Of a stretch of 64,000 nucleotides of DNA, positions 1-64,000 are shown one piece after another. Position 1 is the first letter of the stretch. Each line of letters begins with the position of its first letter. Made by a program: the position numbers and the translations under genes. Under the pieces are notes generated by a model, which worked only from the letters and a program-made list of their open reading frames with translations, ran no database searches and was not told the DNA's origin. The stretch spans positions 1 through 64,000 of the forward strand of contig NZ_SADR02000006.1 of assembly GCF_004010325.2 (NCBI RefSeq), read 5' to 3'. This DNA is from Mesorhizobium sp. M00.F.Ca.ET.216.01.1.1 (GTDB lineage: Bacteria > Pseudomonadota > Alphaproteobacteria > Rhizobiales > Rhizobiaceae).

Positions 1-110
1 AGTGCCCCCAGGGGTATCGCGCCGAGGTCATCCGCGCGGATCGAGGCTAACTGCCCGCCGAAGCGTCCGATCGGCGTGCGGATGTAATCGCAGATATAGG
101 CCTCGGCCAT
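1..110 (-). CDS. pcaF: 3-oxoadipyl-CoA thiolase, N-terminal fragment (cut by window edge)
   Basis: The complement of the first 110 bases reads as the amino terminus of a thiolase: MAEAYICDYIRTPIGRFGG, continuing through RADDLGAIPL to the window edge. This opening is characteristic of beta-ketoadipyl-CoA thiolase (PcaF/PaaJ type), which cleaves 3-oxoadipyl-CoA to succinyl-CoA and acetyl-CoA in aromatic degradation. The ATG at 110 is preceded by a purine-rich GAGAAGG ribosome site about 7 bases upstream. Only about 36 codons are visible, so the catalytic cysteine and histidines are outside the window. A general acetyl-CoA acetyltransferase is the alternative, but the RTPIGRFGG and RADDLGAIPL signature favours PcaF. 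Confidence 0.8.
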   Translation of the reverse strand, partial: MAEAYICDYIRTPIGRFGGQLASIRADDLGAIPLGA

Positions 111-213
111 CTATGCAGCCTTCTCTTATCCGGTTCCTTCATGCACCGCTCACATCTAGAGGCTTTGAGTCAATCCTGGCGAGAGTGTCAATTAACGACT
201 GCACCGGGAAGGT

Positions 214-1245
214 TCAGATCTCTGGGATGTTTTCCCTGAAGATCACCTGCAGCCTGGGCTGGTGCAGTTCGTAGGGCAATCCCCTGACGGCATGGGTCAA
301 GGTGTTGAGCGCTTCGCGGGCCTCGACGCGCGGGTTCTGGTCGATGACCGCGTCGAGCGTGCCGTCGAGCAAAAGGTCCTTGGTGCCTTCCGTCACTTCA
401 TGGCCGAGAAAAACGATCGAATGTTCGCGGCCGCGCTCCTTGAGCGCGCGAGCGATGCCGGTGTTGCCGGCGCCGACATTGTAGATCGCGGCAAGGTTGG
501 AGTGGCGCTCAAGCAAAGCGGAAGCTTCTGAATAGGCCTTTTCCCGGTCGTCGAGCATCTCGCGCATCTCGACGATCTGCAGATTGGGCGATTCCTCCGT
601 CAGTATGTGGCGGAAGCCCATCTCGCGTTCCTCATGGCCGCGATAGGACAGCGAGCCGGCGAACAGCGCGACCTTGCCCGGATGCCCGGTGCCCATGAAG
701 CGGTTGAGCAGGTAGCCGGCGAGACGGCCGGCGGCACGGTTATCGATGCCGATGTAAGCGACCCGCGGTACGTGCAGGATGTCTGAGGCGATGGTGACGA
801 CCTTGACGTCGTTGGCCGACAGTGAGCGGATCGCTTCGCGGACCGTCGGGTGGTCGAGCGCGATCACGCCGACGCCTTGTGTGCGGCCGCGCAATTCCTG
901 CAGCAGCCGGGCAAGGCGGTCGGGATTGAAGCCTTCGATCGTGGCGACATGCACGTCGAGATCAGGCCTGGAGAGCGCCTGCGCCTCGATGTGGCGATGC
1001 AGCATCTTGATGAAGGAATTGGTGCCGGCAGGCAGCGCGAAGTCGAGCCGGATGACATCGCCAGGCAGGGCCCTTTGCGGCGGCGCTCCGTTCGGGCCTT
1101 CCGCTATGTAGCCAAGCCGCTGCGCCATCTCGATCACGATTTCGCGCGTGCGTGCCCGCACACCCGGGCGGTTGTTGAGCACACGGTCGACCGTGGCGGC
1201 GGAAACGCCGGCTTCCCGGGCTATGTCTGTCAGGGTTGACCGCAC
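214..1245 (-). CDS. LacI-family transcriptional regulator
   Basis: 343 aa DNA-binding repressor or activator of the LacI/GalR family. The N-terminal helix-turn-helix is classical (LTDIAREAGVSAATVDRVLN, residues 5-24), followed by a hinge and a periplasmic-binding-protein-like sensor domain, complete to the family length. The start is GTG at 1245, the only start in frame: an upstream ATG at 1260 is followed by a stop two codons later, and GAGGT lies about 8 bases before the GTG. It is transcribed away from the sugar transporter block that begins at 1607 and is its most likely regulator; the ligand is probably the transported sugar or a metabolite of it. No operator was recognised with confidence in the divergent gap. 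Confidence 0.9.
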   Translation of the reverse strand: MRSTLTDIAREAGVSAATVDRVLNNRPGVRARTREIVIEMAQRLGYIAEGPNGAPPQRALPGDVIRLDFALPAGTNSFIKMLHRHIEAQALSRPDLDVHVATIEGFNPDRLARLLQELRGRTQGVGVIALDHPTVREAIRSLSANDVKVVTIASDILHVPRVAYIGIDNRAAGRLAGYLLNRFMGTGHPGKVALFAGSLSYRGHEEREMGFRHILTEESPNLQIVEMREMLDDREKAYSEASALLERHSNLAAIYNVGAGNTGIARALKERGREHSIVFLGHEVTEGTKDLLLDGTLDAVIDQNPRVEAREALNTLTHAVRGLPYELHQPRLQVIFRENIPEI

Positions 1246-1606
1246 AGTCGATTACCTCATTGTATGTGCGCTACAGGGGGCATCAAAATCGCGCAATTCC
1301 CGGTCGGAACACGGATGAGGTTCATCCGCGATTCTGATGGGAAATGATGTAACCGGCCTTGGCCGATGCGCAAGCCGCTGCGCTACACCAAATCGTCGAG
1401 CCGGGTCGAAGCGAGCCGGCGCGGCGCACGGTTCCCTCAATTTCAAGCAGCGAGTGCGGTATGATGACCTGGTGGACGGCATTTTCTCCCTCACTGAGAT
1501 GTTATGACGTGTTTTGAGTATTTATGATGTTGACAGTTCTCCCATACTGCCGTCAATATCCATCATATGGGCCATGGAGGAACAGGCCCTGAGGGAGGAG
1601 TTTCCA
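1246..1606. other. Divergent intergenic region between LacI regulator and sugar transporter block
   Basis: 361 bases without a convincing gene. It must hold the promoters for the LacI gene (leftward) and the binding-protein operon (rightward). The right half, from about 1490, is noticeably richer in A and T. I saw no long perfect palindrome of the LacI-operator kind here, unlike the one at 41514. Confidence 0.6.
1530..1559 (+). promoter_or_regulatory. Candidate sigma-70 promoter of the binding-protein operon
   Basis: A perfect -35 hexamer TTGACA (1530-1535) is followed after 18 bases by CAATAT (1554-1559) as a weak -10. This would place the transcript start about 40 bases before the ATG at 1607. 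Only the -35 is strong, so this is tentative. Confidence 0.35.
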
Positions 1607-3220
1607 ATGTCGAATTTGATCCGCGTGTCGCGGCGGCGCTTGCTGTCGTCCGGTGGAAAGGCGGTGGTGCTTGTTGCCGCAGCAGGTATCGCGCCGAAAT
1701 TCATTCGTCCCAGCCGCGCCTATGCGGCCGACGCCCTGGCGCCGGGCATGATCGGCGGCCCGACGGGCTTCGACGGCTCGGAGCGTTATCAATATGGCCC
1801 CGATACACCCGAAGGCCGCGCCATCGAGGCAATCAAGGCGATGAAGGGTGCCGGCAAGGCGCCGGCCAAGATCGTGCTCGGCCTGTCCGACGGTTCGATC
1901 GGCCAGCTGACGCAGCCGTTCCCGGCCGGCGCGCCCTCGATCAAGGATCTGTGGGAAAAGGAAACCGGCATTCCGCTCGAGATCGTAGGCGTGCCGAACG
2001 GCCAGGAATTCACCAAGACGATGCAGGACATCTCCACCAAGGGTGGGGCCTATGACATCTACGCCGTCGAGTGGAACCGCCTCGGCGACCTCGCCGAAAC
2101 CGGCGGCATCCTGAAGCTCGACGACTTCGTCGCCCAGCACAAGCCGGAATGGGACGATCCCGAGCGCGGCTACGTCAACGGCGCCAAAGGCGTGTCGCTG
2201 CTCAACCAGTATCGCGGCTCGACCTATGGTGTGTCGCTGGACGGCGACTTCCAGACCTGGGTCTATCGCACCGACCTGTTCGGCGACGCGGCCGAGAAGA
2301 AAGCCTTCTCCGACAAGTACGGCTACCAACTGGCGCCACCGAAGACCTGGAAGCAGCATGACGACATCGCGGTCTTCTTCCAGCGGCCGGACAAGGGCCT
2401 GTTCGGTTCGACCGACCTGCGCAACCAGGGTTGGGGCTACACCAACTGGTACCAGCGCTACGTCTCGATGGCTTCGCCCAATCAGTTCCTGTTCGACGAC
2501 AGCGGCAAGCCGCTGATCAATTCGGAGCAGGGTATCGCGGCAACCAACGAATATATCGCGTCGCTTGCGCATCATTCGCCGGACGCGATCTCGTGGGGCT
2601 GGCCGGAGCAGTACGGCAACTTCGCCAAGGGCGGTGCTGCCATGACCTGCGCCTTCTCCAACCTGCCGAAATTCCTCGACAATGCCGGCAACAAGGATTC
2701 CCAGGTCACCGGCAAGATCGGCTCGATGCTGCCGCCCGGCCGCGAGATCGACGGCAAGCTGGTCAGCCGCTCGGTGCTGTGGCTCAACCTGTCGGCTTCG
2801 GTCTCGACGCAGGCCAAGAACCCGGAGGCGTGCTACCTGTTCCTGCAGTGGTTGGGGTCGAGCCGCATCTATGCGTGGCTGACGGCCAATCCGGGCGGCT
2901 ATTTCGACCCGTTCCGGCTGTCGGACTTCTCCGACCCGCTGGTCCGCCAGACCTATCACGCCTACCACATGGACGTGGTGCGCGAGACGGTCGCCCGTAC
3001 CGTGCCGACCATCAATTATCCCGGCGCCACCGCCTTCCACAATGCACTGGACGAGAACCTCGTCGCCGCACTGACCAAGGCCAAGACCGCCGAGCAGGCG
3101 ATGGCCGATACCGAGGCCGAGTGGAAGAAGATCGCCCGCCGCACCGGCGAGGACAAGCTTCTCGAAGCCATCAAGACCAACAAGGAGGCCTGGCCAACAG
3201 TCCTCGATCCGGTCGCTTGA
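1607..3220 (+). CDS. ABC transporter solute-binding protein, Tat-exported, carbohydrate (CUT1) type
   Basis: 537 aa periplasmic binding protein, large for the family-1 extracellular solute-binding class. The N terminus carries a twin-arginine motif (SRRRLLS, residues 8-14) followed by a hydrophobic stretch and an AYA-A cleavage site near residue 38, so export through Tat rather than Sec is expected. I chose the ATG at 1607 because GAGGGAGGAG lies directly upstream (1591-1600); the longer in-frame start at 1514 would bury the Tat signal. It is followed by two permeases, two ATPases and catabolic enzymes, so it is the substrate receptor of that importer. The substrate is not readable from sequence; a sugar, polyol or sugar derivative is likely. 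A strong hairpin follows the stop codon. Confidence 0.88.
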   Translation: MSNLIRVSRRRLLSSGGKAVVLVAAAGIAPKFIRPSRAYAADALAPGMIGGPTGFDGSERYQYGPDTPEGRAIEAIKAMKGAGKAPAKIVLGLSDGSIGQLTQPFPAGAPSIKDLWEKETGIPLEIVGVPNGQEFTKTMQDISTKGGAYDIYAVEWNRLGDLAETGGILKLDDFVAQHKPEWDDPERGYVNGAKGVSLLNQYRGSTYGVSLDGDFQTWVYRTDLFGDAAEKKAFSDKYGYQLAPPKTWKQHDDIAVFFQRPDKGLFGSTDLRNQGWGYTNWYQRYVSMASPNQFLFDDSGKPLINSEQGIAATNEYIASLAHHSPDAISWGWPEQYGNFAKGGAAMTCAFSNLPKFLDNAGNKDSQVTGKIGSMLPPGREIDGKLVSRSVLWLNLSASVSTQAKNPEACYLFLQWLGSSRIYAWLTANPGGYFDPFRLSDFSDPLVRQTYHAYHMDVVRETVARTVPTINYPGATAFHNALDENLVAALTKAKTAEQAMADTEAEWKKIARRTGEDKLLEAIKTNKEAWPTVLDPVA

Positions 3221-3241
3221 TCCTCCTCCCAGGATCCTAAT

Positions 3242-3271
3242 GAAGGGGAGGAGTGAATGCTCCTCCCCTTC
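3242..3271 (+). terminator. Intercistronic hairpin after the binding-protein gene
   Basis: Perfect 12-bp stem GAAGGGGAGGAG (3242-3253) with CTCCTCCCCTTC (3260-3271) and a 6-base loop, with no T tract. It lies between the binding protein and the first permease and probably acts as a partial terminator or an mRNA 3'-end stabiliser, making binding protein exceed membrane components. Confidence 0.7.
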
Positions 3272-3300
3272 GCAAACGACGATACCAGCAAAGCTGCGAG

Positions 3301-4161
3301 ATGAAGCGCTCCATTCCTTTTGAGATATTCCGCTATGCCGCGATCCTGGCGGCGATGGCGGTGACGCTGGTGCCAATCCTGTGGATGGTGTCGATGGCCT
3401 TCAAGCCGATCGCCGAATGGTCGGCGACCGGCGCCGAGCTGACCTGGTGGCCGAAGAACCCGACGCTCAGCAATTTCCGCTTCGTCTTCGGCGAGTCGAC
3501 CAACAATCTCATCGTCGCGCTCGACCGCACCGCGCTGAAGCCGATCGCCTCGTCGCTATTGTCGGCGGTGTTCGGAACGGCGATCGCCATGTCGGCCGGC
3601 ACCTCCGCCGCCTACGGGCTGTCGCGCTTCGGCTCGGGCCAGAACCTGCCGCTTGCGTTGATCCAGCTCAGGCTGTTTCCGCCGATGGCGGTCATGATCC
3701 CTGTCATGATCATGTGGTCCTTCCTCAATTTCACCGACAGCTGGTGGGGTCTCGCGCTGATCTACGGCATCGTCACGCTGCCCTTCGCCTTCTGGCTGAT
3801 GAAGACCTTCTTTGACGATATGCCGCGCGAGATCGAGGAGGCCGCACTCGTCGAGGGCTGTTCGCGGCTGCGGGTCTTCACCCGCATCACGCTGCCGATG
3901 ATGCGCGCGCCTTTGGCAAGTGCAGCACTCTTCGTCTTCATCCTCAACTGGTCGGACTATCTGATCGCGCTGCTGCTGACGACGCGCGAATGGGTGACGA
4001 TCCCGGTCTACATGGCCTCGCTGTCGTCCTCGATGACCGGACAGCTCTACGGTGCCAAGGCCGCGCTCGGCCTGATCGCTGCCGTGCCGCCCGTCATCAT
4101 GGGCGTCGCCATCCAGCGCCACCTCGTGCGCGGGCTGACGTTCGGAGCGCTCAAGCAATGA
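3301..4161 (+). CDS. Carbohydrate ABC transporter permease (MalG-type)
   Basis: 286 aa inner-membrane permease with about six hydrophobic segments. The EAA loop, the contact with the ATPase, is seen as [20 protein letters not shown] near residues 177-196. The ATG at 3301 is preferred; a GTG at 3253 lies inside the stem of the upstream hairpin and would add 16 charged residues. It is one half of the translocation pore with the product of the next gene, with which it overlaps by ATGA. The order binding protein, permease, permease, ATPase, ATPase is that of CUT1 carbohydrate importers. Confidence 0.88.
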
Positions 4162-5117
4162 GTGCCGTCAATGTCGCGATTTCGGAGGACGCCATGGAAG
4201 CCGTCCTGGCAAAACCGGCCTTGCGGGACGAGGGCGCGCGGCTCGGCTTCCGGCTGACGCTGCCAGCGCAGATCCTGGTGCTGTTCATCGCACTCTTCCC
4301 GCTCTTGATGCAGCTCTACATCAGCCTGACCGACTGGTCGCCGCTGTCCGGCTTTGGCTGGTGGAGCGCCTGGTCGCTGTGGAACAGTTTTGCCAACTAC
4401 ACCGACCTTGCCGCCGATGCGCGCTTCTGGAGCGCGTTGAAGCGTACGGCGATCGTCATGATCATCTGCGTGCCGGCAGAGTTCCTCCTCGGCCTGGCGC
4501 TGGCCACGCTGTTTGCCGACGAATTTCCGGGCAAGCGGATCTTCTACTCGATCCTCTTGATGCCGATGATGGTGGTGCCGGCGGTGGCCGGCTACATGTT
4601 CTTCATGCTGTTTCAGTCGGGCGGTCCAGTGAATGACATCCTGTCGGCGATATCAGGCATGCCCGTCACCATCGCCTGGCTGTCGGACCCGACGCTGGCG
4701 CTGATCGCCGTCATGGTCGCCGATATCTGGCAGTGGACGCCGCTGATGTTCCTCATCCTGCTTGCCGGCCTGGTCGGCGTTCCCGAGGACCAGATCAAGG
4801 CGGCGACGCTGCTCGGCGCCAATCCCTGGCAGCGCTTCGTCACCATCGTGCTGCCGAAGATGAAGACGATCATCATTATCGCGCTGGCGATCCGGGTGAT
4901 CGAGAACTTCAAGATCTTCGACACGCTCTACATCATGACCGGCGGCGGTCCCGGCGTCGCCACCGAGACCATCTCCGTCTACATCTACAAGGTCACCACC
5001 CAGGACCTGATCTGGGGCTATGTGGCTGCGATCGCGCTGACCATACTGATCGTTCTTTCCATCGCCGCCGTCTTTGCCATGAAGCGCATGGCCCGGGCTC
5101 GGGAGATGCCGGTATGA
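4158..5117 (+). CDS. Carbohydrate ABC transporter permease (MalF/UgpA-type)
   Basis: 319 aa inner-membrane permease, partner of the preceding one. After a roughly 35-residue cytoplasmic N terminus it has about six membrane segments; the EAA-type loop is visible as [19 protein letters not shown] in the second half of the protein. The ATG at 4158 overlaps the preceding stop (ATGA), indicating translational coupling, and the 3' end overlaps the next start in the same way. Together with the downstream ATPases it forms the import channel for the substrate bound by the product of the gene at 1607. Confidence 0.88.
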
Positions 5118-6205
5118 GCACCATCCACCTGCAGAACCTGGTCAAGAAATTCGGCGACTTCACCGCGCTGAAGACGATGGACCTCGCCATCGCCGACGGC
5201 GAGTTCATGGCGCTGCTCGGGCCGTCCGGCTGCGGCAAGTCGACGACGATGAACATGATCGCCGGCATGGAAGAGCCGACCAGCGGCAAGATACTGTTCG
5301 GCGACCGCGACATGGCCGGTGTGCCGATGGGGCGGCGCGGCGTCGGCTTCGTCTTCCAGAATTACGCGATCTTCACCCATATGAGCGTGCGGCAGAACCT
5401 CGCCTACGGCCCGAAGATGCGCGGCGCGGCGAAGGCCGAGATCGACCGCCGCGTCGGCACTATCGCCGAGATGCTGCAACTGACGCCGCTGCTCGACCGC
5501 AAGGCCGACAGGCTGTCGGTCAACATTTTGCAGCGGGTGGCAATCGGCCGTTCGACGATCATGGAGCCGGCGATCTTCCTCTTGGACGAGCCGCTGTCCA
5601 ATGTCGACGCCGCCTTCCGGGCGGTGATGCGGACCGAACTGAAGCAATTGCAGCGCCAGTTCCGGCAGACCATGGTCTATGTCACCCATGACCAGCTCGA
5701 AGCCATGACCATGGCCGACCGTATCGCGGTGATGGACCATGGCATTCTGCAGCAGGTCGGCACGCCGCTCGAGGTCTACAACGATCCGGCCAATGTCTTC
5801 GTCGCGCGGTTCATCGGCGCGCCCGGCATGAACCTCCTCAAGGGCAGGCCGGCAGAGAGTGACCGTGGTCTGGTCATCGACCTCGGGCCGCTTGGCGCGA
5901 CACCGCCGCTGCCGGCCGGGATTGCTGACACCGTACGCCGCGCCCGCGGCGAAGTGTTTTACGGCTTTCGCCCGGAGCAGGTGACATTGGTCGAAAGCGG
6001 CAGCGGCCTGTCGATGCCGGTGAGCTTCGTCGAGCGGATTGGCGCGCGCACCATTGTCCATCTCGGCGAGGGTGAGACCGCGGTGAAGGCGGTGTTCGAG
6101 AACGATGTCGGGCTGGCGATCGGGCAAACCGCCGTTATCGCCCCGGCCGAACCGTCAGTGCGCGTCTTCGACGCTGCTGCCGGCCGGGCTATGAGAGCGG
6201 GCTGA
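5114..6205 (+). CDS. ABC transporter ATPase 1 of a pair, with degenerate signature motif
   Basis: 363 aa MalK/UgpC-like ATPase with a C-terminal regulatory OB region. Walker A (GPSGCGKST, 36-44), the Q-loop (Q82), Walker B (LLDEP, D158/E159), the D-loop (SNVDA) and the switch histidine (H192) are all intact. The signature motif is not: LSGGQRQ is replaced by LSVNILQ (134-140). The gene overlaps the second permease by ATGA and is followed after 4 bases by a second, different ATPase, so a heterodimer is likely. Its own Walker motifs would pair with the normal signature of the partner; its degenerate signature would pair with the partner's altered Walker B. Rhizobial glycerol importers likewise use two unlike ATPases. 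Confidence 0.88.
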   Translation: MSTIHLQNLVKKFGDFTALKTMDLAIADGEFMALLGPSGCGKSTTMNMIAGMEEPTSGKILFGDRDMAGVPMGRRGVGFVFQNYAIFTHMSVRQNLAYGPKMRGAAKAEIDRRVGTIAEMLQLTPLLDRKADRLSVNILQRVAIGRSTIMEPAIFLLDEPLSNVDAAFRAVMRTELKQLQRQFRQTMVYVTHDQLEAMTMADRIAVMDHGILQQVGTPLEVYNDPANVFVARFIGAPGMNLLKGRPAESDRGLVIDLGPLGATPPLPAGIADTVRRARGEVFYGFRPEQVTLVESGSGLSMPVSFVERIGARTIVHLGEGETAVKAVFENDVGLAIGQTAVIAPAEPSVRVFDAAAGRAMRAG

Positions 6206-6209
6206 GACC

Positions 6210-7301
6210 ATGGCCGATATAATCTTTCGCAATGTGACGAAACGCTATGGCAGCACTCTCGCTGTCGACGACGCCTCGTTCATGGTCAACGACAATGAGT
6301 TCTTCTGCTTCTTCGGGCCGCCGCTGTCGGGCAAGTCGACGCTGCTGCGGCTGGTGCTCGGGCTGGAGACCCCGGACACAGGCGAGATCCTGATCGGCGG
6401 CAAGCCGGTCAACGCGGTGTCGCCGGCCGAGCGCAACGTCGCCATGGTGTTCCAGAACCTGGCGCTGTTTCCGCATATGAGCGCGCTCGACAATGTCCGC
6501 TTTCCGCTTGTCGAACGCAGGGTCGCCGAGGCCGAGATCGAAAAGCGCGTCGCCGATGTCGCGACCAAGCTGCATATCGGTCATATCCTGCACAAGCCGC
6601 CGGCGCAGCTTTCGGGCGGTGAGCGGCAGCGCGTGGCGATCGCTCGCGCGCTGGTGCGAGACCCGGCCGCCTATCTGATGGACGACCCGATTTCGGCGCT
6701 CGACGCCCGGCTGCGCGAGGAGACGCGCGTCGAGCTGAAGCGCATCCAGCGCGAGCTCGGCAAGACGCTGGTCTTTGTCACTCACGACCAGGAAGAGGCG
6801 ATGTCGGTCGCCGACCGCATGGCCATCCTGGAGAGCGGCAGGATCAGGCAGATCGGCGCGCCGGCCGAGATCTACGACCGCCCAGCCAGCACCTATGTGG
6901 CGCGGCTGCTCGGTTCGCCGATGATGAACATATTGAAATCGGTGCGCGGCGAGGGTGGCGTCGAGGCCGCCGAAGGCACGATCCGCATTGCGGATGCGGC
7001 TGCTCCGGCCGATGCCGTCGAGATCGGGGTCAGGCCGGAAGATATCAAGGTGCGGCCCTGGTCTGATGGGGGAGTATCAGAGGGGGGAATATCGGTTGGG
7101 GGTGCGGGCCGCCCGGCGCGGGTGTTCGAGGTCGAGCCGCTCGGCGGCTATACCGTGGTGACACTCGTCGCCGGGCAGGCGCGACTGAGAGCGCTGCTGC
7201 GCGGCCAACCCGACATCAGGCCAGACGCGATGGTGGCGATATCCTGTGAGCCAGGCCGCGTGCATTATTTCGGGCAGAGCGGGGGAGCGCTGGCGCGATG
7301 A
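6210..7301 (+). CDS. ABC transporter ATPase 2 of a pair, with Walker B Glu-to-Asp change
   Basis: 363 aa, the same length and fold as the preceding ATPase. Walker A is GPPLSGKST (36-44), the signature is canonical (LSGGERQ, 134-140) and the switch histidine is H192. The catalytic Walker B glutamate is replaced by aspartate (LMDDP, D158/D159). The C-terminal OB-like region contains a glycine- and serine-rich insertion, roughly residues 286-300, encoded by a G-run-rich stretch (7068-7108). It is the last transporter gene of this set; its stop overlaps an upstream in-frame start of the oxidoreductase. With ATPase 1 it should power the importer encoded from 1607. Confidence 0.87.
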   Translation: MADIIFRNVTKRYGSTLAVDDASFMVNDNEFFCFFGPPLSGKSTLLRLVLGLETPDTGEILIGGKPVNAVSPAERNVAMVFQNLALFPHMSALDNVRFPLVERRVAEAEIEKRVADVATKLHIGHILHKPPAQLSGGERQRVAIARALVRDPAAYLMDDPISALDARLREETRVELKRIQRELGKTLVFVTHDQEEAMSVADRMAILESGRIRQIGAPAEIYDRPASTYVARLLGSPMMNILKSVRGEGGVEAAEGTIRIADAAAPADAVEIGVRPEDIKVRPWSDGGVSEGGISVGGAGRPARVFEVEPLGGYTVVTLVAGQARLRALLRGQPDIRPDAMVAISCEPGRVHYFGQSGGALAR

Positions 7302-7336
7302 CAGCGACCGCAAGGAACAAGCTTCCGGAGGATCAG

Positions 7337-8425
7337 ATGGCAAGCAACGGTTTCGAGCCGGACGTGAAAGTCCGCACCAAGGAATACAAGATCGGCTGCG
7401 TCGGCGCCGGTATGATCATGGCCGAATGCCATCTTGCCGCCTATCATGAGGCCGGTTTTCCAGTGGTGGCGATCGCCTCGCGCACCAAGGCCAGCGCCGA
7501 GAAGGTCGCCAAGCGCTGGGGCATCCCGACCGTCCACGACACGCCACAACAGCTGATCGAGGACACAAATGTCGAGATCATCGACCATGCGTTTCCGCCG
7601 GACCAGCAGCCGGCGCTGATCCGCCATGCGCTGAAGCAGCAGCACATCAAGGCGATCCTGGCGCAGAAGCCACTGGCGCTGTCGCTCGACGAGGCCATCA
7701 AGTTGCGCGACGAGGCGGCCAGAGCCGGAAAGATCCTCTCGGTCAACCAGAACATGCGTTACGACCAGTCGATGCGCGTCTTGAAGCAGATCATCGACAG
7801 CGGCGCGCTCGGCGATATCGTCTTCGCGCAGATCGACATGCATGCGATCCCGCATTGGCAGACCTTCCTGGAAGATTATGACCGGCTGACGCTCGCCAAC
7901 ATGAGCGTGCATCATCTCGACGTGCTGCGCTTCCTGTTCGGCGATCCGGACGAGATCACGACGCTGACCCGCAAGGACCCGCGCACGCGCTTCGATCACT
8001 CCGACGGCATCACCGTGTCGACGATCAAGTTCCCGTCCGGCGTGCTCGCCGTGTCGCTGGAGGACGTCTGGTCCGGCCCGCGCCAGGAAGGCTACAAGGA
8101 CGACCAGCACATCAACTGGCGCGTCGACGGCACAAAGGGCGTCGCCAAGGGCACGATCGGCTGGCCGACCGGTTCTGCCTCGACGCTCACCTATGCCTCG
8201 ACCGAGACCACCGGCGGCGAATGGGTCACGCCCAGCTGGGACACGATGTGGTTCCCGCATGCCTTCATCGGCGTCATGGAGCAGCTCCAGCACGCAGTGA
8301 AGACCGGCACGCCGCCGGCGCTTTCCGTCGCCGACAACGTCAAGACCATGGCGCTGGTCGAAGCCGGCTATCGCTCGATCGACAAGGGCCGCACGGTCAG
8401 GCTTTCCGAAGTCTCGACAGACTGA
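7337..8425 (+). CDS. Gfo/Idh/MocA-family NAD(P)-dependent oxidoreductase
   Basis: 362 aa cytoplasmic dehydrogenase of the glucose-fructose oxidoreductase / inositol dehydrogenase / MocA family, which oxidises hydroxyls of sugars and cyclitols. The Rossmann fingerprint GAGMI lies near residue 22; the usual EKP motif appears as QKPLA with the lysine kept; the SVHHLDVLRFLFG segment holds the catalytic histidine region. I chose the ATG at 7337, which has GGAGG 5 bases upstream; an ATG at 7298 overlapping the previous stop (ATGA) is the alternative and adds 13 residues. It sits between a sugar importer and a sugar isomerase, so it probably performs the first oxidation of the imported compound. Confidence 0.88.
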   Translation: MASNGFEPDVKVRTKEYKIGCVGAGMIMAECHLAAYHEAGFPVVAIASRTKASAEKVAKRWGIPTVHDTPQQLIEDTNVEIIDHAFPPDQQPALIRHALKQQHIKAILAQKPLALSLDEAIKLRDEAARAGKILSVNQNMRYDQSMRVLKQIIDSGALGDIVFAQIDMHAIPHWQTFLEDYDRLTLANMSVHHLDVLRFLFGDPDEITTLTRKDPRTRFDHSDGITVSTIKFPSGVLAVSLEDVWSGPRQEGYKDDQHINWRVDGTKGVAKGTIGWPTGSASTLTYASTETTGGEWVTPSWDTMWFPHAFIGVMEQLQHAVKTGTPPALSVADNVKTMALVEAGYRSIDKGRTVRLSEVSTD

Positions 8426-8467
8426 ATCACCAATCAACTGAATCGCTTACAGGGAGGAACTCACACC

Positions 8468-9382
8468 ATGATGCAGGCAGGTATCTTCACGGGCTATTTC
8501 CCGTACGGCCTCAAGGAAACCGCGCAGAAGATCCGCGCGCTCGATTTCAACACGGTGCAGCTCGACCTGCATTTTAGAGATGTCGATCTGTCGGCCGGGC
8601 AGATCACCAAGGACAAGGCGAGGACCGTGCGCGACACGTTCCGCGATCACAACCTGCCGATCTGCTGCGTGTCGGGCTACACCAACATCATTCATCCGGA
8701 CAAGGCCGAGCGCGAGAGGCGGGTCGGCTATTTGAAGGAGATAGTCCGTAACGCGCGCCATTTCGGCACCCCTTACGTGATCTCGGAGACCGGCACCTAC
8801 AACACCGAATCCGACTGGGTGCATCACCCGAAGAACAAGACCGAGGAAGGTTTCGAGGAGTGCCGCAAGGTCATCGCCGACCTTGCCCAGACGGCCTATG
8901 ACCACGGCGCGGTTTTCCTGCTGGAAACCTATGTCAACAATGTCGTCGGCTCGGTCGAAGAGACGGTGAAGATATTCGCGCAGGTCGACCACCCCGGCCT
9001 CGGCCTTTTGATGGACCCGACCAATTATTTCGAGACGCACAACATCGACAGGATGGACCAGATCCTGAATCAGGTGTTCGACACGCTGACCGACAAGATC
9101 AAGATTGCCCACGCCAAGGACGTCAAGCGCTCGGGCGGCGACAAGTCGGAGAAGCACGCCGATATCGGCGACGAGGACGCGCTGGAGAGCCACACTTTCC
9201 GCGGCGTCGGCGAGATCGAGCTGCCGGCGCCGGGCCTCGGTTCGCTGAACTACGACCTCTATCTCAAGCGGCTGGCTGAAAAGCACCCGAACATCCCGGT
9301 CATCATCGAGCACCTTTCGGAGGACGACGTGCCGCGCGCCAAGAAATTCCTCGACGGGAAGTTCCGCGCCAACGGTCTGTGA
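8468..9382 (+). CDS. Sugar phosphate isomerase/epimerase-family TIM-barrel protein
   Basis: 304 aa xylose-isomerase-like TIM barrel (AP_endonuc_2 superfamily), a class that includes inosose dehydratases, ketose epimerases and MocC of rhizopine catabolism. Metal-ligand-type residues can be seen in the YVISETGTYN, FLLETYVNN, LLMDPTN and KIKIAHAKDV segments and in the C-terminal VIIEHL strand. The start has GGGAGGA upstream. It follows the Gfo/Idh/MocA oxidoreductase by 42 bases; that pairing is common in cyclitol and unusual-sugar pathways, where one enzyme oxidises and the other epimerises or dehydrates. The exact reaction cannot be assigned. Confidence 0.85.
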   Translation: MMQAGIFTGYFPYGLKETAQKIRALDFNTVQLDLHFRDVDLSAGQITKDKARTVRDTFRDHNLPICCVSGYTNIIHPDKAERERRVGYLKEIVRNARHFGTPYVISETGTYNTESDWVHHPKNKTEEGFEECRKVIADLAQTAYDHGAVFLLETYVNNVVGSVEETVKIFAQVDHPGLGLLMDPTNYFETHNIDRMDQILNQVFDTLTDKIKIAHAKDVKRSGGDKSEKHADIGDEDALESHTFRGVGEIELPAPGLGSLNYDLYLKRLAEKHPNIPVIIEHLSEDDVPRAKKFLDGKFRANGL

Positions 9383-9391
9383 CGGCCACCG

Positions 9392-9417
9392 CGCGCCGCC
9401 CGTTTTGCGACGGCGCG
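9392..9417 (+). terminator. Weak hairpin between isomerase and second binding-protein gene
   Basis: CGCGCCG (9392-9398) pairs with CGGCGCG (9411-9417) across a 12-base loop and is followed by TTT. A possible weak terminator or processing site between the CUT1 block and the CUT2 block. Confidence 0.35.
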
Positions 9418-9447
9418 TTTCGGCCCCAATGCAAGGGAGGAAGAGAA

Positions 9448-10383
9448 ATGTTGAAGCTTGGATTGAAACTGGCGGCCGCAGCGACTTTGGTGGCAGGCGT
9501 CGCATTCGGCTCGCCGGCGTTGGCGCAGGAGAAGACCTTCTATCTGCTGTCGCATGGCGGTCCGTCGGACGCGTTCTGGATCGACTGGAACGCCGGCGCG
9601 ACCAAGGCGTGCGACCAGCTCAAGGTGACCTGCAAGATCTCCTTCAGCGGTGGCGACATGGCGGCGCAGAAGGAAGCCTTCAACTCGGCACTTGCCGCCA
9701 AGCCGGACGGCATCGCCACCACTTCGGCACAGCCCGGCCTGTGGACAGAGGAAATCAAGGCGGCCAGGGCGGCCGGCATCCCGATCGTGTTCTTCAACAC
9801 CGACGATCCGGCAACCGGGCGGCAGGCTTATGTCGGTGCCGACCTCAAGGAGGCCGGCGTCATCTGGGCCAAGTACCTGGTCGATCACAAGATGGTGAAG
9901 CAAGGCGACAAGGTGTTTCTGCCGGTGGAAGTGCCAGGCGCCAGCTACCAGCAGCTGGAGACTGAAGGCATCGCCAGCGTGTTCGATCCGCTCGGCATCA
10001 AATACGACGTGGTCGATTGCGGCACCGATCCGGCCGGCATCATCGCCAAGATGACCGACTACATGGTGGCCAACAATCCGCCGGCGATCATCGCGCTCGG
10101 TGATTCCGTCGCGGCGAGCGTCAAGCGGGTGTTCGACGGCGCCGGCGTGCCGGCCGGCAAGATCCCGGTCGTCGGCTGGGGCAATTCCAGGGGGACGGCC
10201 GAATCCGTCAAGGCCGGCTTTGTCAATGCGGCTGCTTGGCAGTTCCCGTCGGCGCAAGGCTTCATGCCGGTGGCGTTGCTCGGGCTCGCCGCCTCGGGCG
10301 AACCGATCGGCTACGACATCCACACCTTCAGCCTCTATGACGCATCAAGCGTCGAACCGATCCTGAAGCTCTACGACAAGTGA
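9448..10383 (+). CDS. Sugar ABC transporter substrate-binding protein (RbsB/MocB-like, CUT2)
   Basis: 311 aa periplasmic binding protein of the type-2 (ribose/rhizopine/inositol) class. A Sec signal peptide ends at ALA-QE around residue 26. The start at 9448 has AAGGGAGG immediately upstream; a longer GTG start at 9379 would precede the signal peptide with 23 unrelated residues. It heads a CUT2 importer with the permease and single-domain ATPase that follow. A GC-rich hairpin separates it from the permease. Substrate unknown; the adjoining oxidoreductase, isomerase and aldose-epimerase-like genes suggest a monosaccharide or cyclitol. Confidence 0.87.
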   Translation: MLKLGLKLAAAATLVAGVAFGSPALAQEKTFYLLSHGGPSDAFWIDWNAGATKACDQLKVTCKISFSGGDMAAQKEAFNSALAAKPDGIATTSAQPGLWTEEIKAARAAGIPIVFFNTDDPATGRQAYVGADLKEAGVIWAKYLVDHKMVKQGDKVFLPVEVPGASYQQLETEGIASVFDPLGIKYDVVDCGTDPAGIIAKMTDYMVANNPPAIIALGDSVAASVKRVFDGAGVPAGKIPVVGWGNSRGTAESVKAGFVNAAAWQFPSAQGFMPVALLGLAASGEPIGYDIHTFSLYDASSVEPILKLYDK

Positions 10384-10387
10384 AACA

Positions 10388-10413
10388 GGCGTCCGCCGGA
10401 AGCGGCGGGCGCC
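10388..10413 (+). terminator. Intercistronic hairpin after the second binding-protein gene
   Basis: GGCGTCCGCCG (10388-10398) pairs with CGGCGGGCGCC (10403-10413), 11 bp with one G-T pair and loop GAAG. No T tract. It starts 4 bases after the binding-protein stop. Confidence 0.65.
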
Positions 10414-10423
10414 ACCCGGAAGC

Positions 10424-11665
10424 ATGGACCAGGCAGTTATGGCAATCACAGCAGAAGACGACGTGCCTGTCGTGAAAAGCAGATCGGGCCTGATGCGCTC
10501 GCCGCAATTCTCATCCTTCGTCATCCTCATCATATTGCTGGCGGTGTTCGCCGTCGCCGACGGCAATTTCCTGTCGCCGCTCAACATCTCCAACATGATG
10601 GCGTTCCTGCCCGAGCTCGGCATCATCGCGCTCGGCATGACGCTGCTTCTGACGGCGGGCGAGTTCGACCTGTCGGTCGGCGCCGTGTTCGGGCTGGCGC
10701 CGGTCGTGGTCATGCTCCTGGTGCAGAACGGCGACGCTGATATCGGCATGGCGCTGCTTGCGGGCCTCCTGCTGTGCGTGGCGATCGGCGCGATCAACGG
10801 GCTGATCGTGACCAAGATCGGCATTTCCTCCTTCCTGGTCACGCTGTCGATGCTGCTCGTCGTGCGCGGGGCAGCACTGTACATCACGCAAGGCTTTCCG
10901 CTGAAATCCTGGAACCAGCCCGGCTTCTTCGTCACGCTCTTGGCCGGCAGCTTCAACATCGGCTCATTCCGGTTCTACACCTCACTGTGGTGGTTCGTCG
11001 GCCTGTCGCTGCTGGCGATCTATGTTCTGCGCTACGCCAAGCTCGGCAACTGGATCAGCGCCATCGGCTCGAACCGCAATGCCGCGGTAGCGCGCGGCGT
11101 GCCCGCCGAAGCGGTCAAGATCTGGCTGTTCATCCTGACCTCGGTGCTGGCAGGGTTGGCCGGCATGATCAGCGCCTTCCGCATCTCGGCCGCTTCGCCG
11201 GTGGCCGGCACCGGCTACGAACTCGAGGTGATCGCCATGGTGGTGGTCGGCGGCACGGCTCTGACCGGCGGGCGCGGCACTATCCTGGGGACGATCGTCG
11301 GCGCGCTGATGCTGCGTAGTATCCGCAACGGCATCGTGCTGATCGGCGTGCCCGGGCTCGCCTACAACATCTTTGTCGGCGTTATCATCCTCGCCATGCT
11401 CATCCTGCACGCTTTGCTGCAGAAGAACGCCCAAGGAGCTAACCATGGAAGTGCTTCGGCTGCAGAACTTGCAAAAATCCTTCGGCAGCGTGCGTGCGCT
11501 GAAGAACGCGTCCTTCGCGCTCAACGAGGGCGAGGTGGTGGCCTTGCTTGGCGACAACGGCGCCGGCAAATCGACGTTGATCAAGGCGATCTCCGGCGTC
11601 TTCCCGGTCGACCGCGGCGACATCTACGTGCGCGGCCAGAAGGTTTCCATCCGCTCGACGCGTGA
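10424..11665 (+). CDS. Sugar ABC transporter permease (RbsC-like), 3' end probably frameshifted
   Basis: Open for 413 codons, but only the first roughly 335 look like a CUT2 permease: about eight to ten membrane segments, the conserved GMTLLLTAGEFDLSVGAVFG segment and the AMVVVGGTALTGGRGTILG segment. After HALLQK the protein turns into an arginine-rich tail that is simply the following ATPase gene read in another frame, a 221-base overlap. A TAA at 11440-11442 in the neighbouring frame is where the gene would be expected to stop, so one indel near 11410-11440 has probably removed the normal end. The membrane domain is intact, so function may survive. The start may be 10424 or the in-frame ATG at 10439. 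Confidence 0.8.
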   Translation: MDQAVMAITAEDDVPVVKSRSGLMRSPQFSSFVILIILLAVFAVADGNFLSPLNISNMMAFLPELGIIALGMTLLLTAGEFDLSVGAVFGLAPVVVMLLVQNGDADIGMALLAGLLLCVAIGAINGLIVTKIGISSFLVTLSMLLVVRGAALYITQGFPLKSWNQPGFFVTLLAGSFNIGSFRFYTSLWWFVGLSLLAIYVLRYAKLGNWISAIGSNRNAAVARGVPAEAVKIWLFILTSVLAGLAGMISAFRISAASPVAGTGYELEVIAMVVVGGTALTGGRGTILGTIVGALMLRSIRNGIVLIGVPGLAYNIFVGVIILAMLILHALLQKNAQGANHGSASAAELAKILRQRACAEERVLRAQRGRGGGLAWRQRRRQIDVDQGDLRRLPGRPRRHLRARPEGFHPLDA

Positions 11666-12221
11666 CGCGATGGACCTCGGCATCGAGACCATCCACCAGG
11701 ACACCTCGCTGGCGCCGGATCTCAGCATCGCGCGCAATCTCTTTCTCGGCCGCGAGCCGGTCAATCTCAAATGGCTGGGCGTATTCGCGCCGCTCGATCT
11801 GGCCAGGCTGCGCGATGCCGCCTCCGCCTTGCTGAAGCGCGTCGGCATCTCGAAAAAGCTCGACGCCGATGCGCTGGTCAGCACGCTTTCCGGTGGTGAG
11901 CGGCAGTCGATCGCCATTTCGCGCGCCATGCAGTTCGCCGCCAAAGTCATCATCCTCGACGAGCCGACCAACAATCTCGGCGTGGAGGAAACGCATGGCG
12001 TGCTGCGCTTCGTCAAGGAGGTGCGCGAGGCCGGTCATTCGGTGCTGCTGATCACCCACAACATCCATCACGTCTTCCAGGTCGCCGACCGCATCATCGT
12101 CATGCGCCGTGGTGAGATCGTCGCAGAGCAGACGGTCGCCGATACCGATCTGCTGACTGTGGAAAGCATCATCACCGGCGCCGACATGTCAGCCCTGCTC
12201 AAGCAAGCGAGAGCGAAGTGA
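11445..12221 (+). CDS. Sugar ABC transporter ATPase, single-domain CUT2 type
   Basis: 258 aa ATPase with Walker A (GDNGAGKST), signature (LSGGERQ), Walker B (VIILDEP) and switch histidine (LITHN). Most RbsA-type ATPases are fused doubles of about 500 residues; this one has a single nucleotide-binding domain, as in fructose-type FrcA systems, and would work as a homodimer. The ATG at 11445 is preceded by AAGGAG with good spacing. It belongs with the binding protein at 9448 and the permease at 10424. Confidence 0.88.
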   Translation: MEVLRLQNLQKSFGSVRALKNASFALNEGEVVALLGDNGAGKSTLIKAISGVFPVDRGDIYVRGQKVSIRSTRDAMDLGIETIHQDTSLAPDLSIARNLFLGREPVNLKWLGVFAPLDLARLRDAASALLKRVGISKKLDADALVSTLSGGERQSIAISRAMQFAAKVIILDEPTNNLGVEETHGVLRFVKEVREAGHSVLLITHNIHHVFQVADRIIVMRRGEIVAEQTVADTDLLTVESIITGADMSALLKQARAK

Positions 12222-12237
12222 AGGAACTGGCCGTCAT

Positions 12238-13419
12238 ATGGTAGAGCTTTACGGCAAAACGCTTTCGCGCCGGCAGGTTTCGGAGCGAGCGGGCGCGCTG
12301 TCGCAATTCGCCGGCGTGCGGCTGATGACGCTGGGCGACGGGGTCGAGCGCGGCATCCGCATGCTTGAATTCCGCACCGGCTCGGGCCTGCGCTTCACCG
12401 CGCTCGTCGACCGGGCGCTTGACATCGCCGACTGCGAGTTCAAGGGCCAGGCGATCGGCTGGCATTCGCCGAGCGGCTTCCGTCACCCAGGCCTGCACGA
12501 CTACGAGGGCGAGCAGGGCCTTGCCTGGGCGCGCTCGTTTTCCGGCCTGCTGCTGACCTGCGGTCTCGACCATATTTTGGGCCGCAGCGAAGTGCCGGCT
12601 GACAGCTACAACTACCCAGGCAAGAAAACCGTTATCCATTCGCTGCATGGTCGCGTCAGCACCATTCCGGCGCGGCTGACCGGTTGTGGCGAGGCGTGGG
12701 ATGGCGACCGCTGCGTGCTGTGGGCCGAAGGCATCGTCCAGCAATCGACGGTGTTCGGCGAGGACCTGCATCTGTTGCGCCGGATCGAAGCCGACGTCGG
12801 CGGCAACGAGATCCGGCTTTCGGACCGCGTCGTCAATCACGGCTTCAGCCGGACGCCGCATATGTATTTCTACCACATCAATGTCAGCCATCCGGTGCTG
12901 GACGAAGGCTCGCGCTATCTGGCGCCGATCCGGGACGTGGTGTGGGCCGGGCATGCCGGCGAGCGCTACCAGGCGCAGAAGGTCGGCTACCGCACGGTGC
13001 CGGCGCCGCAATTGGGTTTCAGCGAGCAGGTCTGGCAGCACGAGCTCGGCGCCGACGGTGCGGGCGAAGTGCCGGTGGCCGTGGTCAACGACCGGCTTGG
13101 CCTCGGCTTCGAGGTGGTCACGCGAAAAGACCAGTTGCCCTGCAGCTATCAATGGCAGAATTTCCAGGCCGGGCAGTATGCACTGGGCATAGAGCCGTCG
13201 ACGCATCATGTGCTCGGCAATCTCGCGGCGCGCCAACGCGGCGAGATGATCTGGCTGGAATATGGTGAAAGCCGTTCCTACGATGCGGTGTTCCGGGTTC
13301 TCGACGGCGCCGGCAGCATCGCGGCTGCTGAAAGCAGGATCGCAGCGATTGCCAGGCAACCGCAGCAGGATTATCCGCAGCCGTCGGGCAATTTCCCGAG
13401 ATTGGCGGGCAGGGCATGA
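12238..13419 (+). CDS. DUF4432-family aldose-1-epimerase-like protein
   Basis: 393 aa protein of the DUF4432 family, a galactose-mutarotase-like beta-sandwich often found beside sugar importers. Recognisable segments include a VDRALDIAD strand near residue 60, GWHSPSGF, FSGLLLTCGLDH, and the central MYFYHINVSHP strand with HxN, a likely sugar-contact motif. The start lies 16 bases after the ATPase stop, so it is the last gene of the sugar block. A role in interconverting anomers or a similar isomerisation of the imported sugar is a family-based inference; no specific substrate is known to me. Confidence 0.85.
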   Translation: MVELYGKTLSRRQVSERAGALSQFAGVRLMTLGDGVERGIRMLEFRTGSGLRFTALVDRALDIADCEFKGQAIGWHSPSGFRHPGLHDYEGEQGLAWARSFSGLLLTCGLDHILGRSEVPADSYNYPGKKTVIHSLHGRVSTIPARLTGCGEAWDGDRCVLWAEGIVQQSTVFGEDLHLLRRIEADVGGNEIRLSDRVVNHGFSRTPHMYFYHINVSHPVLDEGSRYLAPIRDVVWAGHAGERYQAQKVGYRTVPAPQLGFSEQVWQHELGADGAGEVPVAVVNDRLGLGFEVVTRKDQLPCSYQWQNFQAGQYALGIEPSTHHVLGNLAARQRGEMIWLEYGESRSYDAVFRVLDGAGSIAAAESRIAAIARQPQQDYPQPSGNFPRLAGRA

Positions 13420-13543
13420 TCGAGATGCGAAACATGCTTAGCTGCTTTGGCCGGCGGGCCGGAGATCAAAGGGTGCGCGCAGCGGCGTCGGGGTCGGTCC
13501 CAAGCGGCCTTGGCGATGCGCGGTCGGGAAACCGGAGGTCAAC

Positions 13544-14635
13544 ATGACAGGCATGACGAAAAAGCGCGACTACAGCCTGGTCGGCGAGAGCACGCGCAGG
13601 GCGATTGAGACGGGACTGGCTTCGGCCGAATGGTATCATACCGACGTCTCCCGCAAGGCGATAAAGGAACTGATGCAGCGTTCCGACGGCCCGGCGATCC
13701 GCGACACGGTCATCTGGATCGTCGCTATCCTGGCTTCCGCTGCCGGCGGCATTTATTTCTGGGGCAGCTGGTGGTGCGTGCCGTTCTTCTTCGTCTACGG
13801 CCTGCTCTATGGCTCGTCCAGCGACTCGCGCTGGCACGAATGCGGCCATGGCACCGCCTTCCGCACGCGCTGGATGAACGATGTGGTCTACCACATCGCC
13901 AGCTTCATGCTGATGCGCAACCCGGTGACCTGGCGCTGGAGCCACGCCCGCCATCACACCGACACCATCATCGTCGGACGCGATGCCGAAATTGCCGTGA
14001 TGCGCCCACCGGACCTTTTGCGCGCGGCACTCGCCTTCACCGGGATCCTCGATTTTCGCTATTCGCTACCGGCGCTGGTACGCCAGGCGTTTGGCAAGCT
14101 CACGCCTGATGAGAAAAGCTACGTTCCCGAGATGGAACAGCACAAGGCCGTCATCGCCGCGCGCTGGCATGTTGTCATCTACATCGCGACGATAGCGCTT
14201 GCTGTCTACACGCGGTCTTGGCAGCCGCTGGTGCTCGTCGGGCTGCCGCGCCTCTACGGCACCTGGCACATGGTGATGACCGGACTGCTGCAGCATATTG
14301 GTCTCGCCGACGACGTCGTCGACCACCGGCTCAACACCCGCACCGTCTACATGAACCCGATCAGCCGCTTCATCTATTGGAACATGAACTACCACGTCGA
14401 GCATCACATGTTCCCGATGGTACCCTATCATGCGCTGCCCCGGCTGCACGAGCTGATCAAACACGATTTGCCCGAGCCGAACCCGTCGATATGGCATGCC
14501 TATCGCGAGGTCTGGCCGGTCCTGCTCAAGCAGCTCAAATACGAGGACTACTTCCTCAAGCGCGAGCTGCCGCCGACGGCGCGGCCCTACCGTGGCGAGT
14601 TCCACGACGTGAACATGTCGGCAGCGGCGGAATAG
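13544..14635 (+). CDS. Fatty-acid-desaturase-fold oxygenase, MocD-like
   Basis: 363 aa integral-membrane di-iron enzyme. The three histidine boxes of the desaturase/alkane-hydroxylase family are present: HECGH (98-102), HARHH (134-138) and HVEHH (284-288), with membrane segments between. Rhizopine catabolism uses a similar protein, MocD, with the ferredoxin MocE in a proposed oxidative demethylation of a methylated inosamine. Here the next gene, 41 bases on, is a MocE-type ferredoxin, which supports an oxygenase role rather than lipid desaturation. GGAGGTC precedes the ATG at 13544. No ferredoxin reductase (MocF) is present nearby. A true fatty acid desaturase is the main alternative. Confidence 0.82.
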   Translation: MTGMTKKRDYSLVGESTRRAIETGLASAEWYHTDVSRKAIKELMQRSDGPAIRDTVIWIVAILASAAGGIYFWGSWWCVPFFFVYGLLYGSSSDSRWHECGHGTAFRTRWMNDVVYHIASFMLMRNPVTWRWSHARHHTDTIIVGRDAEIAVMRPPDLLRAALAFTGILDFRYSLPALVRQAFGKLTPDEKSYVPEMEQHKAVIAARWHVVIYIATIALAVYTRSWQPLVLVGLPRLYGTWHMVMTGLLQHIGLADDVVDHRLNTRTVYMNPISRFIYWNMNYHVEHHMFPMVPYHALPRLHELIKHDLPEPNPSIWHAYREVWPVLLKQLKYEDYFLKRELPPTARPYRGEFHDVNMSAAAE

Positions 14636-14676
14636 GTTTCGCCGGCAACATGTCGTTGGCAGGACAGGAGGCAGAG

Positions 14677-14991
14677 ATGGCCGATTGGGTTGAAGCGTGC
14701 GCCGTGGACGATGTGGACGAAGAGGATGTCATCCGCTTCGATCATGGCGGCCGCACCTTCGCGATCTATCGTTCCCCGGACGATGAGTTTTTCGCCACCG
14801 ACGGGTATTGTACCCATGAGCAAGCGCATCTGGCCGATGGGCTGGTGATGGACGACATCATCGAATGCCCCAAGCACAATGGCCGCTTCAACTACAAGAC
14901 CGGCCAGGCCAAGGGTGCACCTGTCTGCGTCAACCTCAGGACATATCCGGTCAAGGTCGAGGCCGGCAAGGTGATGATCCAGATCGGGTAA
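14677..14991 (+). CDS. mocE: MocE-family Rieske-type 2Fe-2S ferredoxin
   Basis: 104 aa soluble electron carrier. Rieske ligands are clear: C45-T-H47 and C64-P-K-H67, in the CTHEQAHL and CPKHNGRF segments. I chose the ATG at 14677, which has AGGAGG upstream (14666-14671), over the in-frame ATG at 14650. It lies between the desaturase-fold oxygenase and a PanB homologue, and most likely passes electrons to the oxygenase. The symbol is used in the family sense (MocE-type ferredoxin); it is not evidence that rhizopine is the substrate. Confidence 0.85.
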   Translation: MADWVEACAVDDVDEEDVIRFDHGGRTFAIYRSPDDEFFATDGYCTHEQAHLADGLVMDDIIECPKHNGRFNYKTGQAKGAPVCVNLRTYPVKVEAGKVMIQIG

Positions 14992-15030
14992 CCAGCCTGC
15001 CATAATACGCAACATAAGGAACGAAAATCG

Positions 15031-15831
15031 ATGAGCCGGAAGAGACCCACGATTGCAGACCTGCGCGCCATGAAAGGCAAGCGGCAGCTGACGATGCTGC
15101 GCGTGCTGACCATGGACGAGGCCGAAGCCGCCGAAAGAGCCGGGATCGATATCGTTTCGGTGCCGGCGGAGCTGGTGCTCAATCCGCAATATCGCGATGC
15201 GGCGCCGAGCCTGTTCACCATGCCGGGTGACAATTTCTACGAGATCGGCACCGCCGACGATTTCGTGCGGTGGGCGTTCCGGCTCTACAAGGCCAGCGCC
15301 GACGCGGTCTATTGCAGCGCCGGCTTCGCCACCGTCAAGCGGCTGGCCGACGACGCGATTCCCGTGATCGGCCATGTCGGCCTGATCCCGTCGCGCGCCA
15401 CCTGGACCGGCGGCTTCAAGGCCGTCGGCAAGACCGCCAACACCGCCATGCAGGTGTACGAGGCGGTGAAGCAGTATGAGGCCGCCGGCGCCATCGGCGC
15501 CGAGATCGAGGTGGTGCCGGTCGAGGTGGCCAAGGCGATCTCGGAACGAACCTCGCTGATCATGCTGTCGATGGGGGCGGGCACCGGCTGTGACGCGCAA
15601 TATCTGTTTGCCGACGACATCCTAGGCCAGAACCGCGGCCACATGCCCCGCCATTCCAAGGTCTATCGCAATTTCGCCGCCGAATACGACCGCCTGCAGG
15701 CGGAACGCGTCGCCGCTTTTTCCGAATATGTCGCCGACGTGAACAGCATGGCCTATCCCGAAGACCGGCATGTGGTGCATATGGATCAGGCTGAGCTCAG
15801 CCTGTTCATGAAAAGGATCGACGGCGCGTGA
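15031..15831 (+). CDS. Diverged ketopantoate hydroxymethyltransferase (PanB) homologue
   Basis: 266 aa TIM-barrel protein of the PanB/PEP-mutase-like superfamily. The C-terminal half is clearly PanB-like (GHVGLIP; GGFKAVGK; EVVPVEVAKAI; GAGTGCDAQ; GHMPRHSKVY). The N-terminal metal site is not: where PanB has VGDS there is VPAE, and where PanB has KIEGG there is YCSAG, so one metal-ligand aspartate, the lysine and the following glutamate appear lost; GDNFYE may keep the second aspartate. It also lacks some residues between the first two sites. It is therefore unlikely to make ketopantoate. It sits between MocE and PurU and overlaps purU (GTGA), so a reaction on a one-carbon or branched-ketoacid intermediate is plausible. 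Confidence 0.78.
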   Translation: MSRKRPTIADLRAMKGKRQLTMLRVLTMDEAEAAERAGIDIVSVPAELVLNPQYRDAAPSLFTMPGDNFYEIGTADDFVRWAFRLYKASADAVYCSAGFATVKRLADDAIPVIGHVGLIPSRATWTGGFKAVGKTANTAMQVYEAVKQYEAAGAIGAEIEVVPVEVAKAISERTSLIMLSMGAGTGCDAQYLFADDILGQNRGHMPRHSKVYRNFAAEYDRLQAERVAAFSEYVADVNSMAYPEDRHVVHMDQAELSLFMKRIDGA

Positions 15832-16709
15832 AACCTGACAACAATGATGCGATTGGCGGTGTGGGGCCAGTCCATATCCTCACTCTTTCGTGCGAAGACC
15901 GGCCGGGGATCGTCGCCGCGGTCACGACTGAGCTTGCCGCGAGCGGAGCCAACATTGTCGAAAGCAGCCAGTTCTGGGATCGGCAGACCGGCCGCTTTTT
16001 CATGCGGATTGCATTCACCAGCCCGGCAGGCTCGACGAAGGATGATGTGGAGCGGACCCTGAAATCGTCCATCGACCGGTTCGGGATGAAAACCGCGCTG
16101 GTCGATCAGGTTCGTCGCCCGAAGATCATCGTCATGGTGTCGAAATTCGACCACGCACTTCTGCATCTGCTTTACCAGATCAGGGTCGGCTGGCTGAATG
16201 CCGAGGTCGCCGCAGTCGTCTCCAACCATGAAGATGCCCGGCGCTTCGCCGAGCTGGAGGGCATCCCCTTCCACCATTGGCCGACGACCAGGGAAAATAA
16301 GGCCGAACAGGAGCAGAAATTGCTGGATCTCGTGCAGGAGACGGGATCCGAACTCGTCGTCCTGGCGCGCTATATGCAGGTCTTCTCGAAAGGCCTGTCG
16401 GACCGGCTGTTCGGGCGGGCGATCAACATCCACCATTCCTTCCTGCCGAGCTTCAAGGGCGCAAAGCCGTACCACCAGGCCTTCGACCGCGGCGTCAAGC
16501 TGATCGGCGCAACGGCGCACTACGTCACATCAGACCTCGACGAAGGCCCGATCATCGAACAGGAAACCGAACGCGTCACACATGCGATGAGCGCTGAGGA
16601 TTTCGTGGCCGTTGGCCGCGACATAGAAAGCCGCGTGCTGGCACGGGCCGTAAAGCTGCATCTCGAGGCCCGTGTCATGCTCAACGGCCACAAGACAATC
16701 GTCTTCTAG
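15828..16709 (+). CDS. purU: Formyltetrahydrofolate deformylase
   Basis: 293 aa enzyme that hydrolyses 10-formyl-tetrahydrofolate to formate and free tetrahydrofolate. An N-terminal ACT domain (roughly 14-95, with CEDRPGIVAAVT) precedes a formyltransferase catalytic domain. The catalytic triad segments are complete: INIHHSFLPSFKG (N200, H202) and TSDLDEGP (Asp near 238). Translation starts at GTG 15828, which overlaps the PanB-like stop, so the two are translationally coupled. PurU in a catabolic operon usually marks a pathway that generates formaldehyde or methylene-tetrahydrofolate, such as oxidative demethylation. Confidence 0.92.
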   Translation: MKPDNNDAIGGVGPVHILTLSCEDRPGIVAAVTTELAASGANIVESSQFWDRQTGRFFMRIAFTSPAGSTKDDVERTLKSSIDRFGMKTALVDQVRRPKIIVMVSKFDHALLHLLYQIRVGWLNAEVAAVVSNHEDARRFAELEGIPFHHWPTTRENKAEQEQKLLDLVQETGSELVVLARYMQVFSKGLSDRLFGRAINIHHSFLPSFKGAKPYHQAFDRGVKLIGATAHYVTSDLDEGPIIEQETERVTHAMSAEDFVAVGRDIESRVLARAVKLHLEARVMLNGHKTIVF

Positions 16710-16728
16710 TGTTCGTTCGTTTGGCTTT

Positions 16729-18210
16729 CTACGCCTGCCACGCCCCACTGGCGAGCGTGGCGTAGAGCGCCTCGGCGTCCCTACCCAGAGGACGATCACC
16801 TTTGAGCGGTGGAACGAGCGCGCGCACGGCCGCATGAATTGCCGCGGTGGCCGGCGCCAATGTCAGCCCGTCGCGCAGGTCAATCGCCTGAGCAGCGGCC
16901 ATCAGTTCAAAGGCGATCAGCCGCCGCCACAGCACGATCATGTCCGCGCATTTCGAAATAGCCAGAGGTGTTTGCGTCGCATGATCCTCGACGCCTTCTG
17001 AGACCGGCAGGAAGTCGAGCATCACCGGATTGGCCTTGTGGCGAATCGCGGCGAGGATTGCGGTCACCGTCTTCTGCAGCGGCACGAAACCGGCCGACGT
17101 GCCACCAAGCGGCGACAGATATCTGGGCAGGCCGTTGCGGCCAGAGCCTGTGAGCTGGATGAAACGAGCAGCGCAGGCGGCTGCACTCTGCGCGATTGCC
17201 AGGCCGAGCGTCTCGAAGGCCAGCGCCAGCGACGCGGTGTGGAAATTGCCTGTCGACAGCACCAGCTCGTCATCACCCAGCACCAGCGGGTTGTCGGCGG
17301 CGGCGGTGAGTTCGATCTCGACCGCTAGCCGCGCCTGATCGATCGCCTGGATCAGGGCGCCATGGATCGACGGCATGCAGCGAATCGACAGCGGATCTTG
17401 CAAACTCGTCGGCGCTGGCGCCTCGTCGCGGGCAAGCAGATCGCGCAAGCCCTTTGCCGCCAGTTGCTGGCAGGCAGCCGGCCGTGCCAGGTGCAGACGC
17501 GGATCGAGGAGCGTGCGGTTGGCGCCGATGCCTTCCATGGTCAGCGCACCCGTCTGCTGTTGCTGCGCGAAGGCGGACAGTGCATCGACCACCGCCAGCG
17601 CGCCGCTGCCGGCTGACACCGCCGAGGCGTTGATCAGCGACAACCCGTCCTTCGGCGCGAGGCTGACTGGAGCGAGGCGCGCCATCGCCAGCGCCTTGGC
17701 CGCCGGCATGCGCCGCCCCTGATAGTCGGCTTCGCCGTCGCCGATCAGCATACGGCCAAGTGCTGCCATCAGCACCAGATCGCCGGCGCCGATCGAGCCA
17801 AGCGACGGCATCACCGGATGAACGCCGGCATTGAGCGTGTCGACGAGTGCGACAAACACGTGAGGCGAAATGCCTGAACCACCGACCGAAAGCATTGCCG
17901 CACGGGCAAGCATCGTCGCGCGTACGATCTCTTGCGGCAGCGGGTCACTGACCGCGCCGCTGCGTCCCTCCAGCAACTGGCGCTGGAAGGCGCTGGCGTC
18001 GCCGCTGACCGACGTGCCGAGATTGGCACCGAGCCCGGTGTTCAGCCCATAGATCTGCTGGCCGGACGCAGCGGCGCCATCGAGCACTTTTCGCGCTTTG
18101 TCCAGCCTCTGCATGACCGCTGGTGCTATCTCCACCTTGCGGCTGCCGCGGGCAACGGCCGCGACATCCTCGACGCTGACGCCATCACCAGTGAGGACGA
18201 GCGCGCTCAT
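16729..18210 (-). CDS. Aromatic amino acid lyase (HAL/PAL) family protein lacking the MIO serine
   Basis: 493 aa, full length for the histidine/phenylalanine ammonia-lyase family. The catalytic tyrosine loop is present (YGLNTGLG, Tyr54). The Ala-Ser-Gly triad that cyclises to the MIO electrophile in GSxGASGDL is replaced by GSIGAGDL (138-145), with no serine, so the prosthetic group cannot form in the usual way. Other usually conserved segments also differ (LINASA for LINGTQ; RCMPSIHG for RCxPQxHG). It shares an ATGA overlap with the upstream cyclodeaminase-family gene and converges on purU with only 19 bases between. It may be a non-MIO lyase or an enzyme with different chemistry; histidase activity is not supported. 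Confidence 0.82.
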   Translation of the reverse strand: MSALVLTGDGVSVEDVAAVARGSRKVEIAPAVMQRLDKARKVLDGAAASGQQIYGLNTGLGANLGTSVSGDASAFQRQLLEGRSGAVSDPLPQEIVRATMLARAAMLSVGGSGISPHVFVALVDTLNAGVHPVMPSLGSIGAGDLVLMAALGRMLIGDGEADYQGRRMPAAKALAMARLAPVSLAPKDGLSLINASAVSAGSGALAVVDALSAFAQQQQTGALTMEGIGANRTLLDPRLHLARPAACQQLAAKGLRDLLARDEAPAPTSLQDPLSIRCMPSIHGALIQAIDQARLAVEIELTAAADNPLVLGDDELVLSTGNFHTASLALAFETLGLAIAQSAAACAARFIQLTGSGRNGLPRYLSPLGGTSAGFVPLQKTVTAILAAIRHKANPVMLDFLPVSEGVEDHATQTPLAISKCADMIVLWRRLIAFELMAAAQAIDLRDGLTLAPATAAIHAAVRALVPPLKGDRPLGRDAEALYATLASGAWQA

Positions 18211-19208
18211 GCGAAGCGCAGCCTCTGGCCGATGCCTTGCGCCTGCGCCTTGGCCAGCATCGCCTTGCCCAGCGCGATGTCGGAGAGCGACAGGCCGCGA
18301 TGCCAGAACAGGATCGTCTCCTCGTCGCTCTCGCGCCCCACCTTGCGCCCGGCGGCGATCTGGCCAAGTTCGGCGTACAGCGTCTCTTCACTGAGCCGCC
18401 AGGTCTCGACATGGGCGCGCAGCGAACCGAACTTGCCGGTCTTGCACTGGCCCCAGTCGTCGACGACGATCTTCTGCATGATGTCGGTGAGCGACAATTC
18501 CACCGCGCTCATTGTGCCGTAGGGCACCACCAGCGCACCGGGCTTGATCCATTCCGTCTTGAGCAGCGGCTGCGGTTCCGGCAGCCGCGAGGCCTCGACG
18601 ACGATATCGGCACCCTCGACGCATGAGCGCCAGTCGGCGACCGCCGTGACCGGCTTGCCGAGATCGGCGGACAGTTTTGCGGCAAAGCCGTCGCGGCTTT
18701 CCGGCCGGCGCGAATGCACACGGATCTCGTCGAAGTCGAAGAGATGGTCGAGCAGGCGCACGTTCCAGTAGGCGGTGCCGCGCGCGCCGACATGGCCGAG
18801 CACCTTCGATGTCTTTTTCGCCAAGTGTTTTGCGCCGATGGCGGTTACGGCGCCGGTGCGCATGTCGGTGATGACGGTGGCGTCGAGGATGGCGTGCAGC
18901 GTGCCGGTGCGCGGATCGAACAGGTTGAGGATGCCGAATTCCGACGGCAGGCCATGCAGGTAATTGTCGACATAGTCGCCAACGATCTTGACGCCGGCTG
19001 CATCGAGCGGCGCGACGTAGCCGCGCAGGACATTGAAATGGCCGTGGAAGGAGGGGTCCGGCTCGAGATGGACGCGGGGTTCGATCACCGTCTGGCCGTT
19101 GCCTTGCGCCACCAGGCCGGCCTCAACCGCATCGATGATTTCGGCATCGGTCATATCAAGCGCTTCGATGTCGAGCGCGTTGAGATAGTCGATATAGATG
19201 GGCTTCAT
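18207..19208 (-). CDS. Ornithine cyclodeaminase / mu-crystallin family protein
   Basis: 333 aa NAD(P)-binding protein of the OCD/mu-crystallin family, whose members include ornithine cyclodeaminase, ketimine reductases and alanine dehydrogenase. The N-terminal half has the substrate-domain segments NVLRGYV, VKIVGDYVDNY and GTLHAILDATVITDMRTGA; the Rossmann domain begins near VLGHVGARGTAYWN. Start ATG at 19208. The 3' end overlaps the lyase-family gene by ATGA, so the two are co-expressed and probably work on successive intermediates of an amino acid or amine. Which of the family's reactions it performs is not readable. Confidence 0.85.
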   Translation of the reverse strand: MKPIYIDYLNALDIEALDMTDAEIIDAVEAGLVAQGNGQTVIEPRVHLEPDPSFHGHFNVLRGYVAPLDAAGVKIVGDYVDNYLHGLPSEFGILNLFDPRTGTLHAILDATVITDMRTGAVTAIGAKHLAKKTSKVLGHVGARGTAYWNVRLLDHLFDFDEIRVHSRRPESRDGFAAKLSADLGKPVTAVADWRSCVEGADIVVEASRLPEPQPLLKTEWIKPGALVVPYGTMSAVELSLTDIMQKIVVDDWGQCKTGKFGSLRAHVETWRLSEETLYAELGQIAAGRKVGRESDEETILFWHRGLSLSDIALGKAMLAKAQAQGIGQRLRFA

Positions 19209-19364
19209 GCGGAGAAGATTCCCTGTCAGGAGGGCAAAGCGAGATCGCTGTGAAGGCGAGTTCCAGGCTCAATTCATCGCATAACAGGCCACGACGCGAC
19301 ACGAAAGCTTGTTGATCCGTCTCTGGCAGCGCCCGTATGCTGTTCAACCCCGGTACGTCATCGT

Positions 19365-20497
19365 TTGCCGGCAATTGCGTGGCTGCCGATGGCGCGCGCC
19401 GCGCGCGCGGTGCAGGGCCTGGGCAGCGCGCTGATGACACCGGTCGGCCGCATCCTGGTGCTGCGCAATGCGTCGAAGTCCGAACTTCTCAACGCCACGG
19501 CGCTGATCACCTGGCCGGCGCTGTTCGCGCCGGTTGTCGGGCCGGTGCTTGGCGGCTTCATCACCACTTATCTCTCCTGCACTGGAATTTCTTCATCAAC
19601 ATTCCACTCGGCGTGGCCGGCCTGTTGCTGGTCGCCTACTTCATTCCTGGAGACCGCGAAGCCGAGACCAGGCCGCTCGACTGGCCGGGCTTCTTCCTGA
19701 CGTCGGTCGGGCTCGCCTGCCTGCTCTACGGCCTCGAGCGCATCGCCCATCCGGAAGATGGCGCCTTGCCGACCGTGACGCTGCTTGCCGCCGGCATCCT
19801 GGTCGGCTGGCTGGCGGTGCGGCATCTGGCGCGCGCACAACATCCGTTGCTCGACCTGTCGGCGTTCAGGGTGCTAACCTTTGCCCTATCGACGCTGTCG
19901 GCCGGCACGATTTTCCGCGTGGCGATCAACGCCACGCCATTCCTGTTGCCGCTCTTGTTCCAGGTCGGTTTCGGCCTGAGTCCCGTCGCTGCCTGCATGA
20001 TGATCTTGGCTTATTTCCTCGGCAATCTCGGCATGAAGGCGGTGACGACGCCGACGCTCAGGCGTTTCGGCTTCCGTTCGGTGCTGGTCATCAACGGGGT
20101 GATCGCCTCCGCGTCGATCATGGCTTGCGCGGCGATCTCGCCGCAGACGCCGCAGGCGCTGGTAGTGGCGCTGATGCTGATTGCCGGCCTGTCGCGCTCG
20201 ATGCAGTTCACCGCGCTCAACACGCTGGCCTTCGCCGATATCGCTTCGGCGCAGCGCAGCTCGGCGGCGACGTTGTCCAGCATGCTACAGCAGGTGGCGA
20301 TGCTGTTCGGCGTTGCGGTCGCGGCGGCGATCCTCAACCTGTCGCAGATCGCCAGGGGCGCGCCGGCGCTCGACCTCGTTGACTTCCGCATCGCCTTCCT
20401 GGCGATCGGCGTGATCGGGCTCGCCGCGTCGTTCCGCTTCCTGGCATTGCCGCCGGCTGCGGGCGCCGAGGTTTCGGGGCATTCACTTGGGAATTGA
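19365..20497 (+). pseudogene. MFS drug-resistance-type transporter remnant (N-terminally truncated, one frameshift)
   Basis: The carboxyl part of a DHA2-type major facilitator permease is readable in two frames. From about 19386 the first frame gives ARAVQGLGSALMTPVGR through GGFITTYLS; after 19579 the second frame gives HWNFFINIPLGVAGLLL and continues to the natural end. The join is a single missing G: TCCTGCACTGG for an expected TCC TGG CAC TGG at 19575-19584. The first roughly 100 residues, with three membrane helices and the motif A loop, are also missing, so the gene is dead regardless of the frameshift. Most homologues are 450-550 aa. Confidence 0.8.
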
Positions 20498-20569
20498 AAC
20501 GGCCGGCAGACCAACCACACCGCCATGCAGATCCCGGTCGATCCGGAGTCCGAGGTGAGGTGAGGGATC

Positions 20570-20598
20570 TTCCCTTCTCCGACAAGGCGAGAAGGGAA
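20570..20598. terminator. Bidirectional terminator-like hairpin
   Basis: TTCCCTTCTC (20570-20579) pairs perfectly with GAGAAGGGAA (20589-20598) across a 9-base loop. It lies between the convergent MFS remnant and the amidohydrolase gene and can serve both strands. Similar GAGAAGG hairpins are frequent in rhizobial intergenic DNA. Confidence 0.6.
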
Positions 20599-20607
20599 TT
20601 CAGCGCT

Positions 20608-21498
20608 TCAAACCGGCCGATACACCCGCTCCGCCGTGTTCCAGAAGATGTTGGCCTGGTCGGCGGTGGTATGTTTCGCCGCCGCCTCGCGATGCGCCTT
20701 GATCAGCTCGGCGTGGCTCGTCCATAGTTTCTCGATCGGGAAGTTCGAGCCGAACATCAGATGATCGCTGCCGAGGATGTCGATTGCATTGTCGACGATA
20801 TAGGTGATCAGCACCGGGTCGTTGCGATGGATGAATGTGCCGAGACCGGAGAGCTTGGCGTAGAGGTTGGGCGCGGCTGAAAGGGTGCGCAAGCCGGCCT
20901 TCCAGGCCTCGGTGGTTTGCGGCGACATATCGGTCAACATGCCGGCGTGGGTGAGGACGAAATTGGTCTCCGGGTTCTCGCCGACCAGCGTCAGCCCGTC
21001 CTTCATCTGGGTGGGGAAAAGCTGCAGATCGAAGGACAGGCCATAGTCCTTCAGTCGCGCCACATTGGCGCGCACCTTCGGGTCGATAACCTGATCTGCC
21101 GAGGCGGCGAAGCGGAAGGCCGGCGTTTCATGCCAGTGCAGCTGCATGCGCACGCCGCGCAGCAGCTTGTATTTTACCAGCTGGTCGATCTGGTGGCGCA
21201 CATCGTCCACGGTCATGTCGGCATAGCCGACGATGGCATGTGGCCAGCCGGTCTCGTCGGCAGTCTTCTGCAGGAAGGCGACCTCGTTCTCGAAATCCTC
21301 CTTGGCCCAGTTGGTCTGGACATAAACCGCCTTCTCGACGCCCGAGCCTTGCTGGTCGGCCAGGAATTCCTCGATCGGGTAGTCGCGGCGGATCGGCTCG
21401 TAGGGTCCGAAGATGCGCGGCACCATCGGCCCGCGCAGCCAGGGCTGGTCCTGCTGGCGCCAGATGTGGAAATGCGCGTCGATCGCGTTTTGCATCAT
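20608..21498 (-). CDS. Amidohydrolase family protein (Amidohydro_2, TIM-barrel hydrolase)
   Basis: 296 aa metal-dependent hydrolase of the 2-pyrone-4,6-dicarboxylate lactonase / amidohydro_2 class. The N-terminal metal motif is H-x-H (DAHFHIW, residues 8-14); later motifs are the LHWHETP strand near residue 125, the VLTHAGM histidine and the FGSNFPIE segment with the terminal-strand acid region (SDHLMFGSN). ATG at 21498 or 21495, overlapping the stop of the upstream VWA gene. It is the last gene of the molybdenum-hydroxylase operon and probably hydrolyses a ring or lactone produced after hydroxylation. Confidence 0.87.
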   Translation of the reverse strand: MMQNAIDAHFHIWRQQDQPWLRGPMVPRIFGPYEPIRRDYPIEEFLADQQGSGVEKAVYVQTNWAKEDFENEVAFLQKTADETGWPHAIVGYADMTVDDVRHQIDQLVKYKLLRGVRMQLHWHETPAFRFAASADQVIDPKVRANVARLKDYGLSFDLQLFPTQMKDGLTLVGENPETNFVLTHAGMLTDMSPQTTEAWKAGLRTLSAAPNLYAKLSGLGTFIHRNDPVLITYIVDNAIDILGSDHLMFGSNFPIEKLWTSHAELIKAHREAAAKHTTADQANIFWNTAERVYRPV

Positions 21499-22628
21499 GA
21501 GACCCTCTTCCAGATTGCCTCCGCCACAGGGGCGGTTCGGGCGAGCGACAGGATGAAATCGGCAAGGCCTGAGAGGGACGAGCCGTCGACCAGATCGTCG
21601 AGCAGCGGCAGGATGGCGCGAAGGGCAGCGGTGGCCGGCCGGAAGCGCGGATCGCCGGCCAGCGGCGTCGCCAGCGACAGCCGGAAGGCGCGGGCGCTCA
21701 GCCGGCGCATCGCCATCTCCAGTTCGGCATGGTCGCCGCGCTCCAGCGCGTCGGACAGGATGACGACCGCCGCCCCGCGCGCGAAGGCGGAAAAGCGCGG
21801 CACCGACAGGAAGGCAAGCAGCGTCAGGCCCATGCGGGTGCCGCCGTCCCAGTCGTCGACCTGTGCCGCTGCTCGGGCCAGAGCCTGGCCGCGATCGCGA
21901 ATGCGCAGCCCCGACGTGATGCGGGTAAGCCGGGTGCCGAAAGTGAAGACTTCCGCCCGGTCGGCGCCTTGCAGAACCGCATGCGCCAGCTTGAGATAGT
22001 CGGCGGTGTAAAGCTTCATCGAGCCGGACACATCGATCAGCATCAAGAGCTTACGCGGCACGGTTTGCCTGCGGCGCAAGAGCGGCGATGGTATGTCGCC
22101 GTCGGCGCTGACGATTTCCCTAAGCGACCGGCGCAAATCGAGGCTGCCGCGCGAGCGCGTACGCATGGTGCGGAAGGAGCGGCGGGCGGGCAAGGCGGCG
22201 GCGAGCTTGCGGCGGAAGGCGTCGAGCCCATCGCCATTGCGCCGGAAGTCGCGACTACCCAGCTGTTCGCTGGCCGAAGATAGTTCTCCACCTTCTTCCC
22301 GGCGCGCGACCTCGGTCTCTTCATCGCTCGCGCCGCTATCATCCTTGATCCGGGTTTCCTCGTCTGCGTCGCCTTCGGCGAGTGCTGCTGCATTGCCGTA
22401 GAAGTAGCTCTGGAAATGCGCCTCGAATTCGTCACGGCGGTCGGGCGTTGGCGCCAGTGTGGCGAGCGCGGCCTCGTGTATGTCGGCCATCGAGCGAGGG
22501 CCAAGCAGCGTCACCGCCTGCATGAAGCTTGACACCTGTTCGGGCGCTATGGGGAAGCCGTAGCGGCGCAGCAGCCGGCCAAAACCGAGCAATGGCGCAG
22601 CCGCCCGAGGTAAGGCGGCGGGGCTCAA
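21495..22628 (-). CDS. CoxE-like VWA-domain protein (Mo-hydroxylase maturation)
   Basis: 377 aa protein with a C-terminal von Willebrand A fold; the MIDAS motif DVSGSM is in the LMLIDVSGSMKLY segment. The N-terminal half is helical and followed by an acidic, low-complexity linker (AEGDADEETRIKDDSGAS region). In carbon monoxide dehydrogenase clusters CoxE acts with the AAA protein CoxD in installing the Cu/S-Mo centre. I placed the start at TTG 22628, which overlaps the MoxR-like stop (TTGA) and has GAGGAGG 7 bases upstream; a longer open frame to 22775 overlaps the ATPase by 150 bases and lacks family similarity. Next gene overlaps by ATGA. Confidence 0.83.
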   Translation of the reverse strand: MSPAALPRAAAPLLGFGRLLRRYGFPIAPEQVSSFMQAVTLLGPRSMADIHEAALATLAPTPDRRDEFEAHFQSYFYGNAAALAEGDADEETRIKDDSGASDEETEVARREEGGELSSASEQLGSRDFRRNGDGLDAFRRKLAAALPARRSFRTMRTRSRGSLDLRRSLREIVSADGDIPSPLLRRRQTVPRKLLMLIDVSGSMKLYTADYLKLAHAVLQGADRAEVFTFGTRLTRITSGLRIRDRGQALARAAAQVDDWDGGTRMGLTLLAFLSVPRFSAFARGAAVVILSDALERGDHAELEMAMRRLSARAFRLSLATPLAGDPRFRPATAALRAILPLLDDLVDGSSLSGLADFILSLARTAPVAEAIWKRVS

Positions 22629-23530
22629 GCCAGCGCCTCCTCGACAATCCGGCCAAGCTCGGGCGCGATGCAGGACAGGTCCTCCTCGTCCTTGATCAGC
22701 ACGCCGATGGCGCGGCGAAAGGCTTGCGGCCACGGGCTGCCGCCTTTTTCCAGGATGGTGGCGGCATTGGCCCATTCGACCGCCTCGGCGATGCCGGGCG
22801 GCTTGGCCAGCGGGCGGGCGCGGATGTCGCGCACGGCCGAAGCCACTGCGCGTGCCGTGGCTTGGGCGATATCACCAGCGCGCAGCATGATGATCTCGGC
22901 CTCGCGCTCGGCGTCGGGGTAGGTGATCCAGTGGTAGACGCAGCGGCGGCGCAGTGCCTCGGCCAGTTCGCGGGTGCGGTTCGAGGTCAGGATGACGACG
23001 GGCTGCGTCCTGGCGCTGATGGTGCCGCGCTCGGGAATGCTGATCTGAAAATCGGACAGGAATTCCAGCAGCAGCGCCTCGAATTCGTGGTCCGAGCGGT
23101 CGATCTCGTCGACCAGCAGCACGCGCTTTTCCGGTGCCTTCAGCACCTGCAGCAGTGGCCGGGCGATCAGGAAGCGATCGTCATAGATGTCGATCTCGTG
23201 CTCGCCGGCATGGCGGATGGCGAGCAACTGGCGCTGGTAATTCCACTCGTAGAGCGCGTGCGCGGCATCGATGCCCTCATAGCATTGCAGCCGCACCAGT
23301 TCGCGGCCGAGCAGTTCGGCGATCGCCTTGGCAGCCTCGGTCTTGCCGACGCCGGGCGCGCCTTCGAGCAGCAGCGGCTTGCCCAGCCTTATCGCCAGGA
23401 AAATGGCGGTGGCCAGGCTCTCGTCCGCCAGATAGCGCGAGGCGGCAAGGCGGGACGCCACTGCCTCCGGCGAGGTCGCGACAGTCTCCGTGCTTGTAAT
23501 CTGGGCGGTTGCCTTGGGCATTTGCAGCAC
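22625..23530 (-). CDS. MoxR/CoxD-like AAA+ ATPase
   Basis: 301 aa AAA+ chaperone-like ATPase. Walker A is GAPGVGKTE, Walker B is VLLVDEIDR, sensor 1 is ILTSNRTREL. MoxR ATPases pair with VWA-domain partners; the partner gene follows with a 4-base overlap. In cox clusters CoxD is needed for sulfuration and metal insertion of the hydroxylase. Translation could begin at GTG 23530, which abuts the stop of the preceding gene, or at ATG 23521; neither has a strong ribosome site, suggesting translational coupling to the hydroxylase subunit. Confidence 0.87.
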   Translation of the reverse strand: MLQMPKATAQITSTETVATSPEAVASRLAASRYLADESLATAIFLAIRLGKPLLLEGAPGVGKTEAAKAIAELLGRELVRLQCYEGIDAAHALYEWNYQRQLLAIRHAGEHEIDIYDDRFLIARPLLQVLKAPEKRVLLVDEIDRSDHEFEALLLEFLSDFQISIPERGTISARTQPVVILTSNRTRELAEALRRRCVYHWITYPDAEREAEIIMLRAGDIAQATARAVASAVRDIRARPLAKPPGIAEAVEWANAATILEKGGSPWPQAFRRAIGVLIKDEEDLSCIAPELGRIVEEALA

Positions 23531-24535
23531 TCAGTTCGGCGCGTGCGCCTTCAGCGCCCGCAGGATGCGCTCCGGGGTGATCGGCAGCGTGTCGATGCGC
23601 ACGCCGACGGCGTCGAAGATGGCATTGGCGACCGCCGGGATTTGCGGGTTGGCGCACATCTCGCCCGGCCCCTTGGCACCATAGGGTCCATCGGCCGAGG
23701 GCCGTTCGAGCACAATGATCTCGGTCTTGGCGAGATCGCCGGGCCCCGGCATCAGATACTGGTTGAAGTCGGTGCCGCCATGATCGCGGCTGGGATAATA
23801 AGGTTCGGTCGTTTCGTAGAGGGCGTGGCTGATGCCCATCCATGAGCCGCCGACGAGTTGCTGCTCGACCATCTTCGGGTTCAGCGCACGGCCGATCTCG
23901 AAGACGTTCTTGACCGTCAGCACGGTGACCTCGCCGGTCTCATCGTCGACCTCGACCTCCGCCACGGTGCAGGCATGGGCGTAGCAGGTCGATGGCTTCA
24001 TGGCGCCGGTCTCTTTCTCCGGATAGGAGCGCGGGATCAGGAACATGCCGCGGCCGGAAATCGAACGGCCGCGCTTGAAATGCGCCGATAGCGCGACATC
24101 GAAGATCGAGATCGATTTTTGCGGCGCGCCCTTGACGATGATGTTGCCCTGGCCGTCCGTCTCAAGGTCGGACGCATTCACTTCCAGCTCCTCGGCCGCC
24201 ACTTCCAGCATCACCTGGCGGGCTTCCCGGGCCGCCTGGATGACGGCGTTGCCGGCGCGATGCGTGCCGCGCGAGGCGAAGGTGCCCATGCAATGCGGGC
24301 CGGTGTCGGTGTCGGCGGTGTCGACGACAACGCGGTCGGTCGGCACGCCGATCGTTTCAGCGCAAATCTGCGCCATGATCTGCTTCATGCCCTGGCCGAG
24401 GTCGACGCTGGACAGCGTGACCATGAAATTGCCGGTCGGCGTCGAATGCACCAGCGCCTGGGTCGGGTCGCCGCCGAGGTTCATGCCGGTCGGATAGTTG
24501 ATCGCGGCGACGCCGCGTCCGCGTCTGATCGCCAT
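23531..24535 (-). CDS. Molybdenum hydroxylase, molybdopterin-binding subunit, C-terminal half (split subunit)
   Basis: 334 aa, equivalent to the carboxyl half of the xanthine-dehydrogenase-type large subunit. It carries the VDLGQGMKQIMAQICAET segment, the SRGTHRAG segment, and the active-site region GPYGAKGPGEM with the glutamate that acts as base near the Mo centre. Its ATG at 24535 follows the stop of the N-terminal half by one base and has GGGAG upstream, so it is an independent gene rather than a broken one. The same division of the large subunit, about 50 plus 37 kDa, is known from nicotinate dehydrogenase of Eubacterium barkeri. Probable function: hydroxylation of an N-heterocycle or similar ring. 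Confidence 0.87.
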   Translation of the reverse strand: MAIRRGRGVAAINYPTGMNLGGDPTQALVHSTPTGNFMVTLSSVDLGQGMKQIMAQICAETIGVPTDRVVVDTADTDTGPHCMGTFASRGTHRAGNAVIQAAREARQVMLEVAAEELEVNASDLETDGQGNIIVKGAPQKSISIFDVALSAHFKRGRSISGRGMFLIPRSYPEKETGAMKPSTCYAHACTVAEVEVDDETGEVTVLTVKNVFEIGRALNPKMVEQQLVGGSWMGISHALYETTEPYYPSRDHGGTDFNQYLMPGPGDLAKTEIIVLERPSADGPYGAKGPGEMCANPQIPAVANAIFDAVGVRIDTLPITPERILRALKAHAPN

Positions 24536-24536
24536 C

Positions 24537-25904
24537 TCAAGCTCCCTTTGCGTAGGACGACATGGCCAGGAATTTTTCCGCCACCGGCCAGTTGGCGGCG
24601 CGCGACGCCTCCTGCATGCACTCGATCAGCGCCGCCCCTTCGGTCGGCTGGCGATGTGCCTTCATGTCGCCGTCGCGATAGGTATTGATGAAGCGGAATT
24701 CGAGCGGGTCCATGCCGATCAGCCGGGCGAGCTTGTCCATCTGCACCTCCAGCGCGAAGTCGCCGATGGTGACGCCAAAGCCGCGCATGGCGGAGGAGGG
24801 GGTGCGGTTGGTATAGACGCAATAGGTGTCGATCCAGACATTCGGGATCGTGTAGGGGCCGGGATAATGTGCCGCGCCCTTCTGCGCGCCATAGGGCGAA
24901 TGGCGCGAATAGGCGCCGGCATCGGTGTAACCGGTGACCTTGCGGGCGACGATGCGGCCGTCGTTCATGACGCCGTCCTTGATGATGATCTTTTCGGCGG
25001 CGCGCGGCGAGGAGATCTGCATCTCCTCCTCACGGCTGTAGATGAAGGAGACCGGACGACCGGTCAGCTTGGCGCCGAGGATGGCGATCGGCTCGACGAT
25101 GACGTCGACCTTGCCGCCGAAGCCGCCGCCGACGGTGCCGCCGACGAAATGCAGCTTGCTGCCGGGCATCTGCAGGATGATCGAAGCGTTGTCGAGGGTG
25201 AAGAACATCGCCTGCGTGTTGGTGTAGCAAGTGAAGCGGTCATTGCCTTCCGGCGCGACGATGCAGCCGGTCGTCTCGGTGGGCGCGTGTTCAATCGGCG
25301 AGGACGAATAGGTTTGTTCCAGGATGTGGTCGGCTGTGGCGAACCCCGCCTCGATATCGCCGAAGCGCACCTTGCGGCACTCGCCGCTGTCGTAGAGGTA
25401 GTAGTTCTGGCCGTGGTATTCGTTGACCAAGGGCGCGCCGGGCTTGAGCGCTTCCTCCATGTCGAAGACAGCCGGCAGCACCTCGTAGTCGACCTTGACC
25501 TTGGCAGCGGCCTCCTGCGCGGCGCGCTCGGTCTCGGCCAGCACCGCCACCACGGCCTCGCCCTTCCAGCGCACCTTGCCGTCGGCCAGCACCGTCTCGT
25601 CCTCCGGCCCGATCTGGATCAGTATCAGGATGGTGTAGACATTGTGCGGCACATCCTTGGCGGTCAGCACCTTGACGACGCCCGGATGTTTCTCAGCCTC
25701 GGAAGTGTCGATGCCGCGGATGCGGGCGTGATGGTGCGGGCTGCGCACCATCTTCAGATGCAGCATGCCGGGAAAGTTGCGGTCGGCGAAATAGGCGGTC
25801 TTGCCTGTGACGTGGCCGGGTGAATCGGAGCGTGGCCGCGGCTGGCCGACCTCGTGCAAATTGTCCCTGCGCTGGTCGGCGAAATAGCTCTTGCGGAGTT
25901 CCAT
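24537..25904 (-). CDS. Molybdenum hydroxylase, molybdopterin-binding subunit, N-terminal half (split subunit)
   Basis: 455 aa, equivalent to the amino half of the large subunit of xanthine dehydrogenase / aldehyde oxidase enzymes. Visible are the a/b hammerhead domain (GHVTGKTAYFADR, GMLHLKMVRSPHHHARI) and the first molybdopterin-binding domain with VGGTVGGGFGGKVDV and the GYTDAGAYS and SSAMRGFGV segments. It ends in a normal stop just before the ATG of the C-terminal half. Starts at ATG 25904, 11 bases after the 2Fe-2S subunit stop. The assembled enzyme would be a four-polypeptide hydroxylase in the cytoplasm. Confidence 0.88.
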   Translation of the reverse strand: MELRKSYFADQRRDNLHEVGQPRPRSDSPGHVTGKTAYFADRNFPGMLHLKMVRSPHHHARIRGIDTSEAEKHPGVVKVLTAKDVPHNVYTILILIQIGPEDETVLADGKVRWKGEAVVAVLAETERAAQEAAAKVKVDYEVLPAVFDMEEALKPGAPLVNEYHGQNYYLYDSGECRKVRFGDIEAGFATADHILEQTYSSSPIEHAPTETTGCIVAPEGNDRFTCYTNTQAMFFTLDNASIILQMPGSKLHFVGGTVGGGFGGKVDVIVEPIAILGAKLTGRPVSFIYSREEEMQISSPRAAEKIIIKDGVMNDGRIVARKVTGYTDAGAYSRHSPYGAQKGAAHYPGPYTIPNVWIDTYCVYTNRTPSSAMRGFGVTIGDFALEVQMDKLARLIGMDPLEFRFINTYRDGDMKAHRQPTEGAALIECMQEASRAANWPVAEKFLAMSSYAKGA

Positions 25905-25915
25905 GGGTTAGGTCC

Positions 25916-26398
25916 TCAAGCCACGTTCTGCGAATTGGAGCGCGCCGCGGTCAGCACCGCCTGGATGATCGGTTCGTAGCCGGTGCAGCGGCATATATTG
26001 CCCGACAGCGCCTCGACCACCTCCTCGCGGCTGGGGTTCGGCGTGTGGTCGAGCAGCACCTTGGCCGCCATGATCATGCCTGGCGTGCAGAAGCCGCACT
26101 GCGTGGCGAAGGCGTCGAGGAAGGCGCGCTGCAACGGATGCAGACCGCCACCTTCCGAAAGGCCTGCCGTCGTCCTGACATCAGCGCCGTTGCAGGTCTC
26201 GGCCAGCGTCAGGCAGGAAAGCCTGAGTTCGCCGTCGATGATGATCGAGCAGGCGCCGCAGGTGCCTTGATGGCAACCGCCTTTCGGCGAGGTATCGCCG
26301 ATCTTGTCGCGCAGCGCGTGAAGCAGCGTCGTGCCGCTGTCGATGAATTCGGCCTTTTCCGAACCGTTGAGCGTGAATTGAACCGGGACCTTTGCCAT
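25916..26398 (-). CDS. Molybdenum hydroxylase 2Fe-2S subunit
   Basis: 160 aa iron-sulfur subunit with two [2Fe-2S] clusters. The plant-ferredoxin-type cluster is bound by C42, C47, C50 and C62 (GGCHQGTCGAC...SC); the second by C101, C104, C136 and C138 (CGFC...CRC). The ATG at 26398 has AAGGAGG upstream; the longer in-frame start at 26449 adds 17 residues and is unlikely. Electrons pass from the Mo centre through these clusters to FAD. The size, about 17 kDa, matches CoxS/XdhC-type small subunits. Confidence 0.92.
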   Translation of the reverse strand: MAKVPVQFTLNGSEKAEFIDSGTTLLHALRDKIGDTSPKGGCHQGTCGACSIIIDGELRLSCLTLAETCNGADVRTTAGLSEGGGLHPLQRAFLDAFATQCGFCTPGMIMAAKVLLDHTPNPSREEVVEALSGNICRCTGYEPIIQAVLTAARSNSQNVA

Positions 26399-26458
26399 CT
26401 TTTCCTCCTTGCGCGCCTGCCCGAACCGTCTGACAAGCGCGCGCCCCAACGGGCAATT

Positions 26459-27253
26459 TCAGCCAAGCAGCAGCCGGCCGAAATGGACCGGCAGGACTTC
26501 ATTGCGATACCAGGCGCTGGCGATCGGATCGGTCGGCGGCGAAGTGCCGTCGCCGACGACGGCCAACGCCGGCGCGATGCCGTCCCTGGTCAGCTTCCTG
26601 CCGAGCAGCGCATTTTCCGCCGCCCTGGCGCGCATCGGACGGTCGGCCATGCAGCCGAGTGCAATCCGTGACGATGAGACGGTGCCGTCCGGCGCCTGTT
26701 CCAACACTGCGGTGATGCTCAGCACCGAGATGCCTTTCGGCTTCACCCTCGACACTTTTAGGAAGCGAAGGCCGCCGTCCTTCGGCAGCGTGAAACCGAC
26801 CGAGGTGACGATGGCGCGGCTGTTGTCGCGCCCGGCCAGGAAGGCTTCGACCGGCAGATCGCCGTCACCGGTACTGACGATTGCGTCCAGTGCCAGCAGC
26901 GCGACGGCGAAGTCGCCGTAGGGCGCCGGCGCGAAGAGATTGCCGCCGATCGTCGCCATGTTGCGGATCGCTGGGCCGCCGACGGCTCGCGCAGCCGGGG
27001 CCAGCAGGGCAAGATCCGGATGGCGGGCGATCGCAGCCATGGTCACGGAGGCGCCGATGCGGACCTTGCCGCCGGAAACTGTAATGGCCGACAGCGACGG
27101 CTCGGTCGACCTGATGAAGCCAGAGATCGACACGTCGCCTTCATTGGTGGCTCGAACAACCAGCGTGCCGCCGCCGAGATAGAGGGTACCGGCGGATTTC
27201 AGCGCCGCGCTGGCGTCCTTGACCGTCGAGAAAGTCTGCAGTGCAAGCGCCAT
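26459..27253 (-). CDS. Molybdenum hydroxylase FAD-binding subunit
   Basis: 264 aa medium subunit of the CO-dehydrogenase flavoprotein family. FAD-binding motifs are YLGGGTLVV near residue 26 and the AIRNMATIGGNLFAPAPYGDF segment near residue 96 (TIGGN). Slightly shorter than the usual 280-290 residues. AGGAG precedes the ATG at 27253. It receives electrons from the 2Fe-2S subunit and passes them to an unknown acceptor. Confidence 0.9.
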   Translation of the reverse strand: MALALQTFSTVKDASAALKSAGTLYLGGGTLVVRATNEGDVSISGFIRSTEPSLSAITVSGGKVRIGASVTMAAIARHPDLALLAPAARAVGGPAIRNMATIGGNLFAPAPYGDFAVALLALDAIVSTGDGDLPVEAFLAGRDNSRAIVTSVGFTLPKDGGLRFLKVSRVKPKGISVLSITAVLEQAPDGTVSSSRIALGCMADRPMRARAAENALLGRKLTRDGIAPALAVVGDGTSPPTDPIASAWYRNEVLPVHFGRLLLG

Positions 27254-27269
27254 GGCACGCTCCTGTCTA

Positions 27270-27713
27270 TCAGATCTGGCCGGCGAAATGGGCCTTCAGG
27301 GCGTTGAAGCCACCCTGGAAGACATTGGCGCCCATGCCCTCGGCGAGCTTGTCGGCTTCTTCCGGAGCGGCGTCGAAACTGGCGGTCCATTCGGCATAGG
27401 TGCGGTTGCCGTCGGTCACCCGCCGCAATTGCAGCGTCGCCTTGTGATTGCTGAGCGGCTGCGGCGTCTCCAGGATGGAGTAGCTGACGAGAAATTTCTC
27501 GTCGGAGAAGTCGAGCAGCTTTTCACGGATGCGGGCGCCGCTGGCGAGCTGGAAGTTGCGCACGCAGCCGATCATGCCGGCGTCCTTGCCATCCTCGATA
27601 TGGCTTTCGACCATGCGCGGGTGCCAGTTCGGCAAGCCGTTGAAGTCGCGGATGCGCGCCCAGACCTTTTCGATCGGCGCGTCGATGACGCTGGAGATGG
27701 TGACTTTCGCCAT
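27270..27713 (-). CDS. SRPBCC-family protein, CoxG-like
   Basis: 147 aa START/SRPBCC-fold protein beginning with the typical ISSVIDAPIEKVWARIRDF strand and ending with a C-terminal helix (NVFQGGFNALKAHF). CoxG proteins of this fold are encoded in many Mo-hydroxylase clusters and are thought to anchor the enzyme to the membrane or bind a hydrophobic ligand; the usual C-terminal extension of CoxG is absent here. First gene of the hydroxylase operon; AAGGGA precedes the ATG at 27713. A polyketide-cyclase-like ligand-binding role is the alternative. Confidence 0.8.
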   Translation of the reverse strand: MAKVTISSVIDAPIEKVWARIRDFNGLPNWHPRMVESHIEDGKDAGMIGCVRNFQLASGARIREKLLDFSDEKFLVSYSILETPQPLSNHKATLQLRRVTDGNRTYAEWTASFDAAPEEADKLAEGMGANVFQGGFNALKAHFAGQI

Positions 27714-27800
27714 ATGATCGTTCCCTTGCGAGTTAGCTGCTCAGAAGGGTAGGGCGGCGAGGCCGGCGCCGCTTATCAATGCGTCTTGAATGCGTATCAA

Positions 27801-27843
27801 TCAGTCTGAAAATAGGCAGTCTGAAAAAACGAGCGCCTGAAAA
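27801..27843 (-). promoter_or_regulatory. Three direct repeats upstream of the hydroxylase operon (candidate AraC sites)
   Basis: On the + strand CAGTCTGAAAA occurs at 27802-27812 and again at 27817-27827, and a weaker copy GCGCCTGAAAA at 27833-27843: three copies 15 and 16 bases apart. They lie 90-130 bases before the first gene of the Mo-hydroxylase operon and just downstream of the AraC gene. A 13-base copy occurs in reverse orientation in front of the AraC gene. Confidence 0.5.
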
Positions 27844-27858
27844 CGGGCGGCGAACGGT

Positions 27859-28686
27859 TCAGGAAATGGCCCGCGCCGCCTCGCGATAAAGCGTCGGCGG
27901 GACGCCGACATGGTCGCGGAAGAAGCGCGAGAAATTTCCCTGTGTGGTGAAGCCGAGATTGCAGGCGACCGAGATCAGCGGCTCCTGCGACCACTGCAAC
28001 TGCCGCACCGCTTCTTCCATGCGCAGCGTGTTCCAGTAGACGTTGGGCGTCAGGTTGGTCTGTTCCTTGAACAGGGCGAAGAAATGCGGTCGCGACAGGC
28101 CGACGCTGCGCGCCATGTCGTCGAAGCAGATGCGCTCGCAGACATTGGCCTTCATCAGCTGGATTGCCTTGCGGACGCGGAAGTCCTGCATGGTATGGAT
28201 GCGGGGGCGCGCCACCTGCGGCGCCGAGGCGTCGGCGGCATCGAGCACGCTGTCAATGAAGCGCTCGATCTCGTAATTGGCGATGTCGTCGATGCTCTCA
28301 TTGTCGCTCAGATGATAGAGCAGGTTGGCCGCCGCCTTGTGCAGCCAGGGTTCCAGCGTGATCGCGGATGCTGAAAACAGCGGCGCCGACGAAGGCAGGT
28401 CGCGACGCCGGCGCGCCCAGTCCGGATCGATGTAGAAGGCGAGGAACAAGCCAGGCCTGCCGTCGCGGGACAGAGCGTGGCTGTGCGGCTCGAAGGAGTT
28501 GATGCCGGCGGCGGTGCCGGGTCCGAGGCGCACTATCTCACGGCCTATGGTCATCTCGCCGGCCGTGCCTTCCAGCCAGATGATGATGTGCGCTTCGACA
28601 TGGGCATGGGTGACGAAGTCGCTGGCGACATTCAGGACAGAAACATGTCCGAACCGGCCCCAGTAGAGCCTGATCGCTTCCGTCAT
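27859..28686 (-). CDS. AraC-family transcriptional regulator
   Basis: 275 aa regulator. The N-terminal half resembles the cupin-like AraC ligand domain (VASDFVTHAHVEAHIIIWLEG); the C-terminal half holds two helix-turn-helix motifs (MARSVGLSRPHFFALFKEQT and VACNLGFTTQGNFSRFFRD). I chose ATG 28686, which has GGGAGG upstream; a longer open frame from 28842 adds 52 residues outside the family. It lies directly upstream of, and in the same direction as, the hydroxylase operon, which it probably controls through the repeats at 27801 and 28807. Confidence 0.88.
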   Translation of the reverse strand: MTEAIRLYWGRFGHVSVLNVASDFVTHAHVEAHIIIWLEGTAGEMTIGREIVRLGPGTAAGINSFEPHSHALSRDGRPGLFLAFYIDPDWARRRRDLPSSAPLFSASAITLEPWLHKAAANLLYHLSDNESIDDIANYEIERFIDSVLDAADASAPQVARPRIHTMQDFRVRKAIQLMKANVCERICFDDMARSVGLSRPHFFALFKEQTNLTPNVYWNTLRMEEAVRQLQWSQEPLISVACNLGFTTQGNFSRFFRDHVGVPPTLYREAARAIS

Positions 28687-28806
28687 GGGTATCCTCCCGC
28701 AGGCGACTGGCCTCCCTTCGCCTGCTGAGGGGGATTGTGGTCGCATTTGCATCCGCGTCAAGGCGCACATTAGCGACCTGGCACCTGCCATGTGCCGCGC
28801 AGATTG

Positions 28807-28819
28807 ATTTTCAGACTGA
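28807..28819 (-). promoter_or_regulatory. Inverted copy of the hydroxylase-promoter repeat, upstream of the AraC gene
   Basis: ATTTTCAGACTGA here is the exact reverse complement of TCAGTCTGAAAAT at 27801-27813. It lies about 120 bases before the AraC start, where an autoregulatory site would be expected. The rest of the 247-base gap 28687-28933 shows no gene. Confidence 0.45.
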
Positions 28820-28933
28820 GCGATAGGTACCGGAACGAACAAACGCCTGGAGGGAGCTTCGTGCCGTCGGCTCGAGGCTGAACACGGATTTTGCCGTCAG
28901 ACCATCCCGTGTTGAAAGCCGGCGCGTTGTGCT

Positions 28934-29932
28934 TTAGTCGCTGCGCCTGAAATTGCGGATCCGATCGAACAGGACCGCGAGAAGAATGGCGCCGCCGATG
29001 AACACGCCCTGCCAAAAGGCATTGATACCAAGCAGCCCGAGGCTGTTACGGATCACTTCGATCAGCGCCGCGCCGACGATGGCGCCGAAGGCAGTGCCGA
29101 AGCCGCCGGCCAGATTGGCGCCGCCGATGACGGTCGCGGCGATCACCTGAAGTTCCATGCCGGTGCCGATATTGGTGGTGACGGCGCCCAGCCAACCGGT
29201 TTCGATGATGCCGGCAATACCGGCCGCCAGCGCCGAGATCATATAGACCGCGACCTTGATCTGGCGCACCGGAACGCCGGTCAGCGTCGCAGCATGCTCG
29301 TTGCCGCCGATGGCGAAGATATGCCGGCCGAATTTCGTCCAGCGCAGGATGAAGCCGGTGATCAGCGCCAGCACGATGGTGTAGAGAACCGGGTTGGCGA
29401 TGCCGAACAGCCAGGCGCCGCCGCCGAGCGCCAGAAGCTGGGCGTGGTCCGGCCCGAACTGGAAGACGACGGTGTTGTTGGAGGCGACCATGGCGAGGCT
29501 GCGCGCGATCGACAGCATGCCGAGCGTCACTACGAAGGGCGGAAAGCCGAGATAGGCGATCAATATGCCGTTGAAGGCGCCGATGATCAGCGCCGTGGCG
29601 ATCGAGGCGGCAATGCCAACCTCGATGCCGTAGCCGGCATGCATGGTGACGGCGAGTACCATCGAGCACAGGCAAAGCACAGAACCGACCGACAGGTCGA
29701 TGCCGCCGGTGATGATGACGAAGGTCATGCCGAGCGCGACGATGGCGACGAAGGTGACGTTGCGGGTGATGTTGTAGATGTTCTTCGTCGTAGCGAAGGA
29801 ATCGGTGGCGAAGGACAGGAACAGGCACGCGAGAATGACCGCGATCACCACCCAGAAGGTCTGGCTGGCAAACACCCTGGTCAGCAAGGTGTGCTGCTTC
29901 TGCGCGATCGTCTGGTCAAGGGTGACTGCCAT
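28934..29932 (-). CDS. Sugar ABC transporter permease (RbsC-like, CUT2)
   Basis: 332 aa inner-membrane permease with about ten hydrophobic segments and the CUT2 hallmarks GMTFVIITGGIDLSVGSVL and VIGGANLAGGFGT. The ATG at 29932 follows the ATPase stop by 37 bases. With the ATPase at 29970 and the divergently encoded binding protein at 31187 it makes a complete importer. About 250 bases separate it from the AraC gene, so the two are probably separate units. Confidence 0.9.
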   Translation of the reverse strand: MAVTLDQTIAQKQHTLLTRVFASQTFWVVIAVILACLFLSFATDSFATTKNIYNITRNVTFVAIVALGMTFVIITGGIDLSVGSVLCLCSMVLAVTMHAGYGIEVGIAASIATALIIGAFNGILIAYLGFPPFVVTLGMLSIARSLAMVASNNTVVFQFGPDHAQLLALGGGAWLFGIANPVLYTIVLALITGFILRWTKFGRHIFAIGGNEHAATLTGVPVRQIKVAVYMISALAAGIAGIIETGWLGAVTTNIGTGMELQVIAATVIGGANLAGGFGTAFGAIVGAALIEVIRNSLGLLGINAFWQGVFIGGAILLAVLFDRIRNFRRSD

Positions 29933-29969
29933 TATCGACCTTTATCTGCTGCCCGTGGTGGAATTCGCG

Positions 29970-30713
<744 letters not shown>

Positions 30714-30823
30714 CAGCCTTCTTGCCTCCCCGTGCTTTGCGGCCCGCTGCTGTTCCCAGCGTGAATGCCGGCGCTGCTTTGACCTCGCTCTCCCCAACTC
30801 CTCCCGGGAACAGCGTTAGCGTT

Positions 30824-30851
30824 CTTTTACGCAAAAGCCGGCGCGCGTCAA
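30824..30851 (-). promoter_or_regulatory. Candidate promoter of the ATPase/permease unit
   Basis: Read on the minus strand, TTGACG (30851-30846) and TAAAAG (30829-30824) are separated by 16 bases. The operator at 30856-30866 lies immediately upstream of this -35. Moderate match to consensus. Confidence 0.35.
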
Positions 30852-30855
30852 TCAA

Positions 30856-30866
30856 TTGTCGGACGA
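30856..30866. promoter_or_regulatory. GntR/FadR-type operator, site 1
   Basis: TTGTCGGACGA matches the FadR-subfamily operator pattern TNGTNNNACNA; the flanks extend it to ATTGTCGGACGAAT. Next to the leftward promoter; 41 bases, close to four helical turns, from site 2. Confidence 0.6.
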
Positions 30867-30896
30867 ATTAAAGCCGGGATATTTTAAAAATCCGTT

Positions 30897-30907
30897 TTGT
30901 AGGACAA
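30897..30907. promoter_or_regulatory. GntR/FadR-type operator, site 2
   Basis: TTGTAGGACAA matches TNGTNNNACNA with nearly symmetric arms (TTTGT-agg-ACAAA). It lies just upstream of a TTGACG (30914-30919) that could be the -35 of the binding-protein gene. Confidence 0.6.
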
Positions 30908-31186
30908 ATAGCATTGACGTTGGTGGCAAGCCGATATTAGCTAGGCGTTGGAGGAGATTATGCCGATCCCTGCTGGCGGTTCGCCGGGCGGAACCGGCGG
31001 AGGTTTATCGGCCGAGGATCCGGCAACGGCTGTGCTTGTTGGGGGTGATCTTTAACCGCATCTGGAAATGCTTATCGACTTGGCTTGCCGACACGAGCGC
31101 TCGCGAAACGATCCTCTGTCATCACGCATCCGGGTTGATCTGTGTGGCGGGCACGTCGTGTCCGTTTGTTTCAAGGGAGGACTGAT

Positions 31187-32176
31187 ATGAGGAAATCACT
31201 ATTGCTCGCCGCTGCCGCCGTCATGGCGTTGGGCGCCGGGCCGGCTTTGGCCAAGAAACAGCTCGTCATCGTCGTGAAGGGGCTCGATAATCCATTCTTC
31301 GAGGCCATCCACCAGGGCTGCGAGAAATGGAACAAGGAAAACGCCAGCTCGGAATATGAGTGCTTCTACACCGGCCCGGCATCGACCTCCGACGAGGCAG
31401 GCGAGGCCCAGATCGTCCAGGATATGCTGAGCAAGCCGGACACGGTGGCGATGGCGATTTCGCCGTCCAACGCGCCGCTGATCGCGCAGACGATCAAGAC
31501 CGCCAATCCGTCGATCCCGATCATGACCGTCGACGCCGACCTCACCAAGGAAGATGCGGCGCTGCGCAAGACCTATCTCGGCACCGACAATTATCTCATG
31601 GGTCACAAGATCGGCGAGTATATCAAGAAGGCCAAGCCGAACGGCGGCACGGTCTGCCTGATCGAAGGCAATCCCGCTGCCGACAACATCCTGCGCCGTG
31701 CCCAGGGTACACGCGATGCGCTTAGCGGCAAGGAAGGTCTCGCGGCGCTCGCCGGCGAAGGCGGCTGGACCGAAGTCGCCGGCTGCCCGGTGTTCACCAA
31801 CGACGACGGCGCCAAGGGCGTGCAGGCGATGACCGACATCCTTGCCGCCAATCCGAAGCTCGACGCTTTCGCGATTGAGGGCGGCTGGCCGCTGTTCGGC
31901 GCTCCGCAGCCCTATCGCGACCTGTTCAAGCCGATGGCCGACAAGATCGCCAGCAACGATTTTGTCATCGGCGCTGCGGACACGATTGGCGACGAAGTGG
32001 CGATTGCCCGCGATGGCCTTGTCACCGCATTGGTCGGCCAGCGGCCGTTCGAAATGGGCTACAAGGCGCCGTCGGTGATGATCGACCTGATCGAGGGCAA
32101 ACCCGTCGCCGATCCGGTGTTCACCGGCCTCGACGAATGCACCAAGGACACGGTCGACACCTGCATCCAGAAGTAG
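31187..32176 (+). CDS. Sugar ABC transporter substrate-binding protein (RbsB-like, CUT2)
   Basis: 329 aa periplasmic binding protein with a Sec signal peptide ending at ALA-KK near residue 22. Type-2 periplasmic binding fold opening (LVIVVKGLDNPFFEAIHQGC) and a hinge segment near ADTIGDEVA. The ATG at 31187 has AAGGGAGG upstream. Encoded divergently from its ATPase and permease and followed by a terminator, so it is expressed alone and probably in excess. Linked genes for a dehydrogenase and an NAD-dependent epimerase/uronate-dehydrogenase-like enzyme suggest a sugar or sugar acid as substrate. Confidence 0.88.
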   Translation: MRKSLLLAAAAVMALGAGPALAKKQLVIVVKGLDNPFFEAIHQGCEKWNKENASSEYECFYTGPASTSDEAGEAQIVQDMLSKPDTVAMAISPSNAPLIAQTIKTANPSIPIMTVDADLTKEDAALRKTYLGTDNYLMGHKIGEYIKKAKPNGGTVCLIEGNPAADNILRRAQGTRDALSGKEGLAALAGEGGWTEVAGCPVFTNDDGAKGVQAMTDILAANPKLDAFAIEGGWPLFGAPQPYRDLFKPMADKIASNDFVIGAADTIGDEVAIARDGLVTALVGQRPFEMGYKAPSVMIDLIEGKPVADPVFTGLDECTKDTVDTCIQK

Positions 32177-32188
32177 GTTCGCACGCTC

Positions 32189-32213
32189 GGGGCGTCCGGA
32201 AAACGGGCGCCCC
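32189..32213 (+). terminator. Hairpin terminator after the binding-protein gene
   Basis: GGGGCGTCCG (32189-32198) pairs with CGGGCGCCCC (32204-32213), 10 bp with one G-T pair and loop GAAAA, 12 bases after the stop codon. Confidence 0.65.
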
Positions 32214-32363
32214 GTCACACCAGTTCATGACATGGACGAATCGTCGGGGCGGTAGGCTCCGGCTTTGACGCGCCCCAGAGTTCGTACTTTTTCGGCAAAG
32301 AGACTGGCGGATGCGGATAACTCCGGAGTTCCCGCGACAGACAGCCGACGCATTGGAACGTGG

Positions 32364-33134
32364 ATGCCGCACGAAAAGCCAGGGAAGCGATCCGCCAAGG
32401 CCAAGGCGCCGGCCGCTGCCGTGCGCCGGGCTGATGCGGCCCGATTTCCGGGGTCGAGCGTGCACGCTTCGCTGGCCAATGAGATCGGCCTTCGGATCGT
32501 GCGCGGCGACTATCCGCCGGGAACCATTCTGCCCAACGAAGCCAAATGGTCGGAAACCTTCGACGTCAGCCGCTCGGCGGTGCGCGAGGCGATCAAGATG
32601 CTGATGGCAAAAAGCCTGCTCGCGTCCCGCCCAAAGATCGGCAGCTGGGTCGAGCCGAAAGAGCGCTGGAACCTGCTCGATCGCGACGTGCTGGCCTGGT
32701 ACGCGACAGCACCCGATCGCGAAATGTTCCTGCGGACCGTGCAGGAATTCCGTCACATTATCGAGCCGGAAGCCAGCGCCTTCGCGGCGATGCGGCGGAG
32801 CGAGGAGCAGATGGCCGAGATCAGCCAGGCCTGCCGCGAGATGGGCGAGGCGACCAGCCTGCAGGAGCGTACACGCGCCGACACGCGCTTTCATCTCGCT
32901 ATTCTGCGGGCCTCGGGCAATGATCTCCTGGTGCCGCTCGGGGTGCTGATCGAATCCGCGCTCGACCATCTTTTCATCTTCACGACGCGACAGACAAGCG
33001 ACCAGCGGCAGGCGCAGAAGCTGCATGAGGCGATCGAGAAGAACATCCGCCTGCAGCGGCCGGAAGCGGCGCGTAACGCTGTGCGCAAGCTTCTGGCCAA
33101 CACCGATGACGGGATCGGGCGATCGCGGCTTTGA
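32364..33134 (+). CDS. GntR-family (FadR/FCD subfamily) transcriptional regulator, copy 1
   Basis: 256 aa regulator with an N-terminal winged helix (LANEIGLRIVRGDYPPGTIL, then SETFDVSRSAVREAIKMLMA) and a C-terminal FCD ligand domain with the metal-binding histidines of the type FHLAI and HEAI. I chose ATG 32364; a TTG at 32265 gives 33 more unlike residues. Nearly identical to the gene at 37791. Placed between the importer and two catabolic genes, and with three TNGTNNNACNA sites in their promoters, it is the probable local repressor. Confidence 0.9.
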   Translation: MPHEKPGKRSAKAKAPAAAVRRADAARFPGSSVHASLANEIGLRIVRGDYPPGTILPNEAKWSETFDVSRSAVREAIKMLMAKSLLASRPKIGSWVEPKERWNLLDRDVLAWYATAPDREMFLRTVQEFRHIIEPEASAFAAMRRSEEQMAEISQACREMGEATSLQERTRADTRFHLAILRASGNDLLVPLGVLIESALDHLFIFTTRQTSDQRQAQKLHEAIEKNIRLQRPEAARNAVRKLLANTDDGIGRSRL

Positions 33135-33163
33135 CGCTTTTCCGCCGCTCCCAGGTGAGCCTG

Positions 33164-34108
33164 CTACCCTCGAACCTCCTGCCGCTTGCCGTCCTTCGTT
33201 GGCGTCAGATCAACGCCGTTGACCTTGCCGATATGCGTTGCCAGCATCGGCACATATTGATCGGCGGGCCCGGCGGCGAAGGCGCCGGCGAAGGAGTTCT
33301 TGGTGGCGTTGCCGAGCGGATTGGCGATGCCGGCTGCACCTGCCATCGATTCGAGATAGGTGAGGTCCTTGAAGGCGTTGGCAATGGAGAATTTGTGCGC
33401 GTCGCGATCGCCTTCCAGCGTCCAGCGCATGAAAGTCTGGTAGAAGCCGCAATCCATGCGGCCGTTGCGGATGACGCTGTCGAAACGCGCCGGCGATATG
33501 CCCACCTTCTCGGCCAGGGCCAGCGCCTCGGAATAGATCGCTGCGTAGCCGAGTGAAATGAAATTGTTGAGCAGCTTCATGCGGTGGCCGTCGCCGGTGT
33601 CGCCGATATGGACGATGCGACCGGCCCAGGTTTCGAGCACCGGCTTCAGCCTGGCAAAGACGGCGTCGGGCGCGCCGACCATGGCATCGAGCGTGCCTTC
33701 CCAGGCCTCCTTCGGTGTGCGGCTGAGCGGGGCGTCGACATAGTCGACGCCGAGCGCCTTGAGTTCGGCGGCAAGCGCTACTGTCGAGGTCGGATCCGAG
33801 GTCGAGCAATCAACGACCACCGAGCCTTTCCTGAGGCATTCCTTGAGGCCGCCGGGGCCACGGATAATGGCTTCGACCTCGCGCGAGCCGGTGACGCAGA
33901 TGAAGACGATGTCAGATGCTGCCGCGACGTCGCGCGAGGTCGTTGCTTCCTTTGCGCCCCGGCCAAGCAGGTCCTCCGCCGGCTTGCGGTTCTTGCGGCC
34001 GAGGAACGTCAGTGCGTAGCCCTTGTCGACAATGTTCTTCGCGATTCCATGCCCCATCAGGCCAAGGCCGATGAAGCCGATCTTTTCGCTAGCGGCAGTC
34101 GTATTCAT
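33164..34108 (-). CDS. NAD(P)-dependent 3-hydroxyisobutyrate dehydrogenase-family oxidoreductase
   Basis: 314 aa beta-hydroxyacid dehydrogenase (6-phosphogluconate-dehydrogenase-like) family. Rossmann motif GFIGLGLMGHGIAKN (residues 11-25), substrate-binding region DAPLSRTPKEAWEGTL where family members have DAPVSGG, and the catalytic lysine in the GHRMKLLNN helix. The start at 34108 follows AGGGACG. It is divergent from the NAD-dependent epimerase across a promoter with a GntR operator. Candidates are tartronate-semialdehyde reductase or a related 2-hydroxyacid enzyme; the exact substrate is unknown. Confidence 0.86.
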   Translation of the reverse strand: MNTTAASEKIGFIGLGLMGHGIAKNIVDKGYALTFLGRKNRKPAEDLLGRGAKEATTSRDVAAASDIVFICVTGSREVEAIIRGPGGLKECLRKGSVVVDCSTSDPTSTVALAAELKALGVDYVDAPLSRTPKEAWEGTLDAMVGAPDAVFARLKPVLETWAGRIVHIGDTGDGHRMKLLNNFISLGYAAIYSEALALAEKVGISPARFDSVIRNGRMDCGFYQTFMRWTLEGDRDAHKFSIANAFKDLTYLESMAGAAGIANPLGNATKNSFAGAFAAGPADQYVPMLATHIGKVNGVDLTPTKDGKRQEVRG

Positions 34109-34191
34109 GTCGTTTCGTCCCTGTTTTGCGGTGATCGATGGCAGCGCTGCCAACTTGCAGGCGATTGTTGGAAGGGTTTTTGCCGCAGGTG

Positions 34192-34220
34192 TTGGCAGGC
34201 GATCGCGGAATGCCATATTG
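34192..34220 (+). promoter_or_regulatory. Candidate promoter of the epimerase gene
   Basis: TTGGCA (34192-34197) and ATATTG (34215-34220) are 17 bases apart. The GntR-type operator at 34217-34229 overlaps the -10, as expected for repression. Confidence 0.4.
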
Positions 34221-34229
34221 TCTGACAAT
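34217..34229. promoter_or_regulatory. GntR/FadR-type operator, site 3
   Basis: Perfect palindrome ATTGTC-T-GACAAT, containing TTGTCTGACAA, an exact match to TNGTNNNACNA. It lies between the divergent dehydrogenase and epimerase genes. Confidence 0.65.
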
Positions 34230-34268
34230 ACACAGAAATCCCGAAGAATGAAGAATGTGGAGAGCAAA

Positions 34269-35159
34269 ATGACCAAGCGGATCATGTTCACCGGCGGCAG
34301 CGGCAAGGCCGGGCGCCATGTGGTGCAGTATCTGGTCGAGCATGGCTGTCAGGTGCTCAATATCGACACCAAGCCGCTCGACAATCCCAAGGTGCGCACG
34401 CTGATCACCGACATCACCGACAGCGGGCAGGTCTTCAATGCGCTGTCGAGCTATGCGGGCCTGCACGAGTTCGATCCTTCGCTGCGCTCGCAGCCGGTCG
34501 ATGCTGTGGTGCATTTCGCGGCCATCCCGCGCATCATGATCACGCCCGACAACGAGGTGTTCCGCATCAACGCGCTCGGCACCTACAATGTGATCGAGGC
34601 GGCGGTGAAGCTCGGTATCCGCAAGGTGGTGATCGCCTCCAGCGAGACGACCTATGGCCTGGTGTTCGCCAACGAGCCGCGCAATCCGACGCATTTCCCG
34701 CTCGACGAGGACTACGATGTCGATCCGATGGACAGCTACGCGCTGTCCAAGGTCGTCAACGAGAAGACGGCGCGCGCCTTCGCGCTGCGCAGCGGCTTCG
34801 ACATCTATGCCTTGCGCATCGGAAACGTCATCGAGCCGCAGGAATATTCGCTGTTCCCGAAATGGTTCGCCGATCCGGGTTTCCGCAAGCGGATCGCCTG
34901 GAGCTATATCGACGCGCGCGACCTCGGCCAGATCACTCTGCGCGCCATCGAGAAGGACGGGCTCGGCTATCAGGTGTTCAATGCCGCCAATGACGATGCC
35001 TCGTCCGACCTGCCGACCGCCGAACTGTTGAAGCGGTTTTACCCCGGCGTGCCGGTCAAGGCCGAGCTCGGCGAATATGAGACGCTGCTCTCCAACCGCA
35101 AGGCTAAGGATGTGCTCGGCTTCCGTCCGGAACACAGCTGGCGGAAATACGTCAAATAG
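34269..35159 (+). CDS. NAD-dependent epimerase/dehydratase-family protein (uronate-dehydrogenase-like)
   Basis: 296 aa extended short-chain dehydrogenase. Nucleotide motif FTGGSGKAGRHV at the N terminus, the VVHFAAIPR strand, and the catalytic pair YxxxK in SYALSKVVNEK with the preceding ASSETTYG serine strand. Length and motifs fit sugar epimerases and uronate dehydrogenases. ATG 34269 follows GGAGAG. It converges with the DMT transporter gene downstream. Together with the importer it suggests oxidation of a sugar or uronate. Confidence 0.86.
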   Translation: MTKRIMFTGGSGKAGRHVVQYLVEHGCQVLNIDTKPLDNPKVRTLITDITDSGQVFNALSSYAGLHEFDPSLRSQPVDAVVHFAAIPRIMITPDNEVFRINALGTYNVIEAAVKLGIRKVVIASSETTYGLVFANEPRNPTHFPLDEDYDVDPMDSYALSKVVNEKTARAFALRSGFDIYALRIGNVIEPQEYSLFPKWFADPGFRKRIAWSYIDARDLGQITLRAIEKDGLGYQVFNAANDDASSDLPTAELLKRFYPGVPVKAELGEYETLLSNRKAKDVLGFRPEHSWRKYVK

Positions 35160-35162
35160 ACC

Positions 35163-35178
35163 CTCCGGCAACCCGGAG
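35163..35178. terminator. Short hairpin between convergent genes
   Basis: CTCCGG (35163-35168) pairs with CCGGAG (35173-35178) around loop CAAC in the 23-base gap between the epimerase and the DMT transporter genes. Weak. Confidence 0.4.
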
Positions 35179-35182
35179 CGGT

Positions 35183-36040
35183 TCATCCGGAACTGCGATT
35201 GGCGCGTTGACTTAGCCAGATACTGCCGATGACGAAAACGACACCGGCGATTTGAGGCAAGGTCAGTGTCTGATCCAAGAACACCCATCCAAGCAGCACT
35301 GCGGTCACGGGGCTGAGGAACAGGAGCGATGACACGACTGCAGATTCCAGTCGTGCAATACCCCGGAACCAGAGGACATAAGTCAGGGCCGCACCGATCA
35401 GTCCGAGCCATACCAGTCCAAGCAGGTTGGCCCCGGTCAGGAATGGGATGGACGGTTCGAAAAGCAGAGCCACCGGAACGAGAAGGAGACCACCGGCAGT
35501 TAGTTGCCATGCTGTAAAGGTGAGCAGCGATACTGAGGGTTGCCACTTACGGGTCAACACGTTTCCGAAGGCCATGGAGGCCGCCCCGGCGAGGCCGGCG
35601 GCAACGCCGACCGCATCGAGCGCCGCATTCGGGGTCAGCACCAACAATGCAACACCTCCGATCCCGACAAGAGCGGCGAGGATCGACAACCGGCGGACAG
35701 GGCTGGCAAGCAGGACAGAGGCGAGGAAAATCACGATCAACGGCTGGACCGCTAACACCGTCGCGGCAACCCCGCCCGGAAGCCGGTAGGCCGCGACAAA
35801 CAACATGCTCAAGAAGATCGAGATGTTGAGGGCCCCGAGGACAAAACTGCGTAGCCACCAGATGCCCGTCGGAAGTTGCCGAACGATCACGAGCAGCAGC
35901 AATCCGGCGGGCAAGGCACGCAGCATTGCGACCGTCATCGGGGAAAAGTTGGTCAGGAACTCGGTGGTGACGATATAGGTACTGCCCCAAATGGAGGGTG
36001 CAATTGCCGTGTAAAACAGATCGAAACCGCGCGTTTTCAT
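35183..36040 (-). CDS. EamA/DMT-superfamily transporter
   Basis: 285 aa inner-membrane protein with about ten hydrophobic helices in two EamA repeats (opening APSIWGSTYIVTTEF; second repeat beginning near residue 140). The family exports amino acids, metabolites or small toxic molecules. The ATG at 36040 overlaps the nitroreductase stop (ATGA), so the two are one unit, divergent from a LysR regulator. The substrate may be a compound handled by the nitroreductase. Confidence 0.88.
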   Translation of the reverse strand: MKTRGFDLFYTAIAPSIWGSTYIVTTEFLTNFSPMTVAMLRALPAGLLLLVIVRQLPTGIWWLRSFVLGALNISIFLSMLFVAAYRLPGGVAATVLAVQPLIVIFLASVLLASPVRRLSILAALVGIGGVALLVLTPNAALDAVGVAAGLAGAASMAFGNVLTRKWQPSVSLLTFTAWQLTAGGLLLVPVALLFEPSIPFLTGANLLGLVWLGLIGAALTYVLWFRGIARLESAVVSSLLFLSPVTAVLLGWVFLDQTLTLPQIAGVVFVIGSIWLSQRANRSSG

Positions 36041-36654
36041 GAGATTTCCAGAACTTCGGCAAGAGGGCGGCGGGGCTTTTGCGGCCAGTTCCCGGGCGCG
36101 GCGCGGCCGACTGCGACGAGCATCACGGGCACTTCATTCGGCCCAAGGCCAAACTCGCGCGCCACGCCTTCGGCATCGAAACCGACCATAGGACAGGAGA
36201 CGAGGCCCAGCGCTTCGGCTGCAAAAATCAGCGTTGCAGCGCCAAGGGTTGCCGAGCGCACGGCTTCATCGCGGGCTGTCTGAGGATCGGCATATTGTGA
36301 GCGGGCGCCTTCTTGCCAGCCCGAAGCCATAGCCGCCGGCATGAAGCCGGCTTTCACGAAAGGAAGCAGCCTTGCGGCGAGGGCAGCATGGTCGGGCAGC
36401 ACGCCGCATATGATGAAGGTGACGGCGGCCTCCTGCACCTTGGCCTGGCCATAGGCGAGGCTGCGCAATAGTGCCTTTGCTTCCGGCGCCCGCACAGCAA
36501 TGAACCGCCAATTCTGAAGGTTGTAGGCGGTTGGCGCGCGCGTTGCCAGACGTGCCAGTTCCTCGACCTCGGCATCCGCCAATGCGTGCGAGGCATCGAA
36601 CAGATTGGCCGACACACGTCGCTCGATAAGGGAGATTGTGGGGTTGGTCATCAT
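36037..36654 (-). CDS. Nitroreductase family protein
   Basis: 205 aa FMN-dependent oxidoreductase. FMN-contact motifs: IERRVSANLF near residue 10 (ERR-S), the RAPTAYNLQNWRF segment (40-52) and the C-terminal VAVGRAAP strand. Starts at ATG 36654 or 36651. Reduces nitroaromatics, quinones or enones in related proteins; the true substrate is unknown. Coupled to the DMT transporter and divergent from LysR. Confidence 0.88.
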   Translation of the reverse strand: MMTNPTISLIERRVSANLFDASHALADAEVEELARLATRAPTAYNLQNWRFIAVRAPEAKALLRSLAYGQAKVQEAAVTFIICGVLPDHAALAARLLPFVKAGFMPAAMASGWQEGARSQYADPQTARDEAVRSATLGAATLIFAAEALGLVSCPMVGFDAEGVAREFGLGPNEVPVMLVAVGRAAPGNWPQKPRRPLAEVLEIS

Positions 36655-36760
36655 GTCATTCCGAAACTGAGAAAGTCGTTCGGAAGCAAATACAGAATTT
36701 ACCAGAGGGCGATAATATGTGACAAATGAAAGACATTATTTACTGGTAGAGAATGGTGCG

Positions 36761-37678
36761 ATGGATCGCCTTACTGCATTGCAGGTTTTCCGCCATGTGG
36801 CGGAGCTGAACAGCTTTGCCGAAGCCGGACGGCGGCTTGGTCTCTCTCCTCCAGCGATCAGCAAGAACATCGCCGAGTTGGAGGCGCATCTGGGCGTGCG
36901 GCTCATCAACCGGACGACGCGGCGTATGGCCCTGACCGAAGAAGGCAGGATCTATCTGGAGCATGTCACGCACGGGCTCGATGCGCTGGCCAGGGCGGAC
37001 CAGATCCTGTGCCCGATCAAGACGGCACCGAGCGGCACGTTGCGGGTCAGCGCGCCGATGACTGTCACGCTGACATGGCTTTCGGCTGCTATTCCCGAGT
37101 TTCTATCGCGCTATCCCGATTTGAAACTCGATCTGCATCTTGATGACAGGCGCGTCGATATCGTCCGGGAGGGGTTTGACCTTGCCATCCGCGGCAGCGA
37201 CAATCTTGAGGATTCCAGCCTGGTCGCGAGAAAGCTTGCGGTCATGCCGCACGTGCTTTGCGCAGCTCCGTCTTATTTTGAGAAGCATGGCCGGCCAAAA
37301 ACACCCTCCGATTTGAAGGCGGTCAACTGCATACGATTCAGCCTCTCGGGGCATGCGGACATATGGGAGTTCCGCAAGGACGGTCGCACCGAGCGGATCG
37401 CCATCGACGGACGATATTCGGTCTCGTCGAGCCTTGCTGTGCGCGATGCGCTGCGCGCGGGCTTCGGCGTCAGTCTGATCCCCTGTCTCTATGTCGAGAG
37501 CGACCTGAACGCAGGCCGGCTGCAATCGGCTCTGGATGACTGGAACACGGTCGAAACCACACTGTACGCGGTCTACCCTGCACGGCAACATCTTGCCCCG
37601 AAGATCCGCGTCTTTCTTGACTTTCTGATCGAGGAATTCAGTCGGAACAAAGAGAGTGTCCATGCCTCTCCGGCGTGA
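36761..37678 (+). CDS. LysR-family transcriptional regulator
   Basis: 305 aa regulator with an N-terminal winged helix (LTALQVFRHVAELNSFAEAG; LGLSPPAISKNIAELEAHLG) and a type-2 periplasmic-binding-like co-inducer domain. ATG 36761 gives the standard LysR opening; a GTG at 36719 adds 14 residues. Divergent from nitroreductase and the DMT transporter across a 106-base gap, so it probably controls them. The gap has TTTACCAG near 36698 and CTGGTA near 36743, a loose inverted pair. Confidence 0.9.
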   Translation: MDRLTALQVFRHVAELNSFAEAGRRLGLSPPAISKNIAELEAHLGVRLINRTTRRMALTEEGRIYLEHVTHGLDALARADQILCPIKTAPSGTLRVSAPMTVTLTWLSAAIPEFLSRYPDLKLDLHLDDRRVDIVREGFDLAIRGSDNLEDSSLVARKLAVMPHVLCAAPSYFEKHGRPKTPSDLKAVNCIRFSLSGHADIWEFRKDGRTERIAIDGRYSVSSSLAVRDALRAGFGVSLIPCLYVESDLNAGRLQSALDDWNTVETTLYAVYPARQHLAPKIRVFLDFLIEEFSRNKESVHASPA

Positions 37679-37790
37679 ACGCTCGGCAAAGCGCGGTGTC
37701 GGCAAGGAGTCGGGTGCGGAATTTCAAACTGAGACACTGCCGTCTATTTCATCTGCTTGACACGTCTCCAAATCCAGACTTTGTGAGCAC

Positions 37791-38567
37791 ATGCGGGACG
37801 GGAAGCCGAATAAGGGAAAAATGCCTGCCAAGGCGGTATCCGCCGAGCGCCCGACTGTCGTTCGCCGGGCCGACGCAGCACGTATGCCGGGCTCGAGCGT
37901 GCATGCGTCATTGGCCAATGAGATCGGCCTTCGCATCGTGCGCGGCGACTATCCGCCGGGGACTATCCTGCCCAACGAAGCCAAATGGTCGGAAACCTTC
38001 GACGTCAGCCGCTCGGCGGTGCGCGAGGCGATCAAGATGCTGATGGCGAAGAGCCTGCTGGCGTCACGCCCCAAGATCGGCAGCTGGGTCGAGCCGAAAG
38101 AGCGCTGGAACCTGCTCGATCGCGATGTGCTGGCTTGGTATGCGACCTCGCCCGATCGCGAGGTTTTCCTGAAAACCGTGCAGGAGTTCCGCCACATCAT
38201 CGAGCCGGAGGCGACCGCCTTCGCCGCAATGCGGCGCACCGACGAGCAGATGGCCGAGATCAGCCACGCCTGCCGCGAGATGGGCGAGGCGACCAGCCTG
38301 CAGGAGCGTACACGCGCCGACACGCGCTTTCATCTCGCTATCCTGCGGGCGTCGGGCAATGATCTCCTGGTGCCGCTCGGCGTCTTGATCGAATCGGCGT
38401 TCGATCATCTGTTCGCCTATACGACGCGGGAGCTGGACGATTTACAGCAGGCGCAGAAGCTGCACGAGGCGATCGAGAAGAACATCCGCCTGCAGCGTCC
38501 GGATGCTGCCCGCGCCGCGGTGCGCAAGCTGCTGGCCAATACCGACGCCGTGATCAGGTCCAGGTAG
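37791..38567 (+). CDS. GntR-family (FadR/FCD subfamily) transcriptional regulator, copy 2
   Basis: 258 aa close paralogue of the gene at 32364; about nine residues in ten are identical by eye from RRADAAR to the C terminus, and the DNA is nearly identical over long stretches. The amino ends differ, though MRDGKPNKGK resembles MPHEKPGK of copy 1, favouring ATG 37791 over 37821. The winged helix is unchanged, so both copies probably bind the same TNGTNNNACNA sites. Differences cluster in the ligand domain (AYTTRELDDLQ against IFTTRQTSDQR), so effectors may differ. No operator was seen in front of this copy. Confidence 0.9.
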   Translation: MRDGKPNKGKMPAKAVSAERPTVVRRADAARMPGSSVHASLANEIGLRIVRGDYPPGTILPNEAKWSETFDVSRSAVREAIKMLMAKSLLASRPKIGSWVEPKERWNLLDRDVLAWYATSPDREVFLKTVQEFRHIIEPEATAFAAMRRTDEQMAEISHACREMGEATSLQERTRADTRFHLAILRASGNDLLVPLGVLIESAFDHLFAYTTRELDDLQQAQKLHEAIEKNIRLQRPDAARAAVRKLLANTDAVIRSR

Positions 38568-38573
38568 GGCGCT

Positions 38574-38861
38574 CTAACCCTCTTTAGGGCGCCCGAAAGC
38601 GGCGCGCAGTTCGTCCTTAGCGTCCTCCAGCACTTTCTTCCTTGCAGCCGGCAAGTTCTTGCCGGCGCGGTTGATGTAGAAATTCAGCATCGACATGGCG
38701 GACCGGAATGGCTCGGCCTTGCGGCGGTCGCTGTGTTCGGCAGATCGCTTGAGTGAGGCCGCGATCTTCCTGGCGTCATCGGATTCGAACACATGCGCTT
38801 CGAGATCCAGGGCATCGCTGTGCTTGGTGACGTCCGCCGACCATTTCTTTTTCGCGGTCAT
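38574..38861 (-). CDS. DUF3175 family protein
   Basis: 95 aa small basic cytoplasmic protein, recognised from KKWSADVTKHSDALDLE, ARKIAASLKRSAEHS, and the conserved SAMSMLNFYINRAGKNLP segment. Widespread in proteobacteria, function unknown. AAAGGAG precedes the ATG at 38861. Its stop is 6 bases from the end of the converging GntR gene. Confidence 0.88.
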   Translation of the reverse strand: MTAKKKWSADVTKHSDALDLEAHVFESDDARKIAASLKRSAEHSDRRKAEPFRSAMSMLNFYINRAGKNLPAARKKVLEDAKDELRAAFGRPKEG

Positions 38862-39035
38862 GGCAAACTCCTTTCACAACTAGTTTGATAGAAAACTCCA
38901 GACGGCGGCCAGTGTTCCCGCATTGCGAAACGCCTGGAGCCACGGATTTGCCTGTCGTGGCGCTGCTCGCCGCCGTGAACGCGGCGATAGTGGCACAAAC
39001 CGGTCGATTTCACGAAACCGCGGACAGGAAACGCC

Positions 39036-40268
39036 TTGCCCCCAACCGTCTCAAGCCAGGCAAGCCGCCCCGGCATCGACAGCGCCTACGCCTGGATGCG
39101 GCTCGCCATCTCGATGCTTCTGGCGACCATCGGCGGTGTCGGCATGTGGGCTGTGGTGGTCGTTCTGCCTGCCGTGCAAGCCGAATTCGGCGTCGACCGC
39201 GCCGCCGCGTCGATGCCCTACACTGCAACGATGATCGGCTTCGCCGCCGGCAATGTTCTGGTCGGCCGCGCCATCGACCGCATGGGCTACTGGATCCCGG
39301 CGCTCATCGCCGCGATGGCGCTCGGCGCCGGTTTCCTGCTCGCCTCGCTGACTACTTCGATCATGCAGTTCACCCTCGTCCAAGGGGTTTTGATCGGCGT
39401 CGGCACGTCGACGATTTTCGGACCGTTGATCGCAGACATATCGCACTGGTTCAACCGCCGGCGTGGCGTCGCGGTGACGGCGGCCGCCGCCGGCAACTAC
39501 CTCGCTGGAGCGATCTGGCCATTGGCGATCCCCCATGTCATACAGAGCGAAGGCTGGCGCTTTACCTATGCCGCGATCGGCGTTGTCTGCCTCGCGACCA
39601 TGGTGCCGCTGATCCTGTTGCTGAGACGCGGCGCGCCCCGCGAAGCCATCTCCGGATCGTCCGGCAGCCGGCGCGTGCAGCCGATCTCGCTGTCGCCGGC
39701 GGCCTTGCAGGTGCTGCTCGTCGTTGCCGGGCTAGGCTGCTGCGTGGCGATGTCGATGCCGCAGGTCCATATCGTCGCCTATTGCATGGATCTCGGCTAC
39801 GGCGTAGCGCATGGCGCCGACATGCTGTCGATCATGCTGGCGGCAGGCGTCGTCAGCCGGCTGGCGTCCGGCTTCATCGCCGACCGCATCGGCGGCGTGA
39901 AAACACTGCTGATCGGCTCGGTGCTGCAATGCCTGTCGCTGTTGTTCTACATCCCCTTCGATGGCCTCGCCTCGCTCTATGTCGTCTCGTTGGTCTTCGG
40001 CCTGTCGCAAGGCGGCATCGTGCCTTGCTATGCGATCATCGTACGCGAATACATGCCCGCAAAAGAGGCTGGTCAGCGCGTCGGCATCGTGATGATGGCG
40101 ACCATATTCGGCATGGCGATCGGCGGCTGGATGTCGGGCTGGATCTACGATTTGACAGGCTCCTATGCCGCCGCCTTCCTCAATGGCATTGCCTGGAACC
40201 TTGCGAACATCCTCGCCATGGTGCTTGTGCTGTGGAAGGCGCGGCGCAGCGCCGCGGCTGTGGCCTGA
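39036..40268 (+). CDS. MFS transporter
   Basis: 410 aa major facilitator permease with 12 predicted helices. The motif A loop is degenerate (GRAIDRMGYWIP) and repeated at the mid-point (GFIADRIGGVKTLLIG). Resembles the oxalate/formate or monocarboxylate antiporter-like branch. Start TTG 39036 has ACAGGAAA upstream; an internal ATG at 39096 would truncate the first helix margin. It lies upstream of a LacI regulator in the same direction. Substrate unknown, probably an organic anion. Confidence 0.85.
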   Translation: MPPTVSSQASRPGIDSAYAWMRLAISMLLATIGGVGMWAVVVVLPAVQAEFGVDRAAASMPYTATMIGFAAGNVLVGRAIDRMGYWIPALIAAMALGAGFLLASLTTSIMQFTLVQGVLIGVGTSTIFGPLIADISHWFNRRRGVAVTAAAAGNYLAGAIWPLAIPHVIQSEGWRFTYAAIGVVCLATMVPLILLLRRGAPREAISGSSGSRRVQPISLSPAALQVLLVVAGLGCCVAMSMPQVHIVAYCMDLGYGVAHGADMLSIMLAAGVVSRLASGFIADRIGGVKTLLIGSVLQCLSLLFYIPFDGLASLYVVSLVFGLSQGGIVPCYAIIVREYMPAKEAGQRVGIVMMATIFGMAIGGWMSGWIYDLTGSYAAAFLNGIAWNLANILAMVLVLWKARRSAAAVA

Positions 40269-40443
40269 AGCAGGACGGCTTCACCGGCCGTGCCACCCGT
40301 TCGCTTGACATTGGCGGAAGGCTGCGCGACGCCAGATGGCGAGTGGGTGCGGCAGCAGGCCGGGTTGGCATGGCGACAGTGGCAAAGACGCTGAACATCG
40401 TTTCGCGGCCAGCCGACGATTGTTCGGCGTTGGGGAAAAGGCC

Positions 40444-41472
40444 GTGATCAAGCCGCGCTCACGCCGCGGCGGCGGTCGCCCCACCATCGCCGATGTCGCG
40501 CGCAAGGCCGGCGTCGGCGCCATTACCGTGTCGCGCGCCTTGCGCGAACCGGAGCGCGTCTCGGAAGATTTGCGCCGCCAGATACTCGCCGCCGTCGACG
40601 AGCTCGGCTATGTGCCCGACCCGAATGCGCGGGCGCTGGCCTCGGCGCGCGCCGAGGTGTTTGGCGTTCTGGTGCCGTCGCTTACCAACAACGTCTTCGC
40701 CGAAACGGTGCGCGGCATCTATGATAGCCTGTCGGACAGCCCGTTCCGCATCCAACTCGGCAACACCCATTATTCTGGCCTCGAGGAGGAACGGCTGTTG
40801 CAGGTGTTCGGCCCGCAGCGTCCGGCGGCGCTGATCGTGGCCGGCATCGACCAGACGCCGACGTCGCGAAGACTGCTCGAGGCGGCCGGCTGCCCGGTGG
40901 TCCAGGTCATGGAGACCGGTCCCGATCCAGTCGACATGATGGTCGGCTTCTCGCATTTCGACGGTGGCAGGACCGCGGCGGAACACATGATCGAGGCAGG
41001 TTATCGCCGGATCGGCTTCATCGGCGCCCGCATGGACCCGCGTTCGCAACGGCGCCTGGCCGGCTATCGCGCGGCGATGGAGGCAGCCGGCCTGTTCGAC
41101 GCGCGGCTGGTCACCACCACGCCGGTGCCGTCCAGCGTGTCGCTCGGCCGCGAGCTGTTTCGCGGCGCACTGGCCAAGATGCCGATGCTCGACGGGGTTT
41201 TCTGCAACAATGACGACATCGCGCTCGGCGTGCTGTTCGAATGCCACCACGCCTCGATTGCCGTGCCGAAGACCATCGGCATCACAGGTTTCAACGATCT
41301 CGATATGATGCAGGTGGCGTTTCCGTCGGTCACCAGCGTCCGGACGCCCCGCTACGAGATCGGCCGGCGCTCGGTCGCCATGGCGCTCGCGGCGATTGCC
41401 GGCGAGAGGCCGGAACAGCGGGTTGTCGACCTCGGCTTCGAGCTCAAGCGTCGCGAGAGCACGGCCCGCTGA
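40444..41472 (+). CDS. LacI-family transcriptional regulator (gluconate-repressor-like)
   Basis: 342 aa repressor with the HTH PTIADVARKAGVGAITVSRA, a VSEDLRRQI hinge-adjacent helix and a full sugar-sensing domain (LVPSLTNNVFAETVRGIYD). GTG 40444 follows GGGGAAAAGG; upstream in-frame codons to 40336 have no family similarity. It resembles the LacI-type gluconate repressor GntR. It is followed by a perfect 16-bp palindrome at 41514 and by an importer with gluconokinase, which are its probable targets. Confidence 0.9.
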   Translation: MIKPRSRRGGGRPTIADVARKAGVGAITVSRALREPERVSEDLRRQILAAVDELGYVPDPNARALASARAEVFGVLVPSLTNNVFAETVRGIYDSLSDSPFRIQLGNTHYSGLEEERLLQVFGPQRPAALIVAGIDQTPTSRRLLEAAGCPVVQVMETGPDPVDMMVGFSHFDGGRTAAEHMIEAGYRRIGFIGARMDPRSQRRLAGYRAAMEAAGLFDARLVTTTPVPSSVSLGRELFRGALAKMPMLDGVFCNNDDIALGVLFECHHASIAVPKTIGITGFNDLDMMQVAFPSVTSVRTPRYEIGRRSVAMALAAIAGERPEQRVVDLGFELKRRESTAR

Positions 41473-41493
41473 GCCACTCTCGATATCTTGTGA

Positions 41494-41515
41494 ATGACGC
41501 TTTACATAGCGTCAT
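41494..41515. repeat. Inverted repeat downstream of the LacI gene
   Basis: ATGACGC (41494-41500) and GCGTCAT (41509-41515) flank TTTACATA. Could be a short terminator of the LacI gene or a second regulator site; it shares two bases with the LacI operator. Confidence 0.45.
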
Positions 41516-41529
41516 GGTAGCGCTACCAT
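41514..41529. promoter_or_regulatory. LacI-family operator
   Basis: Perfect 16-bp palindrome ATGGTAGCGCTACCAT with the central CG of LacI-family operators; it fits the pattern ATG-TA-CG-TA-CAT of gluconate repressor boxes. 42 bases after the LacI stop and 244 before the binding-protein ATG. Confidence 0.7.
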
Positions 41530-41566
41530 CTCTCGCGCTCGGAAGCTCCAAGCGAAGATCCACGCC

Positions 41567-41613
41567 TGTTTATTATATATAAGCGACAGCTCATGCTTGT
41601 TTATTATATATAA
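41567..41613 (+). promoter_or_regulatory. Two 16-bp AT-rich direct repeats with a consensus -10
   Basis: TGTTTATTATATATAA occurs exactly twice, at 41567-41582 and 41598-41613, 31 bases (three helical turns) apart. Bases 41609-41614 of the second copy give the perfect -10 hexamer TATAAT. Each copy contains the palindrome TTATATATAA. Strikingly AT-rich for this genome. Confidence 0.5.
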
Positions 41614-41773
41614 TATGATAGCTTTCATCTCCGCTTGAGGGGCGGTGAGGCAGGGGTCGGATCGGCAATTCGATCCACCTGAAAGGGCGCGACCGGCAGG
41701 AGGTGCCGGCCAGACGCGCAAAGACTTTCACGACAGGTAACGACAAGCAGAACTGCAATCGGGAGGAATATCG

Positions 41774-42898
41774 ATGATCAAGTCACTCGCTGGTGGCATC
41801 GTTGCCGCCACTGCATTCGTTATGTTGAGTTCGTCGGCCATTGCCGATCCTGAAATCGTCAAGGGGCCGGCCGCCGAGCCGGACTGCTTCGTGCCATGGT
41901 CGGCCGATACCGAGTTCTTCAAGTTTCCCAAGAAGGAAGGCCCATACCGTATCGCGCTCGCCAACGGTTATATCGCCAACACCTGGCGCATCCAGATGGT
42001 GCAGACGGCAAAGGCCTATGCCGCGCAGCCGGATGTCGCCGCGAAACTAAAGGAATTCAAGGTCGTCTCGACCGGTGAAGATGTGCCGGCACAGATTTCA
42101 GCGATCAACAACTTCATCGATTCCGGCTATGACGCGATTGTCGTCAACGCGCAGAACCCGACCGCATTCGGACCAGTCATCAAGCGCGCCAAGGAAGCCG
42201 GCGTCGTGCTGGTAGCCTTCGACAACATTCTCGACACCAAGGACGCCATCAACGTCAATGTAGACCAGAAGGGCCTTGGCGAGCTGTGGGGCAACTGGCT
42301 GGTCAAGCATGTGCCGAACGGCGGCAAGGTGCTCGAAGTGCGCGGTGTCGCCGGCACTTCGGTCGACACCGACCGCCACAACGGCATTCACGAGGTTCTC
42401 GATGCCTCCGGCAAGAAGTGGGACGTCACCGAAGTCGTCGGCAAGTGGGACGACGGCGTGGCGCAAAAGGCCTCGGCCGATGCCATCGCCACCAATGGTC
42501 CCTTCGACGGCGTCACCGGCCAGGGCGGCGACACCGGCATCGTGCAGGCGATGATCGACGCCAAGCATCCGTTCGTGCCTTTCGGCGGCGAGACGGAAAA
42601 CGGCTTCCGCAAGTTCTGCGCGGCCCATGCCGCGGACGGGCTGAAATGCTCGTCGGCCGGCACCGGCCCCGCCCAGGTCGCGGTTGCCATCAAGACGGCG
42701 ATTGCAGCGCTCGAAGGCCAGGTCGTCCCGCAATCGGTGAAGCTGCCGCTGGCCATCGTCGAGGATCCGAACTTCAAGGAAGGCCAGGACTACTTCCCCG
42801 ACCAGTCCGACAATTTCTTCGTCGGCAATTCCTTCCCGACCTGCGGCATCAATTTCACCGCGCAGGAAATCATGGGCCAGACCAAGGAAAACCAGTAA
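41774..42898 (+). CDS. Sugar ABC transporter substrate-binding protein (CUT2)
   Basis: 374 aa periplasmic binding protein, longer than RbsB because of an N-terminal insert (residues 25-58). The signal peptide ends at AIA-DP near residue 24. Binding-fold segments: YRIALANGYIANTWRIQMVQ, then IDSGYDAIVVNAQNP. GGGAGGA precedes ATG 41774. Heads an operon with a fused ATPase, two permeases and gluconokinase, under probable LacI control. Substrate may be gluconate or a sugar giving a gluconokinase substrate. Confidence 0.87.
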   Translation: MIKSLAGGIVAATAFVMLSSSAIADPEIVKGPAAEPDCFVPWSADTEFFKFPKKEGPYRIALANGYIANTWRIQMVQTAKAYAAQPDVAAKLKEFKVVSTGEDVPAQISAINNFIDSGYDAIVVNAQNPTAFGPVIKRAKEAGVVLVAFDNILDTKDAINVNVDQKGLGELWGNWLVKHVPNGGKVLEVRGVAGTSVDTDRHNGIHEVLDASGKKWDVTEVVGKWDDGVAQKASADAIATNGPFDGVTGQGGDTGIVQAMIDAKHPFVPFGGETENGFRKFCAAHAADGLKCSSAGTGPAQVAVAIKTAIAALEGQVVPQSVKLPLAIVEDPNFKEGQDYFPDQSDNFFVGNSFPTCGINFTAQEIMGQTKENQ

Positions 42899-42907
42899 AC
42901 TGATCGT

Positions 42908-42936
42908 CCGGCGCCGTGGAAATTCCACGGCGCCGG
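42908..42936 (+). terminator. Intercistronic hairpin after the third CUT2 binding-protein gene
   Basis: CCGGCGCCGTGGAA (42908-42921) and TTCCACGGCGCCGG (42923-42936) form a perfect inverted repeat with one central base; the real hairpin would have about 12 bp and a 5-base loop. It lies 10 bases after the stop. Confidence 0.7.
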
Positions 42937-42975
42937 CCGCTCGATGCTCAATCGTCAAAGTGCCTTGGAGGGCCG

Positions 42976-44523
<1,548 letters not shown>

Positions 44524-44536
44524 AAGGGATCATAGC

Positions 44537-45517
44537 GTGAAAGACTGGCGCTACTGGCTTGCCGAACAGCGCGGAACGCTGCTGGCGTTCGGCATCTTCA
44601 TTGTCATGTTTGCGATCTACACCTCGAACCATCCGGCGGGCTTTACCGCCAACGTCGTGCAGACGGCCTCGAACAAGGGCGTGCTGCTCGCCTTCGTGGC
44701 GATGGCGCAAACGCTGGTAGTGATCACCGCCGGCATCGACCTTTCCGTCGGCATGATCTTCACGCTGACCAATTGCCTGGCCTCCTGGCTGGTCATCGGC
44801 AGCGGCGTCGAGACCGCCTTCGGGGTCGCCGCGGTGCTAGGCACCGGGCTGCTGTGCGGGGCGATCAACGGCGCCATCGTCATCTATGGGCGGCTGCAGC
44901 CGATCGTCGCCACCATCGCCACCGGTGCGGTCTATTTCGGCATCGCGTTGCTGCTAAGGCCGTTTCCGGGCGGCTCTGTCAACGAAGGTCTAGCCGATGC
45001 GCTGACCGGACGCCTGTTCGGCGTGGTGCCGGCGAGCCTGGTTGCGCTGCTGGCCGTCGTGCTCGTCGTCTGGGTGCCGTTCAGCCGCTCGGTGCTCGGC
45101 CGCGCCGCCTATGCGGCGGGGTCGTCGGAGATGGCGGCGTATATGTCCGGCGTGCCGATCCGGCGCGGAAAATTCACCGCCTATGCGCTAGCGGGGCTGC
45201 TTGCCGCGATCGGTGGGCTGTTCCTTACGTTCTTCACCTATACCGGCGACGCGGCCTATGCCAGCGGTAACGCCTATACGCTGTTTTCGATCGCCGCCGT
45301 GGTGCTCGGCGGCGTGTCGCTGTTCGGCGGCAAGGGCAGTGCCATCGGCGCGATCTTCGGCGCGCTTGCTTTCCGCACCATCGGCGACCTGCTCTTCGTC
45401 TTCGATTTCGATCCGCTCTGGCAGCCGCTGTTCCAGGGCGTTATCCTACTGATCGCGGTCAGCCTCGGCGCCTTCGGCCTGTTCAGGGTCCGCAACCGGC
45501 TGGAGTGGTTCCTGTGA
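44537..45517 (+). CDS. Sugar ABC transporter permease (CUT2), first of two
   Basis: 326 aa inner-membrane permease, about ten hydrophobic segments, with the hallmarks AQTLVVITAGIDLSVGMIF and VVLGGVSLFGGKG. I chose GTG 44537, in frame and 13 bases after the ATPase stop; an AAAGGGA lies upstream. The 3' end overlaps the next permease by GTGA. Two unlike permeases in one CUT2 system imply a heterodimeric channel. Confidence 0.87.
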   Translation: MKDWRYWLAEQRGTLLAFGIFIVMFAIYTSNHPAGFTANVVQTASNKGVLLAFVAMAQTLVVITAGIDLSVGMIFTLTNCLASWLVIGSGVETAFGVAAVLGTGLLCGAINGAIVIYGRLQPIVATIATGAVYFGIALLLRPFPGGSVNEGLADALTGRLFGVVPASLVALLAVVLVVWVPFSRSVLGRAAYAAGSSEMAAYMSGVPIRRGKFTAYALAGLLAAIGGLFLTFFTYTGDAAYASGNAYTLFSIAAVVLGGVSLFGGKGSAIGAIFGALAFRTIGDLLFVFDFDPLWQPLFQGVILLIAVSLGAFGLFRVRNRLEWFL

Positions 45518-46500
45518 GCGAAACGACTATCGGCGGTATTGCGAACCGCATGCCGAAATTCATCCGCCGCGCCGATCCGGCGGTCGTTACGGCCTTTGCC
45601 TGCATCGTGCTGCTGCTATTCGTCGGCAGCCTCTATTCACGCAGCTTCCTGTCGCCTGAATATCTGCTGCAGCAGCTCAAGGTGGCCTCGTTCCTCGGTG
45701 TCATCGCCACCGGTATGATGCTGGTCATCCTGCTCGGCCAGATCGACCTGTCGGTGCCATGGTCGGTGGCGGTCGGCGCCATGATGGCATGTGCGGCGGC
45801 CGCTTACGGTCCGGTCGGCGTGGCCCTTGCCATTCCGTTCGGCATCTTCTGCGGCGTACTGATCGGCATTGTCAACGGCATCGGTGTCGCCTACCTGCGC
45901 ATTCCCTCGATGATCATAACGCTTGCCACCAACGCCGTCGCGCAAGGGCTGATGGTGGTCTACACCGGGGGCTTCTCGCCGCAGGATTCGGCGACGGCGG
46001 CGATGCGCTACCTGGCGACCGGCTTTGCCATTCCGGCTGTACCCAACGCGGTCATCATCTGGGTGCTGATCGGCGCGGCAACAGTGTTCGTGCTGAGCCG
46101 CACCGGCTTCGGCCGTACCGTCTATGGCATTGGCAACCGCGAGCGCGCCGCCTATCTTTCCGGCATCGACACGCGGCGTGTGGTGATGATCGCCTTTGCA
46201 GTGTCCGGAGGACTCTCGGCCTTTGGCGGCGTGCTGCTGGCCGGCTATGCCTCCAAGGCGGCCCAGTCGATGGGCGATGCCTACCTTTTGCCGTCGATCG
46301 CTGCGGTGGTGCTCGGCGGCACCTCGATCCTCGGCGGTCGCGGCTCCTATCTCGGCACGGTAGCCGGCGTGATCCTGATCACGCTTTTGCAATCCATTCT
46401 CTCCGTCATGCAGATGCCCGAGGCCGGACGGCAGATCATCTACGGCGTCGTCATCGTCGCCATGCTGCTGCTCTATGGCCGCGCGCCGGCAAGCCGCTAA
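45514..46500 (+). CDS. Sugar ABC transporter permease (CUT2), second of two
   Basis: 328 aa, same fold as the preceding permease: GMMLVILLGQIDLSVPWSV where the first has GIDLSVG, and VVLGGTSILGGRG near the C terminus. GTG 45514 overlaps the preceding stop (GTGA). Forms the second half of the import pore; followed 19 bases later by gluconokinase. Confidence 0.88.
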   Translation: MSETTIGGIANRMPKFIRRADPAVVTAFACIVLLLFVGSLYSRSFLSPEYLLQQLKVASFLGVIATGMMLVILLGQIDLSVPWSVAVGAMMACAAAAYGPVGVALAIPFGIFCGVLIGIVNGIGVAYLRIPSMIITLATNAVAQGLMVVYTGGFSPQDSATAAMRYLATGFAIPAVPNAVIIWVLIGAATVFVLSRTGFGRTVYGIGNRERAAYLSGIDTRRVVMIAFAVSGGLSAFGGVLLAGYASKAAQSMGDAYLLPSIAAVVLGGTSILGGRGSYLGTVAGVILITLLQSILSVMQMPEAGRQIIYGVVIVAMLLLYGRAPASR

Positions 46501-46519
46501 GCTGCATGGCTGACGCTGC

Positions 46520-47068
46520 ATGACTGACGAAAGAGTGACACAGCCGCCAGCGGGTCGATCGGCACCGGCCATCGTGGTGATGGGGGTGGCCGGCTGCGGC
46601 AAGTCAGTCGTCGGCGAAGCGCTGGCGGCGGCATTGGGGGCACTCTTCGTCGAGGGCGACAGACTGCATCCGCCCGAAAACGTCGCGCGCATGGCAAGCG
46701 GCGAGCCGCTCACCGATCAACTCCGCCAAGGTTGGCTCGACGCCATCGGCCAGCGCATTGCAGCGTCGGTCGCCGGCGGGCGGGGTGTGGTCGCCGCGTG
46801 CTCGGCACTGAAGCGCAGCTACCGCGATCGTCTGCGTGGTTTTTGCCAGGATATCGTTTTCGTCCATCTGGAGATCGACCCCGCAACGGCAAAACTGCGC
46901 GTCGGCAACCGCAAGGGTCATTTCATGCCGGCAAGCCTGGTCGACAGCCAGTTCGCCATTCTCGAGGCGCCGGCAGCGGACGAGCGGGCATTGACGTTGG
47001 ACGGGACGCGCCCGGTCTCCGACAGTGTCGCCACCGTGGTTAGCCTGCTCGGCGGGGCGAGTTCATGA
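46520..47068 (+). CDS. gntK: Gluconokinase
   Basis: 182 aa P-loop kinase that phosphorylates gluconate to 6-phosphogluconate with ATP. Walker A VMGVAGCGKSVVG (residues 16-28); the gluconate-kinase segments FVEGDRLHPPENVARMASGEPLTD and AACSALKRSYRDRLR; and the lid GNRKGHFMPASLVDSQF. Slightly longer than usual because of an N-terminal extension of about 13 residues. Last gene of the LacI-controlled importer operon, which makes gluconate or a gluconate precursor the likely import substrate; the product enters the Entner-Doudoroff or pentose phosphate route. Confidence 0.92.
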   Translation: MTDERVTQPPAGRSAPAIVVMGVAGCGKSVVGEALAAALGALFVEGDRLHPPENVARMASGEPLTDQLRQGWLDAIGQRIAASVAGGRGVVAACSALKRSYRDRLRGFCQDIVFVHLEIDPATAKLRVGNRKGHFMPASLVDSQFAILEAPAADERALTLDGTRPVSDSVATVVSLLGGASS

Positions 47069-47164
47069 GGTCGCACAGGCATCCTTGAGGTGCCCGAGGG
47101 CTCGACTTCCAAGATCCAGCCTATCGGTTGCTGCTGGCAGGCTCGGACCGCGGCAACGCCGGAT

Positions 47165-47614
47165 TTAGATCTGCGACGTCAGCTCGACCTGGAAATCGTC
47201 GTTGTCGGCGTCACGCATGGCGGCGAGGCTGCGGTTGTCCAGCACCTCGGCGATCGCCTGGCGTACCTCCAGCATCATATGCCGTACCTGGCACGTCGCC
47301 TCGTTGCAGTCCTCGCAACGCTGGTACTGCGTGCGGCTGGCGCAAGGGATCGGCGCCAGCGGCCCGTCTAGGACGCGCACGACATGGCCGATCTTGATTT
47401 CGGAGGCTGGCCGGGCGAGGCGATAACCGCCTTCCTTGCCCTTGCGGCTCTGGACGAAGCCGGCATTGCGCAACTCGCCGAGAATGGCGTCCAGAAATTT
47501 CTTCGGAATGTTGTTGGCGACGGCAATGTCGTTGACGAATGCAAGCTGGCCGACCGGCAGGCCGGAGAGATGCACGAGGGCCTTGAGGCCGTATTTGCCT
47601 TTTTTGGTAAGCAT
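47165..47614 (-). CDS. Rrf2-family transcriptional regulator with four cysteines
   Basis: 149 aa winged-helix regulator with the Rrf2 opening MLTKKGKYGLKALVHLS and wing RKGKEGGYRLARP. The cluster-binding loop has C91, C100, C103 and C108 (C-x8-C-x2-C-x4-C), one more than the three of IscR or RirA. It is next to two sulfate-binding-protein genes and a sulfate importer, so a role in sulfur or redox control (CymR/IscR-like) is reasonable. Divergent from nothing: it is transcribed leftward and its promoter lies in the 47615-47813 gap. Confidence 0.88.
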   Translation of the reverse strand: MLTKKGKYGLKALVHLSGLPVGQLAFVNDIAVANNIPKKFLDAILGELRNAGFVQSRKGKEGGYRLARPASEIKIGHVVRVLDGPLAPIPCASRTQYQRCEDCNEATCQVRHMMLEVRQAIAEVLDNRSLAAMRDADNDDFQVELTSQI

Positions 47615-47660
47615 GCCCGATTCAGTTCATGAAACCCCAACCACCCGCATCTGGCGGTTG

Positions 47661-47711
47661 TTTGTGTGCAAATCATGACGTTTCGATCGCGCGATGCAGG
47701 TTCGTGCAAAC
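47661..47711. promoter_or_regulatory. Pair of imperfect palindromes upstream of the Rrf2 gene
   Basis: TTTGTGTGCAAA (47661-47672) and GTTCGTGCAAAC (47700-47711), both ending in GTGCAAA, are 39 bases apart and lie 47-97 bases before the Rrf2 start. Candidate autoregulatory sites; weak evidence. Confidence 0.3.
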
Positions 47712-47813
47712 AAGCCGCCCGATGGCACGGTTGTCACAAAGGCGTTGATTCTTCGTAACGTTTTGGACGCCAGGCGGCCGGAACCCGGCCGAATTGCACT
47801 TCCTGAGCCGAAT

Positions 47814-47850
47814 AGCAAAGAAAGCCGGCTCGCCGCCGGCTTTCTTTGCT
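47814..47850. terminator. Strong bidirectional hairpin terminator
   Basis: AGCAAAGAAAGCCGGC (47814-47829) pairs perfectly over 16 bp with GCCGGCTTTCTTTGCT (47835-47850), loop TCGCC. It lies 22 bases after the stop of the leftward sulfate-binding gene; T-rich tracts within the stem serve either strand. Confidence 0.8.
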
Positions 47851-47871
47851 CAGTTCGGAAAGTGGAGGAGC

Positions 47872-48858
47872 TTAGCGACTGCCGTAGGTCTGGTCGAGCA
47901 GACCACCAGCCGCGAAATGCTCGGCCTGCACCTTATCCCAGCCGCCGAAGACATCGTTCACTGTCAGCAGGCGAACATCGGGAAACTGGTCCTTGTACTT
48001 GGCTGCAACTGCTGGGTCGCGAACCCGGTTGCCGTTCTCGGCAAGGATCTCCTGGCCTTGTGGCGTGTAGAGGAAATCGAGATAGGTCTTGGCGAGATCG
48101 CGAGTGCCATGCTCTTCGGCGACCTTGTCGACGATCGCCACCGGAAACTCGGCCAGCAGGCTGACGGAGGGCGTGACCTGTTCGAACTTGTCTTCGCCAT
48201 ACTCCTTGCGGATGCCGCGCGTCTCCGACTCGAAGGTGATCAGAACATCGCCGATCTCGCGCTGCACGAAGGTGGTGGTGGCGGCGCGGCCGCCGGTATC
48301 GAAGATCGGCACGTTGTTGAACAGCTTGGTGACGAACTCCTTCACCTTGGCGTCGTCGCCCTTGAAGGCTTCCTTGGCATAGGCGGTGGCTGCCAGATAG
48401 GTGTAGCGCGCATTGCCTGAGGTCTTCGGATTGGGGAAGATCACCTGCACGTCGTCGCGCACGAGATCGTTCCAGTCCTTGATATGTTTCGGATTTCCGG
48501 CGCGTACCAGAAAGGACGGTAGCGAATAGAACGGCGAGGCGTTGTCGGGGAAATTCTTCTGCCAATCGGCGGAGACGAGGCCCTTCTTGACCAGGAAGTT
48601 GACGTCGATGACTTGGTTGAAGGTGACGACATCGGCACTGAGGCCTTCCGCGATGGCGCGCGCTTGCGCCGAACTTCCGGCATGCGACTGGTCGATGCTC
48701 ACGCCGGGGTGCTCGGCAATGAAGGCCTTGTTGACCTCAGCAAAGAGTTCGCGGCCGACATCATAGGATGCGTTCAGCAATCTGTCGGCCGACCAGGCCT
48801 GTGAGGATGCGAGGAACAGGCCGGCCAGGGTGGCGAGGCCAAGCAAAAATCGCTTCAT
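47872..48858 (-). CDS. Sulfate ABC transporter substrate-binding protein, monocistronic copy
   Basis: 328 aa periplasmic sulfate/thiosulfate-binding protein (Sbp/CysP class). The signal peptide ends near residue 24 (AWS-AD). Family motifs: LLNASYDVGRELFAEVN, QSHAGSSAQARAI, VIFPNPKTSGNARYTYLAA, YTPQGQEILAENGNRVRDP. Ends in a strong terminator and lies downstream of cysA across a 254-base gap, so it probably has its own promoter. Paralogue of the gene at 51975, to which it is only moderately similar. Confidence 0.9.
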   Translation of the reverse strand: MKRFLLGLATLAGLFLASSQAWSADRLLNASYDVGRELFAEVNKAFIAEHPGVSIDQSHAGSSAQARAIAEGLSADVVTFNQVIDVNFLVKKGLVSADWQKNFPDNASPFYSLPSFLVRAGNPKHIKDWNDLVRDDVQVIFPNPKTSGNARYTYLAATAYAKEAFKGDDAKVKEFVTKLFNNVPIFDTGGRAATTTFVQREIGDVLITFESETRGIRKEYGEDKFEQVTPSVSLLAEFPVAIVDKVAEEHGTRDLAKTYLDFLYTPQGQEILAENGNRVRDPAVAAKYKDQFPDVRLLTVNDVFGGWDKVQAEHFAAGGLLDQTYGSR

Positions 48859-49061
48859 GAAAACAGGACTCCCTGAGAATGCCGCCTAAGAATACCGCTT
48901 GTCGAACGCCGAGAGAATAATAGGGCGGTGGACCGCCGCGACGAGACATGCGGGCCGGGCCTGTGGCGTTGCCGTGAGAAAAAGCTTTGCCGAAACAGCC
49001 CGCTGGTAGGATTTTCGTCCAAGCGGAGTCTTTTCGGCGTGTCCTTGCCAAGTCAGCACGG

Positions 49062-49085
49062 CAAAACCGGTTCCCACTTTTTTCT
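49062..49085. repeat. Fragment of a rhizobial-type intergenic repeat
   Basis: AAAACCGGTTCCCACTTTT lies in the 254-base gap between cysA and the sulfate-binding gene. From memory, sequences with this core are common in intergenic DNA of rhizobia. I saw no matching second arm, so this may be a degraded half. The rest of the gap contains GGCGGTGGACCGCC near 48932, a short palindrome, and no gene. Confidence 0.3.
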
Positions 49086-49112
49086 GCGCGGACTTCGGTT
49101 CAGGATCATGGT

Positions 49113-50153
49113 CTAGGCGACTGGAAAAAGCTTCCAACGCCCCGGCCGGAATGCCACCCGGCTCTTTTGCGCCGCCGGATGGTCGACAGGCAGCTCGATC
49201 TCGACCCGTTGGCGTTCGCCGCCGATTTCGAGCTCTACCCGTCTCGTGCCCGAAAGCCGGCGGCTGGCGGCGACCGTGCCGGCGATGCAGCCGTTGCAAC
49301 TGTCCAGCAATTCGATATCGTGCGGTCGAAAGAACAGTACGGCCTCGCCGTTCGGTACATGTGGCGCGGACAGTCCGATCGGACGATCGGCGATCCAGAC
49401 CTCGCCGTCCTCGACCTTGACCGGGACCGAGCTCGATTCGCCGATGAAGCTGTAGACGAAGGGCGAGTTCGGCGTGTCGTAGATTTCGTCGGCGGAGCCG
49501 ACCTGCTCGATGCGGCCCTGGCTCATCACAACGACGCGGTCGGCAAGCTCCAGCGCTTCTTCCTGGTCATGAGTAACGAAAACCGTGGTGTGGCCGGTAG
49601 CGTCATGGATATCGCGCAGCCAGCGGCGCAGTTCGCGCCGCACCTGGGCATCGAGTGCGCCGAACGGCTCGTCGAGCAATAGCACACGCGGTTCGATCGC
49701 CATGGCACGCGCCAACGCCACGCGCTGGCGCTGGCCGCCTGAAAGCTGTGCCGGATAGCGCTTTTCGAGACCCGAGAGCTGAACGAGGTCGAGCAACTCA
49801 GAAGCGCGGCGGCGGATTTCCTTCGCCGACGGACGCGCCGCGCCGTGCCGCACCTTGAGGCCGAAACCGATATTGTCGGCGACCGTCATATGGCGAAACA
49901 GCGCATAGTGCTGGAAGACGAAGCCGACATTGCGCTCCTGGATCGACTTGTGCGAGGCGTCCTCCTCGCCGAAGAAGATCGCGCCCTTGGTCGGCTGCTC
50001 CAGCCCGGCGATCAGCCTGAGCAGCGTCGTCTTGCCTGAACCGGAAGGTCCGAGCAGCGCGATCAGCTCGCCGGATTTGATGTCAAGCGATACGTCGTGG
50101 AGAGCCGGAAACCGCTCAAACTCCTTGCGTACGTTGGTAATGCGGACTTCCAT
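49113..50153 (-). CDS. cysA: Sulfate/thiosulfate ABC transporter ATPase
   Basis: 346 aa ATPase. Walker A GPSGSGKTT, signature LSGGQRQRVALARAM, Walker B VLLLDEPFGALDA, switch VFVTHDQEEALELAD, then a C-terminal TOBE-like region. The KEFERFPALHDVSLDI opening and family size are typical of CysA. ATG 50153 is preferred over the TTG one codon earlier; AGGGACGG is upstream. Last gene of the sbp-cysT-cysW-cysA unit, separated from cysW by a 69-base gap carrying a palindromic repeat. Confidence 0.93.
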   Translation of the reverse strand: MEVRITNVRKEFERFPALHDVSLDIKSGELIALLGPSGSGKTTLLRLIAGLEQPTKGAIFFGEEDASHKSIQERNVGFVFQHYALFRHMTVADNIGFGLKVRHGAARPSAKEIRRRASELLDLVQLSGLEKRYPAQLSGGQRQRVALARAMAIEPRVLLLDEPFGALDAQVRRELRRWLRDIHDATGHTTVFVTHDQEEALELADRVVVMSQGRIEQVGSADEIYDTPNSPFVYSFIGESSSVPVKVEDGEVWIADRPIGLSAPHVPNGEAVLFFRPHDIELLDSCNGCIAGTVAASRRLSGTRRVELEIGGERQRVEIELPVDHPAAQKSRVAFRPGRWKLFPVA

Positions 50154-50172
50154 CAACCGTCCCTTTTTTGTC

Positions 50173-50223
50173 GATGCATGTCGTTACCCCAAAACCGCTA
50201 CGCACTTTTGGGCCACGTGCATC
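50173..50223. repeat. Palindromic intergenic repeat between cysW and cysA
   Basis: GATGCATGT (50173-50181) and the matching end near ACGTGCATC (50215-50223), with CCCCAAAA and TTTTGGG inside, form an imperfect inverted repeat of about 50 bases. The core CAAAACCGCTACGCACTTTTGG resembles a dispersed Mesorhizobium-type palindrome. It is inside an operon, so it may affect relative cysA expression. Confidence 0.5.
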
Positions 50224-51107
50224 TAGTGTCCGCGCACCGCGGCGATCTCGGCGCCGTAGCGCATCTCGAGAAGTGTTTTCAAGACCAGCGTGACGAGCGC
50301 CAAGCCGGCAAGCAGCGAAGCGACGGCGAAGGCGGCGACTGCGTTGTACTCATTGTATAGGATTTCGACATGCAGCGGCATGGTATTGGTCAACCCGCGT
50401 ATGTGCCCCGACACGACCGACACCGCGCCGAATTCGCCCATTGCGCGGGCATTGCACAGCAGCACGCCGTAGAGCAATCCCCATTTGACGTTGGGCAGCG
50501 TCACGTACCAGAAGGTCTGCGAGCCATTGGCGCCGAGCGACAGCGCTGCCTCCTCGTCGCCATTGCCCTGTTCCTGCATCAGCGGGATCAGTTCGCGTGC
50601 GACGAAGGGGAAGGTGACGAAGATGGTGGCCAGCACGATGCCCGGCACGGCAAACAGGATGACGATGCCATGCGCCTTCAGCCAGGCGCCGAGCAGGCCT
50701 TGCGCGCCGAACAAAAGCACGTAGACCAGTCCGGAAATGACCGGCGAAACCGAGAAAGGCAAGTCGATGAGCGTGGTCAGGAAGGCCTTGCCTGTGAACT
50801 CGAACTTGGCGATCGCCCAGGCGGCGGAGATGCCGAAGACGATGTTGAGTGGTACCGAGATCGCCGCCACCAGCAGTGTCAGGCGGATCGCGGAGCGCGT
50901 GTCGGGGCTGGCCAGCGCCTCCGTGTAGGTACCGATTCCCTTGGCGAAGGCTTCGTTGAAGACGACGATCAGCGGCAACAGCAGGAAAACGCCGAGGAAG
51001 GCAAAAGCCACAATCATCAGCGCCGCCCGCACCGGCCGGCTTTCGGTAACCGCCGCGGACAGGCTTTCGTGGTACGGCTCGTAGGATTTGATCTCGGGGT
51101 CAGCCAT
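50223..51107 (-). CDS. cysW: Sulfate ABC transporter permease CysW
   Basis: 294 aa inner-membrane permease with about six helices. CysW-type motifs: [17 protein letters not shown], the [19 protein letters not shown] region and the [23 protein letters not shown]-type loop, then [18 protein letters not shown] 51107 overlaps cysT by 8 bases. Forms the sulfate pore with CysT. Confidence 0.93.
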
Positions 51108-51951
51108 AGCGTTTGCGGCTCCACGATTGCACCAGATTGACGACCAGGAGCATTACGAACGACAGTGCCAGCATGATCGTCGCGATCGCGGTCGCCGCCG
51201 GGTAGTTGTATTCCTCCAGCCGGATGACGATCAGGAGCGGCGCGATCTCGGACTTGTAAGGCAGATTGCCGGCGATGAAGATGACGGAGCCGTACTCGCC
51301 GACGCCACGCGCGAACGCCAGCGCGAAACCGGTGATGATGGCTGGCGCCAAACCGGGAAACAAGATGCGGGTGATAATCTGGAAACGGCTGGCGCCAAGC
51401 GTGGCGGCTACTTCCTCCACCTCCTTGTCAATCTCCTCCATGATCGGCTGCACGGTGCGCACGACGAAGGGCAGCCCAATGAAGACCAGCGCAATGACAA
51501 TGCCGAGTGGCGTATAGGCGACTTTGATGCCGAGCGGCATCAGCAGCTTGCCGATCCAGCCGTTCGGGGCGTAGAGCGTGGTCAGCGCGATGCCGGCCAC
51601 AGCGGTCGGCAGCGCGAAGGGCAGATCGACCATGGCATCGGCGATGCGACGGCCCGGAAAGCGATAACGCACCAGCACCCAGGCGACGATCGTGCCGAAG
51701 ACGACATTGACGACAGCGGCGGCGAAGGCGGCGCCGAAGCTAATCCCAAGCGCATTGATGGTGCGGCGGTCGATGACAATCGCCCAAAAGTCGGCCCAGC
51801 CGAGCGCTGCCGAGCGCCAAACCAGCCCGGACAGGGGGATGAGGATGATGAGGGTGAGGTAGGCAAGCGAGAAGCCGAGCATCAATCCGAAACCTGGAAT
51901 GACGCTCGGCTGTCTGAACCGCCACCCCGCCTGCGCGGGTGCTGTGGTCAT
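51100..51951 (-). CDS. cysT: Sulfate ABC transporter permease CysT
   Basis: 283 aa inner-membrane permease. Motifs: [16 protein letters not shown] after the first helix, the [20 protein letters not shown] segment, the [20 protein letters not shown] loop and [17 protein letters not shown]. Follows the sulfate-binding gene by 23 bases and overlaps cysW. The predicted importer takes sulfate or thiosulfate for cysteine synthesis. Confidence 0.93.
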
Positions 51952-51974
51952 GTCGTCCTGATCCAGGTCTTAGC

Positions 51975-53003
51975 TTACTGGGCCGGCTTGTAGATCTGGT
52001 CGAATATACCACCATCGCCGAAATGATAAGGCTGTGCTTTCTTCCAGCCACCAAAAAGCGGATCGTCGACGGTGATCAGCTTGATCTCGGGCAGTTTGGC
52101 AAGATCCTCCGCCGGCACCAGGTCGGGCTTCGCCGGACGATAATGGTTCTTGGCGATGATCGTCTGGCCTTCCTTGGAATAGAGGTAGCTCAGATAGGCT
52201 TCGGCGACTTTTCGTGTGCCCTTGGCATCGACATTGGCGTCGACCACCGCGACCGGCGGTTCGGCCCGGATCGAGGTTGGCGGATAGACAATGTCGAAAT
52301 TGTCGGCGCCGAATTCGTCAAGCGCCAGATAGGCCTCGTTTTCCCAAGCGAGCAACACGTCGCCCAGGCCTTTTTGCGCGAAGGTCACGGTCGAGCCGCG
52401 CGCGCCGGCGTCAAGCACCGGAACATGGGAATAGAGGTTGCCGACGAATTCCTTGGTCTTGGCTTCGTCGCCACCGTTATTGGCGTTGGCGTAGGCCCAC
52501 GCAGCGAGATAATTCCAGCGCGCGCCGCCCGAGGTCTTCGGGTTGGGCGTGATCACCTGGACATCCTCTTTGACCAGGTCGCCCCAGTCGTGAATGCCCT
52601 TCGGATTGCCCTTGCGGACGAGAAATACGATGGTCGAGGTATAGGGCGCTGAATTGTTCTCGAACTTTGTCCGCCAGTCGGGATTGATCTTCTTGGTTTT
52701 CGAGACGATGGCGTTGATGTCGCCCTCCAGCGCCAGCGTCACCACGTCGGCGTCGAGGCCGTCGATCACGGCGCGGGCCTGCGCGCCCGATCCGCCATGC
52801 GACTGCTGAATGGTGACCGTCTCGCCGGTTTCGGTTTTCCAGTGGGCGGCGAAAGCCTCGTCATAGGCCTTGTAGAGTTCACGCGTCGGATCATAGGACA
52901 CGTTGAGAATGGTGGTATCGGCAAACGCGAAACCGAGGGTGCCGAACTGGACAGATGTGGCGACCAGTGCGCCGAGCAGTTTCCTGAAATGAGGGTTGGT
53001 CAT
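51975..53003 (-). CDS. Sulfate ABC transporter substrate-binding protein, operon copy
   Basis: 342 aa sulfate-binding protein of the Sbp/CysP class. Signal peptide cleaved near AFA-DT (residue 29). Motifs: ILNVSYDPTRELYKAYDEAF, QQSHGGSGAQARAVIDG, VITPNPKTSGGARWNYLAAW, SKEGQTIIAKNHYRP. ATG 53003 gives the signal peptide; the longer frame to 53063 adds 20 residues. First gene of the cysTWA unit. Nothing notable is visible in the 180-base gap upstream apart from an AT-rich promoter-like stretch around 53080-53130. Confidence 0.92.
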   Translation of the reverse strand: MTNPHFRKLLGALVATSVQFGTLGFAFADTTILNVSYDPTRELYKAYDEAFAAHWKTETGETVTIQQSHGGSGAQARAVIDGLDADVVTLALEGDINAIVSKTKKINPDWRTKFENNSAPYTSTIVFLVRKGNPKGIHDWGDLVKEDVQVITPNPKTSGGARWNYLAAWAYANANNGGDEAKTKEFVGNLYSHVPVLDAGARGSTVTFAQKGLGDVLLAWENEAYLALDEFGADNFDIVYPPTSIRAEPPVAVVDANVDAKGTRKVAEAYLSYLYSKEGQTIIAKNHYRPAKPDLVPAEDLAKLPEIKLITVDDPLFGGWKKAQPYHFGDGGIFDQIYKPAQ

Positions 53004-53243
53004 TTCTGCCTCCGTTGAACTCACGCCAAATCTACCGACTTGATAGAAATTAGATGCATTCATTGTTGCCTTTTTTGCCCTTTCGAAGGAATTTTTCGCC
53101 TAGATTTTCGCATGGGAAGAAATTTTTTCCTCGTGAGGCCGTAGCCGGATTTCGGCGTCGTGAAGCGATCTAACTAGAAGCAGCCCACACGTCGGCAAGG
53201 CTGCTACTGTGAATGCGGTTCACGATCGCTGCAGCCAGTGTTT

Positions 53244-53961
53244 TCACTCGGCGGCGACGGGAAAATCGAAGCGCTGCTTGGCAAACGGCTCGTTTTCCAG
53301 TGTGAAATGCCACCATTCGCGCGCGTAATTCCTGAAGCCACCGGTGCGCATGGCATCGACAAGCCTTTTCCGGTTTGCCGTCGCCTCGCCGGCGAGAGGA
53401 TGATGGGCGGTCTCGCTTGCCGGGTCGAAGCAGTCGAAGCCGGTACCGAAATCGAGCGTGTCGGCATCGGCTGCGCCGCAGGCCGGTTTTGGCGCGCTCT
53501 TGCGGTCGGCTCGCGCGATGGCGACATCGACGGTCGAGCCGCGCGAATGGGTAGACAATTCGCCGACATAGCCCTTGGCGATGAGGTCGTTGCGCCTGAC
53601 CTTGGGGTACCATTGCGGGTCGGGTGGTCCGCCCTGCCTTGTCCATTCGCCCATGTCGGAGACGGCGCGCGCCGGCCGGTAGCAGTCGAAGACGACCAGC
53701 GTCAGCCCGTCAGCGGCAATCGCTTTCTGCACGCCGGAAAGCGCTACCGCCGCCTGCTGGTGAGGATGCACACCGGCGCGTCGTACCCGCTGGCCTTGCG
53801 GTGCAGGAAATTTTCGACGCCGGCTGCCGGATGGTGGGATCGACGTCGGCCAGCCGAACAAAGCTGGTGGGAAGCTCGGCGGCACGCGCCGGCAGAGGGA
53901 AGGCGAGGGGAAGCACGGCGCAAAACGCAATGCGCTGAATCGTTTGGCGTATTCTATTCAA
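53244..53961 (-). pseudogene. D-alanyl-D-alanine dipeptidase (VanX/DdpX family), disrupted by two frameshifts
   Basis: The gene can be read only by switching frame twice. Frame 1 from ATG 53961 gives a signal peptide (QRIAFCAVLPLAFPLPARAA) and the mature start, to VDPTIRQ. Frame 2 gives GVENFLHRKASGYDAPVCIL, ending in a stop. Frame 3, from about 53760 leftward, gives QQAAVALSGVQKAIAADG and the rest. The catalytic motifs are intact in frame 3: VFDCYRPARAV, STHSRGSTVD (metal ligands) and EWWHF. The shifts lie near 53825 and 53765. The family cleaves D-Ala-D-Ala; here it is presumed inactive unless the shifts are sequencing errors. Confidence 0.78.
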
Positions 53962-53970
53962 TGGGCACTT

Positions 53971-56052
53971 TCACTCGACGAACACCTTCACGCTCGCCGC
54001 GCGTCCTGCCGCGTCGATCACCGTCAGGGTCGAGTAGCCGGCGCCGTCCGGCTGCCAGGTGGCGGTGCGCCGCCGGTCGATGCCGACCAGCGGCTTGCCG
54101 TTGGCCAGCCAGCGGAAGGGCGCGCGGCCGCCTTGCAATTTCAGCACCAGCGGCGAAGCGTCGGCCGAATTGGTATCGAGATCGACACGCGCGCCGTCGG
54201 GCGGAAAGATGATCGTCGGCGCGGGCTCGGTCGGCGTGGCCTGCACCAGCCCGTCGGTGCCGGCACCGAAGCGCGCCAGAGTCACCGGCAGTTCGTCGCG
54301 CTTCGGCCTGATGACGCCGGCCGGCTTGCCTGGCAGCGGCACTGCGGCCAGGCCAGAACGGACAAAACCGTCGAACAGGATGGGTGCGGCAGAGACATAA
54401 CCTGACAGACCTGGCACCGCGCCGGCATCGGGGCGGCCGACCCAGACGCCCAGCACGTAGCGGCCGTCGAAGCCGACCGACCAGGCGTCGCGGTAGCCGT
54501 AGGAGGTGCCGGTCTTGTAGGCGATGCCGCGCTGGGCGGCGCCCTCGGGCGGCTTGACGCCAGACAATATGTCGGTGACCTGCCAGTTCGCCTGGTCGTC
54601 GAGGATGGTGGCGGTGGAGCGTTCGGTATTCGCCGGCTCGGTGCCGTCATGCAGCGTGTGCGCCTTGCCGCCATTGGCGAGTCCGGTATAGAGTTGGACG
54701 AGATCGCGCAGCGTCACGCCGACGCCGCCAAGGCCAATCGCCAGGCCCGGCGCTTCGTTGACGGGCAGCACCGGCATAACTCCGGCCCGCCGAAAGCGCG
54801 CCGTCAGCCGCGCCGGCCCGACAGCGTCGAGCACCCGGATTGCCGGCACGTTGAGCGACAGTTGCAGCGCCTGTCTGATGCTGACGTCGCCCTGATAGCC
54901 CATGTCGAAATTCTTCGGCCGGTAGCCTGAAAAATCGGCCGGGCTGTCTTCGATCAACGTTTCCTGCGCAACCAGTCCCTGTTCGAAGGCGAGCCCATAG
55001 ATGAACGGCTTCAGTGTCGAGCCGGGCGAGCGGACGACCCTGGTCATATCGATCCAGCCAGAGCGGCTGGCGTCGAAGAAATCGGCCGAGCCGACCTCGC
55101 CAAGGATATCGCCGGTGCGGGCATCGGCCAGCACCATGGCGACGGACAGGCGGGGGCCGAGCTTGGCGGCAGCGTCCTTGGCCACCTGCTCCAGCCCTTC
55201 CTGGACACTTTTGCGGATCGTCAGTCTTAGCGGCTGACCGGGGACGGCCTTGGGCAGCATCGCATAGGCGGCATGAGCTGCGAACGCCGGCAGCGTGCGC
55301 CGGAGGCTGGAAACGTCGTCGAGCGCGGCCCTGGCTGCCTCGCGTTCGCCGAGCAGGCCGGCCGAAATCATGCGGGTCAGCACCCGGTCGCGAGCGGCAT
55401 GGGCGACCTGGAGGTTGCGGTCGGGCCGGCGCTTTTCCGGCAGCTGCGGCAGGGCGACGAGCAGCGCTGCCTCCGAAACCGTCAGTCGTTTCGGCTCCTT
55501 GCCGAAATAGGCCAGCGAGGCGGCACGCACGCCTTCGAGGTTGCCGCCATAGGGAGCCAGCGTCAGGTAGCGTTCAAGGATCTCGCGCTTCGACAGACGC
55601 CGCTCGATCTGGATGGCGCGCAGCATCTGCTTGATCTTGGAGCCAATGCTGCGGCTGTCGCGCGGCTCGATCAGCCGGGCAAGCTGCATCGACAGCGTCG
55701 AGCCACCGGAGACGATATGGCCGCTGGTGACGAACTGGCCGGCGGCGCGGGCCAGCGCCAGCACGTCGACGCCTTTGTGGTCCCAGAAGCGCTTGTCCTC
55801 ATAGGTGGCCAGCATGTCGACGAACTGCCTGTCGACCTGGTCGAGGCTTGTGGCCAGCCGCCAATAGCCGTCCGGCGTGGCGAAGGCACGCAACAGCTGG
55901 CCGTCGCGGTCCTGCACCTCGGTCGACACTGTAAGGCTAGCCGGAAGCGGCGGCGGAAAGGCACGGTCGAGTCGCCAGAGAGCGACGGCGGAAAGCGCCA
56001 GCAGGCCGGCGCCCGCCGCCGTCCAGACCGCGATCCTGCGCAGCGCTTCCAT
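53971..56052 (-). CDS. pbpC: Penicillin-binding protein 1C
   Basis: 693 aa bifunctional peptidoglycan synthase anchored by one N-terminal helix. Glycosyltransferase-51 domain: catalytic Glu85 in ATYEDKRFWDH and the GGSTLSMQLARLI segment (116-128). Transpeptidase domain: SxxK as S345-T-L-K348, SLN motif in LSLNVPAIR, and KTG in YKTGTSYGYRDAW. A C-terminal PBP1C domain follows (from about residue 600). ATG 56052 is 2 bases after the alpha-2-macroglobulin stop, so the pair is coupled. The pairing of pbpC with a bacterial alpha-2-macroglobulin is a known arrangement thought to link envelope defence with wall repair. Confidence 0.93.
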   Translation of the reverse strand: MEALRRIAVWTAAGAGLLALSAVALWRLDRAFPPPLPASLTVSTEVQDRDGQLLRAFATPDGYWRLATSLDQVDRQFVDMLATYEDKRFWDHKGVDVLALARAAGQFVTSGHIVSGGSTLSMQLARLIEPRDSRSIGSKIKQMLRAIQIERRLSKREILERYLTLAPYGGNLEGVRAASLAYFGKEPKRLTVSEAALLVALPQLPEKRRPDRNLQVAHAARDRVLTRMISAGLLGEREAARAALDDVSSLRRTLPAFAAHAAYAMLPKAVPGQPLRLTIRKSVQEGLEQVAKDAAAKLGPRLSVAMVLADARTGDILGEVGSADFFDASRSGWIDMTRVVRSPGSTLKPFIYGLAFEQGLVAQETLIEDSPADFSGYRPKNFDMGYQGDVSIRQALQLSLNVPAIRVLDAVGPARLTARFRRAGVMPVLPVNEAPGLAIGLGGVGVTLRDLVQLYTGLANGGKAHTLHDGTEPANTERSTATILDDQANWQVTDILSGVKPPEGAAQRGIAYKTGTSYGYRDAWSVGFDGRYVLGVWVGRPDAGAVPGLSGYVSAAPILFDGFVRSGLAAVPLPGKPAGVIRPKRDELPVTLARFGAGTDGLVQATPTEPAPTIIFPPDGARVDLDTNSADASPLVLKLQGGRAPFRWLANGKPLVGIDRRRTATWQPDGAGYSTLTVIDAAGRAASVKVFVE

Positions 56053-56054
56053 CG

Positions 56055-59000
56055 TTATGGCGCCTTGACCTCCATCATGCCGGTCGCGGTGCGGGCCGAA
56101 TATTGCGGCCGGTACATGTCCTCGACGGTTGCTGCCGGATGTGCATAGGTGCCCGGCGTCACCGCTCGCACGACATAGGCCAGCGTAATGTTGCGGTCGC
56201 CGTCGCCATCGTTCGGATTGAAGGCCGCGACGAAACGATCGTCGCGGAATTCGAGATGGGCGGCGTCGGTCTGCCCCAGCCAGGAGAAGTTGGACAGCTG
56301 GGCGCTGGAGACTAGGCCTGGATTGTCGATCTCGAAGCCGGCCGGCAGGAGATCGGTGATAAGCAGGCGCGAAGGCCACCTGTTCTGCTCATATATCTTG
56401 AGCACGACGACATAGCGTTCGTTCTGCTCGACCTCCGACACATTGGCCTCGGTACCATCGAGCTTGTAGTAGGTGCGCTCGATGGTGAAACCGCTGCCGC
56501 TGGCCGGCAGAGGCTGGATCGGCGAGGCCACAGTGGTGACCACCGCTTGCAGCGGGGTCTTGCCGGTGTTGGCGATGGTGAGCGGACTGTCAGCCAGGTC
56601 GCTGCCGGCGATCTGGTCCGAATAGCCGCCGGCATGTGGCGCGCCGTTGACAGTCAGCGTAATCGTATCATTGCCGGCCTTGAGCGCACGTGCTGCCAAC
56701 AGCATCCAGGACTCGTCCTGGGTGCTGGTCCAGCGGGCGTTGGCGCGCTCCCTCGCCACCATCCTGATCAGCACCGGCACGATGGTCGGCACCGGTTTGC
56801 TTTCGGCTGCAAGCGCAAGCATCGCCGCGCCGTCGCGCAGCGGCGAGCCGTAATCCGACCGGTAATAGTCGTATTCGGAGGTCGACTGGGCTAGTTGCAA
56901 CGCCGCCTGGAAGGTGGTTTCCGAACGCTGCGTGTCACCGTAAAGCGCCAGGCTAGCCGCCAGCTGGGCAACGGCCATCGGGCTCGAAAAAGCTTCGAGC
57001 TGCGTGTCGGCATAGTAGCGCAGGTCGCCGATCGAAGCCTTCTTGTTGCGGGCCAGCACATAAAGCGCATAAGCGATCTCGCTGCCGCGACCCTGGACGT
57101 CCTGGTCGTAGCCGAGCGAGTTCTGCAGGTTGCTCAGCGCTTGGCTGATCGCCAGGCTCGGCACGTCGTATTTCTGCTCGCGCGCCCTTGTCAGGAAGTC
57201 GGTGACATAGGCGTCGAGCCAGAGATCACCGGAGCCCGGACCCCAAAGGCCGAAACTGCCGGCCGAGGCCTGGTAGCTCAGCACCTTGTAGACGGCGTCC
57301 TGGATCCGGCCATGCAGGTCGGGGTCGCTGGCCATGCCGATGCCCGATGCCATCTCGTTGACGTAGAGAAGCGGCATGGCGCGGCTGGTGGTCTGCTCGG
57401 CGCAGCCATAGGGGTAACGGTCGAGCGTCATCAAGAGCGACGGCACGTCGAAGGCGGCGGCCTGCGAAACGCCTACGCTAACCGACGCGCCTTCGAGCAG
57501 GCTTGCCGCCAGAAGTTCCTTGTCGACGCGCAGCGAACCGCCATTTTCCTTAAGCTCGACAACCATGCGGGTGGTGACCGGCAGTTGCGCCGGGCGCACC
57601 GGCACATACAGCGTCTGCTCGACCGCGGTGCCGTCGGCATGGGCCAGCTTGACGGTGATTGAAGCGTTGCCCGGGGTCTGCGCGATCAGCGGCACAGTCA
57701 GCGTCTGCCGCTTGCCCTTGGCCAGCGTCAGCTTCTCGGGCAGGGCGGCATTGCCGGTCGAAAGATCGCCGGTCGTGTCGATGGTCAGCTGGTAGTCGCC
57801 GGCCGGACCGTCGGTGTCGGCGACGTCGAGCCGCATGACGGCGGAATCGCCGGGCGCCAGGAAGCGCGGCAGGCCGGCAGTTATTACCACCGGATCGCGC
57901 ACGATCACGTCGGACTGGGCGTGGCCGACCGCTTCCCTGGTCCAGGCAACGGCCATGACGCGCACGGTGCCGTTGAACTGCGGAATGTCGAAGTCGATCC
58001 GCGCCTTGCCGTCGGCGTCGAGCTGGACCGGGCCGGAGAAGAAGGCGACCAGCTTTTCGGTCGGCGGACTGCCTTGCGACTGCATGTTGGCGCCGTCGCC
58101 GCCGGTACGCAGCTTGCCGGTGGTGCCCAGCGAGCCGTCGATCAGGCGGCCGTAGAGGTCGCGAACCTCCAGTCCCAGCATGCGCTGGCCGAAGAACCAG
58201 TTCTCCGGATCCGGCGCCTTGTAGTTGGTAAGGTTCAATATGCCGACATCGACGGCCGCGACCATGACATAGGCGTTGCTGCCCGGCTGCGCGCCGGCCA
58301 CGGAAACCGGGATCGATAGCTGCCTGCGCGGCATGGTCTGGTCCGGCGGCGTCAAGGTGACAGCAAGCTTCTTCGGGCCTGGATCAACCTTCAGCCATTT
58401 CACGCCGATGGCGCGTGCCGGCATGCGCGTTTCCTGCGCATCGCCCGGCCTGAACAGCGTTGCCGTGACATAGGCGCCGGCGCCCCAGTCGTCGCCGACA
58501 GAGATGTCGACGGTGCTGCCGCCGGCCGGAACCGTCGCGGTGACGGTCTTCAACAGCTTGTCGGCGCCGATGGTCACGAGCAATTCACCGGCAAAGTGCG
58601 GCGAGATTTTTAGCTTGGCCACATCGCCCGCTGCATAGGTGTCCTTGTCGAGGGCGATCTCGAGGCCATCAGGCGTTTCGGTGGTGGTGGAGGAGACATA
58701 CCAGCCGGCATCGAACTCATAGCTGGTCGCCGGGCCTTCCGGATCTGATGTCTCGATCTCGAGCCGGTACTGGCCCCAGTCGACCGGCAACGAGACGGTG
58801 GCCTCGGTATCGGCGGTCAGGTCGACCTGGCCGTTGGCCACCGACTTGGTGAAGGTGACGGGCTCATAGTTCCAGGAATTGTTGGAGCGGTACCACTGGT
58901 AATTGCGTTCGACCTTGACCAGCGACCACTGCGCACCCTTCAGCGCCTCGCGATTGCCGGCGGGATCGACGGCGATCAGGCCGAACTTCGCGGTGCCGCC

Positions 59001-61535
59001 TTGCGGCACCTCACGGCCGTCGAAATCCGGGCGGATGCCGATCATGTGACCTTGCGGCCGGATGCCGATGTCGAGCGAGCGCTCGACGGCGCGGCCGCCG
59101 GATTCGCGCATCCTGACCGTGACCTTGGCGCCGACCAGCTTGGTGGTCGAGGGCAACTGGTCGACCGAAACCGGGAAGGTCGCCTTGCCGTCGTCACCGA
59201 CCACCGGCAGGCCGGTGAACGGCGTCACAGCCGGTTCCGCCGACTGCTCGTCGGCAAGACCGAAGGAATAGCCCTTGAAGCGGTCCCAGTCGCGCTTGGT
59301 CGACAGCGTAAGCTCGCCTTCGAGCGCGAGGCCGGCGGCCGGCGCGCCGTAGAGGAAGCGGCCGTCGACGGTTATGTTGGCGGTTTCGCCCCGTTCGATC
59401 TCCTGCTTGTCGGAAGACAGGTCGAACTCGATGCGATCCGGCACGAAATCCTCGACCAGGAACATCTGGCTGGCGACCGCCGCCTGCTTGGGATCGGTGT
59501 AGATCGACACCGTCCAGGTGCCGCGCATGGCGTTGGGTTCGAGCGGAAGGTCGACGGCATGGCCACCGGCGGGTGCGCCGTCGCTGACGATACGGCGGTT
59601 CTCGAGCCCGTCGGGGCGCGTGAAGATGAAGGTCAGCGGCAGGTTCTCGACCGCGTTGGCGGCGCCGTCGCGGGCAAGGGCTGCGACATGCACATCCTCG
59701 CCGGCACGGTAGATGCCGCGCTCGGTCCAGGCATAGACGTCGAGCGCGCCCGGCGCCGGGCGCCCGGCGACGCCGCGGTCGGACAGGTCGAAGCCGGCCC
59801 GGCCCATGTCGAGGAACACGAAGTCGTTGTCACCCTGCTTGGCCATCAGCACCGCCGGCACCATGCCGCCTTCGCCACGGGTCAGGCCGGGGTTGAAGAC
59901 AGCGCGACCTTCGGCGTCGGTGGTCGCTGTACCGAGGATCTCGTTGTTGCGGGCAAGCAGCGTCAGCCCGGCGCCGGCGATCGGCTTGGCAGTTCCCAGC
60001 GAACGGGTAAAGACATTCAGCCCGTCCTGTCCGGTATAGGTCGACAGGCCGATGTCGGAGACGACGAACCACTGCGTGGCAAGCGAATTATAGTCGTCGC
60101 CATGGTCATCGACCGGCTGCGCAGTCAGCACATAGACGCCGGGCTTGCGCTGCGGCAGTGCTTCGTCGACTGGGAAAGAGGTGGTGACCTCCTTGTTGAG
60201 ATCGTTAGCGATGTCGAGCTTACCCTGCCAGACCGGTTCGCCCATCTGATCGGAGATGTTGGAGATATCGTAGCTGTCAAGCTGGTGCAGGAACTGGTAG
60301 CCGGACAGGAGCTGGGCCAGCGAACGGTCGCCGATGCGGTAGAGCTTCATTTCAGCGGTGTTCATGTTGACGGTGACGACCGGTATGCCGCGGCGCGCGC
60401 CGGCAGGCAGCACGAAGCTGTCGCCTGTGAAGCGGGCCGAAGGCGCACGGTCCTGCACGTAGATCGACAGCACTACCGGTGCGGTGATCACTTCGCCGAT
60501 GGCGGCGGGCAGGCCGGCGCGGAAGGTTACGTCGTAGTGCTGGCCATGCTCGAGCCCTTCGACGCAGATCTGCTTGTCCTTGGCTTCGACACCCTTGGGA
60601 GCCGCGTTGTCGACGGTGACGAACTGCGAATAGTCGACGCCGGTCTTGACCAGCTCCTCGGAAAACTGGGCGCAGATGCGCGGCGCGCTGGTGTCGGCGT
60701 CGACAGTGTGATCGATGACGCGGAAGCCCTTGCGAGCCTTGAGGTCCTGATAGGCGGCCCTGACTCCCGGCGAATTGACCAGCGCGAGGCTCGCTTCGTA
60801 GGCCTGCAGGGCCGGCCGGTAGAGGTCGCGGCGATCGAGCCCGTCACCGAGCAGCGCCAGCGCATCGGCGCGCGTTCGGGTGGTACGCAGGAGCTTGTAG
60901 GCGTTGAAGGCGGCGGAGGTGGCGTTTGCCGGCAAGGTCGACGGCTCGGAGGTGCTGGCAATCGGCGATACGGCGAGCGTTTCGCGTGCCAGGCCGAGCC
61001 AGAGCTGGCCGTCATCAGGCAATACCGAAACCGCCGCCTCGTATTTCTGCATGGCGGAGCGATGGTCGCCGGTCAGCGCCGCCTGCTCGGCAGCTGCCCT
61101 CAACGCCGTTAGCCCTTCGGTCGGCTTGGTGTAGGCAGGGTCGGTGAGCTTGTTGCGGTATTGCTGGGCCTGGTCGGCCATCCAGTTCGGGAAGAAGGCA
61201 AGTTCCGGCGGCGCGCCGATATCGGGATCGCCATCGACGTTGACGACCTTGCCAGCAACGGCGCCGTCGAACGTTTTCAGCGAATTAAAGTCGGATTTGA
61301 GGAAGCACCATTTGGCCTTGGTGTTGTAGGTGAACGCGCGGCAGGCGGGGTCGCCGAGGCACGTCGTCTTGCACTGGTCGAGGCTGACGTTCTGGTCGGA
61401 CCGCAGATCGAAGCCGAAATAGTCGGAATTGTCCGATGTCACGACCCGCCGTGCTTCGGCCGCTTGCGCGACACTGACCCAGGCGAAGAAGAGCAGGATA
61501 AGGATCGACAGACCACGGGCCGCGCGCATTGCCAT
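56055..61535 (-). CDS. Bacterial alpha-2-macroglobulin (thioester type) with N-terminal PAN domain
   Basis: 1826 aa periplasmic protease-trap protein. Order: signal peptide (to about 27), a PAN/Apple-like domain with paired cysteines (about 33-85; CKTTCLGDPACRAFTY), a TPR-like helical stretch (about 120-220), then repeated macroglobulin domains and a C-terminal complement-like region. The thioester motif is intact, GCAEQ with Cys at about residue 1378. ATG 61535 has GGAGGG 4 bases upstream; the open frame extends 13 residues further. Not a lipoprotein by its signal sequence, unlike E. coli ECAM. It would entrap proteases that enter the periplasm and is followed by pbpC. Confidence 0.92.
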   Translation of the reverse strand: MAMRAARGLSILILLFFAWVSVAQAAEARRVVTSDNSDYFGFDLRSDQNVSLDQCKTTCLGDPACRAFTYNTKAKWCFLKSDFNSLKTFDGAVAGKVVNVDGDPDIGAPPELAFFPNWMADQAQQYRNKLTDPAYTKPTEGLTALRAAAEQAALTGDHRSAMQKYEAAVSVLPDDGQLWLGLARETLAVSPIASTSEPSTLPANATSAAFNAYKLLRTTRTRADALALLGDGLDRRDLYRPALQAYEASLALVNSPGVRAAYQDLKARKGFRVIDHTVDADTSAPRICAQFSEELVKTGVDYSQFVTVDNAAPKGVEAKDKQICVEGLEHGQHYDVTFRAGLPAAIGEVITAPVVLSIYVQDRAPSARFTGDSFVLPAGARRGIPVVTVNMNTAEMKLYRIGDRSLAQLLSGYQFLHQLDSYDISNISDQMGEPVWQGKLDIANDLNKEVTTSFPVDEALPQRKPGVYVLTAQPVDDHGDDYNSLATQWFVVSDIGLSTYTGQDGLNVFTRSLGTAKPIAGAGLTLLARNNEILGTATTDAEGRAVFNPGLTRGEGGMVPAVLMAKQGDNDFVFLDMGRAGFDLSDRGVAGRPAPGALDVYAWTERGIYRAGEDVHVAALARDGAANAVENLPLTFIFTRPDGLENRRIVSDGAPAGGHAVDLPLEPNAMRGTWTVSIYTDPKQAAVASQMFLVEDFVPDRIEFDLSSDKQEIERGETANITVDGRFLYGAPAAGLALEGELTLSTKRDWDRFKGYSFGLADEQSAEPAVTPFTGLPVVGDDGKATFPVSVDQLPSTTKLVGAKVTVRMRESGGRAVERSLDIGIRPQGHMIGIRPDFDGREVPQGGTAKFGLIAVDPAGNREALKGAQWSLVKVERNYQWYRSNNSWNYEPVTFTKSVANGQVDLTADTEATVSLPVDWGQYRLEIETSDPEGPATSYEFDAGWYVSSTTTETPDGLEIALDKDTYAAGDVAKLKISPHFAGELLVTIGADKLLKTVTATVPAGGSTVDISVGDDWGAGAYVTATLFRPGDAQETRMPARAIGVKWLKVDPGPKKLAVTLTPPDQTMPRRQLSIPVSVAGAQPGSNAYVMVAAVDVGILNLTNYKAPDPENWFFGQRMLGLEVRDLYGRLIDGSLGTTGKLRTGGDGANMQSQGSPPTEKLVAFFSGPVQLDADGKARIDFDIPQFNGTVRVMAVAWTREAVGHAQSDVIVRDPVVITAGLPRFLAPGDSAVMRLDVADTDGPAGDYQLTIDTTGDLSTGNAALPEKLTLAKGKRQTLTVPLIAQTPGNASITVKLAHADGTAVEQTLYVPVRPAQLPVTTRMVVELKENGGSLRVDKELLAASLLEGASVSVGVSQAAAFDVPSLLMTLDRYPYGCAEQTTSRAMPLLYVNEMASGIGMASDPDLHGRIQDAVYKVLSYQASAGSFGLWGPGSGDLWLDAYVTDFLTRAREQKYDVPSLAISQALSNLQNSLGYDQDVQGRGSEIAYALYVLARNKKASIGDLRYYADTQLEAFSSPMAVAQLAASLALYGDTQRSETTFQAALQLAQSTSEYDYYRSDYGSPLRDGAAMLALAAESKPVPTIVPVLIRMVARERANARWTSTQDESWMLLAARALKAGNDTITLTVNGAPHAGGYSDQIAGSDLADSPLTIANTGKTPLQAVVTTVASPIQPLPASGSGFTIERTYYKLDGTEANVSEVEQNERYVVVLKIYEQNRWPSRLLITDLLPAGFEIDNPGLVSSAQLSNFSWLGQTDAAHLEFRDDRFVAAFNPNDGDGDRNITLAYVVRAVTPGTYAHPAATVEDMYRPQYSARTATGMMEVKAP

Positions 61536-61815
61536 TACACCCTCCAGACACTGCTTACGTCCAGGCATGTTCAAGCTTCAGTCAGGCTTGTCAACACGAG
61601 GACGCGGCAGGTTCCGCCTGCCAACGGTTTCATTTCCGGCCGATGGCCGTTATGCGGACAGTACCTCCATAGGACAGGGATCACGCTTTCTTGCAGCGAC
61701 GCAGAAGGTGTGAATTCCAAGCCCTGTCCATTTCAGACAATTGGATTGTGGCCCCTTTACGAGCAATTCAGAACTTCATTCCAATTTTAGCTTTGGGAGC
61801 TAGGGTGGAGCTATA

Positions 61816-63759
61816 ATGTCGGCGCATGAAAGGCAGATGTCGGGAGGATCCGCGCTACGGCGGGTGCTTTCGCGCGCCCTGCTTTTCGCCCTGACATGCT
61901 CAATTGCACTGACAGCCGAAAGCAGAAATGCTGTCGCTTTCGAGATTTTCGGCATCAAGCTGTGGGGATCGTCGGAGGAGGAAGACGCCGATATCGTCGA
62001 CCCGCTGCGCTATGCCGTGACCATCGAGGCACCAAATCTCGACAAGAATGGCGCCGAAAAGGGCCTGGTTAAGAAACTCGAGAACGCCTCGACGCTGAAG
62101 GCCGACGAGGAGCACCCAGTTTCCGGTTCGCTCGGTCTGTTGGCGAAGGCGCGCAGCGACCGCGAGCAGCTGGTCGCTGCGCTCTATGCGGATGCCCGCT
62201 ACGAAGGTGTCGTCACCATCACCATTCAGGGCAAGCCGCTCGACGAATTGCCGCCCGACGCCGAATTCTCGGGCCCGCAGCCAATTCCCGTGGCCATCAA
62301 CGTTACTGCCGGGCCGAAATTCACGCTTGGCAACATCAAGCTGGAAGGCGATGCGGCTGGGCTGGCGAGCGCCGACTTCGGCCTGATCGCCGGCGGCGAT
62401 GCCGGCTCCGGCGCGGTGCTCAAGGCCGAGGCATTGATCGTGCGGGCGCTGCAGCAGGAGGGCAGGCCGCTGGCCAAGATAACGGGCAGCGAGATCGTCG
62501 CCGACCACGCCACCTCGACTCTCGACGTGACGCTCACCGTGGCGGCCGGGCCGGTCGCCGGCTATGGCAACACAACCGTCGAAGGTACCGAGAAGGTCGA
62601 CCGCGATTTCACCGAATACATGACCGGCCTGAAGCGCGGGCGCCAATATTCGCCGGATGAGATCGAGGATGCGCGCGACCGGCTACTCGGGCTGGAAGTG
62701 TTCAATAGCGTGACGCTGAAGGAGGCCGATAGCCTCGATGCCGAAGGCAACATCCCGATCGGCGTCCAGGTCAGCGAACGCAAGCCGCGCTATTTCGGTC
62801 TTGGCGGCTCCTTCTCCAATACCGAGGGGCTGGGTATCGAGGGTTATTGGGGCCACCGCAACCTGTTCGGCCGTGCCGAAAAGCTGCGCATCGACGGCGC
62901 GATCAGCGGCATCGGCAGCAACGACCTGACCGAGCTCAACTACAATGCCGGCATCATGTTCGAAAAACCGGGCGTAGTCGGGCCGGCGTCGAAATTCTTC
63001 GCTGGGGTCAAGACCGTGCTCGAGCATCCCGACGCCTATGACCATTTCTCGGTCAAGGGCAATACCGGCCTCTCCTACGAACTCGACAAGAGGCAGACAG
63101 TGTCGGCAGAGGTGGCGCTCGACTACTCGAGGATCCGCGATTCTTTCGGTAAGCACAGATATCTGATCGCCAGCATTCCGCTGCAATATGTCTTTGACAA
63201 TCGCGACGACCGGCTCAATCCGACGAAAGGCTTCAGGGCGCTGGCCTATGCCGAGCCGAGCTACGACATCTTGAGCGGTGCTGCCTTCGTCAAGCTGAAG
63301 GGCGAAGGATCGACCTACCAGTCGCTCGACAGCGGTGGAAGATTTGTCTTGGCCGAACGCGCCGCCATCGGCTCGATCATCGGCACCAGTCTTCAGAACG
63401 TTCCGGCCGACCGGCGCTTCTACTCCGGCGGCGGCGGCTCGGTGCGTGGGTATGCCTATCAGGGCATCGGCCCTAAGGACATCGACGGACAGCCGATCGG
63501 CGGGCTTTCGTTCTTCGAGACGTCGGTCGAAATGCGCGTTGCCGTCACCGACACGATCGGCATCGTGCCGTTCGTCGATGCCGGCACCGTCTCGACCAAA
63601 CAATTTCCGGACTTTTCCGACATGAAGGTCGGCGCCGGCGTCGGCGTGCGTTATTTAACCCCATTCGGGCCACTGCGCGTCGATGCCGCCGTGCCGCTCA
63701 ACCGCGACCCCGGTGATCCGCATTTCGGCATCTATGCCGGTATCGGCCAGGCGTTCTGA
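61816..63759 (+). CDS. tamA: Autotransporter assembly factor TamA (Omp85 family)
   Basis: 647 aa outer-membrane protein. An N-terminal signal region (hydrophobic around 17-30) precedes three POTRA-like domains (roughly 60-290; DPLRYAVTIEAP, GPKFTLGNIKL, GNTTVEGTEKVD) and a C-terminal 16-strand barrel. The Omp85 signature is present: RFYSGGGGSVRGYAYQ (loop 6, with RGY) and PFGPLRVDAAVPLN before the last strand. ATG 61816 follows GTGGAGC. It works with TamB, which begins 2 bases after its stop, in inserting outer-membrane proteins or moving lipids. Confidence 0.93.
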   Translation: MSAHERQMSGGSALRRVLSRALLFALTCSIALTAESRNAVAFEIFGIKLWGSSEEEDADIVDPLRYAVTIEAPNLDKNGAEKGLVKKLENASTLKADEEHPVSGSLGLLAKARSDREQLVAALYADARYEGVVTITIQGKPLDELPPDAEFSGPQPIPVAINVTAGPKFTLGNIKLEGDAAGLASADFGLIAGGDAGSGAVLKAEALIVRALQQEGRPLAKITGSEIVADHATSTLDVTLTVAAGPVAGYGNTTVEGTEKVDRDFTEYMTGLKRGRQYSPDEIEDARDRLLGLEVFNSVTLKEADSLDAEGNIPIGVQVSERKPRYFGLGGSFSNTEGLGIEGYWGHRNLFGRAEKLRIDGAISGIGSNDLTELNYNAGIMFEKPGVVGPASKFFAGVKTVLEHPDAYDHFSVKGNTGLSYELDKRQTVSAEVALDYSRIRDSFGKHRYLIASIPLQYVFDNRDDRLNPTKGFRALAYAEPSYDILSGAAFVKLKGEGSTYQSLDSGGRFVLAERAAIGSIIGTSLQNVPADRRFYSGGGGSVRGYAYQGIGPKDIDGQPIGGLSFFETSVEMRVAVTDTIGIVPFVDAGTVSTKQFPDFSDMKVGAGVGVRYLTPFGPLRVDAAVPLNRDPGDPHFGIYAGIGQAF

Positions 63760-63761
63760 CG

Positions 63762-64000
63762 ATGAAGATGTTGAAGCGCATCCTTCGCATTGTCCTTTAC
63801 ACGCTGCTGATAGTGATGGCGGCGACGGCCGGTGCGCTTGTCGTGCTGACCAAGACCGAACGTGGCCGCGACAATCTCGCCGGAATCGTCTCGACCATGG
63901 CCTCGACGCCTGACCGCAAGGTCACGGTCAGCGGCATAGACGGTATCTGGTCCGGTGCGCTGAGGCTCGACCAGGTCGTGCTGGAGGATCGCGAGGGCGC
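63762..64000 (+). CDS. tamB: Translocation and assembly module protein TamB, N-terminal fragment (cut by window edge)
   Basis: The reading frame from ATG 63762 is open to the window end, giving about 79 codons: a cytoplasmic MKMLKRILR start, one signal-anchor helix (IVLYTLLIVMAATAGALVVL) and TERGRDNLAGIVSTM, then ISGIDGIW-like segments (VSGIDGIWSGALRLDQVVLED). This is the usual opening of TamB, an inner-membrane anchored, periplasm-spanning beta-groove protein that pairs with TamA. The start is 2 bases after the tamA stop. Confidence 0.9.
   Translation, partial: MKMLKRILRIVLYTLLIVMAATAGALVVLTKTERGRDNLAGIVSTMASTPDRKVTVSGIDGIWSGALRLDQVVLEDREG

Follow-up and report, generated by a model that had tools for sequence, protein, structure and literature searches.

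The window analysed in this study, a stretch of 64,000 nucleotides from Mesorhizobium sp. M00.F.Ca.ET.216.01.1.1, contains four co-directional plus-strand open reading frames between positions 13544 and 16709. These are spaced by 41 and then 39 bases, with the last pair overlapping at GTGA, as had been described in an earlier interpretation of the DNA, here termed the sequence-only reading. Together with the genes on their 5' side and a regulator on the opposite strand, they are organized as follows:

214..1245, minus strand: LacI-type regulator, possibly of the cluster (LacI and Peripla_BP_4 domains)
7298..8425, plus strand: Gfo/Idh/MocA dehydrogenase (PF01408, 63.8 bits)
8468..9382, plus strand: xylose-isomerase-like TIM-barrel enzyme, MocC-like (PF01261, 96.6 bits)
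9448..10383, plus strand: sugar-type ABC binding protein (Peripla_BP_4, 149.4 bits)
10424..11665, plus strand: ABC permease (BPD_transp_2 match to residue 326 of 413; the frame extends beyond the expected end)
11445..12221, plus strand: ABC ATPase (ABC_tran, 111.6 bits)
12238..13419, plus strand: DUF4432 protein, possibly a sugar epimerase (PF14486, 310 bits)
13544..14635, plus strand: MocD-like membrane di-iron oxygenase, probable O-demethylase (363 residues)
14677..14991, plus strand: MocE-type Rieske ferredoxin, electron donor (104 residues)
15031..15831, plus strand: PanB-like protein, candidate enzyme for the transfer of formaldehyde to folate (266 residues; PanB fold, below the PanB cut-offs, neighbour of an oxygenase gene)
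15828..16709, plus strand: PurU, formyl-THF deformylase (293 residues)

In profile searches, MocD scores 122.6 bits on FA_desaturase (PF00487, cut-off 29.7), MocE 189.5 bits on MocE_fam_FeS (TIGR02377, cut-off 136.15) and PurU 331.6 bits on TIGR00655 (cut-off 285.95). The three His boxes attributed to MocD are all present as HECGH, HARHH and HVEHH, and the strict patterns are found in 105 of 126 MocD-like sequences. Comparison of a MocD model (pLDDT 83) with solved structures retrieved no close relative, the best matches being two chains of chloroplast FtsHi complexes with a TM-score of about 0.55, and a profile search of PDB sequences returned only AlkB (E 0.027). Between positions 11900 and 17200, promoter-like sites (1 compared to 1.0 in shuffled sequences) and terminator-like sites (7 compared to 4.0, sd 2.2) both occur at about chance level.

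The proposed lack of a ferredoxin reductase in the vicinity holds for the region 7298-20497 but not for the genome, where mocF is located on contig C33 in a second mocD-mocE-mocF set, whose MocD is 70% identical and which has no PanB-like neighbour. Relatives carry MocF inside the operon.

Conservation of the module and acquisition of PurU

Counting as linked any PanB-like gene on the same strand as mocD or an FA_hydroxylase-type oxygenase gene and no more than 8 kb away from it, we found linkage in 80/80 Mesorhizobium loci, in 41/47 others in the order and in 11/25 further loci of the class, where another 11 (L213-L223) contain a PanB-like gene without oxygenase or MocE. The PanB-like gene pairs with two dissimilar oxygenase families, PF00487 and PF04116, and the conserved unit consists of oxygenase, MocE, often the MocF reductase, and the PanB-like protein. 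The DUF4432 gene is found immediately 5' of mocD in 60 of the 80 Mesorhizobium loci. Elsewhere in the order, PanB-like loci usually have LacI regulators (35/47) and ABC transporters nearby, and inositol genes in a few cases.

Conservation of the four-gene order, a check named in the sequence-only reading, was not borne out by the neighbourhood survey, where PurU is found near the PanB-like gene in only 13/80 Mesorhizobium loci and 1/47 others in the order. In a quick tree built from 87 PanB-like genes, the distribution of purU requires 5 changes, at least 3 of which are forced by supported branches, compared to a mean of 13.3 after shuffling, with all 14 purU rows located inside one supported clade of 33 rows and six outgroup rows without purU. 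On this distribution, the view of the four genes as an old unit was rejected: PurU is a later, recurrent addition to the module. A blastn search for purU remnants in loci without the gene found none, and where the next gene was found in such loci (n=53), its match starts 16-223 bases past the panB match in 52 cases and 1488 bases past it in one.

Divergence of the PanB-like protein from PanB

The PanB-like protein shares the fold of the ketopantoate hydroxymethyltransferase PanB (Z about 26, with the best three chains showing 26-31% identity over 212-214 residues) and it retains the histidine within GHxGL as well as the Glu preceding VP. In contrast, the Lys-Leu-Glu of PanB is replaced in the PanB-like family by an invariant Tyr and no Glu. 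The distinction is also reflected in profile scores, where the protein reaches 138.5 bits on Pantoate_transf (cut-off 28.7), with a match beginning at profile position 92 of 259, but falls short of both PanB models (TIGR00222, 100.8 bits compared to 207.55; NF001452, 122.3 compared to 272). The two true PanBs of the genome pass both models (295.2 and 319.7, and 348 and 368 bits) and are each encoded beside panC, whereas the PanB-like gene is not. Behind PanB, the next-ranking folds (Z about 15) belong to lyases and mutases of the superfamily.

We tentatively propose, at somewhat less than an even chance, that the PanB-like family is a new enzyme, a PanB without the keto-acid half-reaction but with the one-carbon half retained, which would capture formaldehyde, or a hydroxymethyl group coming directly from the oxygenase product, on tetrahydrofolate (THF). 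It would act as a stand-alone methylene-THF-forming partner of di-iron sugar and cyclitol O-demethylases in Alphaproteobacteria. Formaldehyde and THF also react without an enzyme, and no folate site was located in the PanB-like protein. Our literature searches on PanB in conjunction with PurU, Rieske proteins, desaturases, demethylation or inositol, and on MocD, MocE and rhizopine, brought up no paper on such a module among the titles listed, nor did we find folate loading reported there for the PanB family. Since PanB-like genes are annotated as pantothenate enzymes in public records, they could lead gene-based predictions of vitamin B5 synthesis astray in the genomes that contain them. If the protein does load formaldehyde onto folate, it would be useful for one-carbon engineering.

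A putative route from O-methyl groups to formate

Genes of one-carbon metabolism recur next to the module. The order mocD-mocE-mocF-panB-purU-folD is found in three plasmid loci from two genera (M. huakuii pMHb and two Rhizobium plasmids), a biased sample located partly by following PurU, in which PurU and FolD were confirmed for one locus. FolD and PurU together convert methylene-folate to formate. For the missing step, the loading of formaldehyde onto folate, the PanB-like gene is by its position the only candidate in these loci. Two different types of PurU, and FolD, are found beside PanB-like genes, and one locus (L205) combines MocE, the PanB-like gene, iolG, PurU, iolC, iolD and iolB. 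The other PurU of the genome adjoins sarcosine oxidase genes, the alpha gene of which encodes a folate-binding GCV_T domain.

We give an even chance to a function of the operon in removing the O-methyl group of a sugar or cyclitol oxidatively, with folate-linked disposal of the carbon as formate, where substrate, demethylation and PanB-like reaction are all putative. MocD would hydroxylate the imported compound at its O-methyl group, drawing on MocE and on a reductase whose gene lies elsewhere, and the methyl carbon would be released either as a hydroxymethyl group or as formaldehyde. Transfer of this carbon to THF by the PanB-like protein would yield 5,10-methylene-THF, which FolD, encoded here outside the operon, would convert to 10-formyl-THF, from where PurU would free formate and regenerate THF. 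The dehydrogenase and the TIM-barrel enzyme would pass the demethylated product into sugar or inositol breakdown. Other loci contain DUF4432 and sugar-acid genes, which are as compatible with sugars as with inositols. The passage from demethylation via folate to formate had already been put forward in the sequence-only reading and is strengthened by the folD loci, by PurU beside sarcosine oxidase genes and by PanB-like and PurU genes beside iolG, iolC, iolD and iolB, whereas the four-gene order did not prove to be a conserved unit, rhizopine as substrate finds no support and the lack of a reductase is local only.

Legumes commonly contain pinitol and other O-methyl cyclitols, and our literature search found no paper that names the route by which rhizobia get rid of the methyl group. 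The module offers a testable route for this disposal and a named candidate for the formaldehyde step. The mocDEF homologues of R. mesoamericanum are reported to increase with pinitol-rich exudate. Operons in which PurU stands behind a demethylating enzyme to give formate have already been published as purU-mabO-folD on the nicotine plasmid pAO1 and as glyA-soxBDAG-purU. The present operon likewise has PurU, and its relatives FolD, behind a putative demethylase. In the published operons, a flavoenzyme itself makes methylene-THF, whereas here a di-iron oxygenase would be followed by a separate, putative PanB-like step. Oxidative O-demethylation of a sugar yielding formaldehyde is described in PMC10033563 for 6-O-methyl-D-galactose in marine bacteria, although with a P450 instead of a MocD-type or FA_hydroxylase-type oxygenase. 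The formaldehyde is probably dealt with differently in those bacteria.

Alternative interpretations

Demethylation could also proceed as outlined with the PanB-like protein acting as formaldehyde aldolase or retro-aldolase on the carbon skeleton, while PurU and FolD handle spontaneously formed methylene-THF. PanB itself catalyses an aldol-type transfer onto a keto acid, which favours this assignment, as do the lyases and mutases among the next-ranking folds and the absence of PurU from most PanB-like loci (67/80 in Mesorhizobium, 46/47 others in the order). We still regard it as unlikely, if worth serious attention, since the replacement of Lys-Leu-Glu by an invariant Tyr argues against the old keto-acid site, and the presence of the PanB-like gene behind two oxygenase families and ahead of varied downstream pathways fits a shared one-carbon product better than a shared skeleton. 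More improbable is the hydroxylation of a sugar or cyclitol without methyl removal, where PurU would merely return THF for purine balance. Membrane di-iron enzymes catalyse many hydroxylations and the methylated substrate is itself putative, but the recurrence of two PurU types and FolD beside PanB-like genes, and the demethylating enzyme next to the genome's other PurU, speak against it. We attach almost no weight to MocD being a lipid desaturase with unrelated neighbours. Its membership in the Pfam family FA_desaturase would permit such a role, which is not supported by its 33.5/500 bits on the DesB model, by its distance on the tree from the genome's DesA-like protein (375.5/500 for DesA), or by the conserved linkage of MocE and PanB-like genes to the oxygenase.

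Finally, we consider it very improbable that the operon is the catabolic system for rhizopine (3-O-methyl-scyllo-inosamine) itself. With mocDEF of S. meliloti L5-30 and R. leguminosarum it shares the MocD and MocE families, a regulator and sugar-type transport, and, according to the model cited as Bahar et al. 1998, a link to inositol breakdown. The MocA- and MocC-like genes expected upstream are found as dehydrogenase and TIM-barrel enzyme, but the resemblance to MocB is weak, with the binding protein scoring only 63 bits on the rhizopine model NF052284 (cut-off 420), and a search of the whole genome with this model at 1e-60 gave no match. The regulator is of the LacI type instead of MocR, and MocF is absent from the operon, where the PanB-like gene follows mocE in place of a mocF beside mocDE. 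The order mocDEF, mocR, mocBA, mocC given in PMC10107442 is different, and the gene set described there includes neither PanB-like nor PurU. As a negative control for linkage, which could not test rhizopine itself, 14 loci that pass the cut-off of NF052284, each spanning 12.9 to 19.9 kb, contained no mocD, mocE, mocF, FA_hydroxylase-type oxygenase, PanB-like or PurU gene. One of these control loci (L247) adjoins matches to iolC and iolD.

Composition and conservation of the gene set

The sequence-only reading had described four genes of the window as a candidate operon for oxidative demethylation and one-carbon recovery. Their positions in this draft genome of 7.24 Mb were borne out, and searches against NCBIfam and Pfam profiles assigned them as follows:

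13544-14635, + strand, MocD, an FA_desaturase
14677-14991, + strand, MocE ferredoxin, above its cut-off
15031-15831, + strand, PanB homologue (PanB-like), under both PanB cut-offs
15828-16709, + strand, PurU, above its cut-off

The PanB-like protein is found in 35 of 397 genomes of the Rhizobiales (E 1e-50), in 21 of 385 of the Alphaproteobacteria (E 1e-35) and in 19 of 398 of a Pseudomonadota sample (E 1e-35), all 19 of which belong to the Alphaproteobacteria. The search of the order listed 54 matches, seven of them the window gene and close copies in the genus, and the other 47 defined the loci examined; class and phylum searches contributed 25 further loci, with one partial match (G147) left out. 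Named loci for the gene number 307, and 78 of the best 80 carry a Mesorhizobium title, at 89-95% identity.

Neighbours up to 8 kb away were counted, oxygenase, MocE, MocF and PurU only when they shared the strand of the PanB-like gene. What is conserved is the set of oxygenase, ferredoxin and PanB-like protein, whereas PurU, proposed as its fourth member, accompanies it in only 13 of the 80 Mesorhizobium-type loci and one of the 47 loci of the order. The former contain mocD in all 80, mocE in 74 and mocF in none; the latter contain mocD in 32, an FA_hydroxylase-type oxygenase in 11 (either type in 41), mocE in 32, mocF in 13 and LacI in 35. Corresponding numbers for the 25 further loci are 11 for either oxygenase, eight for mocE, four for mocF and one for purU, to which are added three for iolB, two for iolC and one for iolD. 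In six Mesorhizobium loci (L063, L083, L084, L085, L086, L103) mocE is missing between mocD and panB, and their ferredoxin may thus be encoded elsewhere.

Six loci of the order lack a scored oxygenase: L148 and L149 carry MocD on the opposite strand, L152 is a 3-kb contig, in L158 about 220 bases separate the gene start from a contig end, and at L161 and L168 the gene has no oxygenase neighbour. Pfam confirmed the second oxygenase family as PF04116 in L147, L160, L162 and L165, and it was assigned elsewhere by similarity; both types occur together in L143, L147 and L210. The association of one PanB-like family with two oxygenase families points to a common product rather than a common substrate skeleton as the link between them. 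Neither oxygenase nor MocE was found in the neighbourhood of 11 loci (L213-L223), whose PanB-like proteins, at about 32-42% identity, form a side branch. In three small AT-rich genomes (L206, L207, L208; about 1.4 Mb, stretch 30-32% GC) mocD directly precedes the PanB-like gene, which in L206 is followed by DUF1800 and DUF1501 genes.

A convergent minus-strand pair at 16729-19208, encoding an aromatic amino acid lyase (HutH-like) and an ornithine cyclodeaminase family protein, adjoins the set in 66 of the 80 Mesorhizobium loci.

The PanB-like protein and its paralogues

The predicted structure of the PanB-like protein (pLDDT 94) most closely resembles ketopantoate hydroxymethyltransferases (Z 23.5-26.6, next folds about 15), and its Pfam match begins only at profile position 92 of 259. 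His115, Glu158 and Glu160 are invariant across 46 relatives, with His115 and Glu160 also matching the two other PanBs of the genome, whose Lys-Leu-Glu is replaced in the PanB-like family by an invariant Tyr, with no Glu. E. coli PanB uses Lys112, Glu114 and two Asp as ligands, and the positions of the two Asp were matched by eye only. Since both other panB genes (30-32% identity) exceed the PanB cut-offs and each adjoins a panC above its own, the PanB-like gene is not required for pantothenate. Public records name the gene of L229, L230 and L271 as 3-methyl-2-oxobutanoate hydroxymethyltransferase, a label that the window and L268 copies, with their low family scores, do not support.

A second MocD, 70% identical to that of the window, resides in a set of LacI, transporter and mocD-mocE-mocF, and the surrounding 19.5 kb contain no PanB-like match. 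The one other clear PurU of the genome is 54% identical (a third match only 27%); near it, on the same strand, lie a DAO-type gene and a gene for sarcosine oxidase alpha that includes a folate-binding GCV_T domain, and the locus also contains a partial FolD match.

PurU, FolD and the proposed route

In 12 of the 13 Mesorhizobium loci with purU, its match begins at the final base of the panB match, as in the window, and in the remaining one 8 bases downstream; purU is a late arrival here. A more distant PurU (55% identical to that of the window) follows the PanB-like gene in Rhizobium sp. CB3171 and CB3060, which share the order mocD-mocE-mocF-panB-purU-folD with pMHb of M. huakuii 7653R; PurU and FolD of CB3171 both exceed curated cut-offs. 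Among 277 plasmid records with a PanB-like match, all six loci examined (L229, L230, L268-L271) contain mocD-mocE-mocF-panB and three also purU-folD, a biased ratio, since those three were selected by a match extending into PurU or by a search with PurU itself. At L205 the order is binding protein, permease, ATPase, Gfo, TIM, MocE, TIM, PanB-like, Gfo, iolG, purU, iolC, iolD, iolB, with PurU and the four iol products above their cut-offs; at L147 a PurU match lies about 7 kb away. PurU matches occur in 303 plasmid records, five of which were examined: besides pMHb, L272 and L274 contain folD and ETF-ubiquinone oxidoreductase genes, L275 aminomethyl transferase and methylene-THF (tetrahydrofolate) reductase genes, and in L273 the neighbours of purU include iolG, a sugar transporter and a TIM-barrel gene. 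The purU-folD pair of R. jaguaris (L276) has no moc match within the stretch read.

As a di-iron oxygenase, MocD is expected to release formaldehyde or a hydroxymethyl group, and PanB, the parent enzyme of the PanB-like protein, handles that same carbon on THF. MocD would provide the one-carbon unit, FolD and PurU convert methylene-THF to formate and THF, and the PanB-like protein, as sole candidate, would by position and family fill the step between oxygenase and methylene-THF. We consider oxidative demethylation with folate-linked disposal the best reading, at about even chances of being correct; the window PurU joined later and shows what the set is for. In the published operons purU-mabO-folD and glyA-soxBDAG-purU, this conversion follows demethylating flavoenzymes, which themselves make methylene-THF (PMC3891541, PMC3691474). 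In contrast, the oxygenase of the window set is the di-iron MocD.

Candidate substrates

A sugar or cyclitol substrate is suggested by the sugar-type transporters, the LacI regulators, and the Gfo/Idh and TIM-barrel genes. Family-tested inositol genes are found at L204, L205 and L226, and L139 is a probable inositol locus by similarity of an IolD match (46% identity). Elsewhere there are gluconolactonase and an IlvD/EDD dehydratase at L210, the dehydratase alone at L224 and GH4 at L212, and the module may therefore serve several O-methyl carbohydrates. In a study on R. mesoamericanum, mocDEF homologues are induced 1.53-2.11-fold by exudate of Mimosa, in which pinitol reaches the highest concentration of any compound (145 uM), and its authors propose rhizopine use (PMC5789663); we infer that a mocDEF-type module could demethylate pinitol. 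A mocDEF cluster of P. syringae was not assigned a clear substrate by its authors (PMC5132102).

Upstream of the sugar-type ABC transporter, the window contains a second one at 1514-7301, made up of SBP_bac_1, two permeases and two ATPases. A permease ORF at 10424-11665 overlaps by about 220 bases with the ATPase gene, which is read in a different frame, and its Pfam match stops at residue 326 of 413, a likely frameshift or lost stop near its end. Finally, L247, above the cut-off of the rhizopine binding-protein model NF052284, adjoins iolC and iolD matches; the model may also pick up inositol transporters.
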